A DNA stretch of 64,000 bases from NCBI GenBank assembly GCA_023078555.1, contig CM041201.1:501213-565212 (forward strand), given 5' to 3'. This document shows positions 1 through 64,000 of this stretch, one piece after another. The notes below the pieces were generated by a model. That model had not been told where the DNA came from. It worked only from the letters and a program-made list of their open reading frames with translations, and did no database searches. The stretch comes from Ulva prolifera. Its lineage: Eukaryota; Chlorophyta; Ulvophyceae; Ulvales; Ulvaceae. The position numbers were made by a program, and so were the translations under genes. Each line of letters begins with the position of its first letter. Within the stretch, counting starts at the first letter, position 1.

Positions 1-1
1 C

Positions 2-145
2 GACCGCAAGGCGATGGAGGGCCGGTTCAACAAGTTCCGCAAGACGCGCGAGGGTAAGAAGGTTTCGCCGTTCAGTAAGGACGCCGAGGCGGCGCGGCGG
101 GCAGTCACCGACAGCGCCGACTCCCAGCGCGTGGCCCTTGGGTAG
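2..145 (+). CDS. 3' end of an unidentified gene (partial)
   Basis: The window opens inside an open frame that runs from base 2 to a TAG at 143-145 (47 residues). The peptide is basic and hydrophilic, with the stretches EGRFNKFRKTREGKK and SKDAEAARRAV, and has high third-position GC like the exons of the recognised genes here. No start or splice acceptor is visible, so this is probably a terminal exon whose gene begins left of the window. I do not recognise a family from so short a piece. A GT inside GGTAGGTCG at the stop means the exon could instead splice just before it. Confidence 0.45.
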   Translation, partial: DRKAMEGRFNKFRKTREGKKVSPFSKDAEAARRAVTDSADSQRVALG

Positions 146-179
146 GTCGTTGTGATTGTACGGCGTTTGCAGGCCTGCG

Positions 180-181
<2 letters not shown>

Positions 182-229
<48 letters not shown>
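182..229. repeat. (TG)n microsatellite
   Basis: An uninterrupted run of about 24 TG units, just downstream of the first partial gene. The rest of 146-865 shows no convincing exon; it is the spacer between that gene and lipB. Confidence 0.95.
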
Positions 230-233
<4 letters not shown>

Positions 234-865
234 GTGCTGTGTGTGTTGGAATTGCAGGCCTGCGTGTAGTGTAGGCCAGCCCTTTGCTCCGTTTGCAGTT
301 CGACAGCCAGTTTTTTCCACCTTCATGAGGCGGGAGTGAGATGTAGAGTGCTAGTAGGTAGCCGTGACGTGTACAATGTGGGGGGGAGTATCTATGGAGT
401 GTGAGTGTGTTTTGGGGCGTGGTCCTGCAACACCGGGGCTGGCGTGTGGCAGGCGATATTCTGGCATCGACCTGGAGAGTTTAGTTGCGGCCAGCTCGGG
501 CCATGGGCATGCCCGGGCTATGGTTGGCTGACACCTGCTGTTCAAACACGTGAAGATGGAATTGCATCGCATCGTGTTGATGCCAGGACTGCAATCAGTG
601 CTCCGTGGATAGTGCCGACCATGCGGCTGCTTTTTCGGCTATTATGATGCTCGTGTGATGGCGGGGATCCTGAATCAAGCTCATTTTTCTCAATCTCCTT
701 TAACTTTGTGGCTCCCGTCGAGATCATGCATGTTTCGGTCCAGCACTGTGACGCTGCCCACAGCTATCTCCGCCGTTGCCCACGCCGCTGTAATCACATA
801 TTACCCGCACTTTGGATGTCTGTTCGTATCCTCTTGATGCCCCATCAGGGATATGTTGAGAGTCG

Positions 866-1743
866 ATGCAGACCTTGAGTTCAGGGAGGCATGTGCGCCT
901 ACAGAAGCGGGCCTTGTACCCGAGATCACAAAAGAATGTAGTGTTGTACGATCTGCATGACCGCACTGTGACGTACGAGCAGGCGTGGCAGTGGCAGAAA
1001 GAGCGTGCTCACGCCATCGCCAGTGGCGAATGTGCAGAGCAGGCGTTGTTGCTCCTGCAACACCCACCAGTATACACGCTCGGGACCAGAAGCACTTTAG
1101 ACAATGTCAAATTTGACACCGAGAGTCCTCCTCACCCCATCTTCCGGACGGAGAGAGGCGGAGAGGTGACATACCATGGCCCAGGGCAGCTTGTGATCTA
1201 CCCCATACTCGATCTCAGACAACACGGCAAGGACTTGCACGCATACTTGAGGCTGCTCGAAGACATCATAATAGAAGCTCTAGAGAAGGTGTCAGGAATC
1301 ACTGCCCACCGAGAGAAAGGATTAACTGGTGTGTTCTGCCAATGCGCAGCACACTGGTAATTTCTGGGAGCATGGCCATTCCACGAGCATGTGGCCTCGT
1401 TCCTGCCAGAAATTTGCGTCAATCTGCCGACATTGTGTGCATTGGTGCAGGTGTATGGGTGTCTACTGGGAAGATTGCTGCGATCGGAGTACGTGCCACA
1501 AGGTGGATCTCGTACCATGGAGCGGCGCTGAACGTAGATGTCAATCTACAACCATTTTCAGAGATCGTCCCGTGTGGGATACAAGACCGTGACGTGACCA
1601 GCGTGGTCAGGCATCTCAGTGAAGGCGGCAGCTGCATGCCACAACAGCAGCTCGTGACTGAGTACAGCCAGGCTCTGGTGCAGGCATTTGAGAAGCATTT
1701 TAATACCAGCGTGACGTCCGTAAGGCACAGCCTAGATGTCTGA
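866..1743 (+). CDS. LIPB: Octanoyl-[acyl-carrier-protein]:protein N-octanoyltransferase (LipB)
   Basis: LipB moves an octanoyl group from acyl carrier protein to the lipoyl domains of 2-oxoacid dehydrogenases and glycine cleavage H protein, the first step of lipoate assembly, usually in mitochondria or plastids. Two exons, 866-1328 and 1451-1743, joined across a 122-base intron (GTGTGT...GTGCAG), give 251 residues. Family landmarks are present in order: [17 protein letters not shown], then [18 protein letters not shown], whose reading crosses the splice and includes the catalytic Lys, then [10 protein letters not shown], then IVPCGI with the catalytic Cys. The ATG at 866 is the first one after an in-frame stop at 857. 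The first 24 residues are basic with no acidic residue, which would suit a mitochondrial presequence, but this is inferred. Length is normal for the family. Confidence 0.93.
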
Positions 1744-2232
1744 CTGTGCAAGTAGTAGCGATTTCATCCTAGGCACTAACTCCTCTGCTCATGCAGTCCC
1801 TGTACCTGCTTCCTGTCAAAGGAAGTTGTGCCTGGGCTTCAGGCTTTACGACAAGCCAGAGCAGTGCATATCTAATTCCATGTATGACTTCTGATCTGCA
1901 GCATCATCGAGACCGCTGAAAGCCGCATGCTGCGTTGTCACATTCGGAGTCGATGGTGTGCCACAGGCCAAGGAGTGTGTTACAAGGACGAAGCAAGGCA
2001 GGCAGGTAGCACCGCGAGAAACAACCAGGGGAACCGCACACCACGCAACAAGCCACACGCAGCACACACCAACACCCCCACGCAACGTCAGCACCTGCGC
2101 CGGCCACAGCCACACTGCCACACACACGACCACAAACACACACAAGCCTCCCACCCAACACCCACAAGCCCGCCCACCCCCGTCCGCACCCCGCCCACCA
2201 GCCAGGCGCAAGAGCCCTGAAAGCACAGGCAA

Positions 2233-2337
2233 CCAAGGAGTGTGCAGCCAAGGAGTGTGCAGCCAAGGAGTGTGCAGCCAAGGAGTGTGCAGCCAAGGAG
2301 TGTGCAGCCAAGGAGTGTGCAGCCAAGGAGTGTGCAG
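2233..2337. repeat. 15-bp minisatellite, 7 copies
   Basis: Seven head-to-tail copies of CCAAGGAGTGTGCAG, essentially identical. Because 15 is a multiple of three, all frames stay open through it and give pentapeptide repeats, which inflates open frames here. A single related piece (GGCCAAGGAGTGTGTTAC) lies near 1967. Confidence 0.95.
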
Positions 2338-2923
2338 GCCGGTGATCGACACTGCCGCCTCGTAACAGCTTCCTGGAGATGGTGCAACACGCACAACGCT
2401 GTCTGGGCTTTCCGACCAGGCTTTTCGCACATGCTGCACCAAATCATGACACCGTGCGCCAAACAGCCCTTCGCATGGACCGCACCGTAGCTCCGCTTCT
2501 GCTGAGGTCCGTGGCATGACCCAGGAGCATGACCGAGTCAGCCTTTGCCATCATAGCCACTGCATGATACAGCTGACTGCCCCACAACGAATGGGCCCCA
2601 CATCATCGCGGCCGTGTGCTCACAACGGTACAGTCAGAGGGCCGGGCAGCGTTGCGGGAGCTTCCCACTCCCACACCAGGCGCCACAGCCTCAGGGCTAC
2701 AGGGGCACCGCGCTACCGGCCCGTTGCAAGGCTGCTAGGGTTCCGTGATGTAGTGGACACATTGTGGGATTGCCGGAGAATTCCTTAACATGATCCCCCC
2801 TGCATGCCCGCTGCAAGCATGCTGCTGAACGCACACGCATCTCCACATGCACACACCCTGATGCCCCCCCGCATCTGGAACCTCCCCCTTTTCCCCGAAG
2901 CACCACACAACCTGGACCCTTGA

Positions 2924-2946
2924 CCCCCCCCCCCCCCCCCCCCCCC
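2924..2946. repeat. Poly-C run (23)
   Basis: A pure run of 23 C. Similar runs recur at 29373-29396 and 53000-53039; the last is just inside an intron. Confidence 0.95.
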
Positions 2947-3553
2947 AGGGCACTGCCATGGGCACATGCATGGGCATTCTTGCAAGAGGAATACGTCGTG
3001 AGATACAGCACAGCCGCACACGCGGCGTCGCAACTGCGATTCGTCAGGTGTGCACCGTGGTGGCACGGCGGGCAGCCGTCAGCAGCGGCGGCGGCATTGC
3101 ACCGTCGCCGCGTGCGCCCCCGGCGGCTGGTGCTGACGCGCCGCACGCTGCGTGCTGCGGTGGTCGCTGTTTCGTGCTGCCCCGACCCAGGCGCGGCCTT
3201 GCAGCATCCCCTGATCCCGTCGCCGCCCGAGTTGGCCACACGTGGCATACCCTTTCACGGCCCCGGCCTGGCCGCGGCTGCAAGGAGTGGGGAGCCGGTT
3301 TTCATCCGCCCACAGGCGCCAGGAGTTGCTATACACTTGCGCCCAGGCCACGCATGCTGAGGTGTGCTGAGTCGGGGCGCAGGATGCTTGTGTTGTATCT
3401 CTCGAGATAGCAGACGTATATGCCTGAACCCGTTCAATCTGGAGGAGCTTCTGTGACATGCTGTGTTGCGCGGCGTACGCGTGGTGACTACCTAGAGGTT
3501 GTGCAATTGCAATGTGTCTGTCGTCGACAGGGCAACTGTCCAAATCCAGCACC

Positions 3554-3583
3554 GCAGCTAGCGCAGTGCACCGCGCTAGCTGC
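3554..3583. other. Short perfect hairpin
   Basis: Arms GCAGCTAGCGC and GCGCTAGCTGC (11 bp, perfect) enclose an 8-base loop. No adjacent gene end explains it, so its role is unknown. Confidence 0.7.
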
Positions 3584-4729
3584 TGGCATCTGTGTACCGC
3601 GTGTATACCGGATTTTCCCATGGGAACCCTGTTTGGGTCGAAGCGCATGCGCAGATTCTGTCTCGGAGACGCTGCTCAGCTCGGGGAGGTCGATGATCGG
3701 GTATGACAGGACGCCATCCTAACACAACGATCGCAAGGCAATCGCACAAGCTCAGCGACCGAGCGACCGAGCGACAGTGCCAGATCACGATGTATCGGGA
3801 GTTCGTGACACAGCCATAGCCCTTCGCGATCGCGCACTGCTGCAGCGGATTGCACGTGAATCTGTCTACAGCGGATCTGTACATGTACTGGGTTTTAGCT
3901 TGACGCTGACTCGCGATCCCAGCGCGGCGCGGCCGGCCTGCAACGCACAAGACGTCCCCCGGGACTGGCCCTGGGCGCTACTGATGCTTTCCTGCGAGCA
4001 CTGCCGTGCAGCTGCTGGCAGAGTTGCGGTCACCGCGAGGTCAATGTGCTACAAGTTGCGGCGGCAACTCTCGGCCGCAGCTGCGTACGCGCCACGGATG
4101 ATGCCCCGTCATGTCGACTCCTGCGGGACCATAATGCTCACCTTCACGTGTCCGTCAATCGCAGCGATGCGCATCGCCTTTGGAGTCAGCAGTTCGCGAG
4201 CCTCTTTGGTATACTGGTGAGGTGAGGAAATGCCGGCATCGTTGTGGGCCATTTGGTTTTCTCACATACAAGGTATGAATTATATGGACTGCTCCAGCTA
4301 GATACCTCTCGTAATCAATTGAACCTGATTGGGAATGGCTGTCCGTAGCAGCTATGAAACATCATGTGAGCCGGTGATCGTTGAAAGGAAGGGGGTGCCT
4401 AAGCATCTGGTCCAGAATACTAGGTGCGCTGCTCCGTACTGCACTTCGTGTCCTCGTGACCCAGCGCACGCAGTTCCAGCAACAGCTACAGTGATGTGAT
4501 AAAATCCTGATGTGTTTCTATGGCCTCGCTAGTCGCGCTGATGTGAATCTCATGGCCGGCACCGGTGACTTCCTCGTGCTTGTCCCGGGCATTGTTCTCA
4601 GGGACCTGCAGAGGACCAGAACGGACGTGGCACAGTCAGCTGCTCCAAGCTTTGTTGTTTCCGTATGCATTTGGAGCAGTGATGGGTTCGTTCTCGCAAC
4701 CAATGGCCCATCTTCGAATGATGTTGCAG

Positions 4730-6165
4730 GACCTCGTTCATCGATGCCATCGACGTGCTGTGGCATGTCCTTGGAGCAGCCTTCGCGCTTTACGTCTTCA
4801 GGTGGCACTTCACCGAACAGGCTACTAGACTTCCAGGAGCTCGTGGCTTCGGCTGGTTTTTCAAATTCTTAACTTTCTGGGGATGGACGCTGCAAACAGT
4901 GCAGTACACATTGACAGCCATGTTTCTGTGCGTGCCAAGAGTGCGCTGACCTTCACCACCTTCGCTATTCAACTCCTGCGCTGAACTTCCCATAGTGCAT
5001 GCGTTCAAGCAATTCGCAGCTCATGTGTGACCTCCACTTGCACATTCCACACAATCCCCACACACATGCAGAAGACGAAATACTGGCCGACTCTCGCTCG
5101 TCTAGCAGATGACATCTCATGCGTGGCCTTCACAGTGGCTATGACGGTTTTCCTCCAGTTCTGGATGCTGCATTGGGTGACAGGTGGCATGGTGGAGCGC
5201 TCACAAGACCGCCCTCCTTGGCTTGGATTCGTGATGCACGTCGTGAATGGCATCCTTGCAGTTTCAGACGTCCTGATCTCCAATCCTCGCACATTCAGCC
5301 GGCGATCTCACATCATGCTCTTCAGCTTTGCTGGAGTGTATGGCACGTTCCTGGCTGCATGCAGGTATGCGCCACGCCGGGCAATCCACTTGCAACTGTA
5401 GCTATAAGAGCACAACCTGTTGTTACTTCCCGTCACATCCGAGCGTCCATTCTCTAGCATATCTATCGCCAGTGTTGCTCGTCTATCTGGTCCAGTCCAG
5501 CTGTGGGCCCTGGTCTAATTATCACAGTAGACTAGAGTCAGGCAAAGGCGCTGACAGACTGCAGGAAGGGAAGCTTGCAAACGTTGATCTCGGTGCACAT
5601 GACGCGATGCAATGGCGCAAGAGATCTCATGTGATGTGTTGACTGTGTGTCCACAGCATTCAAGCATGTGAACAAGCAGAGTGCACAACCAGAGTCTTCA
5701 TATCTTGCACCGTGGATATGCATGTTGTATATCTACTTTGTGAGTTCTGTTGTCGCGGTCGAGCTGTGGCACCACATAGTCCTTGGTGGCCGTTGCTCAT
5801 TCGCCACACGTTTGAGCAACTCAAGCTACAAAATTCCATCACTGTGCTCGATTCAAGTCTGCCTGCTTGGCTTGACAATTGCCCCTCCCCCAAACCGGAC
5901 TGACCTTTTGCATTGCAATTGATACAGGTACATGAACGAGAAGTATCCGTATCCATTCATGAATCAAGTGGACCCAGTCCTGGTATACTTTGCCATGCTG
6001 GTCATGAGCATGGCGGTGATGCACTGTATCAGCCTGGGCGGCAGAGCGTGGGCCTGGACCTGCGGGCGCATCCTCATCAAAGCAGACCTCCTGGAGGATG
6101 CCCCGTCCACCATCTCGCATACCAATGGCAAGCGTAGCAACGGCAAGACAAGCAAGCAATCGTGA
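4730..6165 (+). CDS. FAR-17a/AIG1-like multi-pass membrane protein (5' end unresolved)
   Basis: Three exons fit well: 4730-4931, 5072-5364 and 5928-6165 (stop TGA), with phases that agree. The protein has several hydrophobic helices and the layout of the AIG1/ADTRP family (PF04750), whose animal members are ER or plasma-membrane hydrolases of fatty-acid esters of hydroxy fatty acids. FKFLTFWGWTLQTVQYTL holds the Thr that is catalytic in animals, WLGFVMHVVNGILAVSDVL holds the partner His, and YMNEKYPYPFMNQVDPVLV is the usual segment after the fourth helix. A last helix and a hydrophilic tail rich in Lys, Ser and Asn follow. The first exon lies upstream; a donor GTATGC at 4663 would give the right phase but no ATG is obvious in that frame. 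Substrate specificity in algae is not known to me. Confidence 0.82.
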
Positions 6166-7577
6166 CGCCGCGCCCATCGCCTCCACTGCTGCGCTGCTTT
6201 CAGCATGTTCACATGCGGCCTGCCTTGCTGAACTCAGGATTGGTGTGCCTCAGGCAGATGGCAGAGGTCATAGCGAGGCCAGTTGGTTGGCTTGGTGTGT
6301 GGCCATTAGATTACGAGACGTGTACGAGTTCATGATGTTGTGCCCAGACATTAAACGGCGCCGTTGACTGTTTAGCACTTGTGCGGCTTTGTCCTTGCAC
6401 GTGCACATGCGGCTGAAGCCATCACCTGCAGCGGTCCGCGATGTGCAAAGACGTGTATGAAGTGAAGGTAGGGCGGCGCCTGTGTCTCTCGGCCCAGCAC
6501 AGGTGCTGCCCAAGAAAGATATGGTAAAATTCAGATGTAATATTCTATCACAGGTAAGAGGGCCGATCTCTGTGTAGGCAGCGGTGTTGTGCCTTCTGCG
6601 CCAGCGCATGACCGGATTTGAAGTTGCCTGAGTTCTTCACGTTGCCTGAAATTGTTCAGTAGCCGCTGCTGGTGATGAGGGCCCAGCATCTGTATGCTCC
6701 AGTAGGCATGTGTCAAACCTGTATGTGTGGACTTTCGTCTGTCCTTGATCCCTGTCGCCTAGCACTCGCTGACAGACCATCGGCTGCAGTAGGTACAATT
6801 GGGGGTTCACATGATATAGATGCTGGCTCTGTGTACATGTGAAACCTTGTGCTGCCGTGATAAGAGGTCATCAATGTGTGACGATGCCTGCGGACAACAG
6901 CTCGGATATGACGCTAGTGTTGTCTCCAGGTTTTGGACCGGACCAGGTCGCAGCATTTTTCTGCCCTGCTACCAACGCTGTCACCCAAAACAGCTCCACA
7001 GCATTCTCTATAAATGCATGCACCAGATGACGCCTACCATCATCTGTCTCGAATGTACTTCCAGTCGAGGTCACCGCAGCTGTGGCAGCGACCTGTGAGT
7101 GCTGCCAGGTTGCACTTGCCACCACTGGGATTGCACACACAGTCTTCATTCTCGCAGGAACTCGGACATTGGTTCTCTTACAGCGCTCGCAAAAGAAAAT
7201 TGAACTCGTTGGCAAAGACGAGAGTTGCTAGCACGCTCATAAGCAGGAGGCATTGCACTGCAACGGCTGGATCGCCACATCTCGACACAAGCCCGCCTCC
7301 GGCCCTAGAATCCACGCACTCGCAGCACCCTCGGCCCCCTGCATTACCCTCCCCAGGCCCCAGAAGTAGTAACTCCTGCCGCCTCCGTGCACCAGCGGCT
7401 GCCCTCAAAACTGCTCGCTCCGCCCGAGGCCGCGCAGCAGCGCTTCGCGGAACCCCCGCTTCTCACCCACCCCGCCTCGCGCCCACTCCTCGCACCCGCA
7501 CACCCCACCCCACCCGGCGCCGTCGCGTGCCTGCACGCATGCACCCCGCCGACGCCCCGGCCCCCGCGCACGGCCGT
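6166..7577. other. Spacer without a supported gene
   Basis: About 1.4 kb separating the 3' ends of the AIG1-like gene and the convergent ALDH12 gene. A minus-strand frame at 6871-7215 is open for about 110 codons but shows no domain. The last 300 bases are C-rich on the plus strand and contain only low-complexity frames. Confidence 0.5.
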
Positions 7578-10500
7578 TTACGACTGCTCCAGGGGGTGTG
7601 ACCCCGGCACGGGGCCAAAGTCCTCGATCACCTCCCGGTGGCACGACCACACAAGCCGGATCGCCTCCGGCGTGCCGATGCCCGCGCCGCGCGGGTCCCC
7701 GGCCGGCCCGAACCAGTGGTTCTGCGGCGCGCCCGTCGTGCGCGCGCGCATACCGACGTACGTCGTGCCGTTGACCGTGCCGGCGAGCATGCGCTGCACG
7801 AAGCGCACGTCGTTTGACACGACCGCCGCGGTGAGGTGCGCGTCCATGCGCTCACACGCCTCGAGCACGAGGGCCTCCTCGTCCGCGGCGTACTCCGTGA
7901 TGACGGTCAGGGGGCCGAAGATCTCGGTCGTCGCGGTCTCGAAGGCGCCGGGCTTCAGCATCTCGCGGAGGGGCACCTTGACGGCCGTCGGCTCGATGGC
8001 GCCGTAGCAGGCGGGGATGCTGTGGTCGCCGCCGGAGAGCTCCTTGCCGCCCCAGAGCAGCTCCGCGCCTGCACACACACGAGCGCTCGGCCACCGAGGC
8101 GCAATACACTTTTGGAAAGTGGTGGGGGTGCAGAGTTCGTTGGTCTACCGCATGGCGCACCGCACCTGTTGCAGCGGGAGCAACCGAAACAGGTTTCACG
8201 TGCGCCAGAGGCAGCTCGTTGGCGGATGTGACAGGGGGCATGCCCCACAGCAGATGTGGTGGCAGCCACGTCGCAACGTCCTTGGCCAAGTGCCACAACA
8301 ACATACACACGCCCACAGCGCTGCGCCACGGCCCAAGGAAAGCAGGCCGCACACGCGCTGGCGACACGTAATATGGAAAGCATGGACACATGGCGTTACG
8401 CAGAGGCCGCCTGGCGGCAGGGGCCAGCGAGGCTGTCCAGAGGCAGGGGGCTGCAACGCACCCGGGATCTTGAGGAGGTTATCCACGTGCTCGAGCATGC
8501 GGGCCGTGGTGACCGTGATGACCGGCCCGACCGTGAGGTCGTCCATCGAGCGGCTGCGCGCGCGGTCGCCGAACCGCTGCAGCAGCTCCGACGCGCCCCA
8601 CGCCTCATGCATGAACATGATGCTCTGCGCGGAGCACTTCTGGCCACTGCAGGCGTACGCGTCCTGGTCGCACTGCCACGCGACGTACTCCACGTCCTGC
8701 ACGTCCGGGCCGAGGATCTTCCAGTCGAAGCCCGCGTCCTCGAGGTACACCTTGCCTCGGGTGTCGGCCGCGAGCTTCTCCGCTACCCGCTGGCTGCCTT
8801 CACACACACCACACGTTCTTCCAAAGGAGTCGGGGGTCGCCTCATTGACACGTCGGGGCTGTCACCGCACAGCTGGAGTCAGAAAGTGTCGAGGGTGATG
8901 TGTGATCATGCCCGGAGACGGACTACTGCTGCACATGCCTCGCAGCTGGAGAGGCGGCCTGCTGTGGGGTACGATCGAGCCCGTGGCGACATGAGCTCAT
9001 CGTATCTCAAGCGTCTTCGACTGCACCACAGAGTGGTGGCCTTCTGCCAAATCCCCAGTGATGTGCACAAGACATGCCTGGTGGACAGGGCCGCGACACA
9101 AGGACCACGTGTGCGCTTCACAGTCAATGAAGTATTCAAATCGAGCGATTGGAGACACTACGGTCGTCTGAGGGGGGTTTCCAGGTGGCTTACCCCTTCA
9201 GCATATGTGGTCCCGTTCACTCGGAGTTTTCAATGTCCAGTAGGATACTGCTCAGTAAATTCAGGTTGACTTTACTTCACACTGCAGCGCTGTGCTGCAG
9301 CTGCCCCCTCGAGAGGTTCAGCAGCAGCCGCGGCCACTGGCAGCGGAGGTCCGCCGTGGAGGTGTGCTCACACACGCCGCCGCATCGTGCAGCGCCGAAC
9401 CGCAGCGCACAGGCACACACATCGCCCGCATGGAACACGCGGCAGTGTGGATCGGCACGGGGGTGGCACCTGTGAAGAGCGTCGACCGGGGCTTCGCCTG
9501 CTCGAGGATGTGGCCCATGGTGGCGCCGGGCCCGTGGAGCAGGTCGACGTCCGTCGCGGGCATGCCGCACTCGATGAGGAGCCGCACGAACTGCTCGATC
9601 ACGAGGCTCACGCGGTGGTCGACGTGCAGCAGGGGCTTGTTGCCCATGTAGAGGGCGCCCATGAGCTGCAGCACGGGGATCTCGAGGGGAAAGTTGAAGG
9701 GCGTGATGAGGCCGACGGGGCCGTACGGCCACCGCAGGCCGTTGCTGCTCTGGCCGGCGTGGTCGCCGGATACCTTGAAGCCCCGGGCCATGAACCTGAC
9801 CTGCAGCATGACTACCAGATGAGAGCGGTGGCAAGAGCAGGACTTCTTTCTTGAAGCTTGAAAACTTGAGGAAGTGGTGCAGGTGCAACATCCATAGGCT
9901 CTGCGGTGTGGCCTGTCACAGTGACGGCCGCGCCTGTGGAGCCTCTGTTTGGAAACGGAAATCGGTGTGATGGGCAGCTGTCCTACAATTTACTGTGCCT
10001 GAGGGGGGGTGCGACTGAGTGACGGGGCTGGTTGATCCTGGCGCTGATCGCCTGTGAATTGACCTGGCCAAATCCTTGCAGTGATTTTGCCAGAGAGATG
10101 TTGCCGCAAGTCATGCTGGCATGCGATTCGGATTTGAATGTAAGCACGTTGCAGCACCTGATCGCCACAGAAGTTTTCCAAGAACCGGGTGGTCACAACC
10201 ACTTCGCCACGAGCTTGAGCGTAGCTCTTTGGGGAAGTCCGCTGTATGAGCCTGGCAAAGAAGTCAAGCACTTCTGGCTTTCGCATCTCTTCTGCGACTT
10301 TGAAGGTGACATCTCCGTACATGCAATACCTACAGGATATATAGGGTGTTGAAGTTGCTGATGGTTAGCTACTTCAGTGCAAGTCCCTACAGCAATACCA
10401 ACTGCTGCCGGCCATACCGCTCGGCTTGCAAACGAGGATCATTGATGTCAACACAGTTCATTCAGGTGCGAGCTCGTGTGCATTGTGCAACGATGCGCTC

Positions 10501-11147
10501 AGCAGCAGGTTCGCTTCTGAAAGCCAGCAGTGCCCACAAAAGACTGGGATGATCAATTTAAACCGATATAAGCGCGTGTCTTTCGATGATCACGGCATCT
10601 TGCAACATTGTACCCAGGCCATGCATCTTTGGGACTTTGACCAGCACTGCCACGCGTCTGGACGTTGAAGGTCAGCACTGCCAGAACAGCTGAAGCTTCC
10701 TGATCTAATGTTTCATTGCGCATTGTCTACCCTGTACTCTGATCTCGGATCATGATTCCCTGGCCGCGACTGCCTGGTCTACCAGATTGAGGACAGGCGC
10801 ATGCGCCTCCGCGCCAACACGCCCTTCCACGAATGTTGACGCTCCAAAAGGATGAGGAAGTACCTTTCGGGATTCTTGTACGGGTTGTGTAGACCGCTCT
10901 TTGGGACGGACTTCAGGCTATCGATGAATGGCTGTGCCTCATCTGGTTGCGTGTCTGGCACACGAATGAAATCCTCGCCGCTCATTGGGCAAGGAATTGT
11001 TTTACTCGATTTTGGCAGAGTCCACTGGCCATTCACTGCACTTGAAGCCGTCTTTGTGGAGTCGCGTGCGAAATTGAAATTTAGAAGTGGCGCTTGCTGG
11101 CTGACGCTGCCGATACTTGGATTGACGACAGCATGACGATGTAACAT
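7578..11147 (-). CDS. ALDH12A1: Delta-1-pyrroline-5-carboxylate dehydrogenase, plant ALDH12 type
   Basis: P5CDH oxidises pyrroline-5-carboxylate/glutamate semialdehyde to glutamate with NAD+, the second step of proline breakdown in mitochondria. Five exons on the minus strand, 10864-11147, 10158-10329, 9470-9800, 8462-8797 and 7578-8068, join in frame to 537 residues, close to the roughly 550 of plant enzymes. Plant-type signatures appear in order: GLHNPYKNPERY, LDFFARLIQRTSPKSYAQA, RWPYGPVGLITPFNFPLEIP, LEDAGFDWKILGPDVQDVEY, the active-site segment YACSGQKCSAQS with the catalytic Cys, TEIFGPLTVITEY and NHWFGPAGDPRGAGIGTPEA. The ATG at 11147 gives a Ser/Thr/Arg-containing N-terminus that could be a mitochondrial presequence, though another short upstream exon is possible. 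The third intron (8798-9469) contains a dispersed repeat. Confidence 0.95.
9180..9270 (+). repeat. Dispersed intronic repeat, copy 1
   Basis: This stretch and 39532-39623 resemble each other over about 90 bases, sharing GCATATGTGG, GTGTCCAATAGGATAC-like and TTTACT-GCTTCAC blocks at roughly three-quarters identity by eye. Both copies lie inside introns (here the third intron of ALDH12, antisense to the gene). Family unknown. Confidence 0.6.
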
Positions 11148-12593
11148 TAGATATCACATGAAATGAAGCGTGCCTAAATTGTACGCTTGGGCTTGGTTGG
11201 ATCCCGACAGTGCCGTCGGGTCGTGGACTGTCGCCCAGCTTGACGCAGAGCGCAACGTTTGAAACACAGTCTGCAAGCCCACATGGGCCAATTTCGATCG
11301 TATCATTTCTGATTTGCTACACTACTTAAATTTGCACAACAGTTACAATGCTACGACCACTAGCCAGCCCGTAGCATAGGCTTATTGCACTCGGCTATTA
11401 CACGCTAGATCTGCGTAGAAAAGGACAGAGTTGACCTACGTCCAAATGGCTTGTTTGCTGCACAATTCATCAACTTGGTACGTAGCTGTTCGGTCTTTTG
11501 GTGGGGACCAAACCACAAAGTCAGGCCTATGGCGCCCAGCAGGTCTCGTCCATCAGTCGCGAACTCCCCCGATAAGTAGCGCTTTTCATCCGTGCCCTTG
11601 ACGCCTGTCCTAGTTCAGTCCACATGGGCATTGACAACAGCGACTGATAGGCTTGAGACTGAGCTCGAAATATGACATGGTGTACTGCTGAATCTCCACC
11701 TGCTGTGCACATCTGCTTGACAAAGCAAATGGATTGCCACGATCCAGCGTGCGAGAGCATTAATTGCAATTGCAATTGCTTTATGTAAATGATAAATAAG
11801 AAGATGAAGCAGGCATATGGGAAACCCCTGCGTCGCAAACGGGTCAGCTAAAGGGCCATGTCACACATTGCTCGCATCCCCATCAGAAACCGGCATCAAC
11901 TCTGGGGGTATCGCATGGAAGAGACGTGGGCGTGCACCACACATTTTCAAGGTCCTGTTATGTTCCTGCGAGGTGCTTCATGCATGATCATATCCCATTC
12001 ATCACTTCCCTGCTGCTCTCATGTCTGTCCTGTCAATGCAATGGACTCCACTGTCACCAGCTTGCACTCGGCGTCACCGGAAAACGGAGCTCTCTGCTTC
12101 ATATCGCAGGCGCGCCTTCAGCGATCATTGTGTGCATTATTCTGTTGTTGGTGCTGTGGGTCCTTGTGGTATATGTCATCCATATGTACACCGATGCATG
12201 CCTCCGGCAGTGCTCGATTGCAAACGCAGTGTGATAGCCGCCGGAAAAAAAACAATCATCTTGATGTGTGTGTCCGTGTGCATTACCAACGATTTGCCTC
12301 CGCAGCCGCTCCAGCACACGATTGATTGTACTCTGATTATCAACATGCAATGTTGCCTGAGATGACCAGTGTGCAGCGCCCCTTCTGCTGATAAGCAGTG
12401 TGCCTTGGACGTCCCGTACATCATGTGCACGCTCATCCATCAAGCCTCGCAGTGGCAATTCTACACCCTGGATGTTGCATTCCAGCTCTCAGGGCCCCCA
12501 CACATCAAGCACCACAGCCACACCACGGCCAAACCACATACTTCAGGCAGCAGTCGCAGCTCCCTCTACAATGGTATTGTTGTGTGTTCGCCC
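11148..12593. other. Spacer without a supported gene
   Basis: About 1.4 kb between the 5' end of ALDH12 and the 3' end of secreted-family gene C, both on the minus strand. It should hold the ALDH12 promoter. It is more AT-rich than the exons, with short open frames only and no recognised element. Confidence 0.55.
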
Positions 12594-15500
12594 TCAATCA
12601 TACATCAGATCCTTCAGAGTGTCTTCGTCATCATCAGCAATTCCAGAGCTGTCTCTCTTACCTTTGACTATGACCTCAGGGTCAGCGTCACACTGTTGTG
12701 TATTGTGAATGGTAATCTCTGCTCCAACATACGCCTTCACTGATCCCTTGACCTTGGCCGAGAGACAGGTTCCATGCGCAGCAGCCTCAGCAGCAGCCTG
12801 GAGAACAGTAGCCACTGTGTCAGGCGACTTTGCTACCCTCTTCATCAACCAGGTACAGGCCACGACCATGCCAGTGTCTGCTGCAGCAACATGTGCGGCA
12901 CTGCCACGTACTGGACTACGTTAGCTGGTAGCCGCAAGCCTGTGCTGAGTGTCTGGCCAGTGCAAGGAAGCATAGCCGAGGGCACTTCAAAGCGGCCGGA
13001 CGCAGCAGAGCCAGAAGCAGTCCTTGACAATCCTGCCTGATGCGCCATGTATGCTTACGACAGCGGCGATGTGTTTGTGAGTTTCTTTTTTTTTGGTTCC
13101 CACACTTTCCATGGTCACACAAGCAGTCTCACACCACAGAGCCAATACAACATGTGTATCTGTGCATGGCCGAGATCCGAATGCCAGCATCATGTCATGA
13201 TCATGAGAAGAGTCAGCTTTCGACAGGTTCGACAACCGGAGCAGGAGGCACACCCGGGAAAAGAGCTTCGCGTAGAGCTTGGACGTGCACCTCTCCCAGA
13301 CCACCTGCGTCTCGATTTCCCTCCCTGCTCATGCAAACTAGTTCTTGAGCATTGATTCGCACTGATCAAGGGCAGGGATCAGCCCAACTGCTGCCTACAT
13401 GGCAAGGCCGACTCCCATATCCAAGGCACAAAGGCTCATAAACGAAGGATACGCTTGAGCCCTGATCACATGCTCGGGAACACCCCAAATCTGGCCGCCA
13501 CAAACCACATAGACAAGCTCACGATCACTGCATATCCGCTCAAGTCTTCAGTCATTCATGGACACCACTGGCATTCCAGAGGAGGGGGACTCAGGCAGGA
13601 CTTGAGCCCACGTGGTTTTGGCCAGCATGAATGATCTCCCAGGAATCCCAGGCCGACCAAACCCGGCCGCTGGCATGATCACGGGAATGACTTGTAGCTG
13701 CAGGTGCTAAGCTGAAGCTGAGGGCATACCCTCAACGCAAACCGTCGCTTCAGCGGTGACTGCGGCGTCCGCCACAAGCTCAAGGAACATGCTTGCGCTG
13801 CCAAATGCCGAGGCGGCGTCAGAGTTCATGCAGGGGCAAGCCTTGAGGGCGACCGCCACGGCCTCTGCGTGCGCCTCCGCGGTTGCCGCAGCGATCGCAG
13901 TTGCAGACGCTGCACAACAGAGCCAGCCGGACCAGGTCAGTGCAACTGCAGGCCTATCATTGCTGGAGTACACCATGTGGTCCCATAGAGAGTGGATCTA
14001 CTCAGAGCAACGCACCAGAGTAGCTGACGCAGGTGTTTGGGGTTTTTCGAGTTTTCGACTTGCACGTCAGACGTGCCTTCACTGCCGCCTGCATACCACA
14101 GCGGAGTTCGCAAAGCCGAGGGTCTACCTGGCAGAATGCCACATCTCCTTGCGCAGGGCACCGCTGTTCAACACGCTCTCAGTCGACGCTGCTGTCTACA
14201 GCCAAAAGCAGGAGCTGTCCTCTTGCTTGCACCTTCATGTGTTTCGAACAGGCTTGCAGACGAAGCAGCACAGGACAGCCTGACAGAATCAAGGACAAAG
14301 ATCGGGGTGGGGGGGGGGGGGGGTACTTGTGCATGCCAAATCTGCTGCACATCGCCCACATTCCAGCTGCAATATGTTCTCCTTCAGTGAAGGACGTGCT
14401 AACTTATGGAAGGGTCTCCCGTGGGGGCGCATCATGCCACAGACGGGGACGAGCACGCTGTACAAAAAGCAAAAAACAATCGCGTCGGGCACGCCAATGC
14501 ACTGGCATGGCCTCCCGAGGTCAGGTTTCTCACGGCAGTGCAGTGCTCACGCACGGCCCTGAGCAAAGGACGCATATGATATCAGCCAGCAACAGCAGCC
14601 CATGAGCGCGCACTTCAGCAAATGCATGAGCTTCAGCCTCCTCGAACCATTCCTCCAGCACGACCAAGTCCAAGAAAGGTCCAGGGTCGCAGAGGTATGC
14701 AAACGCTGAAGCGACTGCAGGCAAGCGCGGCCTCAGGGCTTTTGGTAAACACGCATGCAGGGTGGCGTCATTGACCCTTATGAGCAGTGCTGACAATGCA
14801 ATCCCACGGTGCAAATCGCCAGGTGCACCGCCAGTCATTGACCAGCGTGGCTGCCGAGGTGGTGCCGCGATGCAGCCAGAGCTTTCAGCAACAGCCCGCT
14901 CCTCCAATGTGCGTGCCATGCATCTGTCCGCTCCAAAAGAGCTCCAAGGCCCGTGAGCTGTGCAGTCCTCCACATTTCCATGAGCTGGGACATACCAGCT
15001 TGGGAATGTATTTCCGCACTGCGAGTCTCGGTGGCGATCCGATCTTGCTCAGAGCTAGCCACACATATCACGTCACCCTCATCATACACAACCTTGCCTT
15101 TCCATGGTATGCGGTGCGGACGGAGACGGCGGGCAGGGTTCCACTTGAAGCCATTCTGCCCTTTGCCTCTCCAATGGAACCCCTGATCCTTGTTGCCGTT
15201 GTGCGCTTTGCTTGCTGCTGGGCGGCGGGCGGAGCGCGGCTGACTCGTCTGCACTCGGTCGCGAGTCTGGGCTCTTTGTTTCTGCGGGGAAGCACGCGTC
15301 TGGGCCGCCTTGGTCTGTGACTCTTCACGCCGTGCAGACGGCGTACGACGTGGTGGGGGAGCACTGCGTGTACGCTTGCGCGGAGGGGCCTGTGGGATGC
15401 GGGACGCTTCCTTCGGCCGCTGAGTACGGCCCGCCTGACGGTGTTGAGATGCAGGGCGTCGTGTGGGGCCGTGGGTCGGGCCGCTTTTCACATTCTTCGG

Positions 15501-15926
15501 CCGACGGGCTGGTAGACTCTTTGTGGAGGGCTTAGTGTTCTTCTTCTGAACCCGCCGAGGTCCAAGCCTTGAGACTGAGTGTGTGCGTGTCCATTGATCG
15601 ATCTTCCCATCCTTGGAGAAGCTCTCTGTCGACAAATTTGCCGTTTGGCGCCTTTTGTGCTTGGGTGTAGCTTTGCGGCGGTATCTTCTGACACGTTCCT
15701 TTATGTGCTGGGTTCGTTCATGCGACGGGGCTGCCAGAATGTTGCGGCCTTCCGATTGAAGCTTTCCGAGACTGCTCAGATCACTGGTGTCTCCAGTGTT
15801 GCCCTGAGCATTCGTGGAAAGGAGGGGATTGAAGGCCAGCAGTACAGCAGCAACAACGCGCTGGATGGACAAGCACCTGCATGTATCATCTAGATTGGGG
15901 CAGGCTCTGGTGAACTTGAAACCCAC
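12594..15926 (-). CDS. Gene C of an unrecognised secreted, basic, cysteine-containing family
   Basis: Six minus-strand exons: 14996-15926, 14614-14714, 14016-14088, 13730-13909, 13254-13324 and 12594-12797, joining in frame to 519 residues. Exons 2-5 have exactly the lengths of those in genes A and B (101, 73, 180, 71) and the same phases. Exon 1 has a hydrophobic signal-like helix (RVVAAVLLAFNPLLSTNA), a GRNILA site matching SRQLLA in the paralogs, a roughly 200-residue region rich in Arg, Pro, Ser and Gln, then FHWRGKGQNGFKW and VVYDEGDVICVAS. Core segments follow: FAYLCDPGPF...EEWFEEAEA, LTCKSK...TCVSYSG, an Ala-rich stretch with ACPCM, ATVCVEG, WERCTSKLYAKLF, then HGTC and NTQQCD. The last exon lacks the VCNGC of A and B and ends in an acidic tail (IADDDEDTLKDLMYD). 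Signal peptide and secretion are inferred. The start could lie further upstream, as the N-terminus before the helix is unusually long. No function is assigned. Confidence 0.85.
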
Positions 15927-16935
15927 GTGACTGGTGTATCAAATGGATGTCCTGGTGACGATCACTGCTGCTCTTCTGAAGCCATCAGGTTGCATGTCAA
16001 CATGAATGATGAGGCCCACAGCAGGTATAGCCAGCGTGCTAGGTCCTTATCGTGGACATCAACAAGGCACGAGTCCAGCCCCGTCTATAGTCAAGTACCA
16101 CGGACAAAAGTATGGTGACTGTGCACCAGGTGGTGGACAGGCAACAGGAATCACATCGTCCACAGCACAATCCTACCATTCAAGTTGTAAATTTTGATCG
16201 ATCTTGGACGATTTCCATAGTCACTTGCTACACGAGCAAGACGGCTTGACACCAAATTCGGAAGCAAAACAGACTCGGCGTTCACGCCAGTACTTTCCAC
16301 ATTCCCACGCAGCTCACCGAAGATCTCTACCGCATAAGTTTCTTGATTGCGGAGGAGGTGGTAGATCCCTTTTCGTCGCGTACGGCCCTTTTGGCGGTGC
16401 ACTGATGCAAGATGCTGTCACATGCCGCAGCCACTACAAGCTCGGCCTATTCTTTAGATAGAGCAATCTACGCACCTGAGCTTCATGTCACTTGCTATGC
16501 CTTCTCTGCTGCAACAAGTGAGCTCTGAAGAGCGCGTGCCTGGCCGTGCTCGGGAGCGGTTAGAATGCCTCAAAGGGACATGACGAAAACAGGGGCGGAT
16601 CAGGCCTGCGAAGAATTATCGCTGGCAACACTGGTAGTGGCTCATCGTGCTCGCATCCCTTAATGTTGCCTTTTTTGTAGGGCCTGGCAGCTGCACGATG
16701 CACTTGTGACCTCTTGCCGCGATATTTCGAGCTAGCCCCAGCTTGGCCAAGCGGCGCATGCATGTGTCAGAAGGACAGCGTCTTTCTTTGCCGCTGATAC
16801 TCTAGCACTGAATTGGAAAGGACTGGCCATCACGGCATGCCGCCGTGCTGAAACATGAGTGTGCAGGCTGCACTGGATAGTGAGCATCCAGATACAGTCC
16901 TGGATGATGCATGTGTAAAGCAGACACTCCTTTGG
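15927..16935. other. Upstream region of gene C, no supported gene
   Basis: About 1 kb upstream of gene C. A minus-strand frame at 16151-16402 (83 codons, ending in NLNGRIVLWTM) is fairly protein-like but has no recognised domain; it could be a missed 5' exon of gene C or mobile-element debris. The promoter block shared by genes A and B was not found here. Confidence 0.45.
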
Positions 16936-17466
16936 ATACATGTATACAAAGGACAGAGGCCGGGCAGCAAGCCGTTGCCAGGAATACACACGCAAATCCA
17001 CTCACGCAGTCATGGCACTAGGCCGGGTACGAGCACGTACCACAGCTCGGCCGGTGATGCCAGCCAAAGATTGAAGCCTCGCACGGAGCACATGAGCATT
17101 CCCCTTGCACAACGCCACACTCAACCGGCGCAGAGCATTCGTCACAAACAAAGCACGGTTCACCTTTCCACACTGAGACGCAACCTCCGCCAGCCGATTC
17201 AAGTGATTCATGACAGGCCGTCCCAAGCGACCATGCGTCTCATGCGATAACGGAACAAAACTGTACGCATCAGGGTCGTACAAACGATAAGCAGTGCGTT
17301 TCTGCACGGCCCGCGTCTCCGCAGCACCCCCGTCCTCGCGGGCCGCACGGCCGCAATAGGAATCAGCACAGGGGTTCACAACCGACACATCTCCCATGCA
17401 CAAAGCGTCACCCGGCGGCATGGATACATGTATGTATCCATGTGCGTACTCTGGATGATGTGTCAC
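16936..17466 (-). mobile_element. 5'-truncated non-LTR retrotransposon (LINE) tail
   Basis: The minus strand carries an open frame from 17466 to a stop at 17002 that reads like the C-terminal end of a plant or algal LINE polyprotein: DAYSFVPLSHETHGRLGRP, then SRAL-type NRALFVTNALRRLSVALCKG, then RLQSLAGITGR. This is the region after the reverse transcriptase domain; nothing upstream resembles RT, so the copy is 5'-truncated, as is usual for LINEs. About 65 bases beyond the stop (16936-17001) are also conserved in a second fragment at 46082-46210, and so belong to the element's 3' UTR. The clade cannot be told from this part. The surviving frame is open, suggesting a fairly young insertion. 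Confidence 0.75.
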
Positions 17467-18513
17467 GCATGTGACCAGGCTGTCATGGGGCTTGAGCGTA
17501 TTGTCTCAGGGCCTTACCTGGCATTACCAATCAATGATCAGGGAGCCATCAGCGCCAACGACCTACATGACCTCCTCCATCATATAATCGGAGCGCTCCC
17601 CAATATCGTGCAATGAGTGAGCAAGTACCGGAGCTGGGCTCTGGCTAATGCATATTGGATGCGTGCTGATGAAGTTCATATCATCGATAGGTACATTTGT
17701 TCAGGAGACGACAGTCAATCGTCCTGGAGTGAGATGTGCAATCATCCATTGCCCACTTCCATGCTCAACAACACGAATTCTGCCCGATGCAGACGTGTAA
17801 TGATACATAGGATGGTATCCCATTAGCTCGGTCTGCGTACATCTCTCTCTCTCTCTCTCTCAGTGTGCAAGTCGAGATTCGATCCCAAAAGCTCTCGGCA
17901 CATGCGCTTTCCACGATATGGCATAAGCCGGACCAAACAGCTGTGTAACGGGCTGCATCAGAATGCAAGAGTGCGGTAATTGTGTACATAGTATGGGCCT
18001 GGCTGTCATGCTACTGCCAGTCACCTGCAATACAAGCACAAGGCCGGAGAGGTAGGCAGCACCGCAGACTCCGCCAGTCGTGTGACACTGCCAGTCATGT
18101 GGTCCAGGCGGCATGCAGGTACCAGAGGGTGTGATGGGTTCCTCGTGTCTCAGCGACAAGCAGGAATCCGTGTGCATCGGTGTGCCGCTGCTGGCAGCGG
18201 GAATGAGTTTGTGCGCACGGTCGCCCCCTTTGGGGCACTGCTGTCAGGCTGCTGCACCAGATCAGCTGGGGTGACTTCAACTCCTCTGCGTTTGGAAGCA
18301 GTGCTGATGTGACCAAGCTGTGAGGTGTCTCTGTGCGATGCTGGCCCGCCCGTCCAACTCTGCTCTTGTAGAACTGATTGTACGCTGCCAGCAGCAGCAT
18401 AACAGAGCACTCAACCTCGACACAATCATTACAGTACATCAGCATGACAGCCATCAAACACAACTGCCCGAGCTGCCACACAACACCCTCAATACGATCA
18501 CTCTCGACTCGCT
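17467..18513. other. Spacer and NBAS 3' flank
   Basis: About 1 kb between the LINE tail and the stop of the NBAS-like gene, presumably including its 3' UTR. A pure CT microsatellite lies at 17842-17861. No convincing coding exon is visible. Confidence 0.5.
17842..17861. repeat. (TC)10 microsatellite
   Basis: Ten uninterrupted TC units in the spacer downstream of the NBAS-like gene. Confidence 0.9.
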
Positions 18514-21500
18514 CTAAAACTTCTCCTGCTTCTGTTTATCTACCACCGCCTGTGCCTGCGCAAACCAGTCCCCGAGGCCGCTGTGCTCTGTGCCACATTT
18601 CACCAACACCCCCGGAACGTACGGCCTCCCGACATGTCCCAGCACCGCCCCGCACAGGCGCAGCCGCGCCTCACTCGCGGCCAAGAACCTCCCCAGGTTC
18701 GCCAGCAGGCCCTCCGCAGTCCGCAGCGCGGGATGCATGCCGATGTACTTCGCCGCGGCCTCGCCGGCGATGACCTCGCCTGCGTAGCCCCCCTCCGCCG
18801 TCAGCCGCGCCGCCAACCCCGGCAGCCCCAGCGCCTCGGACCCCGCGTCTTCACCCAGCACCGGCAACACGGTGACGGCGTCAAACACCAGCGCGCCTAC
18901 GTCCTCCCGCCGCCACAGCCGGGCAGCCTCTCGCCCACCGCACTCCGCCAGCCCCCACAGCAACAGCCCCACCACTGCCGCATCTCGGAGCTCTCCGGAG
19001 TCCCGCAGCGTGTCTGCAGGCAGGCGCATGAGCGTTTCAATCGCCCAGTCCCGCAGCGCGGTGTGCCCCGACGCCGCAGAGACTGCCGCGGCACACCACG
19101 GCCCCCCGGCAGCGGGAAGCGCCTGCTTGATTGCTTCCACGTCCATCGCAGCATCACCGCATAGCCGCAGCACGTTTGCTGCATCCGCGCACCGTCCCCG
19201 CCGGCACAGCGCCGACACCACGGCGGTCGCAGCGGCGGCCATGCCACCGCTGCCCGCAAACACGCCCCCGAACTCGAGCACATCCCGCAACACCTCAAAA
19301 ACGGCGAGCACCTGATCATCAGTTTGTGCGCTGTCCAGCAACGCAAGCAGGGTGGCCTCCGCGGACGCCGCGGTCGTAACATCCCGCCCCTCCAGTGGCT
19401 CCGTGCCAGGCCAGGCGACCCCGAGCGCCGCACGGGCACGCGCGCTCAGCACGCCCGCCGACTCGGCGTCCCCGCCGCCGCCCCACCGCGCCGTCAGCGC
19501 CTCCTGGAGCGCCATCACCTCCCGCATCACCGGCGACGACAACGCCGCCGCCGGCAGCTGCCGCAGCATGTCCACCAGCGCAGACGTCACCACGTGCCGC
19601 GCACGTGGACAGCACGGCACGCCCGCAGCGTCGTCGCCGTCCAGCGCCGTGACGACGACGTGTAGGCTCTGTATCCCCGCCCCGGCGTCTGCCGTAACCC
19701 CCTCTGAGCCCCCCACGCATGCTTTGGACAGCTCCGCAGCCACCTCAGCCACCCGCTGCTCAACAGCCGCAACTATCGCATCCCCGGTCGCCTCCTCCCA
19801 CGCCCCCTCCTCGACCTCCAGAGCTGCCAGGACACCCGGGAACTGTGCTGCGATCGCGGCGACGCCGATCCCACGCAGCAGCGCCTGCGCGGCCGCAGCC
19901 TCTGCCGCGGCCTCTGGGCCGCCTGCATGCTCTGCTGCGATCACGACCTCCGCAGCTTCCAGAGCGGTTGCGCCGTCCACATCGAGTTCCCCCAGTAGCC
20001 ACCCTCCCGCCGCATGTGCGCCGAGCAGGGGCTGCACCGCATGCCATGTCCGCAGCAGCGCACGCGCCGCGCCGACGGCCGCCGGCAGATCCTGCGCCGC
20101 CGCGCCCGCGAGCTCCTCGTGCGCGTGAATGATCGCATGCATGGCCGACGGATGCAGCTCCAGCGCACTCAGCTGCTCGGCCGCGGCCCCGGCCAGCGGG
20201 CACGGCCCCCCGGCTGAGAAGTACTCCGCGATCGCACACGCATGGTCAAACTCCAGGCCTGCGAACCGCTGGCACACCCGCTGCAGGATCTCGTCCGCGC
20301 CCAGCTCCACTCCAGCGGTGCCAGAGAGCATCTGGACCAGCTCGTCGAGCTCTGTGCCACGCACGGCGGTCTCGCGGGCACTGACCAGCGAGTCGAGGAG
20401 GGCGGTGGCGGCCTCGACCGAGCCCGGTGCGGCGCCGCCCGCGGCTGCCTGGTGGGAGGTGGCAGCGCTGCGTGCCGCCGACACGAGCGGCCCCTGCGAC
20501 AGCTGCAGAGTCGCAGGCTGCAGCTCGCCGTTTGCGCAGCGCAGCACGTAGAGCGCGGCGGCTGCCGCGGCGGCCTCGAGCGCGCGCTCCGGCCGCTCGA
20601 GCGAGGCGCACTCGTCCACAAACGCATAGAGCGGTCCTGCACAGGCCGGGTGGTTGGGGGGAAGCACGCCCGGTCTGCAGTGACCTTCACAGTAGGTCAC
20701 CTCGGCGGTAGTGCAGATTCAAGACAAGGCGACACATGCATCAAAGTAGAGCTCGCTATGCGGAATTCAAAGGGCGAAGAATTCACCAGGAGGCGCACCT
20801 GGACCCTGCTGCATCAGCAGCTCAAATAGACACGCCACGGCGGCCTGCGAGGCGGCGCGCGGCGGCCGAGCGCCGCCCCCGGCCACCGCCGCCGGCTCCA
20901 GGCACGCCAGGGCACGCTGGACGAGCGCTTCAACTGCCGCCGCCGCATCCCCAGACCGTGCAGCAGCCTCTAACCCCTCCAGGCCGCCCTTCAGTGCACT
21001 TGCAGCCACCACCACGCCACCCGGCATCTCCCCCGCAACTTCCTCATCGTCGCCGCCTGCCTCTGCCGCCGCCGCCGCTGCATCGTTCGCGGCAGTCGCA
21101 GCCGCAAGGCACTGAGACATCGATGCCGCGTCACAGTGCTCCAGCGCAAACGCAGCGAGCTCCCGATTCTCCGCCGGAACTTCCTCCCCCGTGCCCGGCA
21201 GCTCCGCCACGTGCAGCGCCACCGGCCACACATCAGCACACCCCTCCCGCACGAGCCCAAGCGTGATCTCCGCCGCGGCGTCCCGGCCGCCGGCCGCGCC
21301 GGCCAGCATCCACGCCACCTGTAGCCACGCCGCCTGCTGGTCCGCCTTGGTCGTGCCCTCTGCCGGCTCCCCGCTTCCATACAGCAGCTGAATCAGCTCG
21401 CAAAGCGCCGGGTGGCAGGCGACCGGCGCGGCTGTCGCATACGTGATGGCCTCTGTCACAAGCTGCTGCATCATGGCGGAGAGGGCCGCAAGGGCCGCCT

Positions 21501-24500
21501 CCGTGTGGCCGCGGCTCGGCGACGTGGGGGGTGACCCGGCCCCGCCGGGCGCCGCCGGCGCCGTGTTGCCGAGGGAGCTGATCTCGGGGAGCGTGAATAC
21601 GTGGGGCGCCCACGCGGCGGCGTCGACCGGCACCGCGAGCTCACAGGCCGCGATGCGGAGGGCCTGCACGAGGTCGAGCGAGCGCTGCAGCTCGGCGTCG
21701 CGGTCCGCGCGGAGCGAGAGGCAGCGCAGGCACGCCGCGAGCGCCGGGTCCGCGGCCGAGAGCTCCGCCGCGGACGTGAACATCTCGCGTGCGGCGCTCG
21801 ACAGCGTGCGTGCGACGCCCTGCGGTGACAGCTGGACATGTGCGTTGCCGTCGAGGTGCCTACAGGGGGCACGGGCGTGATCAATCATTCAAATGACTCA
21901 CCACATGGAGTCATCGCTCCATCACAGCGCGGGCGGCTGGGCAAGACCGCACAGCGGCCGGAGCTGCGCACACGGCACATAGAGGATTGCGCACGGATAG
22001 TGGAACAGGAGAGACAGGGTGTCCACAGGGGGCATTTTGTATCGGCAGGACAGAAACGTGCGATGCAGCGCTACAGCAGGGACGCAAACACAGACAGATC
22101 TTCCCCAGAGTCAACAGAAAGACGAGAGAGGAACTGTTCCATAGACACAGATAGACATGAGCTGGGAGTGCGGGGGGGGCAGATGATGTGTGAGGTGAGG
22201 GCGAGATTCTTTTCGTTTGGAAAGCGCAGATGGTTTGCGAGCAGGCGCACCTTTCCGCAACATCCCACTGCTGCGCAAGCAGTGTCGCCCGCAGGAACTC
22301 CCGCAGCAGGTACGCGAGCGACAGGCCCTGGCCCTCAAACACGTACATGTGCAGGTCGCGCAGGTCGTTCCAGAGGCGCGAGAACGCGTGCCCGGGGTCC
22401 GACCCGAGCGCCGCGGCCGCCGTCGCGTTCATCAGCAGCCCCCGCAGCAGCCCGGACACGGAGCTGCGGTCCGACGCCGTCAGCACGCACGCCATGAGGT
22501 GCATGCCGTGGCGCGAGAACACCCGCGCCGCGCGCACGAGGTCCCCGGCCTCCTCCAGCCGCACGCGGAAGTACTCCCGCTGCTCGCCGTCGATCGGGAG
22601 CTTCGCGGTGCGAACCTCCGCGAGGACCGCGTCGAGGAGGAGGAGCAGGCTCGCCCACTGGCCGCCCGCGGCGGGTGTCTTGTCGGGGATGAACGACTTG
22701 GCGAGGCGCAGCACGGCGGCGGAGAGGCTCGCGAGGCTGCCAAAGAGGGCGCAGTCGGCGTGGAGGTCGCAGCGGGCAGCCGCGACGGTCCATTTCGGCT
22801 CGGATGGGAACTCCAGCTGGAGCACGTTTGCGAGGGTCTGGTCGCGCGCGGGCAGCGCGCTCAGCGCCGGCGCCGCCACCTGCACCCGACCTTCGCTCAG
22901 ATGTATCATGACTCGGATGGCAGCATGCGATTGCCACGCCACGCATGCATGCAGGCGTACGCTTGGGTGGAGATTGTCATGTCTGTGGCACACATGCATG
23001 TTGTGGTTCCCGGCTCAACAGGTATGTAAAGGACGGGGCACGGTTGCTCTCATGCAAGGGCGCCCCAGGCGGATGCCGAAGCAGCAGCAGAGCTCTGGCT
23101 GTGGAGGAGGCACGCACCCGCGAGATGAGCTCGGCGCCGCGGGGGAAGTCGGACGGAGTGTCCGGAAAGCACGCGCGCAGCACGTAGCGCGCCTGCGCCA
23201 GCTCCGTCATCCCGAGGAAGTCCCGCAGGCTGAGCGTGGCGACGCTCTCCGCCGCCGCGGCATCCAGCACGTGCACGTTGCGGAACAGCGTGTGCATGAT
23301 GTGCACGCCCACCAGCTCCCTCGCCGGCGCCCCTGCCACGTGCGCAAACCACGCCTTGGCCAGCGCCGCCGCCCGCGCGAGCAACCCTGTGCGGTCGTCG
23401 ATGGCCATCATGCGTTCCGCCACCCACGCGTCTGCGGTCTCCGGATCGACCACCGCGCCGCCGTCGCCCCCGTCCAGCTCCACCTCAGCCTCTCGGAAGC
23501 GCTCCGTCACCTCGTGCTGCCCGTGCAGCGCCCCCCGCAGCGCGGCGACCGCGTCGGGGGCCTCCACGACATCGGGATCTCGCTCAGCAGCGCTCGCGGC
23601 GTCCGGGCGCGCATGCAGCAGCCGCTGCAGCAACGGCACGTAGAGCTCTGGCTCAGCCGTGTCGGGTAGCTGTGCAAGCGCCTCGAGCGCGCCGGCACCG
23701 CCGATCGCGCACGCATGGCGCGCGAGCACCGTCTCCAGCGCTGCAACGTTTTGCGCCGCCGCAAACCCTGCAGCTGCAGGTAGCGGCCCAGCCGCGACAA
23801 ACTCGCGCAGCCCCGCAATGTCCGCGTCCGCGCCGTGAATCGCCGCGTACGTCCGCGCCATATCCAGCCGATACAGCAGGCCCATACGCGCGGCCGCAGC
23901 ACGCGCAGCATCAGACCCCTGCAAGTCCCGGCCCGCAGCAAGAGCCTCGCGCAGCGCCCCCATGTCCTGCATGGCGAGCGCGTGACTCAGCAGCGCCACG
24001 GCCGCGGCGCTGGACGCGCCGGCAAGCCCGCGCGCCTCCCCCTCCAGCCACGCAGCCCCCTCTGCATCTCCGGCCACGGCCGCAGCGACCCGGTCCACGT
24101 CGGCCACATGCTGCGCGCTGCCGGCCCACACACGGCGGTGCACCTGCGCGGGCGGCAGCCCGGCAGACTGCGCGGCTGCGAGAGCGCGCTCCACGGCGGC
24201 CGGGGCGGCGCGGCTGCCCAACGGCAGCATGTGCTCGATGAGCTCCTCCGGGGAGGTCTCCTGCAGCGCGCACACGCGCCAGCCGATGACGCGGCGCGAC
24301 ACGCCGAACTTGTGCGGGATCGGGACGCCCTTGCGGTCGCCCATCTCCTCTGGCGTGCCGGTATAGTGCTGGCCCTGCACAACCGCCGAGCGTACGCATG
24401 ACGGTCCAGCGTGGCGAAGGAGAGCGCTGCATGGGGTGTGCAAGACCCAAGGTAGAGCACATACAACACCCCAGGAGCGCGCTCATGAGGACTAGCATGG

Positions 24501-26199
24501 CTGCTTACAGCAGAAGCACGCAGCATCCTGCTGGTGAGCACAAGTGAAAGAGGATTTGTTCAGATATATCTCCCTTGATTCCGCAAACAGGCATAAGAAC
24601 GGGACCCTGAGCGTAGTCACTAGCGCCGCAGAGGTGCTCCCAGGCACCATGTTGGTGCAAGGGCAGCTCCAGAGCGCACACAATCGCCTCAGAGCACAAA
24701 ATCTCGATGCAGAGAGCTCCTCCAGCCAACGCCACAACGCAGATTTGACACCGCAGTAACATACCTCTGGAACTTGTGCGCCGTCCTCCCATGCGGGCTC
24801 CAGCACCGTCAGCCGGGGGGCCGAGCCCGCCTCCGCCGCAGCCGCGGCGCCCGCCATATACCCCCACCCGACCACTGAGCCCTCCTCCAGGCCCAAGCCC
24901 GCGTCTCGCATCGGCACGTGGAAGCTCGTCATCGCGCCAAAGTCAAGCCGGAAGACCCGCCCGTCGCCCCACGCGACCACGGCGTTCGTCTCATCCTCCC
25001 ACGCAAGCGACGAAACGCCGACGCCGGAGCTTTCATCCTCCCGCTGCACCTGCAGCGGCTGAAACTTCGCGTCCGGGCCGGCCACGAGGCTCCACCCGCC
25101 CGGCTCGCACACCGCGAGGATGCGGCCATCTGGTGACACCGCTGCCCGCCAAAACTCGCGTGGCGCAGGGCTGTCGGTGCGGGCGCCTTTCACGCTCGCA
25201 AGCAGCCGTGGGGATGAACGCGACTTGAGGGACCACGCGGCCAGGGAGGGGGTGCGCGTGGCAGCGCAGTGCGTGCCGGCGGCAGCCGCCGTGGCCGCGC
25301 GGCCGTCGGCGGTGATCAGGAGTGTCTCTGACGGTGCGTGAAACGTGATGGCGCGGCCGACGCGGAAGCCGCGGCGGAAGCGGTTGTCGGCCGCGCAGCG
25401 GCCGCTGCTCAGGTCGATGGAGAACGTGTTGGCATCGGCGGTGAGGACGAGGAGGCGGCTGTCCGGGATGGGGGTGAAGGAGACTGGAAGCTGCCCGGAG
25501 AACTGGGATGGGTCGATGAGGGGACCCGGGAGATGGTGGCGGACGTTGCCAGAGTCTGCAGCAGCACAGGCTCTGTGTGTCTGTCGAGCCCGAATCACGG
25601 CAGAGAGCTGTAGACGCCAAGGCAGATGTTGCTATCTTCGCGCAAGCAGTTGGAGGAGATGGTCGGTGCACAGGGGATTTACGTGGTGGAAGACAGCTGC
25701 TGCAGCGATGAGGACACAGGCTGCGGCGACGAGTGGAACACATCAGCTGTGGAAGCTTCATCTGAGGCAGCGAGAACGGCTGCTGCAGATGTGATGGACA
25801 GTTTGTCCTGTTTAGGCGACGCTCATTGATTGCGGTGAAGGTGAGTTCTACGCTGGACGCTATCTCGAGATATGGAAGCCACCGTGTGTGCGAAACCGAA
25901 AGAGTTGTTTGGATTGACATGTGCATTACAGCCAAGGCAGGCGCGTACAGAGTGTAGCTGTGCTGCACCTGTAAGAACGAAGATCTGGCCATGCGTAGTG
26001 AGGGCGCAGAGATATTTGCCGTCCAGAGTCCAGGCAATGTCAGGCAGAAAACGCTCTGATAGTGGATCAATGAAGCATGACTCCAAGCTGAACGCTGCCC
26101 CGGGCTGATCCAAGCTCCCACGCATCATGAGGACGATGGCGGTCCCGCTAGGCTCAAGAATAGCATTCTGCTGAGTCGACCGACATGCTGCCAGCGAAC
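18514..26199 (-). CDS. NBAS/MIP2-like protein with Sec39 domain (5' end unresolved)
   Basis: Six minus-strand exons join in frame: 25969-26199, 24765-25555, 23118-24374, 22251-22879, 20799-21859 and 18514-20636, giving about 2,030 residues without the missing 5' exon(s); animal NBAS and plant MIP2 are near 2,400. These proteins act in the NRZ/Dsl1-type tether that receives Golgi-to-ER COPI vesicles. The N-terminal part has WD40-like strands (AWTLDGKYLCALTTHGQIFV, SRLLVLTADANTFSIDL, WRAAVSPDGRILAVCEPGG, VSSLAWEDETNAVVAWGDG). The long Ala-rich helical rest matches the Sec39 region in layout, for example MDDRTGLLARAAALAKAWF and ALETVLARHACAIG. The identification rests on overall architecture and local resemblance, so it is less firm than for the enzymes. 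An upstream frame near 26.4-26.65 kb (MVSEEDRAMFAR) may be part of the missing start. High Ala and Gly content reflects the high-GC exons. Confidence 0.78.
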
Positions 26200-27566
26200 C
26201 TGCACGGCACGAAACGCGATCAGTACAACCCGCCGGCGACCACAGACCACAGACAGCAAATCAACACCCAGCCCAGTGCGTCTCACAGCTGAAAGAATGC
26301 TCCCTGGACGCATGCACATCTCGAGGCGTACGTCATGAGATAGTTCACACAGCGACGCAGCGTACCAGGCCACTCGAAGAATACATGAACCACGCAGAGG
26401 CAGATACGAATACCACCACGGCACACTATATTAGAGCTGAGCTGATGTACACAATTACCCTTGCAAACATAGCTCTGTCCTCTTCGGACACCATTGTGCC
26501 CGGCACCATACGCAGGCCAGCGCGTTGTCGCACCATAGCTAGTAGATGAAACTTGCAGATCAGAGGATTGGGAAGCATAAACAATGCTCTTGTGCAGCTT
26601 CCAGCCCTTTGGCACTTGCTCGGCCATCTTGCTGGCTTGCAGCAAGTGCTGCTCAGAGCAAGTGCGAGTACGATGCCGTCGACCCGGAACTCCACTCAAA
26701 ATCCTCAGCAGACGCCAAGGTCCGAAATTCGATCACGGAGAGCGGTTTGTGACTATGCAGATAGTGTCGACGGTCTGATCACCTAACAACTGGAACGTCG
26801 TGGCTCCCATGCACTATCCCTCACGGGCAGAACAAGCGAGGCACCTCGTACAGTATATATGAGCATGTTGAATAAAGTTGAAGGCAGAGCATTTGCTAAC
26901 AGCGTGCGAGCGTGCACGACGCAGGAGAGAGTGCTTCCCAAGCGATCAATAGGGCCAAGATCGAGCCGACAGCCCATGTGCAACGTTTAATCAGGTGGTG
27001 AAGTGCAGTTCTCGCATTTGCATGCTCGATTCGGCGCGCATACAAATTTGTAAGGAAGCCGTTCATAGGTGTTCGTGGCGGTGGGGGTTCTCTGGCAATG
27101 TACTGATGATTCGTCGACACGCGCGGCACATTGCATCGGAGATTTCGTTTCTGGGAGCGCATGGCTGCACATCTCCGACCATAGCTACAGGCAGAAATGC
27201 ATGTGTGCTTGAACTGTGTACCTCTACCCCAGCCAGTGATGCTAAGCTGTGGCGCACTAGCATGAAATAGACAAGCGATTCGACGCGCAATTTTCGGTAC
27301 ATGGCTCACAGTGATGAGACTGTAGCCCTTTAATCAAACACTGATTTCCGAGTGCTTTCTTGTTTGTGTCGATCGCTGCCACTGCGACCCGCTGGTGTCC
27401 CCATTGTCGTGGGTGCATCGCAGCAACTGCCGTGCAGCAGGGAATACAATCTCGTTTGCCACCCTGACAGCCAATCCATGGCACTGAATTTCGCTAGTTA
27501 GCAGCTGCTGACTGCCGACTCTCGAGGTCGGTCAGCGGCTGCAACGCGATCGCTGCAACAATAAAC
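26200..27566. other. Divergent spacer with unresolved NBAS 5' exons
   Basis: About 1.4 kb between the first resolved NBAS exon (minus) and the coiled-coil gene (plus). Some of it must be NBAS 5' coding sequence and promoter. A minus-strand frame at 26896-27309 is open for 137 codons with one hydrophobic stretch, but I see no domain. Confidence 0.45.
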
Positions 27567-28539
27567 ATGTACACTGCGAGGCTGCGTTCGCGGGCAGCTG
27601 CACACTTGCAGCAACAAGCATCAACATTTAACACCAGAGGCATGCGCAGGCATCTGCTTCGCATATGCGTACGGGACATATCAGGCACGCTTCTCGGTCT
27701 GCTACCATGCGTTGGACCAGCACACCGGCCACGACAAGCTATGCGTGCAGCAACAATTTGTCACAATTGCACGCTCTTTGACCTAACGTGGCTCCGTGAT
27801 GTTGCAGTTTCAAGGCCTGGCGCCCCTCTCTCTGTGTCATGCCAGGCGTCTTCCAACAATGACTCCCCCCAACCTTCGGCATCCGATGGCACGCAGGCAC
27901 GACCCAACTGCAAGGACTTCCGTTGTATTGAGATCATGTGGTCATCACGTGCTGCCAAGTCTTCAGCCTTGAAGCGTCACAGGTTTGTAACGTTGCAGCA
28001 TGTGCAGGCTGATGGCAACAACGAAGTGAACGTTGCACCTGATTCGATTGCAAAGGATGCACAGGACATAACAGACGTCATTTCGAATCGCCTGCAATCA
28101 TATGACGACCAGGCAGGCGGGCCTTCCACACAGGAGCTTCTCGGCCTGCTGCACAGGCAGTCCAAGCTCATCCTCAAGTATCAGAACAGCTTGGATCAAA
28201 CGAATGCCAAACTCATGTCTCATCAGAGGCTGATTCAGCAGATTGCGGATTCCGTAGAGGTGAGAAAGACTTTGCCTGGATGTGCTTCTGTGCTGTGCGA
28301 GTAGGTGTCCAGGTGCATTGTGTGCGTGTGCTTATTCAATGCATGCCGTACCCGCCCTCTCCTCACACGCCGCTGTTCCAGCGAAGACGGGCTCCAAACT
28401 CCAGGATGAAAAGATGTTGATCCTACAATTCGCGTCTGACCTGCAGCGACGACACGTGCACTTGCCCAGCCTGCCATCTGCGGTGCCGCACGGTATCGCA
28501 ACACGTGGCCAATCAACTAGCCGTTCCACTGGATATTGA
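27567..28539 (+). CDS. Small coiled-coil protein with possible organelle targeting
   Basis: Exon 1, 27567-28259, is open for 231 codons and ends at a strong donor (GTGAGA) after DSVE. Exon 2, 28405-28539, continues in phase from an acceptor ACTCCAG, so that helix-forming heptads run across the splice (LIQQIADSVE then DEKMLILQFASDLQ). The first 40 residues are rich in Arg, Ala, Leu and Gln with no acidic residue, which fits a plastid or mitochondrial targeting peptide. The middle is low in predicted order; the C-terminal 80 residues (QELLGLLHRQSKLILKYQNS onward) look like a coiled coil. I do not recognise a family. Exon 2 might splice on again, and the AT74-like gene begins 195 bases downstream on the same strand. 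Confidence 0.6.
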
Positions 28540-28734
28540 ACAGCATGCTCGCCTCAGGCCCGATGCAGAACTGAACAGCATCCCTGCCTTCAGCTACAGG
28601 CAGGGGGTCCATCAGCCGCATGCCACAGCAGCATTGCCCTCAGGACACTTGCATGGCTACCGGACACCTCCGCCACGGCGCTCACCTGCTCACGCATGCA
28701 CACATACACGCCCAGCAAACGGCGCCCTTGTGCC

Positions 28735-30281
28735 ATGGTGCAGGTGCCCGGCCTCGACTCGAGAGATGGCTACGTCACCAGCTTCCAGCCTCCGGACTCC
28801 CTCTCAGATGACGCGGTGCGAAAGCGCGCCGCCTCGGCAGCCAACGCAAGCAGCGGCGCCGCGGCGCCGGCCACAGACCCGATGTGGGGCCCGCTAGTAC
28901 CAGAGATGAACAAGGCTCCCAGGCGGCCGTCGCGGAAGGGGCCGGGGGGGCCTGCGTGGACCCCCGGGGACCGCCGGCAGCTCGGGGGCTTCGATGCGAG
29001 GTTTCACAGCACCTCCGCGTGCGTTCCCACTCTTCTGCAGAGAGCTCTTGCTGTCTGTTGTGGTGCTCTGCCACGCAATGGCCCGAGCTCATCCACAATA
29101 TGGCCCGGGATGATCTCGTGATGGCTCCTGAGCTCGTGATGGCTCCCCATGCTCACCCCCGGAATGTCCGGGAGCCCCGCCACTTGCAGCTCGTGGCCCC
29201 TTATTTCCACCCCAAGCTCATGTCATGAGCAGATTGGTTTGTCCCTTTAGCCGTTGGGGCACTAGTCTGCGATATCTCATATCATGCGGCAGCAGCCATC
29301 GGGGCTGTCCTCTCGCCTTGCCGGCCGGCACTCCCGGCGGGCTTGTCAGGCACACGCCTCATCACGTGCCCTCCCCCCCCCCCCCCCCCCCCCCCCTGCC
29401 TGCACCGCCCATCTGCTCTGGCACACGCACCTGCTCTGCATACCTGCTCAGCCGGCCCGCATCCACCCTCGCGGCCGAGCCATGCCTCCTACACGTCATG
29501 CTCAAGCTTGGCTCCTACCTGCCTTCCTACAGCCTAGGCTCCTATCTACAGCGCGCATGCCTATTGAGTTGGCGGGCCCAATCACATGTACAAGCTCACA
29601 CCTTCTGGCTCCAATCCCAACATGGCACCCCCGACGAATCAGCAGAGCGACCCGGCTCAGGCACATGCGTGGAGCGGGGCAAGCCATAGCTCCCACCTGC
29701 GGTGCGTATGAGCATTGAATCCGCGGGCCCGGTCACAGAGAGTCATTCATATACTCTGCCTCTCATCGCGAGGCGCCAGCCCCGGCACGTCAACGGCGGT
29801 GTGTGTGCAGCGGCGCGACGCCGAGCGACCACCGGGTGCTCCCGGAGCGCATCATCCTCGTGCGCCACGCGCAGTCCGAGGGCAACATCGACAACGCGGC
29901 CTACACCTACATCCCCGACCCCCAGATCCCGCTCACCGGCACCGGCAAGTCGCAGGCGCTGCAGGCCGGCCGCCGCATCCTCGACATCGCGGAGCCCTCC
30001 GGTGACAACCACCAGTTCTTCTTCTACACGTCGCCGTACCGGCGCTCGATCGAGACGTACGCGCAGATCGCGGACACCATCCCACGCCCGATGCAGGCGG
30101 GGGTGCAGGAGGAGGTGCAGCTGCGGGAGCAGGACTTTGGGAACTTCCAGAACGCGGCGGAGAAGGCGCAGGAGAAGAGCGAGCGGCTGCGCTTCGGGCG
30201 GTTCTTCTATCGGTTCCCGAACGGGGAGAGCGGAGCGGACGTGTATGACCGGTGCGCTGCCGCCGCCGCAGCACACGCCGT

Positions 30282-30322
<41 letters not shown>

Positions 30323-31697
30323 AGATTGCGGATTGCGCAGAGGCGGCACGCACATCCCGCAGCGCCGATCCGGCCGCATGTACGCATGGAGCTGCGTAGT
30401 CGCGTCCGCCAGGGTGAGCACCTCCGGCGCCCGGCACCTCCTGCGCCTGTGTGGCGGTGGCTGACCGGATGAGCCATGCGTTTCTCGTGCGTGCTGGGCG
30501 CGGGCTCTGGGGGGGGGTGCATCGAAGCCGCAGCGCAGACGAGGTGGCGTGCATACTGCGTTCGCTTCTCTTGCCTGAATGTTCTAGATCTGTGCCGGCG
30601 AGAGGGGGCGATGCTGTACTGTTCATCCTGTTCGCATGTGGTCCGGCAACAGGGGGGCGGTGCTGCAGGATAACGATCTTCGAGGACCACATGGTGCGGG
30701 ACATCAACGCGGGGCGCTTCAGCAGCAACACGTCGCTCGTGCTGCTCACGCACGGCCTCTCGCTGCGCGTCTTCCTCATGCGCTGGTTCCACTGGACCGT
30801 CGATGAGTTCCTCAACGTCTACAACCCCCCCAATGCTGTGCCCCTGGTGCGCCCCGCCCCCCTGAAGCCGTGTTCCCTTGTTTTTGTTTATGTGCAGACC
30901 AATCGTTGGCTGTTTATTTGTTTTTTTGGGTTTTTTTTGTGGAGACCAAATCTTGACCGAAATGAGGCATCAGTCAATCGGAGTACAGCAAGACCACCGC
31001 TGCCATGGCAACACCATTGCTACCCTGAAACCAGGTGGCTCTCGCACTCAGCGAAGTCATCTCGTGTTTGCCTCTAAATGGTCTAAGTTGTGATTGCGTG
31101 ATGCCACAATTGAGAGAATCTGCATTGGTTAGGTGAGGGGCACACCCCTCCAGGCCGGGGTGGAGTGTGTGTAATCGCATTTGTGCTCATCTGTGGGTTG
31201 CGCCTTCCAACAGTTGCTGGCTTTGAGAGCTGCTGCTTGGAGTAGCAGATATGGCAGTGGCTCTCGGGAGCAGATGTGGTGCATGAGGCGGTCGTTGCTC
31301 GTGCCATCGCGCCATTGTGGCTGGCTGCTGTGCGTCAGTGCTTCGTGGCGGTCTTGTTGCATGACGACTCGCGAAGTGCTGATGGATGCATGCCACCCTG
31401 GCTCATGGAAGCCCCGCAAATGTGCAACAGCTTCTGGCGAAATCAAAGGCTCTGAAAGCTGCCTTGGTGCAGGTGCTGGAGCGAGTGTGTACGAAAGATG
31501 ACGCCAGCAGCGGCTTGTCTTGGATCCACACCAAGTGCCTGTATCGTCTATCTGATGAGAGCCGGAAGCTGCTGAAGGGTGTGACGGATGAGATGTGCCG
31601 GACGTCACAGCAGCCAAACGGCGTGTCAGCATTCCCACGGCCACCTGTACTTAGCCAGCCTCACGATACGCCGCCCAAGGAGACTGCGGACAAGTGA
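28735..31697 (+). CDS. Phosphoglycerate-mutase-fold protein, AT74 type
   Basis: Four exons join in frame: 28735-29000, 29811-30251, 30669-30846 and 31473-31697 (369 residues). The histidine-phosphatase fold is clear: IILVRHAQSEGNIDNAAYTY carries the catalytic His, FYTSPYRRSIETYAQI and REQDFGNFQNA are typical of the plant AT74 group, RFGRFFYRFPNGESGADVYD follows, and LVLLTHGLSLRVFLMRWFHW has the second His. The usual RHG is RHA here. The last exon gives LSWIHTKCLYRLSDESRKLL and a Pro-rich tail. Exon 1 (PDSLSDDAVRKRAASAANAS...) is poorly conserved; its ATG at 28735 could instead be an intron acceptor (ATGGTGCAG/G). The donor after exon 1 is a weak GTTTCA, chosen because it restores phase. The natural substrate of this group is not settled; related enzymes hydrolyse sugar phosphates or other phosphoesters. 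Confidence 0.85.
29373..29396. repeat. Poly-C run (24)
   Basis: Pure C run inside the first intron (29001-29810) of the AT74-like gene. Confidence 0.95.
30283..30320. repeat. (GT)19 microsatellite
   Basis: Pure GT run in the second intron of the AT74-like gene, 31 bases after the donor. Confidence 0.95.
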
Positions 31698-32177
31698 CAT
31701 TTGAATTAGTGCCAGAACCAGTGCTAGAACAATTAGGCCGTGCATTCACTCGCACATGTAGCACTCGTGCTGTGCTGCATGCAGAACCAGTTCAAACCAG
31801 TTTGCTGTTCAGCTGCATGGATCTGTAACATGGTCGATGCACGGTCGAAGGGTCTTTGTGCCCGGGATTGATCATGCCCGCGTACTGCTTGCTGGACACC
31901 TCCGCATTCATGTCATCATGTAGCCACAGTAATGAAAGAGATTGCGTGTCGATGATACAGGTTGGCTGCAGCAGTGATAATCAAGATCCAACCAAAAGTT
32001 TTGATGTGCAACAGTGATCAGCGTGAGCGCGTGTCGTGTTTCTGCGCGAACGTGTTTGCGTGTACTGTCGCTGCCGACACGAGCATGGCACGCAACGCGC
32101 AGGTGGTACAATACCACCGCAATCTCCGATCACACTATACACAGCAGTAAAAGTGATAGAAGGAGCTCTCTTGCTTC

Positions 32178-34934
32178 ATGGCAGCGCTGATCACATCCGT
32201 CAATTCTTCTCCAGCTGCTCAGAGAGCTCCTGCGCGCCGGCGACACCACCAGCGCGGGAGCGTGATCGCGCAAATGGGTAAAAGCGTGTACCAAACTCGT
32301 TGCAATCGAGGTAAGGATGACGGGAGCATGAAAGTGCTTGAGTTCTATGCTGGTATCGGCGGCATGCACTGTGCACTGGACAAGGCCAAGTCAGCTGGCA
32401 AGATCGCCGCTTATGAAGTCCTCAGCGGGTTCGACATCAACCCCGCTGCAAACGATACATACGCTCACAACTTTGGGGCCTCTTTGGTTCGGTGTGTACG
32501 TCTTCGACCGTGATTTCGTGGATATACTCCCCAGTTTTCCTGGCCAGTGACATGTGCAAATTTCAATGACATTCCGTGCAGAACAACATCGAGCGAATAC
32601 CCAAATCACAGCTAGATGAATATGGAGCCCACATGTGGATGCTGGCACCTCCATGCCAGCCCTACACTCGACAAGGGTTGAAAAAAGATGCAGGCGACGC
32701 CAGGGCCAAGAGCTTCATGGCACTCCTCGCCCAGTACGCTCACATCCGGCCATGTCGTCGCAAGCGCATTCAGATTTGCATCTGGCCCGACAACGTAGCG
32801 TGTACGCCTTGTCAGCCTTCCCACTGCTGCAGGATTGCATCAATGGAGCATCCCCCACAAGTGCTACTTGTCGAAAACGTCGTGGGCTTCGAGACATCCA
32901 TCACCAGGCAGGCCCTCAAGAGCCTGCTCCAGAAGAACGAGTACCACTTCCAGGAGTTCATCCTGTCACCCAAAGACTTTGGCACCCCCTACTCTCGGCC
33001 ACGTTACTTCTGTGTCGCTCGCAAGAGGCCTTTCCCGATCACAAAGGACTTTGATGCGCCATGGACATGCACACCACAGGTCCTCCTGCAGCATCTCGCC
33101 CGTGGACAAGACAGATGGGAGGCCAGTCCACAGGTGAGCTTCATGTATCAGGTCAGCTCACTTCATTGCACAGCCTGCACACTGAGGCAGACAGGCATCA
33201 CACTCGAGCATGCCCACGTAGCGCACGTGCGGCCGGGTCAAAGCGTGAGTGCAGCCGCACCCCACGGTCCCGATGTGGGTCATGCACCCGTGCCTGATGA
33301 GATCTGGCACAGATGAAGCACCTGTGCTCTCTGAGCAGGCTTCGCTCCAGGCCTGGCTTCGTGACACCTCCACCTGCCAGCGTTTGGTCAACTTGCAGCA
33401 TTTCTGGGGCTGCAATCTAGGAATTAAAGCTACATCAGTCGCTCCAGAATCCTCCAGTGTAAGCATGCCTTACGATCAGACACTGCTGTGCACCATCTCA
33501 TGGAGAGAACCCATGTCAGGAATCACACCATAGCCACACGAGGCATCGTGGGGCTCCACGAGGCTATCAGCGCAGCAGAAAAAGAAGAAACCCGGAGGAG
33601 CCAGTACATATAGGGCCAAGCCGGGAGCGATCGATTGCATATCTGCAGGAGTCCGTGCAAGTACGAGACCTGTCCCACTACATGGAGGCGTCTCCGTCCG
33701 ACTGCGTAGTGGCCACCAGCGTCCCCGGCGCTCCCGCCCAGCCCACCGCCACATCCGCTGCCGAAGCTCCTCTGCCTCGTACCAGCGTCGATGCAGCCTC
33801 CGAGCCCACACCTCCAGCACCAAAGCTCCCGCGCCACGAGAGCCCTCCCCCGCAGCAGACTGCTGCAGTGATACGTAGTAACCTAAGAGAGCTAGATGCC
33901 ACAGCCGAGGCGGCTGCAGGCGCTGCAGGCGCAGAGGGACCCGGGCGAGAACCCGGGAGCATGGACGGCGAGGCTGAGCCGCGTGGCTATGAAGTGCGGA
34001 GGTGTGGGTGGGAGGACTTTGCGGTCCCGCCGGCGGTGATCGAGAAGTCTGCGCGCTGCATCGACGTCGTCACCGGGGAGCTGCACGACGCCAACTGCTT
34101 CACAAAGTCATACTCGAAGTACGCGAAAGGGACTGGGTCCGTCGTGGCGACGAGGAACCTGCATCTGCTGGCCTCGTTTGAGGACTGGGCGCACCGGGAG
34201 CTGGTGCGTGGCTTGTCAAGACGAATCCATTACGATCCTGTCCAGTCGGCACATCATCTCCTGCAGGGCAGCCACCTGCCCAGACACTGCTGTGTGCTTT
34301 CGTGTTTTATGTGGTTTACTGTGTGTTTCTGTGGTTTACTGAGCGTGCAGCTGTGAGTTGCGGCTTGGTCAGGTGTGTTGATGTAGCAATCTGCAGTCTT
34401 GGAGAGTTGCACCAGTAGACACTGATGCATGCATGCTATGGCGTCGCCTTTGACCACCACAGCAGTGCAAGCCTGTCTTGTGAGGCAGTGGTGAATCAGC
34501 TGCTTGCGTCACTGCCCGGTGAATGCATAAACCAAGGGCTCAAGGCATCAGGAGTGATTTTGACAACACACAGGCGCAGACATGCTGCTGAGATGGTGGG
34601 TCAAGGGTTTGAGATCAACGCACTCACACGGCGAGTGAACTGCTTGCAGGGCGGCGCTCCCAAGTACCCGTCACCTGCAGATGGGCACTGCAGCAGCGCG
34701 CCTGCGGTGGAGGGCGCCGCCATCGGGGACCGCATGCAGCACCTCGGGCTGCGGTTCTTCACCCCCCGGGAGGTGGCGAACCTGCATGCGCTGCCCCAGA
34801 CCTTCAGCTTCCCCGCGCACGTGACGCTGAAGCAGAGGTACGCGTGCCTCGGGAACAGCCTCAGCGTGGAGGTCGTCGCTGCACTGCTGGAGTACCTCTT
34901 CCACGATGATGCGACCTTCGGCCCTGCTGCGTGA
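32178..34934 (+). CDS. DNMT2: tRNA (cytosine-5) methyltransferase, Dnmt2/TRDMT1 type
   Basis: Dnmt2 enzymes have the fold of DNA cytosine methyltransferases but methylate C38 of tRNA-Asp. Five exons join in frame: 32178-32495, 32582-32733, 32833-33133, 33649-34203 and 34650-34934 (536 residues). Motif I is [15 protein letters not shown], motif IV with the catalytic Cys is [12 protein letters not shown], motif VI is [12 protein letters not shown], then [20 protein letters not shown]. The CFT signature specific to Dnmt2 is in [19 protein letters not shown], and motif X is [20 protein letters not shown]. The usual length is near 390; the excess is an N-terminal extension of about 50 residues (the true start may be the ATG at 32271) and a Pro/Ala/Ser-rich insert at the start of exon 4. 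The first donor (GTACGT, 32496) and last acceptor (34650) are the least certain splice sites. Confidence 0.95.
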
Positions 34935-35962
34935 GCCCTCTCCCCAGTCGCCCCAGCTGCTCCCTGAAACGGCGACCAGCGGCCAACACTTTCAGGGAGT
35001 ACAAGTGACGTTTCACCGCAGTTTTGACAAACTGTGTAAGTGACGACATGATTTGAGTTGCAATTGGCAACCATGCGTGTCATGGCCAGATGCAGTGGCA
35101 CGGCTGTGGCCGGCAGCAGCCGCAGTCCGGGCACCGCTTCGCCAGTCCTCGCGCCAAGCCGGACTCGTGCTGAGGCGGCATGCCCTGCCTGAACGACGGG
35201 CTCCCGCCAGACCTCATGCCAAGCTGACGATACGTGATAGATGCCATCCTGAGTGATATGGTGTTTCTGAATGCGAAAGAGGCAGCGCTGTTCCGCTTCA
35301 TACAAAGCCTGGCGAGCCAGCTAGCGCGTCTACTGGGTACTGGGATCAGCTGCACCTTGACACCACTGAAGTCTATGAGACGCAGATGTCATCAGCGAAC
35401 CTGTGCAACGGTGATGAAGTTTTGGTCTGCCAGACTTCAGTGGTGCTGCACTGAAGCCTACACAAGTTCGCAATGTGTGGACATGTAGCGACGACACGTG
35501 GTGATGACATTGTTGTCCAGGGCTATGTGCACAGCTATGAGAGGCTGCACAATCTCCCTTTCATTTGCCAGGACCCGGGGAGAACCAGCAGTGCTGACCC
35601 CGAGCCGTGTGTACCCATGCACACATGAATTTGCTTTTCCAGTACGCACAGCAGGCCAGCAGCGCAACCAGCCATATCAAAATCTGCCTTGAATCGCGGG
35701 GTTCTGATCATGGCATAGCAATAGTCAATCTGTGCGTTGACACGACAAGATCAGAACGTGACGAAGCCATTCAAATCATCCGCCTCTGGTTCGCTGCAAC
35801 GCAGGTGACATCGCCACTGGTTCACAGTTTACAACAATGCGATACTGGGTGGTCAAGTCTGCTGCATCCGTCCGCGCCAGCACAGTGAATATTGACCAGC
35901 ATTGCATACGGATACGGAGACCCAACTGGCTACTGCGAGGCTCTGCGTGGGTGCTAAGGATT
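34935..35962. other. Spacer between convergent genes
   Basis: About 1 kb between the stops of the Dnmt2 and Nudix genes, likely shared by their 3' UTRs. A minus-strand frame at 35080-35355 ends in a Cys-rich tail (RCPDCGCCRPQPCHCIWP) but has no partner exon I could find. Confidence 0.5.
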
Positions 35963-38061
35963 CTAAGCATTCTCCCAGCCCTCGGGCAGCGGGTCGGTTG
36001 CATGCAGGCCATGCACCAGCAGGTGCAGACCCCCCCTCGTGCCGGCCATCTCCTCAGCAGTCATGCCCTTGTATATCCCCCGTTGGTACGCCGCCATGCA
36101 GTCTACGGACACCTTGATGGATGGCTGGGCCTTGATGAAGTCGGTGTTGGCGTACTCGGTCATCGACATCCACTTCACTTGAGCAATCTCCTGCAAGCGG
36201 AGGAGGCTCACGAGTTGACGAGGTGGACAACCCTCCAGTGAGCTCCGTGCGCACACGTTGACGGCCAACGGGACGTCACTCATCTCATGATGCACACAAT
36301 GCATGTGTGGGGCAGAGGATTGACCAACGTGCATATTCACCACGAGAGAAGTTGCAACGGCTGCAGAGGCTGGATGCTCGTTGCAGCGTTACACCTCTCC
36401 GCTGTGTGATCATAGCACACAGGCCATGGGTGTCAAGCTGCAGCAGGCAGGGGCCGACATTCTCACATGCATGGTCCCGCGAGGGCGGAGGGCGTGCCTT
36501 CTCGCAGGCCAATGCGACGGGCCGCCCGGTGTCATCCTTCTTGTACTCCTTGCTGGGGTCGAGCTTGGCGGCGCAGAGCATGAACATGTCGCTCTTGCCA
36601 AAGGCGAAGCCGTGCGCCTGCCTCATCATCAGCAGCGCGTCAAACTTGACAGGCAGCCCCTGCAGCATGCGGCGGCACGTTCGCGGCCTCGAGCGCTGCA
36701 TGTGTGTGGCTAGGATTGGTGACAGTGACTGCCCCATGGCTGGCCTTGCATGCAGCTTCCCGACCGTGCCTCAAGTGCACAGGGTCGCAGAGCGAGCAGA
36801 TGCACATTCAGCTGTGCGCTGCACGGCGTCGGAGAGCAACGGCCTGGAGACAGGCCAACGTTGGTGAAGTCCTGTAGACCTGGGTATATCGCAACACCTA
36901 TTATTTGATTTTGTTTGCCTTGCATGGATGGCGGGGCTGTGTTGCTGTCATCACTGAAAACGTGGCATTTGATGATGCATGTGAGCTGTGTGGCTACACA
37001 TGTGGGCCCACTGCCAACCACAGCTATGTCCTCGATGAAGCTTGCAGTGCTCTGTTGTGTGCATGCCACTTGGGGGGATGCAGTAAGGGAGGCGCCACCG
37101 GCACAACAAACATGTGGGTCTGCGTAGGTTGGATGGGGCTGGCACCGTTTCCTCCGACACTTCCCGGACGGCTGCAGCAGAAAAGTGTTCTCCGGGATCG
37201 AGCAGTCCTGTTGGGACCTTCCAGATGTCCCGCTTTGCTGCTGGGCCATGGCGTTCCTTGACCACGAGCAATTCTCCATGGTCGTTGAATACACACACGC
37301 CCACGCCCACCTGGTGGGACGCATTGGCTGGCAGGGAGGACGGTGTGTCCGGCAGCCAGTGTGTAAGCATCACGTAGTCTGTCTCTGCATGGTGGAATAT
37401 GAAGCCCTGCATACACCTCGACTCGTTCTAGCTCTGACGCAGTGGTCGAAGCTGTTGAGTTGTGCACCTGCAGGGCGAATTATAACCAGTTTCCTGCAAG
37501 GTTGACAGCGAGAGGGACTTACCTTGTCAACAGCCTTGGGTATGCAAGCTGAGAGGTGGATCGGGACCTTGAGCCACACACCCCGGACACCTGTGCTCCG
37601 CCACTCCTGTATATGATGCTTCATCAGAAGGCTGCACGACCATGACTTCCATTGCCAAGGTAGTGACTAGCATTGTTCACGGAGTCATGATACACATTTG
37701 GTGCCCGCTGGCAGCATCATCGGGCCTTGAGCGTGTATGTGCCGCGGGGTCGTGCCTGCAACGAGTCTTGCAGTGCTGAGGAAAAGTCGGCCTCGTCTAG
37801 GGGCAACGAGTCCGAATCAACAATGACCCCTCCGTAGAGATCTTTCTTGCATGTGATCATTCTTGCTGGAGCAGCCTCTTGCGCTTCTGCTGTAGCCTTG
37901 GAACGAAAGCGTGGCCAGCGTTGAGTGGAACACTGAGTGGAGCGTTCGAACAGGCGCGGCGAAGGGAGACTGACACGGGCACCCAAGCAATTGATATGAC
38001 GTGCAGAAGTTATCACAGACTTTGGAATAGATGCCGCGACTGCGAGTGCTCGAAAGACCAT
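35963..38061 (-). CDS. Nudix hydrolase with plant-type pre-Nudix domain
   Basis: Five minus-strand exons, 37756-38061, 37523-37606, 37146-37406, 36519-36659 and 35963-36190, join in frame to 339 residues. The order matches the Arabidopsis NUDT2/6/7/8/10 group and animal NUDT6: EWRSTGVRGVWLKVPIHLSA, FIFHHAETDYVMLTHWLP, then ANASHQVGVGVCVFND. A perfect Nudix box (G-x5-E-x7-REVSEETGL) starts at GLLDPGEHFSAAAV and is split by the third intron between ET and GL. RQAHGFAFGKSDMFMLC and AQVKWMSMTEYANTDF complete the domain. Group members hydrolyse ADP-ribose, NADH or similar dinucleotides; specificity cannot be read here. The first 60 residues look like an organelle targeting peptide. Intron 1 seems to use a GC donor (TTGCAG/GCACGA), because no in-phase GT precedes a stop. 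The donor of exon 4 (GTCGCA) is weak. Confidence 0.9.
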
Positions 38062-38460
38062 GTCAGAGTGTCATTCACATGCCAGCGGCTACACACCTGG
38101 CACAACAAGGCACATGCCGTCGATCACGTCCTTGGCAACAACGCAATCGCGATGCGAGTGTATACACGTACTTATGCCAGTGAATTCGCAGATGGTGGGG
38201 TAAAGTGCCAAGTTTCATATGTACAGAACGTTGTGTACGGGGCCATTGCTGTGTGCTCCACGGTGTCGGGGGCCGCAACCAGCCGCGACAAGTCGTAGTG
38301 ATTTGGGGTGTCGCGTAGCGAAGCGGCGCGCCAACATATGTACTCGGTCACAACCGAAATTATCAATGATGCACCTGTTAATTTGTGCTCATGTAGCCTG
38401 GGTTTCCCGCCTGGCCGCGGTGCCCAAGAGCATTCGTCCAACCGAGCGGCACCGCAGATC
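38062..38460. promoter_or_regulatory. Shared divergent promoter region, Nudix / EEF2KMT-like
   Basis: Only 399 bases separate the start codons of the two head-to-head genes, so both promoters must lie here or in 5' UTRs. No TATA box or obvious operator stands out. Confidence 0.5.
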
Positions 38461-40381
38461 ATGGACTGGGCTTCAACTTGGAAGGCCGTCTGCATCGCAT
38501 GGCAACAGGGCCCAGTGCAGCAGATTGTGCAGTGTCTGCAGCATGCCGACTCCGACGGTCTCACAGAAGGCGCCCAGGACCTCTTCAGCAACGCCATGAG
38601 CCTGTGAGCACCCCTCCAAAGGGCACACAGGTGCCTGTGCAATGAACCTGTACCGCATCACACTGACATCATCGCCAGATTCTTCAAGTATCTGCCGAGC
38701 TCTAGTCACGCATGTTGGTGGCTGTGTTTCAGGTCTCGGCTCAGATGATCATCCAGGACCTCGTTCTTCTGCAGGACCGAGCAGCATGTGCATGCTCGTC
38801 TGCCCGCAAGCTATGCGTACCGGCTCTACAGCAGCCTATGCAAGGCTGTAGAGCGCCAAGGCCATGGCTGTTCCGAGGCCATGATGGAACTCCTCAGCGC
38901 AGCTCTGTGCAGCACTGACGGTCCTGATTCTCAGGCCTCCCAAGCCGGACATACACTGACAACGCCAAGATGCTTCTTCTACGGACAGCAAGCTCTCGAT
39001 CATCCGCACAGCCGCTCGCTAAGAAGGCAGCTGGGGATCACTGCAGCCAGCAGCCCATCTCCTCGACCTGCCCCAGAATCAAGTGCACCAGGAAGCAGCG
39101 CCTCGTCTGCAGACCAAGCCACACACACAGGGGCAGCTCCTGAACCCAAAAAATCACACGCAGCTCCTTCCCAGGCCTATGTAGGTGTCCCTCCCCCAGG
39201 TCACGTCCTGGTGTTGGCTTCGAGAAACGTGCTGGAAGGCGGGACGGGATGCCACGCGTGGCCGGCAGGGATGTGGTTGGCGCAGTGGCTGCTGAACCAC
39301 CCCCACGTCGTGAAGGGCCACCGCTGCTTAGAACTGGGCGCTGGCACTGGCGTTGTCGGGATGATAGCTGCAAGGCTGGGAGCCGCCCAGGTACTCCCCT
39401 CTCCCCTCCCGTCCACATCACTCGACGCTGATGCCCGGTATCGGGACATCAAGTGATGCTTGATACGCGTGTGTCCATCGCCTAAAAGCACTAGCAAGTC
39501 AGCTCGGACAGCAGGTCATTGCATGCTGTTTTTCCCCAAGCGGCATATGTGGCCCTGTTCAATCAGAGTTGTCAGTGTCCAATAGGATACGGCACAGGAA
39601 ATGCAGATTTACTGTGCTTCACGAGCCGCCTGCGGCCAGAAACTTCACGGGGGCACCAGCACCCCGCCGCACCCCAACACGAAGTCCCGCCTGTACATGC
39701 CAGTTGCATGGACGCACAGTATGCCATACACAGTGCCGCATGCATGCTGCAAGCACAGCTGCTGGGCTGCAGGTGACGCTCACCGACGGCAACGACGCGG
39801 CGCTGCGCAACGCCCGCGCCACGCTGCTGCTGAACCAGCTGGGCAGCCTAGACGAGGCCGGTTCACACCCGCCAGGCTGCGCCGCGCCTCCGGCTCCAGG
39901 TGCTCTGCACCATGGCCTCTCTCCAGGAGAGGCGGAGGAGCCGCGGCGGGCGCAGCCGCGCGATGATGAGGACTGCCACGGCCACGCAGGTGGCGAGCCG
40001 GAGCGCGAGAGGGGGCGGGGGGATGTGGCGGATGTGGTCGTGCGTGAGCTGCACTGGGGCGCCGGAGCGGTGGACGCGGATGTCGTGCTGGCGGCAGATG
40101 TGGTGTACGACCACGAGGCGATGCACGACCTCGCGGTGCAGCTGCGGGCTCAGCTGGCGGGGCCGTCAGAGTGTGCCTACGTGGCGACGGCCGTGCGGTG
40201 TGAGGAGACGCTGCAGCGGTTCCTGGAGGAGTGCGCGAGGCACGAGGTGCAGGCGGAGGTGGTGGAGACGGCGTTCACGGAGGAGGCCGATCGCTTTGCT
40301 GTGCAGTTCCACCACTGCTGTATGTTTGAGGGGAGCCACAAGGTGGTGCTGCATGCGCTCACCTCTGCTGGGGGCTGCTGA
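38461..40381 (+). CDS. FAM86/EEF2KMT-like protein-lysine methyltransferase
   Basis: Three exons, 38461-38603, 38775-39390 and 39773-40381, join in frame to 455 residues. The family (methyltransferase 16) transfers methyl groups from S-adenosylmethionine to protein lysines; FAM86A modifies elongation factor 2. Motif I is CLELGAGTGVVGMIAARLG, followed across an intron by VTLTDGNDAALRNARATLLL (the Asp binds the ribose), then DVVLAADVVYDHEAMHDL. The upstream segment GGTGCHAWPAGMWLAQWLL is the usual entry to the fold, and the first 130 residues (QQIVQCLQHADSDG, RLPASYAYRLYSSLCKAVE) match the helical N-terminal part of FAM86, which separates it from METTL21-type relatives. It is longer than the human protein (330) because of a Ser/Pro-rich insert before the fold and an Arg/Glu-rich insert around residues 275-320. 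Target is inferred from the family only. Confidence 0.85.
39532..39623 (+). repeat. Dispersed intronic repeat, copy 2
   Basis: Partner of the stretch at 9180-9270, here in the second intron of the EEF2KMT-like gene in sense orientation. Confidence 0.6.
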
Positions 40382-40853
40382 GGGCTGTGAGGCGCTCTGT
40401 GTAATAGGGAAAAATGCTGAAACTGCTCAACTGGGGATCCGTTACCACATGTGCCGCACGAGATGTGACGCAGACAGGGACAGATGTGCCCAGGTGGATG
40501 TTGCGGAGGATACTCTCGCGTGAGAGCCATGCTGCATACGCGCAAGCAGTTGCTGCTGTACGATAGGGCATACGATTCTTGTGTGTGGTTACAAGGCACG
40601 CTGGTGGGCGATGCCGGACTGGCGAACGTGCTGGGCTGCTTGTGGAAATATGCTCTAGCACGTCATAACAAGAAAGAAAGCTACAATAGCGGTGCTTGGA
40701 CTCCGCAGAACAACGCAGCGTGCACTGTGCTGCGTGCGTGAGGCTGCTGGCACTGCTTGTCTTAGGAATCCAGGTGCAATACTTGCAGGCTGGCCCTGGG
40801 CTACGAGGCCTTCTTCTGCATCGCCGCGCTGGTTTGTTGTCGCTCTTGCTCAT

Positions 40854-41745
40854 TCAAGCGGCCGCGCACGTACTCCAGTCTCTGCACAGGGAATCGCGCA
40901 CTGTTGCACGCCTGAGCGGGTCGCTGAGCTTCACATACAGCTCAACAGAAATATAGCCCGCAAATGATTTTGAGCAAGGGATCGCGTGCGCGAAAGCACG
41001 ACGCTGTCGCCCAAGCATACGTCGCAACGCTGTCGGGAGCAGTACCTTCCATGGCCTCAGCTCGTGTATTACAGCGCCCAAGCAGATGATGGCTAACGCA
41101 GCATATGGTCCATATTCTTTATCAATAGGCAAATACCAGTACTCTTCGGTATACGACGAGCATAAGATCAACGTGCCAATGATAACCAGCACGAATCCGC
41201 CCAGCTGCTGAACATAAAACATCGGTCCCTGCAAGCAACATGAAATTATTGAACGCCTGGCGATCTACGGAACCATGCCCTGGCGAAGCGGTATATCACA
41301 ATTGAAGGCAGCCTATCCGTCTGCACACCTCTCCTTTGAACTGCGCAAAGCCGTAAGCGGCGATATTCTCATCGCTTTGTCGCGCTGGCTCAACTTCCGT
41401 GGTGGATTTGGTGCGTTTCGACGTTTTCCCCATCGTATGACGCTGCTATGTTACGGACGACTGCGTCGACAAAAATCAGCTGTGGCGCCGTAACAAATAT
41501 CACTTGCAAGTATATCACCTCCACGCAATTGCAGACTGCATCAATGGCATGAATGCCACAGCAGTCGCCAGGTTCAGCGTACGGATGCGACATAGAAACG
41601 GAAGTCCGTGTAGACACGCATTGCCATAATTGCACCAGTGGGCCGCGGGCGGGGCACACACAGCGCCCCTACCGATGATGCACCCACTCACCTGACCGTC
41701 GCATGGGCCGCCTTGCACTACCACTGCTCCAACAAGAGCCCGCAT
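40854..41745 (-). CDS. Small two-helix membrane protein, unknown function
   Basis: Two minus-strand exons: 41692-41745, starting at ATG and ending at a strong donor GTGAGT, and 40854-41228. They join in phase to 142 residues. Two hydrophobic helices are evident, GGFVLVIIGTLILCSS and YAALAIICLGAVI, with a short acidic, aromatic link (YTEEYWYLPIDKEYG) between them. A basic stretch (RPWKVLLPTALRRMLGRQRR) follows, then a soluble tail. The N-terminal MRALVGAVVVQGG is mildly hydrophobic; an in-frame extension upstream exists without ATG, so exon 1 might start at an acceptor instead. I recognise no family. It lies head to head with nitrite reductase, 142 bases apart, and could share its control. Confidence 0.6.
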
Positions 41746-41887
41746 CACCTGCACATTTGTATCAGTGTCGTCGAGCTTGTACCCCACAACTTGCTAGTTC
41801 TTTGACGTCTGTTGCGGGGATTGAGCAGCTGTAGAGTCTACCGTTGTGCAACGCAGGTTCCTACTCGAGTCATCACAGACGACAATT
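41746..41887. promoter_or_regulatory. Compact divergent promoter, two-helix protein / nitrite reductase
   Basis: The two start codons are only 142 bases apart. If the start of the two-helix gene is right, both transcripts begin in or near this stretch. No binding site can be named from sequence alone. Confidence 0.45.
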
Positions 41888-44800
41888 ATGCAGATCAACG
41901 CATTGTCTTCCAAAAGCAGATTCTCTGCGGCTGGATCGCGTCGTGTTGTGAAAGTGCATGCCGCAGCGCCGGAAATTGATATGGAAGTGTCTGGCTTGAA
42001 GCACTTGTCGCCCGAGGCTCGCGAGCGAGCTCTGGCGAAGAAGGCTAACACCTTCGAGAAGGTCAAGCGTGCAAAGTGTGGTTCTAACATGTGGACCGAG
42101 GTGCACGAGCTCAGCGCTCTCCTGAAGGAAGGGAAGAGCACGTTCGAGGAGCTGGACCTGGACGACGTAGAGGTCCGCCTGAAGTGGGCTGGCCTGTTCC
42201 ACAGGAAGAAGCGCGCACCCGAGACATTCATGATGAGGCTGAAAGTGAGAATTTCCTCAGCTGTCTACTGTATTCAATTGTTGCTGATATCGGGTTGACT
42301 CCGAAAGCCGCTCCGAAATGTCGTCCGACAATTGCCTCTCCACGCCTGAAGGTCCCCAACGGAGAGCTCACATCCACACAGCTTCGCTCGCTTGGTGATA
42401 TCATCAAGCCTTACGGTGACGCGGGCTGCGCAGACATCACCACGCGCGCCAACATCCAGCTGCGAGGCATCAAGCTGGACGATGCCTCTGACGCGATTCA
42501 CAAGATCGAGGAGATGGGGCTGACGTCCTTCATGTCCGGCATGGACAACGTTCGTAACCTGACTGGCTCCCCCATCGCCGGGCTGGACCCACACGAGCTC
42601 GTGGATGTGCGCCAGACGCTGGTGGACATGCAGGTGTGCCTCTGCACCACCGTCTCTCCTGCACATCGCCTCACCACGAGCAGCCACGCGAACGCAGTCA
42701 CATCGTCACATGTTATCACATGCCGTAAGTCTTCTGCCCGAAGCCTGTGCGTCAGGCGGCGCCTGCTGTGCACAGCAGCATTCCAAGTCTTCTGCAGCGC
42801 AGGCGACAATGGCACTGCTCCTCTCTCACAGCCATGCCTCCACCACAGCAGCACCTGCATGCCTCGCTCGCACTCTTCCCACACTGACCGTGTGCCCACG
42901 TCTCCATGCCATTTCCCAGGGCGCTCTTGTTGCACACACCCGTCGGAGCGACCGCAAGCTGCCGCGCGTTTCACACGTTCTCTGCTCCCCACCTTCAAGC
43001 TTGAGGACATGCCAACACAACACCATATGCTGACACCCCATGCGCATGCAACGTCCATCCTCACACCCAATTCCACATCTGTTGCGTCATGATACCTGAT
43101 CAAAACATGATCGACCCCCTCCCGCCCACACCTCCCCCCGAGGCAGTGGCCAGTCACCCCACCGGCCCCCCGTCGTGCGCAGCCAAGACCGTCCGTGGCA
43201 TGCAGGACGTGATCACGAACTTTGGAAAGGGCCGCGCGGACCTCACCAACCTGCCCCGCAAGATCAACATCTGCATCTCGCCCACCCGCGACGACTTCCC
43301 GCACACCCACATCAACGACCTCGGCTTCCAGGCCGTCGTCAACGGCGACGGCGAAGTCGTGTACAACGTCGAGGTGGGGGGGTACTTCTCCATCAAGCGC
43401 AACGTGACCTCCATCCCCCTCGGCATCTCCGTCACCAAGGACCAGGTGCGGGCCTCGTCCCACTCGCGCGATATATCACCCGCGTATCCCCACGGAAGCT
43501 GTGCGCCGTTGTCGCGGTGCCTTGGTGATGCGTGGCATGGGATACCGTGCGCAGGGCTGGGCTCACATAGTGCTCCTATGCGCGCTCCGATTGGGGGGGG
43601 CACACCGGGCTTACCCTGTGATTGTCTGTGGCCTCGATCGGGACGCTGCGGCTCGGTGCGGTGTTATCGCGCTGCGCTCCACGCGCTCGGCTGCCGCATT
43701 GAGCGCACCATGTGCAGCAGCCGCCTGCCCGTTCGATTTCTGTGCGCGGCGCAATCGCTGCCGTCTGCTGCATATGATGGCGCATGTGTCCTGGGCTCCA
43801 TCAGCGTGCGCTGTGCTCAGCGTGCTGTGCTGAGCGGGCTGTGCTGAGCGTGCTGTGCAACGCGGCTGGTGCCGCGTGCCAAACGCCTGGATTTGGTCGC
43901 GCTGCAGCGCTGTCAGCGCGCTGTGTGCTGAGTGTGCTGTGCGGTGCAGCTGGTGCCGTTTGCGGAGGCGCTGATGCTCGTCTTCCGCGACCACGGCCCC
44001 CGCGAGAACCGCCAGAAGACGCGGCTGATGTGGCTCGTGGAGGAGGTCGGCGAGCGCGCCTTTGCGGCGCTCGTCGCGGACCGCATGGGCGTGGACGGCT
44101 TCGCCCCGGCCGTGGAGGTCGCGTACGATGATGTCTGGGAGCGCCGGGACATTCTAGGGGTGCACCCGCAGAAGCAGGAGGGCCTCAGCTGGGTGCGCCC
44201 CCCCTCGCCCCCCCTTCCTTCTTGTGCCCCGGCCCTGCCGCACGAATGCCGGATCCACAGCGTGATGGTGCTCCGCCAGATAGATGAGGTGACTCATGCG
44301 GCGCGAGGGTGTGTTGCTGGGGGCAATACGCTGTGAGGCCCGTGCAACGCACGCTGCGCAGCGTGCGCTGTTTCATGAGGAAAACGACGAGGAGGCCACA
44401 GCCAGCGGTCGGCGCATGCGTGCGCTGCGTGGCGTGCGCCGCACCCCATGGGCTTGTCACATCGGGGCGAGTGGTGACACTTTAGTGTGTGGTCGGGCGC
44501 CCAGCTGCGGCAGGGCTGGGGGTGGTGTGGGGCCTGGGCTCGCCCAGGGAGATGGTGTGCATTGCACGGGCCACATCAGCGGTTCAGAGCCACTGCATGA
44601 CTACACTCTCCCCTAGCTCCCCACGCCAGCCACAGCGGCCAGCAGGACACTACCTACCTCGCATTTGCACCTGTGGACACCACCATGCATCCACATTTGC
44701 ACCCGGCTCTCCCATGGCTCCACCGGGCTCCGCGCTGAGCCGACCCGCGTGTATGCATGTGTTGAGCCCGGGTCACCTGTGCCGCATGCATGCAGGTCGG

Positions 44801-45616
44801 CGCGTGCGTCCCCGCGGGCCGATTCGCCACGGAGGACTTTGACGCGATGGCCGACGTCGCAGACAAGTACAGCGGCGGCGAGGTGCGCATCACGTGCGAG
44901 GAGAACATCCTCTTCCCGAACGTCAGCAACGACGACATCGAGGCGATGCGCGCCGAGCCGCTGTTTGAGAAGTTCAAGATCGACGCCGGCAACGTCATGC
45001 GCGGCCTCGTGTCCTGCACCGGCAGCCAGTTCTGCGGCTTTGCCCTCATCGAGACGAAGAACCGGTGCCACCCCCCCGCCCATGTGCTGCGTGCTGTGGC
45101 CTTGCGCCTCTTTGCCCTGCATACCGGCGCAGGTGAACTGTGGTGCATTTGTGGCCGTTCCATGTGTTGTCACGACGCTTGCGCCGCACGCTCTGCTTTG
45201 CCGCATCCACCAGCGGAATCAATGCGATTGTGTCCTGTCAGCCGTTTCACGGTCATAATCCTGTCGCGAGTGCGCGGGCATATGAGTGAGCGGGTGGCGG
45301 CTGCTGCAGGGCGATCGAGATCGCGGAGCGGCTAGAGGCGGAGCTCAACGTCCCGGAGACCGTCCGCATCCACTGGACGGGGTGCCCGAACTCGTGCGGT
45401 CAGGCGCAGGTCGCCGACATCGGGCTGATGGGCGGCCCCGCGAAGCACGAGGGCAAGGCCGTCGAGGGCGTGCGGATCTTCACCGGCGGCAAGATCGGCG
45501 AGGGCGCGGTGCTCGCGACCGAGTTCGAGAAGGGCGTCCCCGCGCAGGCCGACGTCCTCGTGCCCCGGCTCAAGGAGATCATGATCGAGCAGTACGGGTG
45601 CACCGCAAAGGCGTAG
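41888..45616 (+). CDS. NII1: Ferredoxin-nitrite reductase
   Basis: The enzyme reduces nitrite to ammonium in the plastid with six electrons from ferredoxin, using siroheme and a 4Fe-4S cluster. Six exons join in frame: 41888-42244, 42352-42633, 43206-43445, 43950-44192, 44796-45064 and 45310-45616 (565 residues, normal length). The N-terminus (MQINALSSKSRFSAAGSRRV) is a typical plastid transit peptide. Landmarks: VEVRLKWAGLFHRKKRAP, GCADITTRANIQLRGIKL, SGMDNVRNLTGSPIAGLDP, TNLPRKINICIS, GGYFSIKRN, RQKTRLMWLVEEVG, RRDILGVHPQKQEGLSW. The four cluster cysteines are in CTGSQFCG and HWTGCPNSCG, in exons 5 and 6. GLSW and the NiR-like spacing favour nitrite over sulfite reductase. Introns 2-5 are 500-600 bases long and C-rich just after the donor. 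Confidence 0.96.
43800..43945. repeat. Imperfect GTGCTGTGCTGAGC repeats in nitrite reductase intron
   Basis: Units close to GTGCTGTGCTGAGC recur around 43808-43860 and again near 43915-43945 in the third intron, interrupted by unrelated sequence. The last unit runs into the acceptor of exon 4 (GTGCGGTGCAG). Confidence 0.75.
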
Positions 45617-46081
45617 AAGCTGTGTGTGCTGTGTGCTGTGCGGCGCAGCCGGCGGCTGCGGCGGGGCGTGGCTCCTCAACAGGAGACTTTTTGCGAGGGA
45701 GGCATGTCGCGGGGTGCGGCTTGAAGTGCGCTGCCGCGAGCGCGGCGCGTGATGTGGCTGCAGGGGTGGTGGTGTGTGTGCAGCTGCGCGTACCCCCGTG
45801 CGTGTGGGGGCCGGGGTGGTGATGGCAGGTAGATGTTTGATTTGTGCAGCTTGCACGGCATATGTACAGTCGCCCCTTCCGGGATTTGTTCATTGCGTAG
45901 CTCACAGCAGGCGCCGGCTGCCTGGGCAGCGAGGTTTGCTAGAGTATTGACAACTGTGCCGTGTAAGCGCCCGATGTTTCGGCGGAATGTGGGCTGTAAG
46001 TTCGTATGTGTGTGGCGACTCAGTGGCGGTCTCGGCGACCGTCTCAACCTGGGACTGCAGGGAATGACTGGCGTAGACTGT

Positions 46082-46210
46082 ATGTAGTTACAAAGGACAG
46101 ATGCCGAGCGTTGAGCCGTTTCTCGGAATCCACTCGACAATCCACTCATTCATTTCACTAGGCGGAGCGCATACCACAGACCTGCCGGTGATTCCAGCCA
46201 ACAGACTGTA
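46082..46210 (-). mobile_element. LINE 3' fragment
   Basis: About 130 bases aligning by eye with 16936-17072, including the conserved TACAAAGGACAGA start, CAATCCACTCA and GCCGGTGATTCCAGCCAA. On the minus strand it covers the last codons (LLAGITGRSV) and 3' UTR of the same LINE family. It is a very short, older copy. Confidence 0.65.
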
Positions 46211-48290
46211 TGTATGCATGCTGTGCCCCTGGAAGGGCGGTGTTGTGGCTGCGGTGGAATGTGTGTGGGCTGTGGAGCTGCACCGTAATGCAGGCAGACG
46301 CTGCTCCGATTGTAACCCACTGCGACACATGTGCAGCACAGGCTGTGTTGGTCACACATGCATATGCCAGAAGGTAACGGCAGGCTTACCACACGTGCTT
46401 CATGTGTCAGCATCATACAGCAAAACGACCAACTCATGAACACTGTAAAGGCCACAGTGCCGTGATGTTCATGTAATACAGCATCAACCAGTGAACTTTC
46501 TACCTCAGTACACAGTGCCACCAGAAAGGCAAAAGATGAAGACCTGCTGGCACAGCAGCCACGTGTTGTACGTTGGCCATGATTCATTGGTAGGTGAGCG
46601 AATGCACTGGTCGGTTGCTGCCATGTTCAGGAGTGATTAGCGTACTCATGGGGTAATGTGGTGATTGCAACGTGGGATTCTTGTACAGCTGTGAGTTCAC
46701 CCGCAGCTCTTTGATCTAGTTTAGATATTTGCACTCCGTTGCGAAAAATAAGCAGATCTGAAGACCGGCTGAAGGCATCTGGCGCATACTCGCTGGCGAT
46801 CGCGATTGCAGGGAGACTGCAGCAGGCAGCATTGTCTATCGGTCAACAGCGCTTGCCCCAGGCCCCACGTCCCAGGTCTGCTCACATCTAAGACCTCAAA
46901 AGTGAACCGTGGAAGGTGCGTAGCAAGTGCCCGATGAGCACAGAGCCGTAACCTCGACGCAGTTTGTGCTTCGCGCGTTCGCTGTTGGGTACGATGCACC
47001 GCCATCACTCTCGACACTCTGCTTCGATCAGTTGTGTGACATCACAGTGACGGCTTACAATTTTCACTTGAGTAAGCCAGTGTCCTGTTGCAATCAAACA
47101 AGGCATTTTGTCACCTGACCTGTGCTCCATCGAGCAGCCTGTACTTGGGCCATCACAACGATGGACACTTGGCTGCCTCCTGTCGAGTCAGAGTTGAGAG
47201 AGTCTGAAGCCCCTGTGGCTGTGTCGGTTGTGTTCTGTGTCAAAGGGAATGCCGGCGAGCATGGCTGCTCTCATGAACTGTGTGGCCTTGTCGAGGGCAT
47301 GGCGGAGCAGCTCGTAATTTGTCCGACAGTAACAGGCTAACTCGAATTTACGTATAAACTCCCTCAAGAGTTGCCAACAGGTGGTCTGGGCCTGTTGGCA
47401 TGCCAACTGGTGATGGGAATATAAGTGCAGAGGCCACACATGTGTACACCTCAGCAGAAACAACGAGCTAGGTCCTTACAGCTGAGTGCCTCTTACCGAG
47501 TGTGTAGTACTTGACGTCTAAGTCTTTCTATACAAGCTATACAGCTTGCAGCACTGGCAACCGCAAAAGTCAGCTGTGAGGCACTTGTCATATATTATAG
47601 TCCTCGGCCACTCCAGCAAATGCGCTCACGGCTCAGCTACCGGCCTGGGGCTCTTACAGACCACTCGTCCTGTAGAACATCCGTGGCAGCACTCCAGGCC
47701 CAGGGCCATATGTGGGCCACCGCCAGCACCGGCACAGGATGGACTCGGAATGGCAATCGAAGTGGCCTCGGATCTTCGTGATTGTACACATGATGGGTCT
47801 TCTCAAGCTGTGTGCTGCGGTTTTGCCCCGGTGCTGGGACTCATGGTGAGGCAAATGCAGTCTAGCTGGGGCAACGGACGTATAGAACCGTCGATCCAGC
47901 TCTCGACTCCAGTGGCCATGGGCACAGCACGGCCAGTGGCACCACCACTAGCCACAGCTAATCAGTTACACATGCCGGGCCATTGCATGGCAAAACAACC
48001 AAACACAACAAGCCTAAGCAACCACCAGTCGCCATGCAAGCAACCACGAAATTCAGATTTTCTTTACTTTACCTCATTCCAGCCGACCATCCGGACAACA
48101 ACCAAGCACAACTACATCAAACGCTCCATGAACAGAGCTCAAAATAACTAGCAGCAGCTGGGAGCTAGATCCTTGTCTGCACGTGTGTCGCATGGGCATG
48201 GCCATGCTGTGCCTGGTAGCACCACCACGTACCGGACAACGGATGTCATTACTGTGCGAAGAAATGATTGCTTTGGCTGCCAGTGAGTTC

Positions 48291-48329
48291 AACTCACCTG
48301 ATGAACAAAGTTTGTTCATGAGGTGAGTT
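48291..48329. other. Near-perfect 19-bp palindrome
   Basis: Arms 48291-48309 and 48311-48329 are inverted repeats with one mismatch and a single central base. The left flank adds a second small palindrome, GTGAGTTCAACTCAC (48283-48297), overlapping the first. No neighbouring gene explains it. Confidence 0.8.
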
Positions 48330-48475
48330 TGCACTGAGCATCCAGGGGTGGGGGTGGTATGCGGTGAGCCACTGACACCGCGTTGCCCTTGCTGAGCTGT
48401 GCATTCTCGAGATCTCAATCGGTGCCTGTAGCTATAGGCCCTGTATCCGTGTCCACTTCTGCTACCCGGATGCTG

Positions 48476-48503
48476 AACCTCGGTGTTTCGGCACACCGAG
48501 GTT
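48476..48503. other. Perfect 11-bp hairpin
   Basis: AACCTCGGTGT and ACACCGAGGTT enclose the loop TTCGGC. It resembles a stable stem-loop, but there is no gene end beside it and no T-run, so it is not called a terminator. Confidence 0.75.
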
Positions 48504-49268
48504 CCCACAGCGGCACTGTTAAGTTGGCACCTGGCATCGCGAAGTTGAGGGACAGGTTTGCGTCGTCGCTGCAAGATTTCATCGCAAGATGAGCTTGAAG
48601 CAGCAATATCTCGATTGTGCGAGTGCCGTACGTCAACCCGGCACCGCGATCGGCTGATCACAGCACGAGCTGACCGCCGCACGGAACAGGTGCTCTGGCC
48701 CATCCGTGGTGTGTGAATTCTTAACTTAAGTGCATATAGTGTACTGTTACGGTGTTCCGGTAGTTGTGACATGGCGTGGCGGAAGTAAAGGTGAGATATA
48801 CATTCGCTGCAACATTGCGCATCACGATGACATCGATTTGCTCGTGCTGGCTGTCTCGGAGATACGCATTACCCAATTGATGCATATGTATACCAATACG
48901 TACACCCGTTGCCAACATTAATGGTCATGCATCCTTGCAAGGAGATGCCTAAATTTTATTTTTTTTGCATATTGACAGTTACTTCCAGCTGACAATCCAG
49001 CTACACTTGTTGATAGGCAGTTTCGCATGCCCTACTCTGTATAGCTACAACTCGATCACTGGCAGGGCAGACGCCATACGCAAGTAACATGTGGGTATAT
49101 GGGCTGCAGGCTGCAAGTCAGGTTGCTTCAGAAGACTACATGTATGACTGCAGTCACAAATTTATTGCAGGCAAGGGCGAGGATGATGTTCCAATTGTTC
49201 CTTAAGATGCTTGAATAACAAGTTGAGTTCAGTTGTTTGACCACACCCCCACACCCCCACACACTTAC

Positions 49269-49310
49269 CTACTAGTAGCACCTAGTACTACTAGTAGGTG
49301 CTATTAGTAG
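49269..49310. other. 16-bp inverted repeat built on CTAGTAG units
   Basis: Arms 49269-49284 and 49295-49310 pair with one mismatch around a 10-base loop. The arms themselves contain repeated ACTAGTAG units. It ends 14 bases before MITE copy 1. Confidence 0.75.
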
Positions 49311-49324
49311 CACTAGTTACAAGT

Positions 49325-49440
49325 AGCAGCATTGGGTCCTCGGCCCGATCACACAGAACAATTCCGACTGTTCAGATCTAATTTTGGGGTAGCCGTCCTG
49401 GAAATGCTGCAAATGCTGCAAAGCGACTCGACACTGGTGT
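49325..49440 (+). mobile_element. MITE copy 1
   Basis: About 116 bases sharing the inner sequence CACAGAACAATTCCGA, TTCAGATCTAATTTTGGGGT and GCTGCAAAGCGAC with two other copies. The left end AGCAGCATTGGGTC is the terminal inverted repeat; the right end (GACTCGACACTGGTG) is more decayed. There is no coding capacity, as expected for a non-autonomous DNA element. Confidence 0.72.
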
Positions 49441-50740
49441 ACAGGCCTGAAAGCTCCAGGCGCTCTCAAGCAGGCAGGCAGGCAGGCAGGTGTTGTGTGC
49501 TGTATACACATGAGAGTGCATGCAGCAACACGTGCAGCCACATCAGTATTGCCACAGCATAGTGCAAGATACAGACTTGCAGTACTAGACAGTCTTGTTA
49601 TACTTAAAAATTGGGAAGAGTTGCATGCTGGCACCGCACATGTTCATGCAGATGTGTGAGATAGCTACGGCTGACAACATCAGTATACTGCCTGGGAAAG
49701 AAAGTTCACTGGTTGATCCTGGTGATATCAGGATCACGGCTGAGAACAGTGGTCACGGAATTCGCAGCAAGCACGCATGCATGATCACCGGCAGGGGCGC
49801 TTCGCTGTGGCCCACGCACCTCGGAGATATCACGCTCAAACGTGCTTCCATACCTCAAAGGTGCTTTCATACCTCAAACGTACGTGAGCCAGCATCATTA
49901 CTGATATCTGCTGCAGTGGCACCTTCGAGGATTCGGCCGGCACTGGACGTGGCCACGATCGAGTGGCTTTCCGCGTGACCGCACGTGATGACGCTCAAGT
50001 ATGAGACGTCATGACGCGTCAATACGATTACTGTCGATCCATCGTGAGCTGTACTGGTGTATCATGTGTAGGCCCCACACTGTGGTATGCGGCGCCATGA
50101 CGTCAAGACTTCTGCGAAGGCAACACTGATGTTCACAGAATCAGCTGACCAGAATCTTTATCCTAGCTTGCCTCGATGGTCTATCTTCCAAGACCGGTGA
50201 TCCCGTGGACCCCAATCGAGTCCGTGCAGTTGACGTCATCGCGTTCGACCCACGCACGAGCGTGTAGTGCCTAGGTTGAGCTCGAACCAGCACCGCAAAC
50301 ATATCATGCATGGTCGCACGAAAGTTTGAAGCGGCCCGCAGTGCCACAACTGTGGTCCTTGTAGCAGGCCTTTTGTGCCGGACGCGAGATGTGCTTCTGC
50401 CGGCCTCAATGTTTCGAAAGTTTCAAGCTGAACTGCCGCAACTCGTTCAACCAAGTTGGATAGCGCGTGCATGGCGCGCTTGGCGTTATCTACCGGATGC
50501 GGGGAGCTGCGCCGGATTCAACTTCGCGAAGCTTCGGCCGCGGCTGGCTCGCGCGTTCGAAATGCATGCATATGCGTCAATCGGCCGGACACCCTCTACA
50601 GCATCCACCGATGTTTGAGGTGATCATCCGCCTGCGGGCTTGCATAAACATGGGCTTGGATATATTCAGGTTCATATGTAGAACCTGGAGGGCAGGACAA
50701 GACCACCACATGAGAATCGATGTGTTATTTGAGTCGGGGA

Positions 50741-50793
50741 CGTGCGAATCTCGCGAGCGGAGCCGTCACCCCGGTGGCCACCGTGCGTAATTC
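50741..50793 (+). promoter_or_regulatory. Conserved promoter block of gene A
   Basis: Fifty-odd bases containing TCTCGCGAG, GGAGCCGTCACCCCGGTGGC and CACCGTGCGTAATTC are almost identical to 59081-59134 in front of gene B, while flanking bases differ. It lies 163 bases before the ATG (152 in gene B). TCTCGCGAGA is palindromic and resembles a binding site. A second shared piece, TTGTAGATTTTCAGA, just before the ATG is probably 5' UTR. Confidence 0.65.
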
Positions 50794-50955
50794 CTACCCG
50801 CGCTCCACGCCCGGGCGCACCATACGCATGATGTGGCAGTGCAGCCCACGGTGCAGCAATATAACCGAGTGAATTGAGATTATCACGCCTGTCCATCTCT
50901 GGCTCGTGCCATTGTAGATTTTCAGACGTTTGACAAGTCAAAATCGGCGATTGCG

Positions 50956-52999
50956 ATGCTGTCGCTTGTTACGGTACTGCTGCTGCCAGCATGTATGGTC
51001 ACAGCACACGCTGTAGACCACAGCCCACTGCAAGCCACCAGTGCGGCTGTTGAGACGTTCGATGGTGTTCAGCAAGTGGTCGTGGATGCTGTAGCCACGG
51101 ACGCAGCAGCAATAGACATCGGGGAGGGTGTCTCCAGGCAGCTGCTTGCCTCGCGATCGAAGAAGGTTACCAAGAAGAAGACTGTCAAGAGGACACCAGG
51201 TGGAAAGAAGGTCACGAAGAAGAGGAAGACTACAAAGAAGAACAAGAAGAAGGGTGGAAAGAAGAAGAAGACGAAGAAAACCAAGAGGAACAAGCGCTTC
51301 AAGTGGAAGGGCAAGGGCAAGAATGGCCTGAAGTTCAAGTCAAAGAGGCCCAAGAAGGCGCTCAAGAACGGCGAGATCGTGTACGATGCCGATGGCATCA
51401 AATGTGTCGCAACGAAGAAAGAGACAAATAAGATTGCGTTCTCCAAGAGCGCAGAGCTGCATGCTAGCGCAGGTAAGCCCCGTCAGCCAAGGTCAAGTCA
51501 TGCTTGCAGAACATATTTACAAAAGAGTGAACGGGAGAAAACAAACACTGAAACCGAATGCTTGCAGAACATGTCCGCAGCTGCGACATCAACACATGAA
51601 ACGCTGACCTCTTCTTGCGTGCAACAGACCCGGCATGGTTTTGGTATTATGCAATAGCATGGCGGGCAATCGTCTGATCTGTCGCGGAATCCGACAACGC
51701 TAAGAGCCGTCGTGACGATCAGACCGAGCTGTGGGTGTGCACAGCAGCCACGCCACATGTAGCCACTGCATCGCAGCCCTTCAGAAGCCTAGACCACCGC
51801 AATGTGATTCACAAAAGTAGCATGCCGCTTCTCCATAGCTCTCGTGTAGAGGCAAGTTTCTTGATATCCTGCTGTGGTGGATCTGTACTAATTTTTGCAT
51901 GCACACACTACCACCTGATGAATCATCCTCTTATCAACCACCAGAACTAGCCATGTGATCATATGTGCATGCAGATATGGTACATGTTCCGCATCACAGC
52001 TGCAGCTGTTCAGTGTCACCACCATGCAGATGCACAGTTAGTGTAGTGCATGCCACAGAGTGGATAGCCTCTTGGTCAACCTGATATTCGAAAAGAAGAA
52101 GTGCACACCAGCAACGAAGCAGTGCACACCAGCAGTGCTTCGCATATACATATACTACCGCATCTACATATACTCCTGTCAAATTCATGCATGCTTCCTG
52201 GTAGTGCCCTGTGGCATGACCTCTGGACTGTTTCATGCATTCATCATATGTACTGTATGGTCATGCATATGGTTGGTGGTGCATGCATGAATCAACTCTG
52301 ACTCACGGTGCAGTGGCGGAGGCTGTGGAATATCTGTGCAACCCCCCTGGTGATTTCAAGGTCACACACCTGGAGGAGATCTTCGAGGAGGCAGAGGCCG
52401 CGGCCTTCGCTCACGTGCGCCCCCTCCCCCTCACCGAAAAAAAAAATTCCCTCTTCGCGCCCCTCCCGCCCCATAGCGCTCACAAGGCGCCTAGGCTGCT
52501 CCAGCTCCACAGCTGCTCCACCCCCGCTTCTATGTCCCCTCGCAGACACAAGCATGCACAGCGTCTTTGACCTGCCAGTGCCTTAGCTGCATGACACTGA
52601 CAGCTGCTCCCCAAGCCAACACACGATCGGCAGCGGTGGCTCTGCATGGAAGCATTGCACACGGCACCTGTGACACTCGCTACGACAATACTACCACACG
52701 GGTTCATGTTGGGCCCGCAGACCCCCACCCCCCCCCGCCTGCAGAATGCAGAATGCAGAATGCATCCGTGCATATGGCCGGCTTTAACGTGTCCATCCCG
52801 CAGCTGTGGCGTCTTCGCTGTCAGGGCTCTCACCCTGACGGCAGGCCTGGCAACACCCACGTCTATTCTGCGGATCTTTGGTGGCTTGGGTGCTGACAGG
52901 GGCGCGTGCGTGCAGGCCGCAGTGGAGGCGAAGCTGAGGTGCAAGTCCAAGGGCAAGGACACGCCGGAGACGTGCGTGAGCTACTCCGGTGCGCCCCCG

Positions 53000-53040
<41 letters not shown>

Positions 53041-54427
53041 ACCTATTGCTCTCTGCACGCTCTGCGCTCTGCACGCTTTGCACGCTGTAAAGTGCGCTCT
53101 GCATGCTCTGCGCTCTGCACGCTCTGCATGCTCTGCGCTCTGCGCGCTCTGCACTCTCCGCCCTCGCCGGCGAGGGATCGGCCGCGGTGTACGCGGCGTA
53201 CGCAGGCTGCAGCCTTCACAGACTCAGGGTACCCTGCCTACCTTAAAAGAAAATCACCTAGGCAGCTGCTCATACTGTGTGTAAGCGGCACGGCCACGCA
53301 CCGTGATCCCACCCTTGTAAGTGCCAGCAAGCCCGCATATGCATTACACTCATGGGCGCGGGATGAATCGGCAACCAACCCGAGGTGGTGCGTGCAGCGA
53401 CCGCAACGGCGATTGCCGAGGCGACGGCGACGGCGCACGCTGAGGCTGCGACCACGGCCATCGCGAGCTGCCCATGCATGACGGACGCGGTCATCGCCGG
53501 CTTCGCGAGCGCCGACCTCTACATCGAGCTCGTGGCCGACGCCTCCGTGACCGCTGAAGCCACCGTCTGCGTCGAAGGTGTGCCCCCCAGCCCGGCCCAG
53601 CCCGCTATGCACAGGCGCCCGGGTGATCGCGATCACGCATGATCAGATGCTGCACTACCTAGTAGGGCTGGCGCCCTGTGGATAGGATGCATTCATCATA
53701 TTCAATTCATCCTACTTTGAAGTGAGTTTTCATGGGGAGCTGTGCCTTACGAGTCTGCAGCTGCTGATGTACAAGCTCGTGTAATGGGTGGCCGAGTCAC
53801 CGGTTCCGGGCGTGACACGCAGATGAAACGCGCTGGAATGCAGCATGATCTGATGGAGTGCGTGCAGGCAGGTCAAAGGGCAAGGACGTGGCGTGGGAGC
53901 AGTGCACGTCGGTCATCTACGCGAAGCTCTTTGCCAAGGTGCGCTAACTTGCCTCCGTCTTGGCCGCGTCGATTCCACTGCACTTTCAAGTTGTAGAGCA
54001 TGCGTAGCTGCTAGCACACGGGCCAGCATGCGCGGCCCTCAGGGACCGCCGCTGCTCCTTCCAAGCAGCATGGGGTCGTCCGGTCCAGACACATAGAACA
54101 ATGTTCCGATTGTTTAGGTCGGATTCATGGCTGGCAGCTGTGAAAATGCTGCAAGGCGACCCAATGCTGCTCCCAAGCCGTGCCGGAACCGTGCTCCCCC
54201 AGCTCGGCTGCGGCGTGGGTGCCACATGTCAATACACTACATCAGCCCGAGTGTGTTGTAATTGTGGGCGGTGTATGCAGGCGCTCGCGAACGCGGCGAC
54301 GTTCGGCACATGCATGACGCCGGAAGCCACCTCGGAGCTCACGGCGTACGTCGAAGCCGACATCACGAAGTTCAACACCCCGCAGTGCGACGTCGAGCCC
54401 GTCTGCAACGGCTGCGACGAGGAGTAG
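50956..54427 (+). CDS. Gene A of an unrecognised secreted, basic, cysteine-containing family
   Basis: Six exons: 50956-51472, 52314-52414, 52916-52988, 53398-53577, 53868-53938 and 54281-54427, joining in frame to 362 residues. A signal peptide (residues 1-19, ending VTAHA before VD) is followed by a neutral to acidic stretch ending in SRQLLA (60-65), then a basic region where about 30 of 50 residues are Lys or Arg (67-116). Then come FKWKGKGKNGLKFK and EIVYDADGIKCVAT. Exon 2 gives VEYLCNPPGDF and EEIFEEAEAAAF; exon 3 LRCKSKGKDTPETCVSYS; exon 4 an Ala-rich alternating stretch (TATAIAEATATAHAEA), SCPCM and ATVCVEG; exon 5 WEQCTSVIYAKLFAK; exon 6 FGTCM, TPQCDVEPVCNGCDEE. Twelve mature cysteines, ten shared with gene C. 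Secretion is inferred. The basic region recalls proteins that bind silica, phosphate or acidic polysaccharide, but no function is assigned. Confidence 0.9.
53000..53039. repeat. Poly-C run (40) in gene A intron 3
   Basis: Starts 11 bases after the donor GTGCGC. The matching place in gene B is C-rich but not a pure run, so this is a recent expansion. Confidence 0.95.
54064..54171 (+). mobile_element. MITE copy 2, inside gene A intron 5
   Basis: The best-preserved ends: AGCAGCATGGGGTCG on the left and CGACCCAATGCTGCT on the right form a terminal inverted repeat of about 15 bp with one mismatch. The inside has CACATAGAACAATGTTCCGA and GCTGCAAGGCGAC. Total about 108 bases, no coding capacity. 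It is absent from the same intron of gene B, so it inserted after the duplication or was lost there. Confidence 0.78.
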
Positions 54428-55910
54428 GACCCCCCACACAAGCCCCCCTGCAGGGGGCTGCTTCGGTGATGCTACGGCCCGAAACACGAAACGGGGGCCT
54501 CCCTGGTCATTGGGCTGGGCGTATTGGTGAACACTCAGATGCGTCGGTGGTCGAGCATCGGCACAGCTACGCATCGGCACCTGGGTGCCGGGTGCTGCAT
54601 GTAGGCCCCGGCCAATGATGCATGCGTGGCGATAGCGGGGACGGCTGCTGGGACGCAGACTCCACCAGCTGGACTGCTTGGGGGGACGTCAAAGCGCAGC
54701 GCAGCGCAGCACACACGGGATGTACATATGGGGCCGGTGCTGTGCAGCAGTGGACGGGGGCGTGCTGTCCATGCATTCGGGCTGGCCTCGCCCTGGGCGT
54801 GGCAGCCTCCTGCCCTGAAACATAATCTCTGCAGCGGCCTATCGTACGGCTGCAATATCCATGTTCATTCTAATACTGCATGCACATGCATGCACGCGTG
54901 GGGGGATGTTGCGGGAACAGATAAGATGCGGCCGTTTGCCTGGGGCAGCACAAAAACAAACGCTGCGGACCGCAGTGCATGCGGTTCATGCATCACGCGG
55001 GCCGCACGAGAGCATGTAGAAGCCAACCCGCACATGGTGTGGCGTCATTATTTCGAGGCAGGGAACGGGGCAGGGGACGCTGGTGCACGACAGGCGGCCA
55101 TCTGCCGACACGTGCCATGTGATGTTTGGAGTTTTGTACTGTTTGCACAGAAATGTTTTCTCGTCTTTACTGTGTTGTGGCATGTCGGGCATTGCCCCCT
55201 CGCCCAGCTGACAGCGATTTGTCACCTGATCTCTAGCACACAATGCACCCGCGATGTGCTCTTTCCTGGGGGCCTTGCATTTTTCAACTTTAAGGAATGA
55301 TTTTTCAAATGGTTTCAAAGCTTCACGTGAATTCTGTTCCAGTGTTGCCTTGTGCGTGTCGTGGCCTGTCTTTGCATCAGAATGGGCCGCCTTGGGGACA
55401 TGCTCGCCTGTATGTCACTATGTTGAGGTGTAATGAAGTCTTGGCAGGCCTGCCCTCCGCCTGTCCTGTTTCTAATGGAAGCTATTTGTAACCTAGTTGC
55501 CGTCTGTCGAGAGACCACTGCATTGTTACTATAGGGTCGCATCACTGTACTGAAAGCAACAGACAGCATGAAATGGTAGATTTCACGCTGACTCGCACAG
55601 CCATGCCCTCTGCACCAAAGAAACGAATCGAATTGCCCAGCATGCCTCACCTGAGCGCCCATCGGCTTGAGAGTTCGTGAGCATGCATGCCCCTTGGAAG
55701 CCACACAACTACTGGTGGCAGGGTCAATCCTTTGCGCGTGTTCCTGCGGCGCTGCCTGCACACCTACCTGGTCCATTTGAAACACACAAAGCAGCACATG
55801 GAACGACCACCACCTTTCACGACCAGCTGAGTCAGCGTCCTGAGTAGAGCCGCGAGCGGGGCACAGGAGCGTGGAGACAGCCCCCCCAGCGAGGTGCACT
55901 ACTTGCATAG

Positions 55911-56006
55911 CTGACACCTACGTGGCATGCCTGCATGCGGTGCTGACACCTACGTGGCATGCCTGCATGCGGTGCTGACACCTACGTGGCATGCCTGCAT
56001 GCGGTG
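55911..56006. repeat. 32-bp tandem repeat, 3 perfect copies
   Basis: Units start at 55911, 55943 and 55975 and begin CTGACACCTACGTGGCATGC. All three are identical, implying a recent origin. Confidence 0.95.
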
Positions 56007-57077
56007 CTGCACGTGTCTACATCTCCGACTTTCTCCTTGCAACACTGCCCAATTGCCTTACGGGTGTACTTTAGCCGTTACGATGCCTGGAGTGTCGCCA
56101 TGGCTCCGAGTATGCTCCACAGCCTGGGCAGTTCTAGATCTGTGCATGTTGATCGTGTCGCCTGTGCAATGATGTGCACGAATGTCAAGTACCAGTGTAC
56201 CTGCCTCGGGCCCTCGTGGAGAGATCACATGTGAATCGTGTGCAGTCAAGGGAGCTTGGATTCACCAGCGAAATCCCTTCCAGAATTGTGATCCAGACGC
56301 TGCAGCTTGTCAGCCACGGGACTTCGCAGATTGTCGAACATTTGTTCATGGTGTCCACACTGTTTGGCAAGGCCTTGCCGGCCAGGGACGTCCGCGCAGC
56401 GCTAGCACTCGTCATTCCGGCCGCTGCTTAAACCTGATGTTCAAGTCTTGGCCACTGTGCAGATTATCATCACAGAAGAGTGAACGGGCTCGGACCAACA
56501 CACGGCACGGATGTCTTACGAAGCAGTTTCACACTGACTCTCAGTATCACAACACAAGCACGCCACAGCGATGATACTTCAGTGACGTATGGCTGCTTGG
56601 CGCTGACTCCAAGGCAGCGCAAGACTGCTGGGATATGGATGTGGCGCGAGCGCCTTATCTCACGTTGACTGGCACGCACAGCTGATGCAAGCGAGGCCAT
56701 GCAAATGCTCCGGATCCGTCGAACTTCACAGAAGGGTGGGTCGATGGCATGTGACGACAGAGGTATGTATCTCGAGACATATGACGGCCACGAGTCGTGG
56801 CCCACGACTACCTCTGGGTCCGGCCGGGGAGCGCGAAGGCGACAGCGCTATAGCTGGCCACTCATTTGCCTCCCTGCTGTCATTCACGCGTACGCTGATG
56901 AGAAAACGTGGACGTCTCGATGTGAGAGCTAGCAAGCGCTTGCGGGTACCCATCCCAGCTTTGTACGGGATTCGCAGCTGGCTGCTTGTGCACACGTGGC
57001 CATGCAATTTCATCATGTGCTGCAGCTAAAGGTATTAGTATGTGCTGACCAACGCAGCTGCCTGCACGGGGATGTCA

Positions 57078-57104
57078 AAACCGATCAAACCGATCAAACC
57101 GATC
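57078..57104. repeat. 9-bp tandem repeat, 3 copies
   Basis: Three copies of AAACCGATC in the A-B spacer. Confidence 0.9.
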
Positions 57105-57903
57105 AATAGCATGAGCATGCCACTTATACATGCATGCTTGATGCAGCCGTGCTTGCATGTTCAAGTGTACACATGAGCCTAGCCTGGCACATCACCCCAC
57201 AGCGACCGCACGGGATTGCTTTGCTTGGTGCCAGTATCGGACGGGTGCTGGTTCTGTGGCAAGCATGCATGCTGGCTGTGGCCCAGGTGCGATGTGCGAT
57301 ATCCACATATGTGGTGGGTTGATTGCGCTCTGTGAACAGAATTCTTGAGCCGCTCGCTCTTGCTACTGCGGTGCTACCTGCCTCTTTGCAACGCATGCGG
57401 CCCCCACATACGTCAATCCCACCAGCCGGTGGTGAAAAAACGTGTGGAGCTAGGCAGGGAACTCACAGATGACTCGAGGACATGGAGTGCTCTGTGGTCC
57501 GCACAAGCCTCTCGTTATTTCTGCAACACACAGCTAGCCCGGCCGATGCCGTCGCCGTAAGAGATTGGCTCTCCGCCGGCGGCCCACGATCGCGATGCAG
57601 CGCAGATCGAGCCAGCGGGCATGCCTGCCGCTGCAGGCCGCAGCGCACATGCTGCTCTGATCAGACTCCGATCCGAGTCTCCATCTCGAAGGTGAGCTAC
57701 ACAGGTGAGCTACACACCTGTCCATGGGCGGCGGGTACGCGGGGTGGTGTGTGTGTGTGCGCGTGCGCGGGTGCGTGTTTGGTGGGTGGCGGGTACGCGG
57801 TGATTCGGCGCCGTGTCCGGGTTTGCCGTGGGTGGGCATCTCCTGACGTGCATGCATTGGGGCGTTGGCGTGCTCGTTCGTTGCCCTGGCGGTGCTACCG
57901 GTC

Positions 57904-57985
57904 TGGCAATCCAGTGATATGGCCGCTATACCACTGGACCCTTGCACGTCGTGAGTGGTATAGCGGCCATATCACTGGATTGCCA
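57904..57985. other. Perfect 32-bp inverted repeat (hairpin)
   Basis: Left arm 57904-57935 (begins TGGCAATCCAGTGATATGGC) and right arm 57954-57985 are perfect reverse complements, with an 18-base loop. Transcribed, it would form a 32-bp stem, a size suited to a small-RNA precursor; as DNA it could be a tiny foldback element. It is outside any called gene. Confidence 0.9.
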
Positions 57986-58239
57986 CAACCGGCCACTCCG
58001 GCTGTGGCCTTGTAACACCGCTCCACGGCCATCTCAACCCGCTGTCATGTGACTCCTCAGGCTGGCTACAGCACAGAGGGTGCCTGGAGTGGCTCAGCAG
58101 TATCAGCTGATGGATGATCATGATTGGTCCGCGGCCGCTGAGGGCCAGCCATGCACCGACCGATCAGGGCCTAGTGAGCTCTGTTGCCCAGTGGGTTTCC
58201 TGAGAAGCCTCGACCATGACCATGCCTGTGTCTGCCACC

Positions 58240-58343
58240 CAGTGTTGGGTCATTGGGCCCAATCACATAGAACAATTCCGAATGGGCAGGTCTAATTTCT
58301 GGGTGGCAGCCCCGGAAAAGCTGCAAAACAAGCCAACACTGCT
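58240..58343 (+). mobile_element. MITE copy 3
   Basis: Shares CACATAGAACAATTCCGA, GGTCTAATTT, GGGTGGCAGCCC and GGAAAAGCTGCAAAAC with copies 1 and 2. The ends CAGTGTTGGGTC and GCCAACACTGCTGC are inverted repeats. About 105 bases, roughly 0.95 kb upstream of gene B. Confidence 0.72.
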
Positions 58344-59080
58344 GCGACCCCCATGCACCGCCTCGGCCCTGCATGGCGCCAGCGGCAGGGGATCCAGATG
58401 GTGTAAAATTTGATACCGGGGGCAGTGAGGAAGTGATGCTGTATGGCAGAAGCTACGACCTTAAGCATCCAGTCAGTGCAAGTGGTGCCGCTTGCCGTTT
58501 GGTTGTGACCTCAACAGGCAGCGTCCAAGGGTGTGTGTTGGAGGGATTAGCACACCATAGAGCACTTGCATAGAAATGAGTCCCTGTGCACATGAGCAAC
58601 ACCTGCATGCCACCAGATACCCAGACAGGCCCAACTTGCATTGGGAATCTTGCAGACTGCTGACCGGGAAGCCAGCAGGCAGGCATCGCCTCAAATGTGG
58701 TTCGAATGCTGTGTGTTCGCTAGTTGAACAGTTTACAATTTACACATATGGGTTCGCTAGTGGGACGATGAACACTGTCTGGCCATGGGCTTGCAAAGAA
58801 CCACACGTGGTCATCTGTACATGACTTGAGCATGGCCTGAGCTTGTCATTGGCTCCAGATCCACGATGTTGCAGATCTAGACATGTAAGCCGTGGCAGCA
58901 TGCCAACGCTGCGGGCCATTGCAACCATATGGACCGACATACGTTAACAAAATTGGCTCACTGTTCGCCCATTCAGAGAAACCATTACAAGAACTTTCGA
59001 CTTCGTATTGAGAACCTGGCGCGGACCACAAAGACCACCTCGTGATAATCGATGAATTATTCATTCGCAGTTGGTCAGGC

Positions 59081-59134
59081 ACATGCGAATCTCGCGAGAG
59101 GAGCCGTCACCCCGGTGGCCACCGTGCGTAATTC
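59081..59134 (+). promoter_or_regulatory. Conserved promoter block of gene B
   Basis: Near-identical to 50741-50793 (see there). Here the palindrome is complete (TCTCGCGAGA). It lies 152 bases before the ATG. Confidence 0.65.
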
Positions 59135-59285
59135 TCACCCGCTCTGCACGCGCCGGCGAGCAATAATGTATCAGTGAAGTCCACGGCTCAGCGATAAAAG
59201 CGAGCGGACGTAGTTGCTCACGTATACCCGCCTTCTTCTCGTGCCGTTGTAGATTTTCAGAAAGCTAGACACGCAAGAAACCACG

Positions 59286-62254
59286 ATGTTGTCGCTTGTC
59301 ACGGCACTTCTGCTGCCAGCATGCATGGTCACAGCACTCGCTGTAGACCACAGCACACTGCAGGCCGCCGGTGCGGCTGTTGAGACCTTCGGCAGTGGTC
59401 AGCCAGTGCCTGTGAATGGTTTAGCCACGGACGCAGCAGCTGTAGACGTCGGGGACGGCGTCTCCAGGCAGCTGCTTGCCAAGAAGAAGAAGAACAAGAA
59501 GGGCAACGAGCAGGGCGAAACGGAGAAGAAGACAAAGAAAACAACGAAGAAGAGTGAGCGCTTCGTGTGGAAGGGTAGGGGCAAGAATGGCCTGAAGTTC
59601 AAGCCGAAGAGGCCCAAGAAGGCGCTCAAGAACGGCGAGATCGTGTACGATGCCGATGGCGTTAAATGTGTAGCGACGAAGGAGGAGACAGACAAGATTG
59701 CATTCTCCCAGAGCGCAGACTTGCATGCTAGCGCAGGTAAGCCCCTCCTGCCCAGGTCACGTCATGTGTGCAGAACATGCCCGCTGATGCGAGTGACACC
59801 CCGATCTCGTTTCTGCTTGCAAAGGTCCCGCTCCGACTATCTCAATCAACAGCATGGCGGGAGATTGTCTGATCGGTCGCCATACAGCATTTTATAGCAC
59901 CGAGTGCGGTCACGAGGAGCAGTAAAAGCTCCGCGTGTGCACAGAAGCCACGCTGTTTGCACAGATAGCCACTCCACAACGCGCCCCAAATGCTCACACC
60001 AACGCAACACGGTCCACGATAGGTAGCATATCGCTATTCCATAGCGTTTGTGTAGGAGCGATGTTCTGAAAGAGCTGCTGCAGCAGCTGTGTACTCATGT
60101 TCACAAGCATCCTGTTGAATCATCTGCACACCACCAGAAAGCATCCATATTTACCAATCCATGATGATCACATCTGCATGCTGCATGGGCTCTCCATGCA
60201 GATATGATTTGCCCTCCGCGTGTTCAGCATCACAGCTGCAGCTGTTCAGTGTCCCAGCCGGGCAAATGCACAGCTGCTTCCAATTTTGTAACTAGCTAGC
60301 ACACAGCCTTCTAGGCACAACCTTGCAATACCATGTCAAAGGAGCAGAGCCGGGATGATGTGGCAAGAACTCGATACACGCTTTGAGCTGAGCTTCAGTG
60401 GTGCTTCGTGGCATGACCTCTTAACCTCTTGACTGCCCGAGACATCTGATGAATCATATGACTGCTGGATCATATACATGACTGCTGACTGGCGGTGCGT
60501 GCATGAATCTCATGCATGAGCTCGAACTCATGGTGCCTGCTGCAGTGGCGGAGGCCGTGGAGTACCTGTGCAACCCCCCTGGCGACTTCAATGTCTCACA
60601 CCTGGAGGAAATCTTCGCCGAGGCAGAGGCCACAGCCTTCGCTCACGTGCGCCCCCCCCCCCCCCCCACCTTGCTCCACCCCCCGGGGTCCCCACATCTG
60701 CCATCCAAAAGAAAACACACTTCTTGTGCAAGCACAGGCGTGTGCAGTGTGTCCATTCTCCCTCAACTACAGCATCCTGTTAATAGCCGGCTATTAATTG
60801 GCTGACCGTAGAAGCCGACGTTCGACGCGATCGGCATGCGGACGCCACAATTTGGAGCTGCATGCGGCCTCTGAACACTGCTACAGCCGGCTTTTCCCTG
60901 CACACCTGCACATAGGATCGCAGTCAAGGTTCATCAGGCCTTGTACAGCGACGCGCCACCGCTGCGGCCGGCTTTGCCGAACATGCATGCAGCCCCTGGC
61001 GTGCGGCCAAGGCTCCCCCCCTGACGCCTGACGTGGACATTCATGTTAACCTCCCTCGTGGCCTGGGTGCTGACAGGGGCGCGTGCGTGCAGGCCGCAGT
61101 GGAGGCGAAGCTCACGTGCAAGTCCAAGGGCAAGGACACGCCGGAGACGTGCGTGAGCTACTCCGGTGCGCCCCCAACCCCACCCCTGCCGCGCTCACGT
61201 ATCAGTACATGCATCCCGCTGATGGGAGGCATCTACATCTAGACAGAGCAGCGAATGAACCCGAGGTGGTGTGTGCAGCGACCGCGACCGCGATTGCCGA
61301 GGCGACGGCGACGGCGCACGCTGAGGCCGCCACGGAGGCGATCGCGAGCTGCCCATGCATGACGGACGTCGTGGTCGCGGCCTTCGCGAGCGCCGACCTC
61401 TACATCGAGCTCGTGGCCGACGCCTCCGTGACCGCTGAAGCGACCGTCTGCGTCGAAGGTGAGCGCCTCGCTTGATGTCATACCAGGATTTCAGGATCAA
61501 TGTGTTGTACTGTTGTTGGACCGCCGAGGCGACCGTCTGCGTCGCGGGTGCGCGCCTCTGGCCACTCAAATTCCAATGCTGCCCGCAAGCAACGCTGCAG
61601 AGGTCTACAACGTAGTGACAGAAATCCGATACGAGGTGTGATTGATGTGAGTTCAAGCAGGAGGGACATGATGCATGCATGCTCACGGTGGGGTCCGGGT
61701 ACGTGCTGGGCGGCCGGATAGCTATCCGCGGATCTAGACTACAGCGCCAGCGTAACATGTGTGCACCTGGGTGAAACGGCCGAACACAGCATGATCGAGT
61801 GTCTACATGCAGGCAAGTCAAAGGGCAAGGATGTGGCGTGGGAGCAGTGCACGTCGGTCATCTACGCGAAGCTCTTCGCCAGGGTGCGCCAACTTGCCCC
61901 CCTGCCGCCCTTCGCCACGCACCGTGGCCTGGGATCCGCTGTGAGTGCATGTAGCGCAGCATGCATGCTCTTATGCATATGCATGATCCTCGAAGAATTC
62001 ACCAACTCGTTGCTACCTCCTGCGCCCGTTTCCTGTAGCGCCATGGGAAAAAACAAAACATACGCGGCTTCAGAATTCAGTGTTGTGAACGCGGGCGGTG
62101 GGTGCAGGCGCTCGCGCACGCGGCGACGTTCGGCACATGCATGTCGCCGGAGGCCACCGCACAGCTCTCGGTGTACGTGGACGCCGACATCACGAAGTTC
62201 AACACCCCGCAGTGCGACGTCGAGCCCGTCTGCAACGGCTGCGACGAGGAGTAG
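59286..62254 (+). CDS. Gene B of an unrecognised secreted, basic, cysteine-containing family
   Basis: Six exons: 59286-59736, 60546-60646, 61093-61165, 61279-61458, 61813-61883 and 62108-62254, joining in frame to 340 residues. It is the tandem partner of gene A. The signal peptide ends VTALA before VD, SRQLLA follows, and the basic region is 22 residues shorter and interrupted by acidic residues (GNEQGETEK). From FVWKGRGKNGLKFK to the end it is nearly the same protein; exon 4 is about 93% identical at base level and the last exon keeps the VCNGCDEE end. Introns 2-5 are shorter and mostly diverged, except for the last 15-30 bases before each acceptor. Intron 4 carries a second copy of the end of exon 4 with its donor. 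Same predicted secretion and twelve mature cysteines; function unknown. Confidence 0.9.
61520..61557 (+). pseudogene. Partial repeat of exon 4 end inside gene B intron 4
   Basis: Thirty-eight bases match 61431-61468 (end of exon 4 plus donor) at 33 positions. It keeps the reading TAEATVCVAG and a donor-like GTGCGC, 89 bases downstream of the real one. It looks like a small local duplication that left a spare donor, not a working exon. Confidence 0.65.
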
Positions 62255-64000
62255 GGCCCCCCACACAAGCCCCCCCGGGGCTGCTGCGGCGTCAAAGCGG
62301 TCTTTGTCTTTCTCATTCTCCAAGTAGATGGGGTGTTCTCCTGTGATCGGCCTTGTATCGGAGCTGTCAGCGGTCAAGCATCTGCGCCGGGGTGCTCTAA
62401 GAGTTAGCCGTGGCTCTTCCACAAGCCGGTGTTTTTGCAGCGGGCCCCGGCCGCTGGCCCATAGCAATGGAGCGCTGTCGGTGGGCCTTCTAGGACGCAG
62501 ACGCCACAGGCTTGTGTGCCGGGGGGGGAGTTTGAAGGTCAGCGTAGCGCAGCGCAGCACGTGCTCCATGCGTGGGGCGAAAGGGCGGGATCAGCCCTCC
62601 TCAGGCTAGCTCTGTGCATGTGCTGTGCATGCATGGGGAAGCAGTGGGGCAACAGATAAACCGTTGCTGTGTACGCCCCGCGTGGTGGGCTACAGGCCGT
62701 GCTGCGGACTATGATGCATGCGTTGCATGCATCACGCGGACCGCATTAGAATCAGGTACACGACAGCTTGTATGTGGTGCAGTGTCGTTTTTTTTAAGGG
62801 CAGGGCGTCGCCGGAGCCTCCGGCAGCCATCTGCTGACACACACGCTGTAGGCTGTCTCAAGGTTTGCACTATGGAAGAGCTTGTTTGAAAGTCAAGTAT
62901 GTAGCATCTCGGGCGTCGCCACCGCACCCTGTCGCTTCTCGCCAGGCTGACAGCTGGCGGTTTGTAACCCAATTGCGAGCAGACAATGCACTCCCGCTGT
63001 GGCGAATGCAAGAGAGTTTCTGGTGCCGCCACAGCGTGGACAACATCCATGCATGCTGCCGTGGCGCCTTGTGCATGCACGCCGCGGCTCAAGTTGCAGA
63101 TTGGTGTGCAGATTCGTGTGCATGGTGTCAGGCGGCTGCTCGCTCTGCTCGCTCCGCAGCATGCAACACCGGCTGTGGCTTGGGCGTGCTGTGTGTTGTT
63201 GCTCCCGATCTGGTGCTGCAGACTGTTGCTGCAATGCACCCTGCCTGCTCGCCTTCGCCCTTGCAGCACACGCACGCTTTGCAGGGGACACGCCGAGTGG
63301 TGCGTTGGGTCAACTTGGGTGATGGTTTCGTGTGGCTGTGGTGCTTGAGAGATGTTGCGTGTGGGGCGCCGTGGCGGCTGCGGGGTGGGTTAGGCGTCCT
63401 GCACCTCCGTGCACTTCCAGGGGTGCCACCTGCGCCTCCACACCCCCAGGCCCACACCGACATATTTTCACATACTTTTTTTTGTGCTTTCGAACCCACC
63501 GTCAGCCTAACACCACTCCCCTTCCCCTGCACTCCCCCCCTAGCTAGTGTCCACAAGGCACGCCCATGGGCTGCAGTGGACAGCAGGCGGAGACATTACA
63601 CCACCAGTGGCTTGGTAGTGGCCCCCACACGACACAGTGCCAGGCCAAGCCCCGGCCATTGCCCCGCCAGCCCGGACAGCATGCATTGCATGCACAGCAT
63701 GCATGCGCGGGGCCGCGGGCGCCTTTCAGCAACCAGCGCGCAGCGCCCCCGGACCTCCAGAGGCGCGTGCACACAGCCCATGTGATGGGCTCGCGAGATG
63801 CTGCATACGTTGAGCAACGCCTGCTCTGTGCAACGCATATGGCATGCTGGCCGCCGCTCAGCCGTCAGTGAGAGGTGTCCTTGTCACAAAGCGCCCGAGC
63901 CTGGAGGGAACCTGTCCCGCGTAAGCAGCTGGCTCTAATCATAGCAGCTATGGCTGCTGCAGTCATGATGCAGGGTGCGTCACGGCGGCCTGTTCGGTCC
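62255..64000. other. Gene B 3' flank and right end, no supported gene
   Basis: The first 750 bases are duplicated 3' flank. From 63.0 to 64.0 kb long frames are open on both strands (for example 62865-63785 plus) but consist of Ala, Cys, His and Pro-rich low-complexity translations of GC-rich repeats, with no domain. Confidence 0.45.

Follow-up and report, generated by a model that had tools for sequence, protein, structure and literature searches.

The closest described systems for the proteins reported here are the RALF precursors, the snakin/GASA proteins, the plant and algal wall proteins known as extensins and pherophorins, and silk- or suckerin-like modules. RALFs have a YISY motif and four Cys, and suckerin-like modules have an Ala/Thr/His composition. 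RALF precursors carry a signal peptide and a pro-region whose end is marked by an S1P-type site with Ala behind it, and their mature protein is basic and contains Cys. RALF23 is listed, on bioinformatic evidence, as cut by SBT6.1 between RRIL and ATRR (PMC13157962), and pectin is bound by a positive patch that RALF4 exposes together with LRX8 (PMC11062476). Snakins carry 12 Cys (PMC7711543).

In a window of 64,000 nucleotides of Ulva prolifera DNA (the whole stretch analysed, to which all positions refer) we confirmed three related genes, A, B and C, which share the same exon layout and whose products appear to be secreted and disulfide-rich. These proteins would share with RALF precursors the organization described above, and their RQLL-A or RNIL-A sites resemble that of RALF23, but they differ in having ten Cys, a 201-residue core and a long tail. 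The YISY motif is absent from all three, and the RALF family was not among their Pfam scan results at E up to 10. Like snakin/GASA proteins they would be secreted, are Cys-rich and have a basic part, but their shared Cys are ten and widely spaced rather than arranged in a 12-Cys domain, and no snakin/GASA match was found by Pfam in A, B or C. Extensins and pherophorins are likewise extracellular; unlike them, A and B lack Pro-rich repeats (the tails contain 1, 0 and 20 Pro in A, B and C, respectively), and none of the three has a Pfam match to either family. Finally, Ala alternates with Thr, His, Ile and Glu in a manner that resembles silk- or suckerin-like modules, but here each long alternating stretch is flanked by fixed Cys and belongs to a compact core rather than to a repetitive fibre protein.

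Gene A (plus strand) has six exons (50956-51472, 52314-52414, 52916-52988, 53398-53577, 53868-53938 and 54281-54427, the last including the stop) and encodes 362 amino acids. Its exon 1 contains a predicted signal peptide, an acidic pro-region, the RQLL-A site, a Lys-rich tail, the WKGKGKNG domain and the first conserved Cys, and its exon 4 contains a stretch with Ala at every second residue, a CPC and a second alternating stretch. Gene B (plus strand; 59286-59736, 60546-60646, 61093-61165, 61279-61458, 61813-61883 and 62108-62254, again with the stop) encodes 340 amino acids, and its exon 1 is like that of A with a shorter Lys-rich tail. All introns of A and B (10/10) are GT...AG, with common phases of 1, 0, 1, 1 and 0 as calculated from exon lengths, and the six-exon models of the preliminary description (50956-54427 and 59286-62254) stand as proposed. 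Gene C, on the minus strand, has a main exon (14996-15876) with the core of the predicted signal peptide, RNIL-A, an Arg/Lys-rich tail and a WRGKGQNG domain, followed by counterparts of A exons 2 to 6 at 14614-14714, 14016-14088, 13730-13909, 13254-13324 and 12594-12797, the last with a longer end and the stop. The five introns among these six conserved exons are all GT...AG, with phases as in A and B. The six exons of C were retained, but the start previously placed at 15926 is impossible: the frame there lacks any ATG up to the exon end, and after splicing its earliest Met is residue 379. A limited scan returned four possible 5' completions, three of them through a candidate first exon at 16486-16476 (minus strand; ATG, donor GTGCGT), and the completion using an ATGCAG acceptor has the N-terminus MKLRCLSIQRVVAAVLLAFNPLLSTNA. 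This predicted exon would give gene C back a signal peptide. Scanning the window with profiles, all matches above the inclusion threshold (15/15 for the core, 3/3 for exon 1) fell inside A, B and C; the window gave no Rfam match at gathering scores and no tRNA in a tRNA scan. A block upstream of A (50743-50793, plus strand) is shared with B (59084-59134, plus strand) with one mismatch in 51 positions, and is probably a cis-regulatory element.

The ten shared Cys of the preliminary description (A residues 150, 181, 215, 226, 255, 257, 288, 303, 325 and 350) are present in A, B and C at identical spacing, with a span of 201 residues from first to last in each protein. No two of them are adjacent, and they may form disulfides that lock the core. 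They sit at equal positions inside what appear to be repeat units, with three cysteines per unit plus one extra; units R1 and R2 are supported, while R3 is weak. With unit borders picked by eye at cysteines, the R1-R2 score was matched by 0, 0 and 9 of 2000 shuffles (A, B and C), or by 6, 1 and 96 of 2000 with Cys fixed. Comparison of R3 with R1 or R2 was matched by 20 to 57 of 2000 shuffles, rising to 136 to 369 of 2000 when Cys were kept. A split of the core into two halves was discarded (5, 3 and 165 of 1000 shuffles; profile comparison E 0.29), the three-unit split fitting R1-R2 better. The identity between A and B is 0.836-0.973 across the six exons and 0.644, 0.551, 0.627, 0.473 and 0.512 in the introns, versus 0.405-0.451 in shuffled controls. 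For exons 2-6, dN/dS is 0.248 between A and B (23.5 synonymous and 19.5 nonsynonymous differences) and 0.227 between A and C, and for the full length 0.367 and 0.297; Fisher tests for the two pairs, using rounded counts, gave p of 1e-5 and 9e-15. Purifying selection thus acts on the core encoded by exons 2-6 and, together with the ten fixed Cys and the common splice phases, bears out the proposal of a three-member family of real genes.

The proteins begin with hydrophobic, signal-peptide-like starts, judged by eye, ending in AHA, ALA and TNA (that of C taken from the predicted exon). Secretion, also proposed earlier, is likely from these starts, for C only if the predicted exon is used. The sequences RQLLA (A and B) and RNILA (C) lie at the border between the pro-region and the basic tail, placing an S1P-type site, recognised by motif alone, ahead of the predicted mature protein in all three. 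This motif is short and its form was fixed after seeing it; RxLL/RxIL-Ala-type sequences appeared in 390 of 20000 shuffles (~2%) of the 231-residue N-terminal region of C, and within its first 70 residues in 126 of 20000. A Chlamydomonas subtilase has a catalytic core closest to S1P (PMC6313938). The net charges of A, B and C are -6, -4 and -1 in the pro-region (that of C barely acidic), +29, +9 and +42 in the tail, -18, -19 and -12 in exons 2-6, and -11, -16 and -7 in the acidic Cys-to-Cys core. Since the tail has an A-B dN/dS of 0.83 (over 25 alignable codons) and differing K/R counts (24/5 in A, 12/1 in B and 18/34 in C), it keeps its charge rather than its sequence. The WKGKGKNG-type motif was found in 3/3 proteins as W[KR]G[KR]G[KQ]NG; a structural model of the exon 1 tail and W-G-G-NG domain was useless (pLDDT 45).

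Searches for relatives gave no Pfam family at cut-off for A, B or C (best 15.9 bits versus a cut-off of 25) and no NCBIfam family at cut-off (best E 0.32, in one of the three members). The Pfam candidates DNAPKcs_CC5, RPOL_N, Cox20 and RNase_J_b_CASP were rejected, each being below cut-off or at E 0.15 and in one member alone. PDB sequences gave no match by profile, one match with A exon 4 that is not credible (E 0.81), and eight with C exon 4 (DARPins and others, best E 0.012) that we judged compositional chance; a structure search of PDB by Foldseek, using the weak model of exon 4, gave none. Locus scans of viral contigs (three queries; 202, 88 and 354 pattern matches) and prokaryote genomes (two queries; 176 and 593) had no match confirmed, each using two short peptide patterns that reach close relatives only. 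Phages contained no credible relative, and the literature matches listed (in one listing, the best 5 of 168) contained no description of such a family. The earlier claim that the family is undescribed is thus just partly supported: curated families, PDB, viral, prokaryote and phage sets hold no credible match, but none of these holds algal genomes in bulk. We conclude that the family is real and perhaps lineage-specific.

Since the collections searched were viral, prokaryotic, phage or curated families, A, B and C could belong to a larger green algal family of hypothetical proteins with Ala-alternating, Cys-containing cores, already in databases. They presumably resemble Ala-alternating algal proteins, and we regard this explanation, which is compatible with the functional readings, as evenly poised; with no Pfam or NCBIfam family at cut-off, such a family, if it exists, is not curated there. 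Among the functional readings, the core could belong to a silk- or amyloid-like structural protein, whose period-2 Ala stretches would form long beta-strands with an all-Ala face and stack into disulfide-cross-linked sheets, with the charged tail maintaining solubility until the protein assembles. The alternation itself, described previously as an Ala-rich alternating helix, is clear: Ala autocorrelation reaches z of 4.8, 4.3 and 4.1 in A and 5.0, 4.2 and 3.6 in C at lags 2, 4 and 6, and is negative at lags 1, 3, 5 and 7. Ala occupies alternate positions 9, 9 and 11 times in succession in A, B and C, run lengths reached by 1, 1 and 0 of 5000 shuffles. Period-2 scores for Ala (1.40, 1.61 and 1.17) and for hydrophobicity (1.01, 1.07 and 0.86) exceeded those of all 79 control windows (up to 0.57 and 0.53, respectively), although these controls were six-frame ORFs, mostly non-genes and a few overlapping A, B or C, rather than known beta or helical proteins. 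An amphipathic helix is argued against because Ala recurs with this strand-like period of 2, and the helix of the preliminary description is doubtful. However, the AlphaFold model of exon 4, shallow at three sequences, is helical (mean pLDDT 64, 73-74 in the first 20 residues), helix-like angles are favoured in several 17-residue windows of unit 1 and the start of unit 3, and Ala is a poor strand former. Further, the hydrophobicity signal peaks at lag 4, as a helix would also give, and is weaker at lags 2 and 6, and the identity between A and C along the core does not alternate, being strongest at lag 1. We consider a silk-like protein unlikely. The T-A-T found in A and B led us to consider an ice-binding TxT array, which was rejected as the residues between Ala in C, by eye, do not form a Thr array.

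A cationic defence protein, whose acidic pro-region would mask the tail until cleavage, whose basic end would attack microbial membranes and whose disulfide core would stabilise it, agrees with the fast-changing tail sequence and with a layout in which a negative pro-region precedes a mature protein that would begin strongly basic and contain a Cys-rich core. On the other hand, the best conserved part is the 201-residue acidic core and not a small cationic peptide, and antimicrobial families are absent from the Pfam results. We regard this reading as improbable, even if a cationic secreted defence or signalling protein would display much the same features as a wall protein. The mineral-binding role also suggested earlier, which we considered as that of a silaffin-type protein for silica or carbonate, found no specific support. 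It draws on the Lys-rich tail, the K-x-x-K pairs (16 in whole A and 8 in whole B) and an RxL-like processing site, features that may resemble those of diatom proteins, but the tail of C is Arg-rich, with 4 K-x-x-K in the protein, no window gene named by Pfam points to mineralisation and a narrow literature search on this point gave no paper. We regard it as very unlikely.

Of the roles considered for A, B and C, we favour one in the cell wall, matrix or surface coat. We tentatively propose, with confidence a little short of even, that they are secreted pre-pro-proteins. Their signal peptide would direct them into the ER, where the ten cysteines would lock the net acidic core, whose repeat units each carry three cysteines and long stretches in which Ala alternates with polar residues. 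A site-1-type subtilase of the Golgi may then cut after R-x-(L/I)-L and before A, removing the acidic pro-region. The mature protein would start with the cationic tail, probably disordered, which drifts in sequence but retains its positive charge; the W-G-G-NG domain comes next, and then the acidic core. Once secreted, the protein could bind anionic wall or coat polysaccharide through its tail, and its core would hold it together or join copies, so that it would serve the extracellular matrix as an electrostatic anchor or cross-linker. Several green algal groups are reported to have sulfated wall polysaccharides in a review on the extracellular matrix of green algae, in which a word search did not find "lysine", "cationic" or "cysteine" (PMC10762512). 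That the three represent a new class of extracellular polyelectrolyte, a built-in plus/minus linker of the algal coat with a protease-released cationic tail and an acidic core of tandem units locked by disulfides, in which Ala-faced period-2 strands would adopt a fold without known relatives, is a more speculative and rather doubtful extension. Because the family is small and well delimited, and because its candidate processing site, charge layout and cysteine frame are clear, it gives directly testable predictions on how proteins may be joined to anionic polysaccharide in the algal wall, and the strict Ala alternation of its core presents an unusual folding problem.

We rebuilt the exon joins of two of three related genes predicted to encode secreted proteins. 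These two, A (50956-54427) and B (59286-62254), both on the plus strand, each gave a single open frame from ATG to stop, with GT-AG borders in 10 of 10 introns, TGCAG acceptors and intron phases that agree between the two (1,0,1,1,0), matching the coordinates of the preliminary description. The third gene, C, lies on the minus strand and has the same six-exon pattern, with identical phases and GT-AG borders in 5/5 introns, three of the five acceptors being TGCAG. Its 3' end at 12594 was correctly placed, but the start proposed at 15926 was not, as the frame runs without an ATG up to the exon end. A limited upstream scan for the start (to 16700, with donors of the form GT[AG][ACG]G) returned four 5' completions, three of which use a small exon at 16486-16476, which is a prediction. 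Completion through an ATGCAG acceptor before 15876 yields a signal-peptide-like start, a full frame and six of six GT-AG introns. Separately, intron 4 of B contains at 61519-61558 a partial copy of the end of exon 4 (61430-61469), which matches it at 87.5% over 40 bases and carries a GT of its own; it may represent a failed exon duplication or offer an alternative donor.

Between A and B, identity is 0.836-0.973 in exons and 0.473-0.644 in introns, against 0.405-0.451 in shuffled controls. For exons 2-6, A-B has a dN/dS of 0.25 and A-C one of 0.23 (0.37 and 0.30 over the full length), with A-C synonymous sites strongly diverged (dS 1.6 in this exon 2-6 core). This conservation goes far beyond chance and shows that selection acts on the spliced protein. 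The signal peptide and pro-region are less constrained (A-B dN/dS 0.61 over 65 codons).

From the N-terminus, signal-peptide-like starts, judged by eye, end in AHA (A), ALA (B) and TNA (C), and are followed by a pro-region with a net charge of -6, -4 and -1, respectively. Next comes a site reading R-Q-L-L-A in A and B and R-N-I-L-A in C. Shuffling the N-terminal region of C 20000 times produced such a motif, whose form was set with the sites already in view, in 390 cases. The basic tail after it has 50, 28 and 185 residues and a net charge of +29, +9 and +42 in A, B and C. Because the A-B tail has a dN/dS of 0.83 over 25 alignable codons and the longer C tail is Arg-rich (18 K and 34 R vs 24 K and 5 R in A), the tail keeps its charge while its sequence drifts. 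A domain of ~60 residues carries W[KR]G[KR]G[KQ]NG, VYD and CVA. Exons 2-6 are acidic (-18 A, -19 B, -12 C), and so, taken alone, is the span between the outermost of the ten shared cysteines, 201 residues in all three proteins (-11, -16 and -7). Searched with profiles built on the core and on the W[KR]G[KR]G[KQ]NG region, the window gave hits above threshold only on exons of A, B and C; the next core match, 61463-61612 (E 0.18), lies over the partial exon copy in B.

We cut the core at conserved cysteines, with borders picked by eye, into units R1, R2 and R3 of 76, 77 and 51 residues, in which cysteines fall at positions 1/32/66, 1/30/32/63 and 1/23/48 in A, B and C alike. The R1-R2 score was matched by 0 (A), 0 (B) and 9 (C) of 2000 shuffles, and by 6, 1 and 96 when cysteines were held fixed. 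R3 is weak as a repeat of the other units in the shuffle comparison, and a plain two-half split of the core was not significant in C (165/1000 shuffles). From these cuts and scores the ten cysteines can be taken as three units with three each and one extra. A duplication is supported for units 1 and 2, and its extension to unit 3 is only suggested.

Alanine occupies each second position in runs of 9 (A), 9 (B) and 11 (C). The combined Ala period-2 score is 1.17-1.61 in the three cores, and none of 79 control windows, taken from six-frame ORFs across the window, exceeds 0.57. In A and C, the two cores tested, Ala autocorrelation takes positive values at the even lags 2, 4 and 6 and negative ones at the odd lags 1, 3, 5 and 7; the Eisenberg scale gives the same signs, more weakly at lags 2 and 6. 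An amphipathic helix is expected to give positive values at lags 3, 4 and 7, contrary to the negative values at 3 and 7. On the other side, an AlphaFold model of exon 4 built from three sequences is helical (mean pLDDT 64), and some R1 and R3 windows favour helix-like angles. Identity between A and C along the core shows no alternation, and Foldseek with the weak exon 4 model gave no matches. Of the "Ala-rich alternating helix" described previously, the alternation is real, and the fold may be strand-like or helical.

Upstream of A and of B lies a common 51-base block (50743-50793 and 59084-59134) whose two copies show a single mismatch, near-identical against an A-B synonymous divergence of ~0.2. 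Its right 35-base part has only two sites in the window at ≤3 mismatches, where none is expected by chance, and the same scan found no copy at C. The block is likely a shared promoter element and a candidate cis-regulatory sequence. The A-B spacer also holds an 82-base inverted repeat (57904-57985, self-match 85%). Other repeats pair 16940-17067 with 46082-46201 (73% over 130 alignment columns) and 49332-49413 with 58245-58327 (81% over 83).

A Pfam scan of 67 of the window's 88 ORFs, plus one further ORF, matched eight families. These include pieces of an aldehyde dehydrogenase (7581-8144, minus), Sec39 (22980-24482, minus), a C-5 cytosine methylase (32570-33313, plus) and Methyltransf_16 (38749-40378, plus), a histidine phosphatase ORF and a lipoyl ligase ORF. 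A ferredoxin-type nitrite/sulfite reductase (42088-43089, plus; NIR_SIR_ferr, E 3e-14) is accompanied by a second NIR_SIR_ferr ORF and one NIR_SIR ORF; this plus-strand gene probably extends to near 45.6 kb. Together with the appearance of the reductase's start, the matched families and splice donors of GTGCG type suggest a green algal source.

In processing, A, B and C would most resemble RALF precursors, running from an acidic pro-region through an S1P-like site and a cationic tail to a putative disulfide core. For RALF23, RRIL|ATRR is given as the cleavage site of SBT6.1, there termed an S1P ortholog (PMC13157962); CLEL precursors are also described as cut by SBT6.1, in the Golgi (PMC7162652), and a Chlamydomonas subtilase is described as having a catalytic core resembling that of S1P (PMC6313938). 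However, the three proteins have no RALF profile match, lack YISY and have a different cysteine frame; by sequence, we judge that they are not RALFs. No credible relatives were found in Pfam, NCBIfam, PDB, viral contigs, prokaryote genomes or phages. Since these are not algal-genome collections, algae may commonly carry this family.

As to function, plant RALF4 with LRX8 is described as binding pectin through an exposed positive patch (PMC11062476), and several groups of green algae are reported to have sulfated polysaccharides (PMC10762512). The main rival reading gives the three proteins a role in defence. Our best inference is that they would link or anchor the wall or coat electrostatically.
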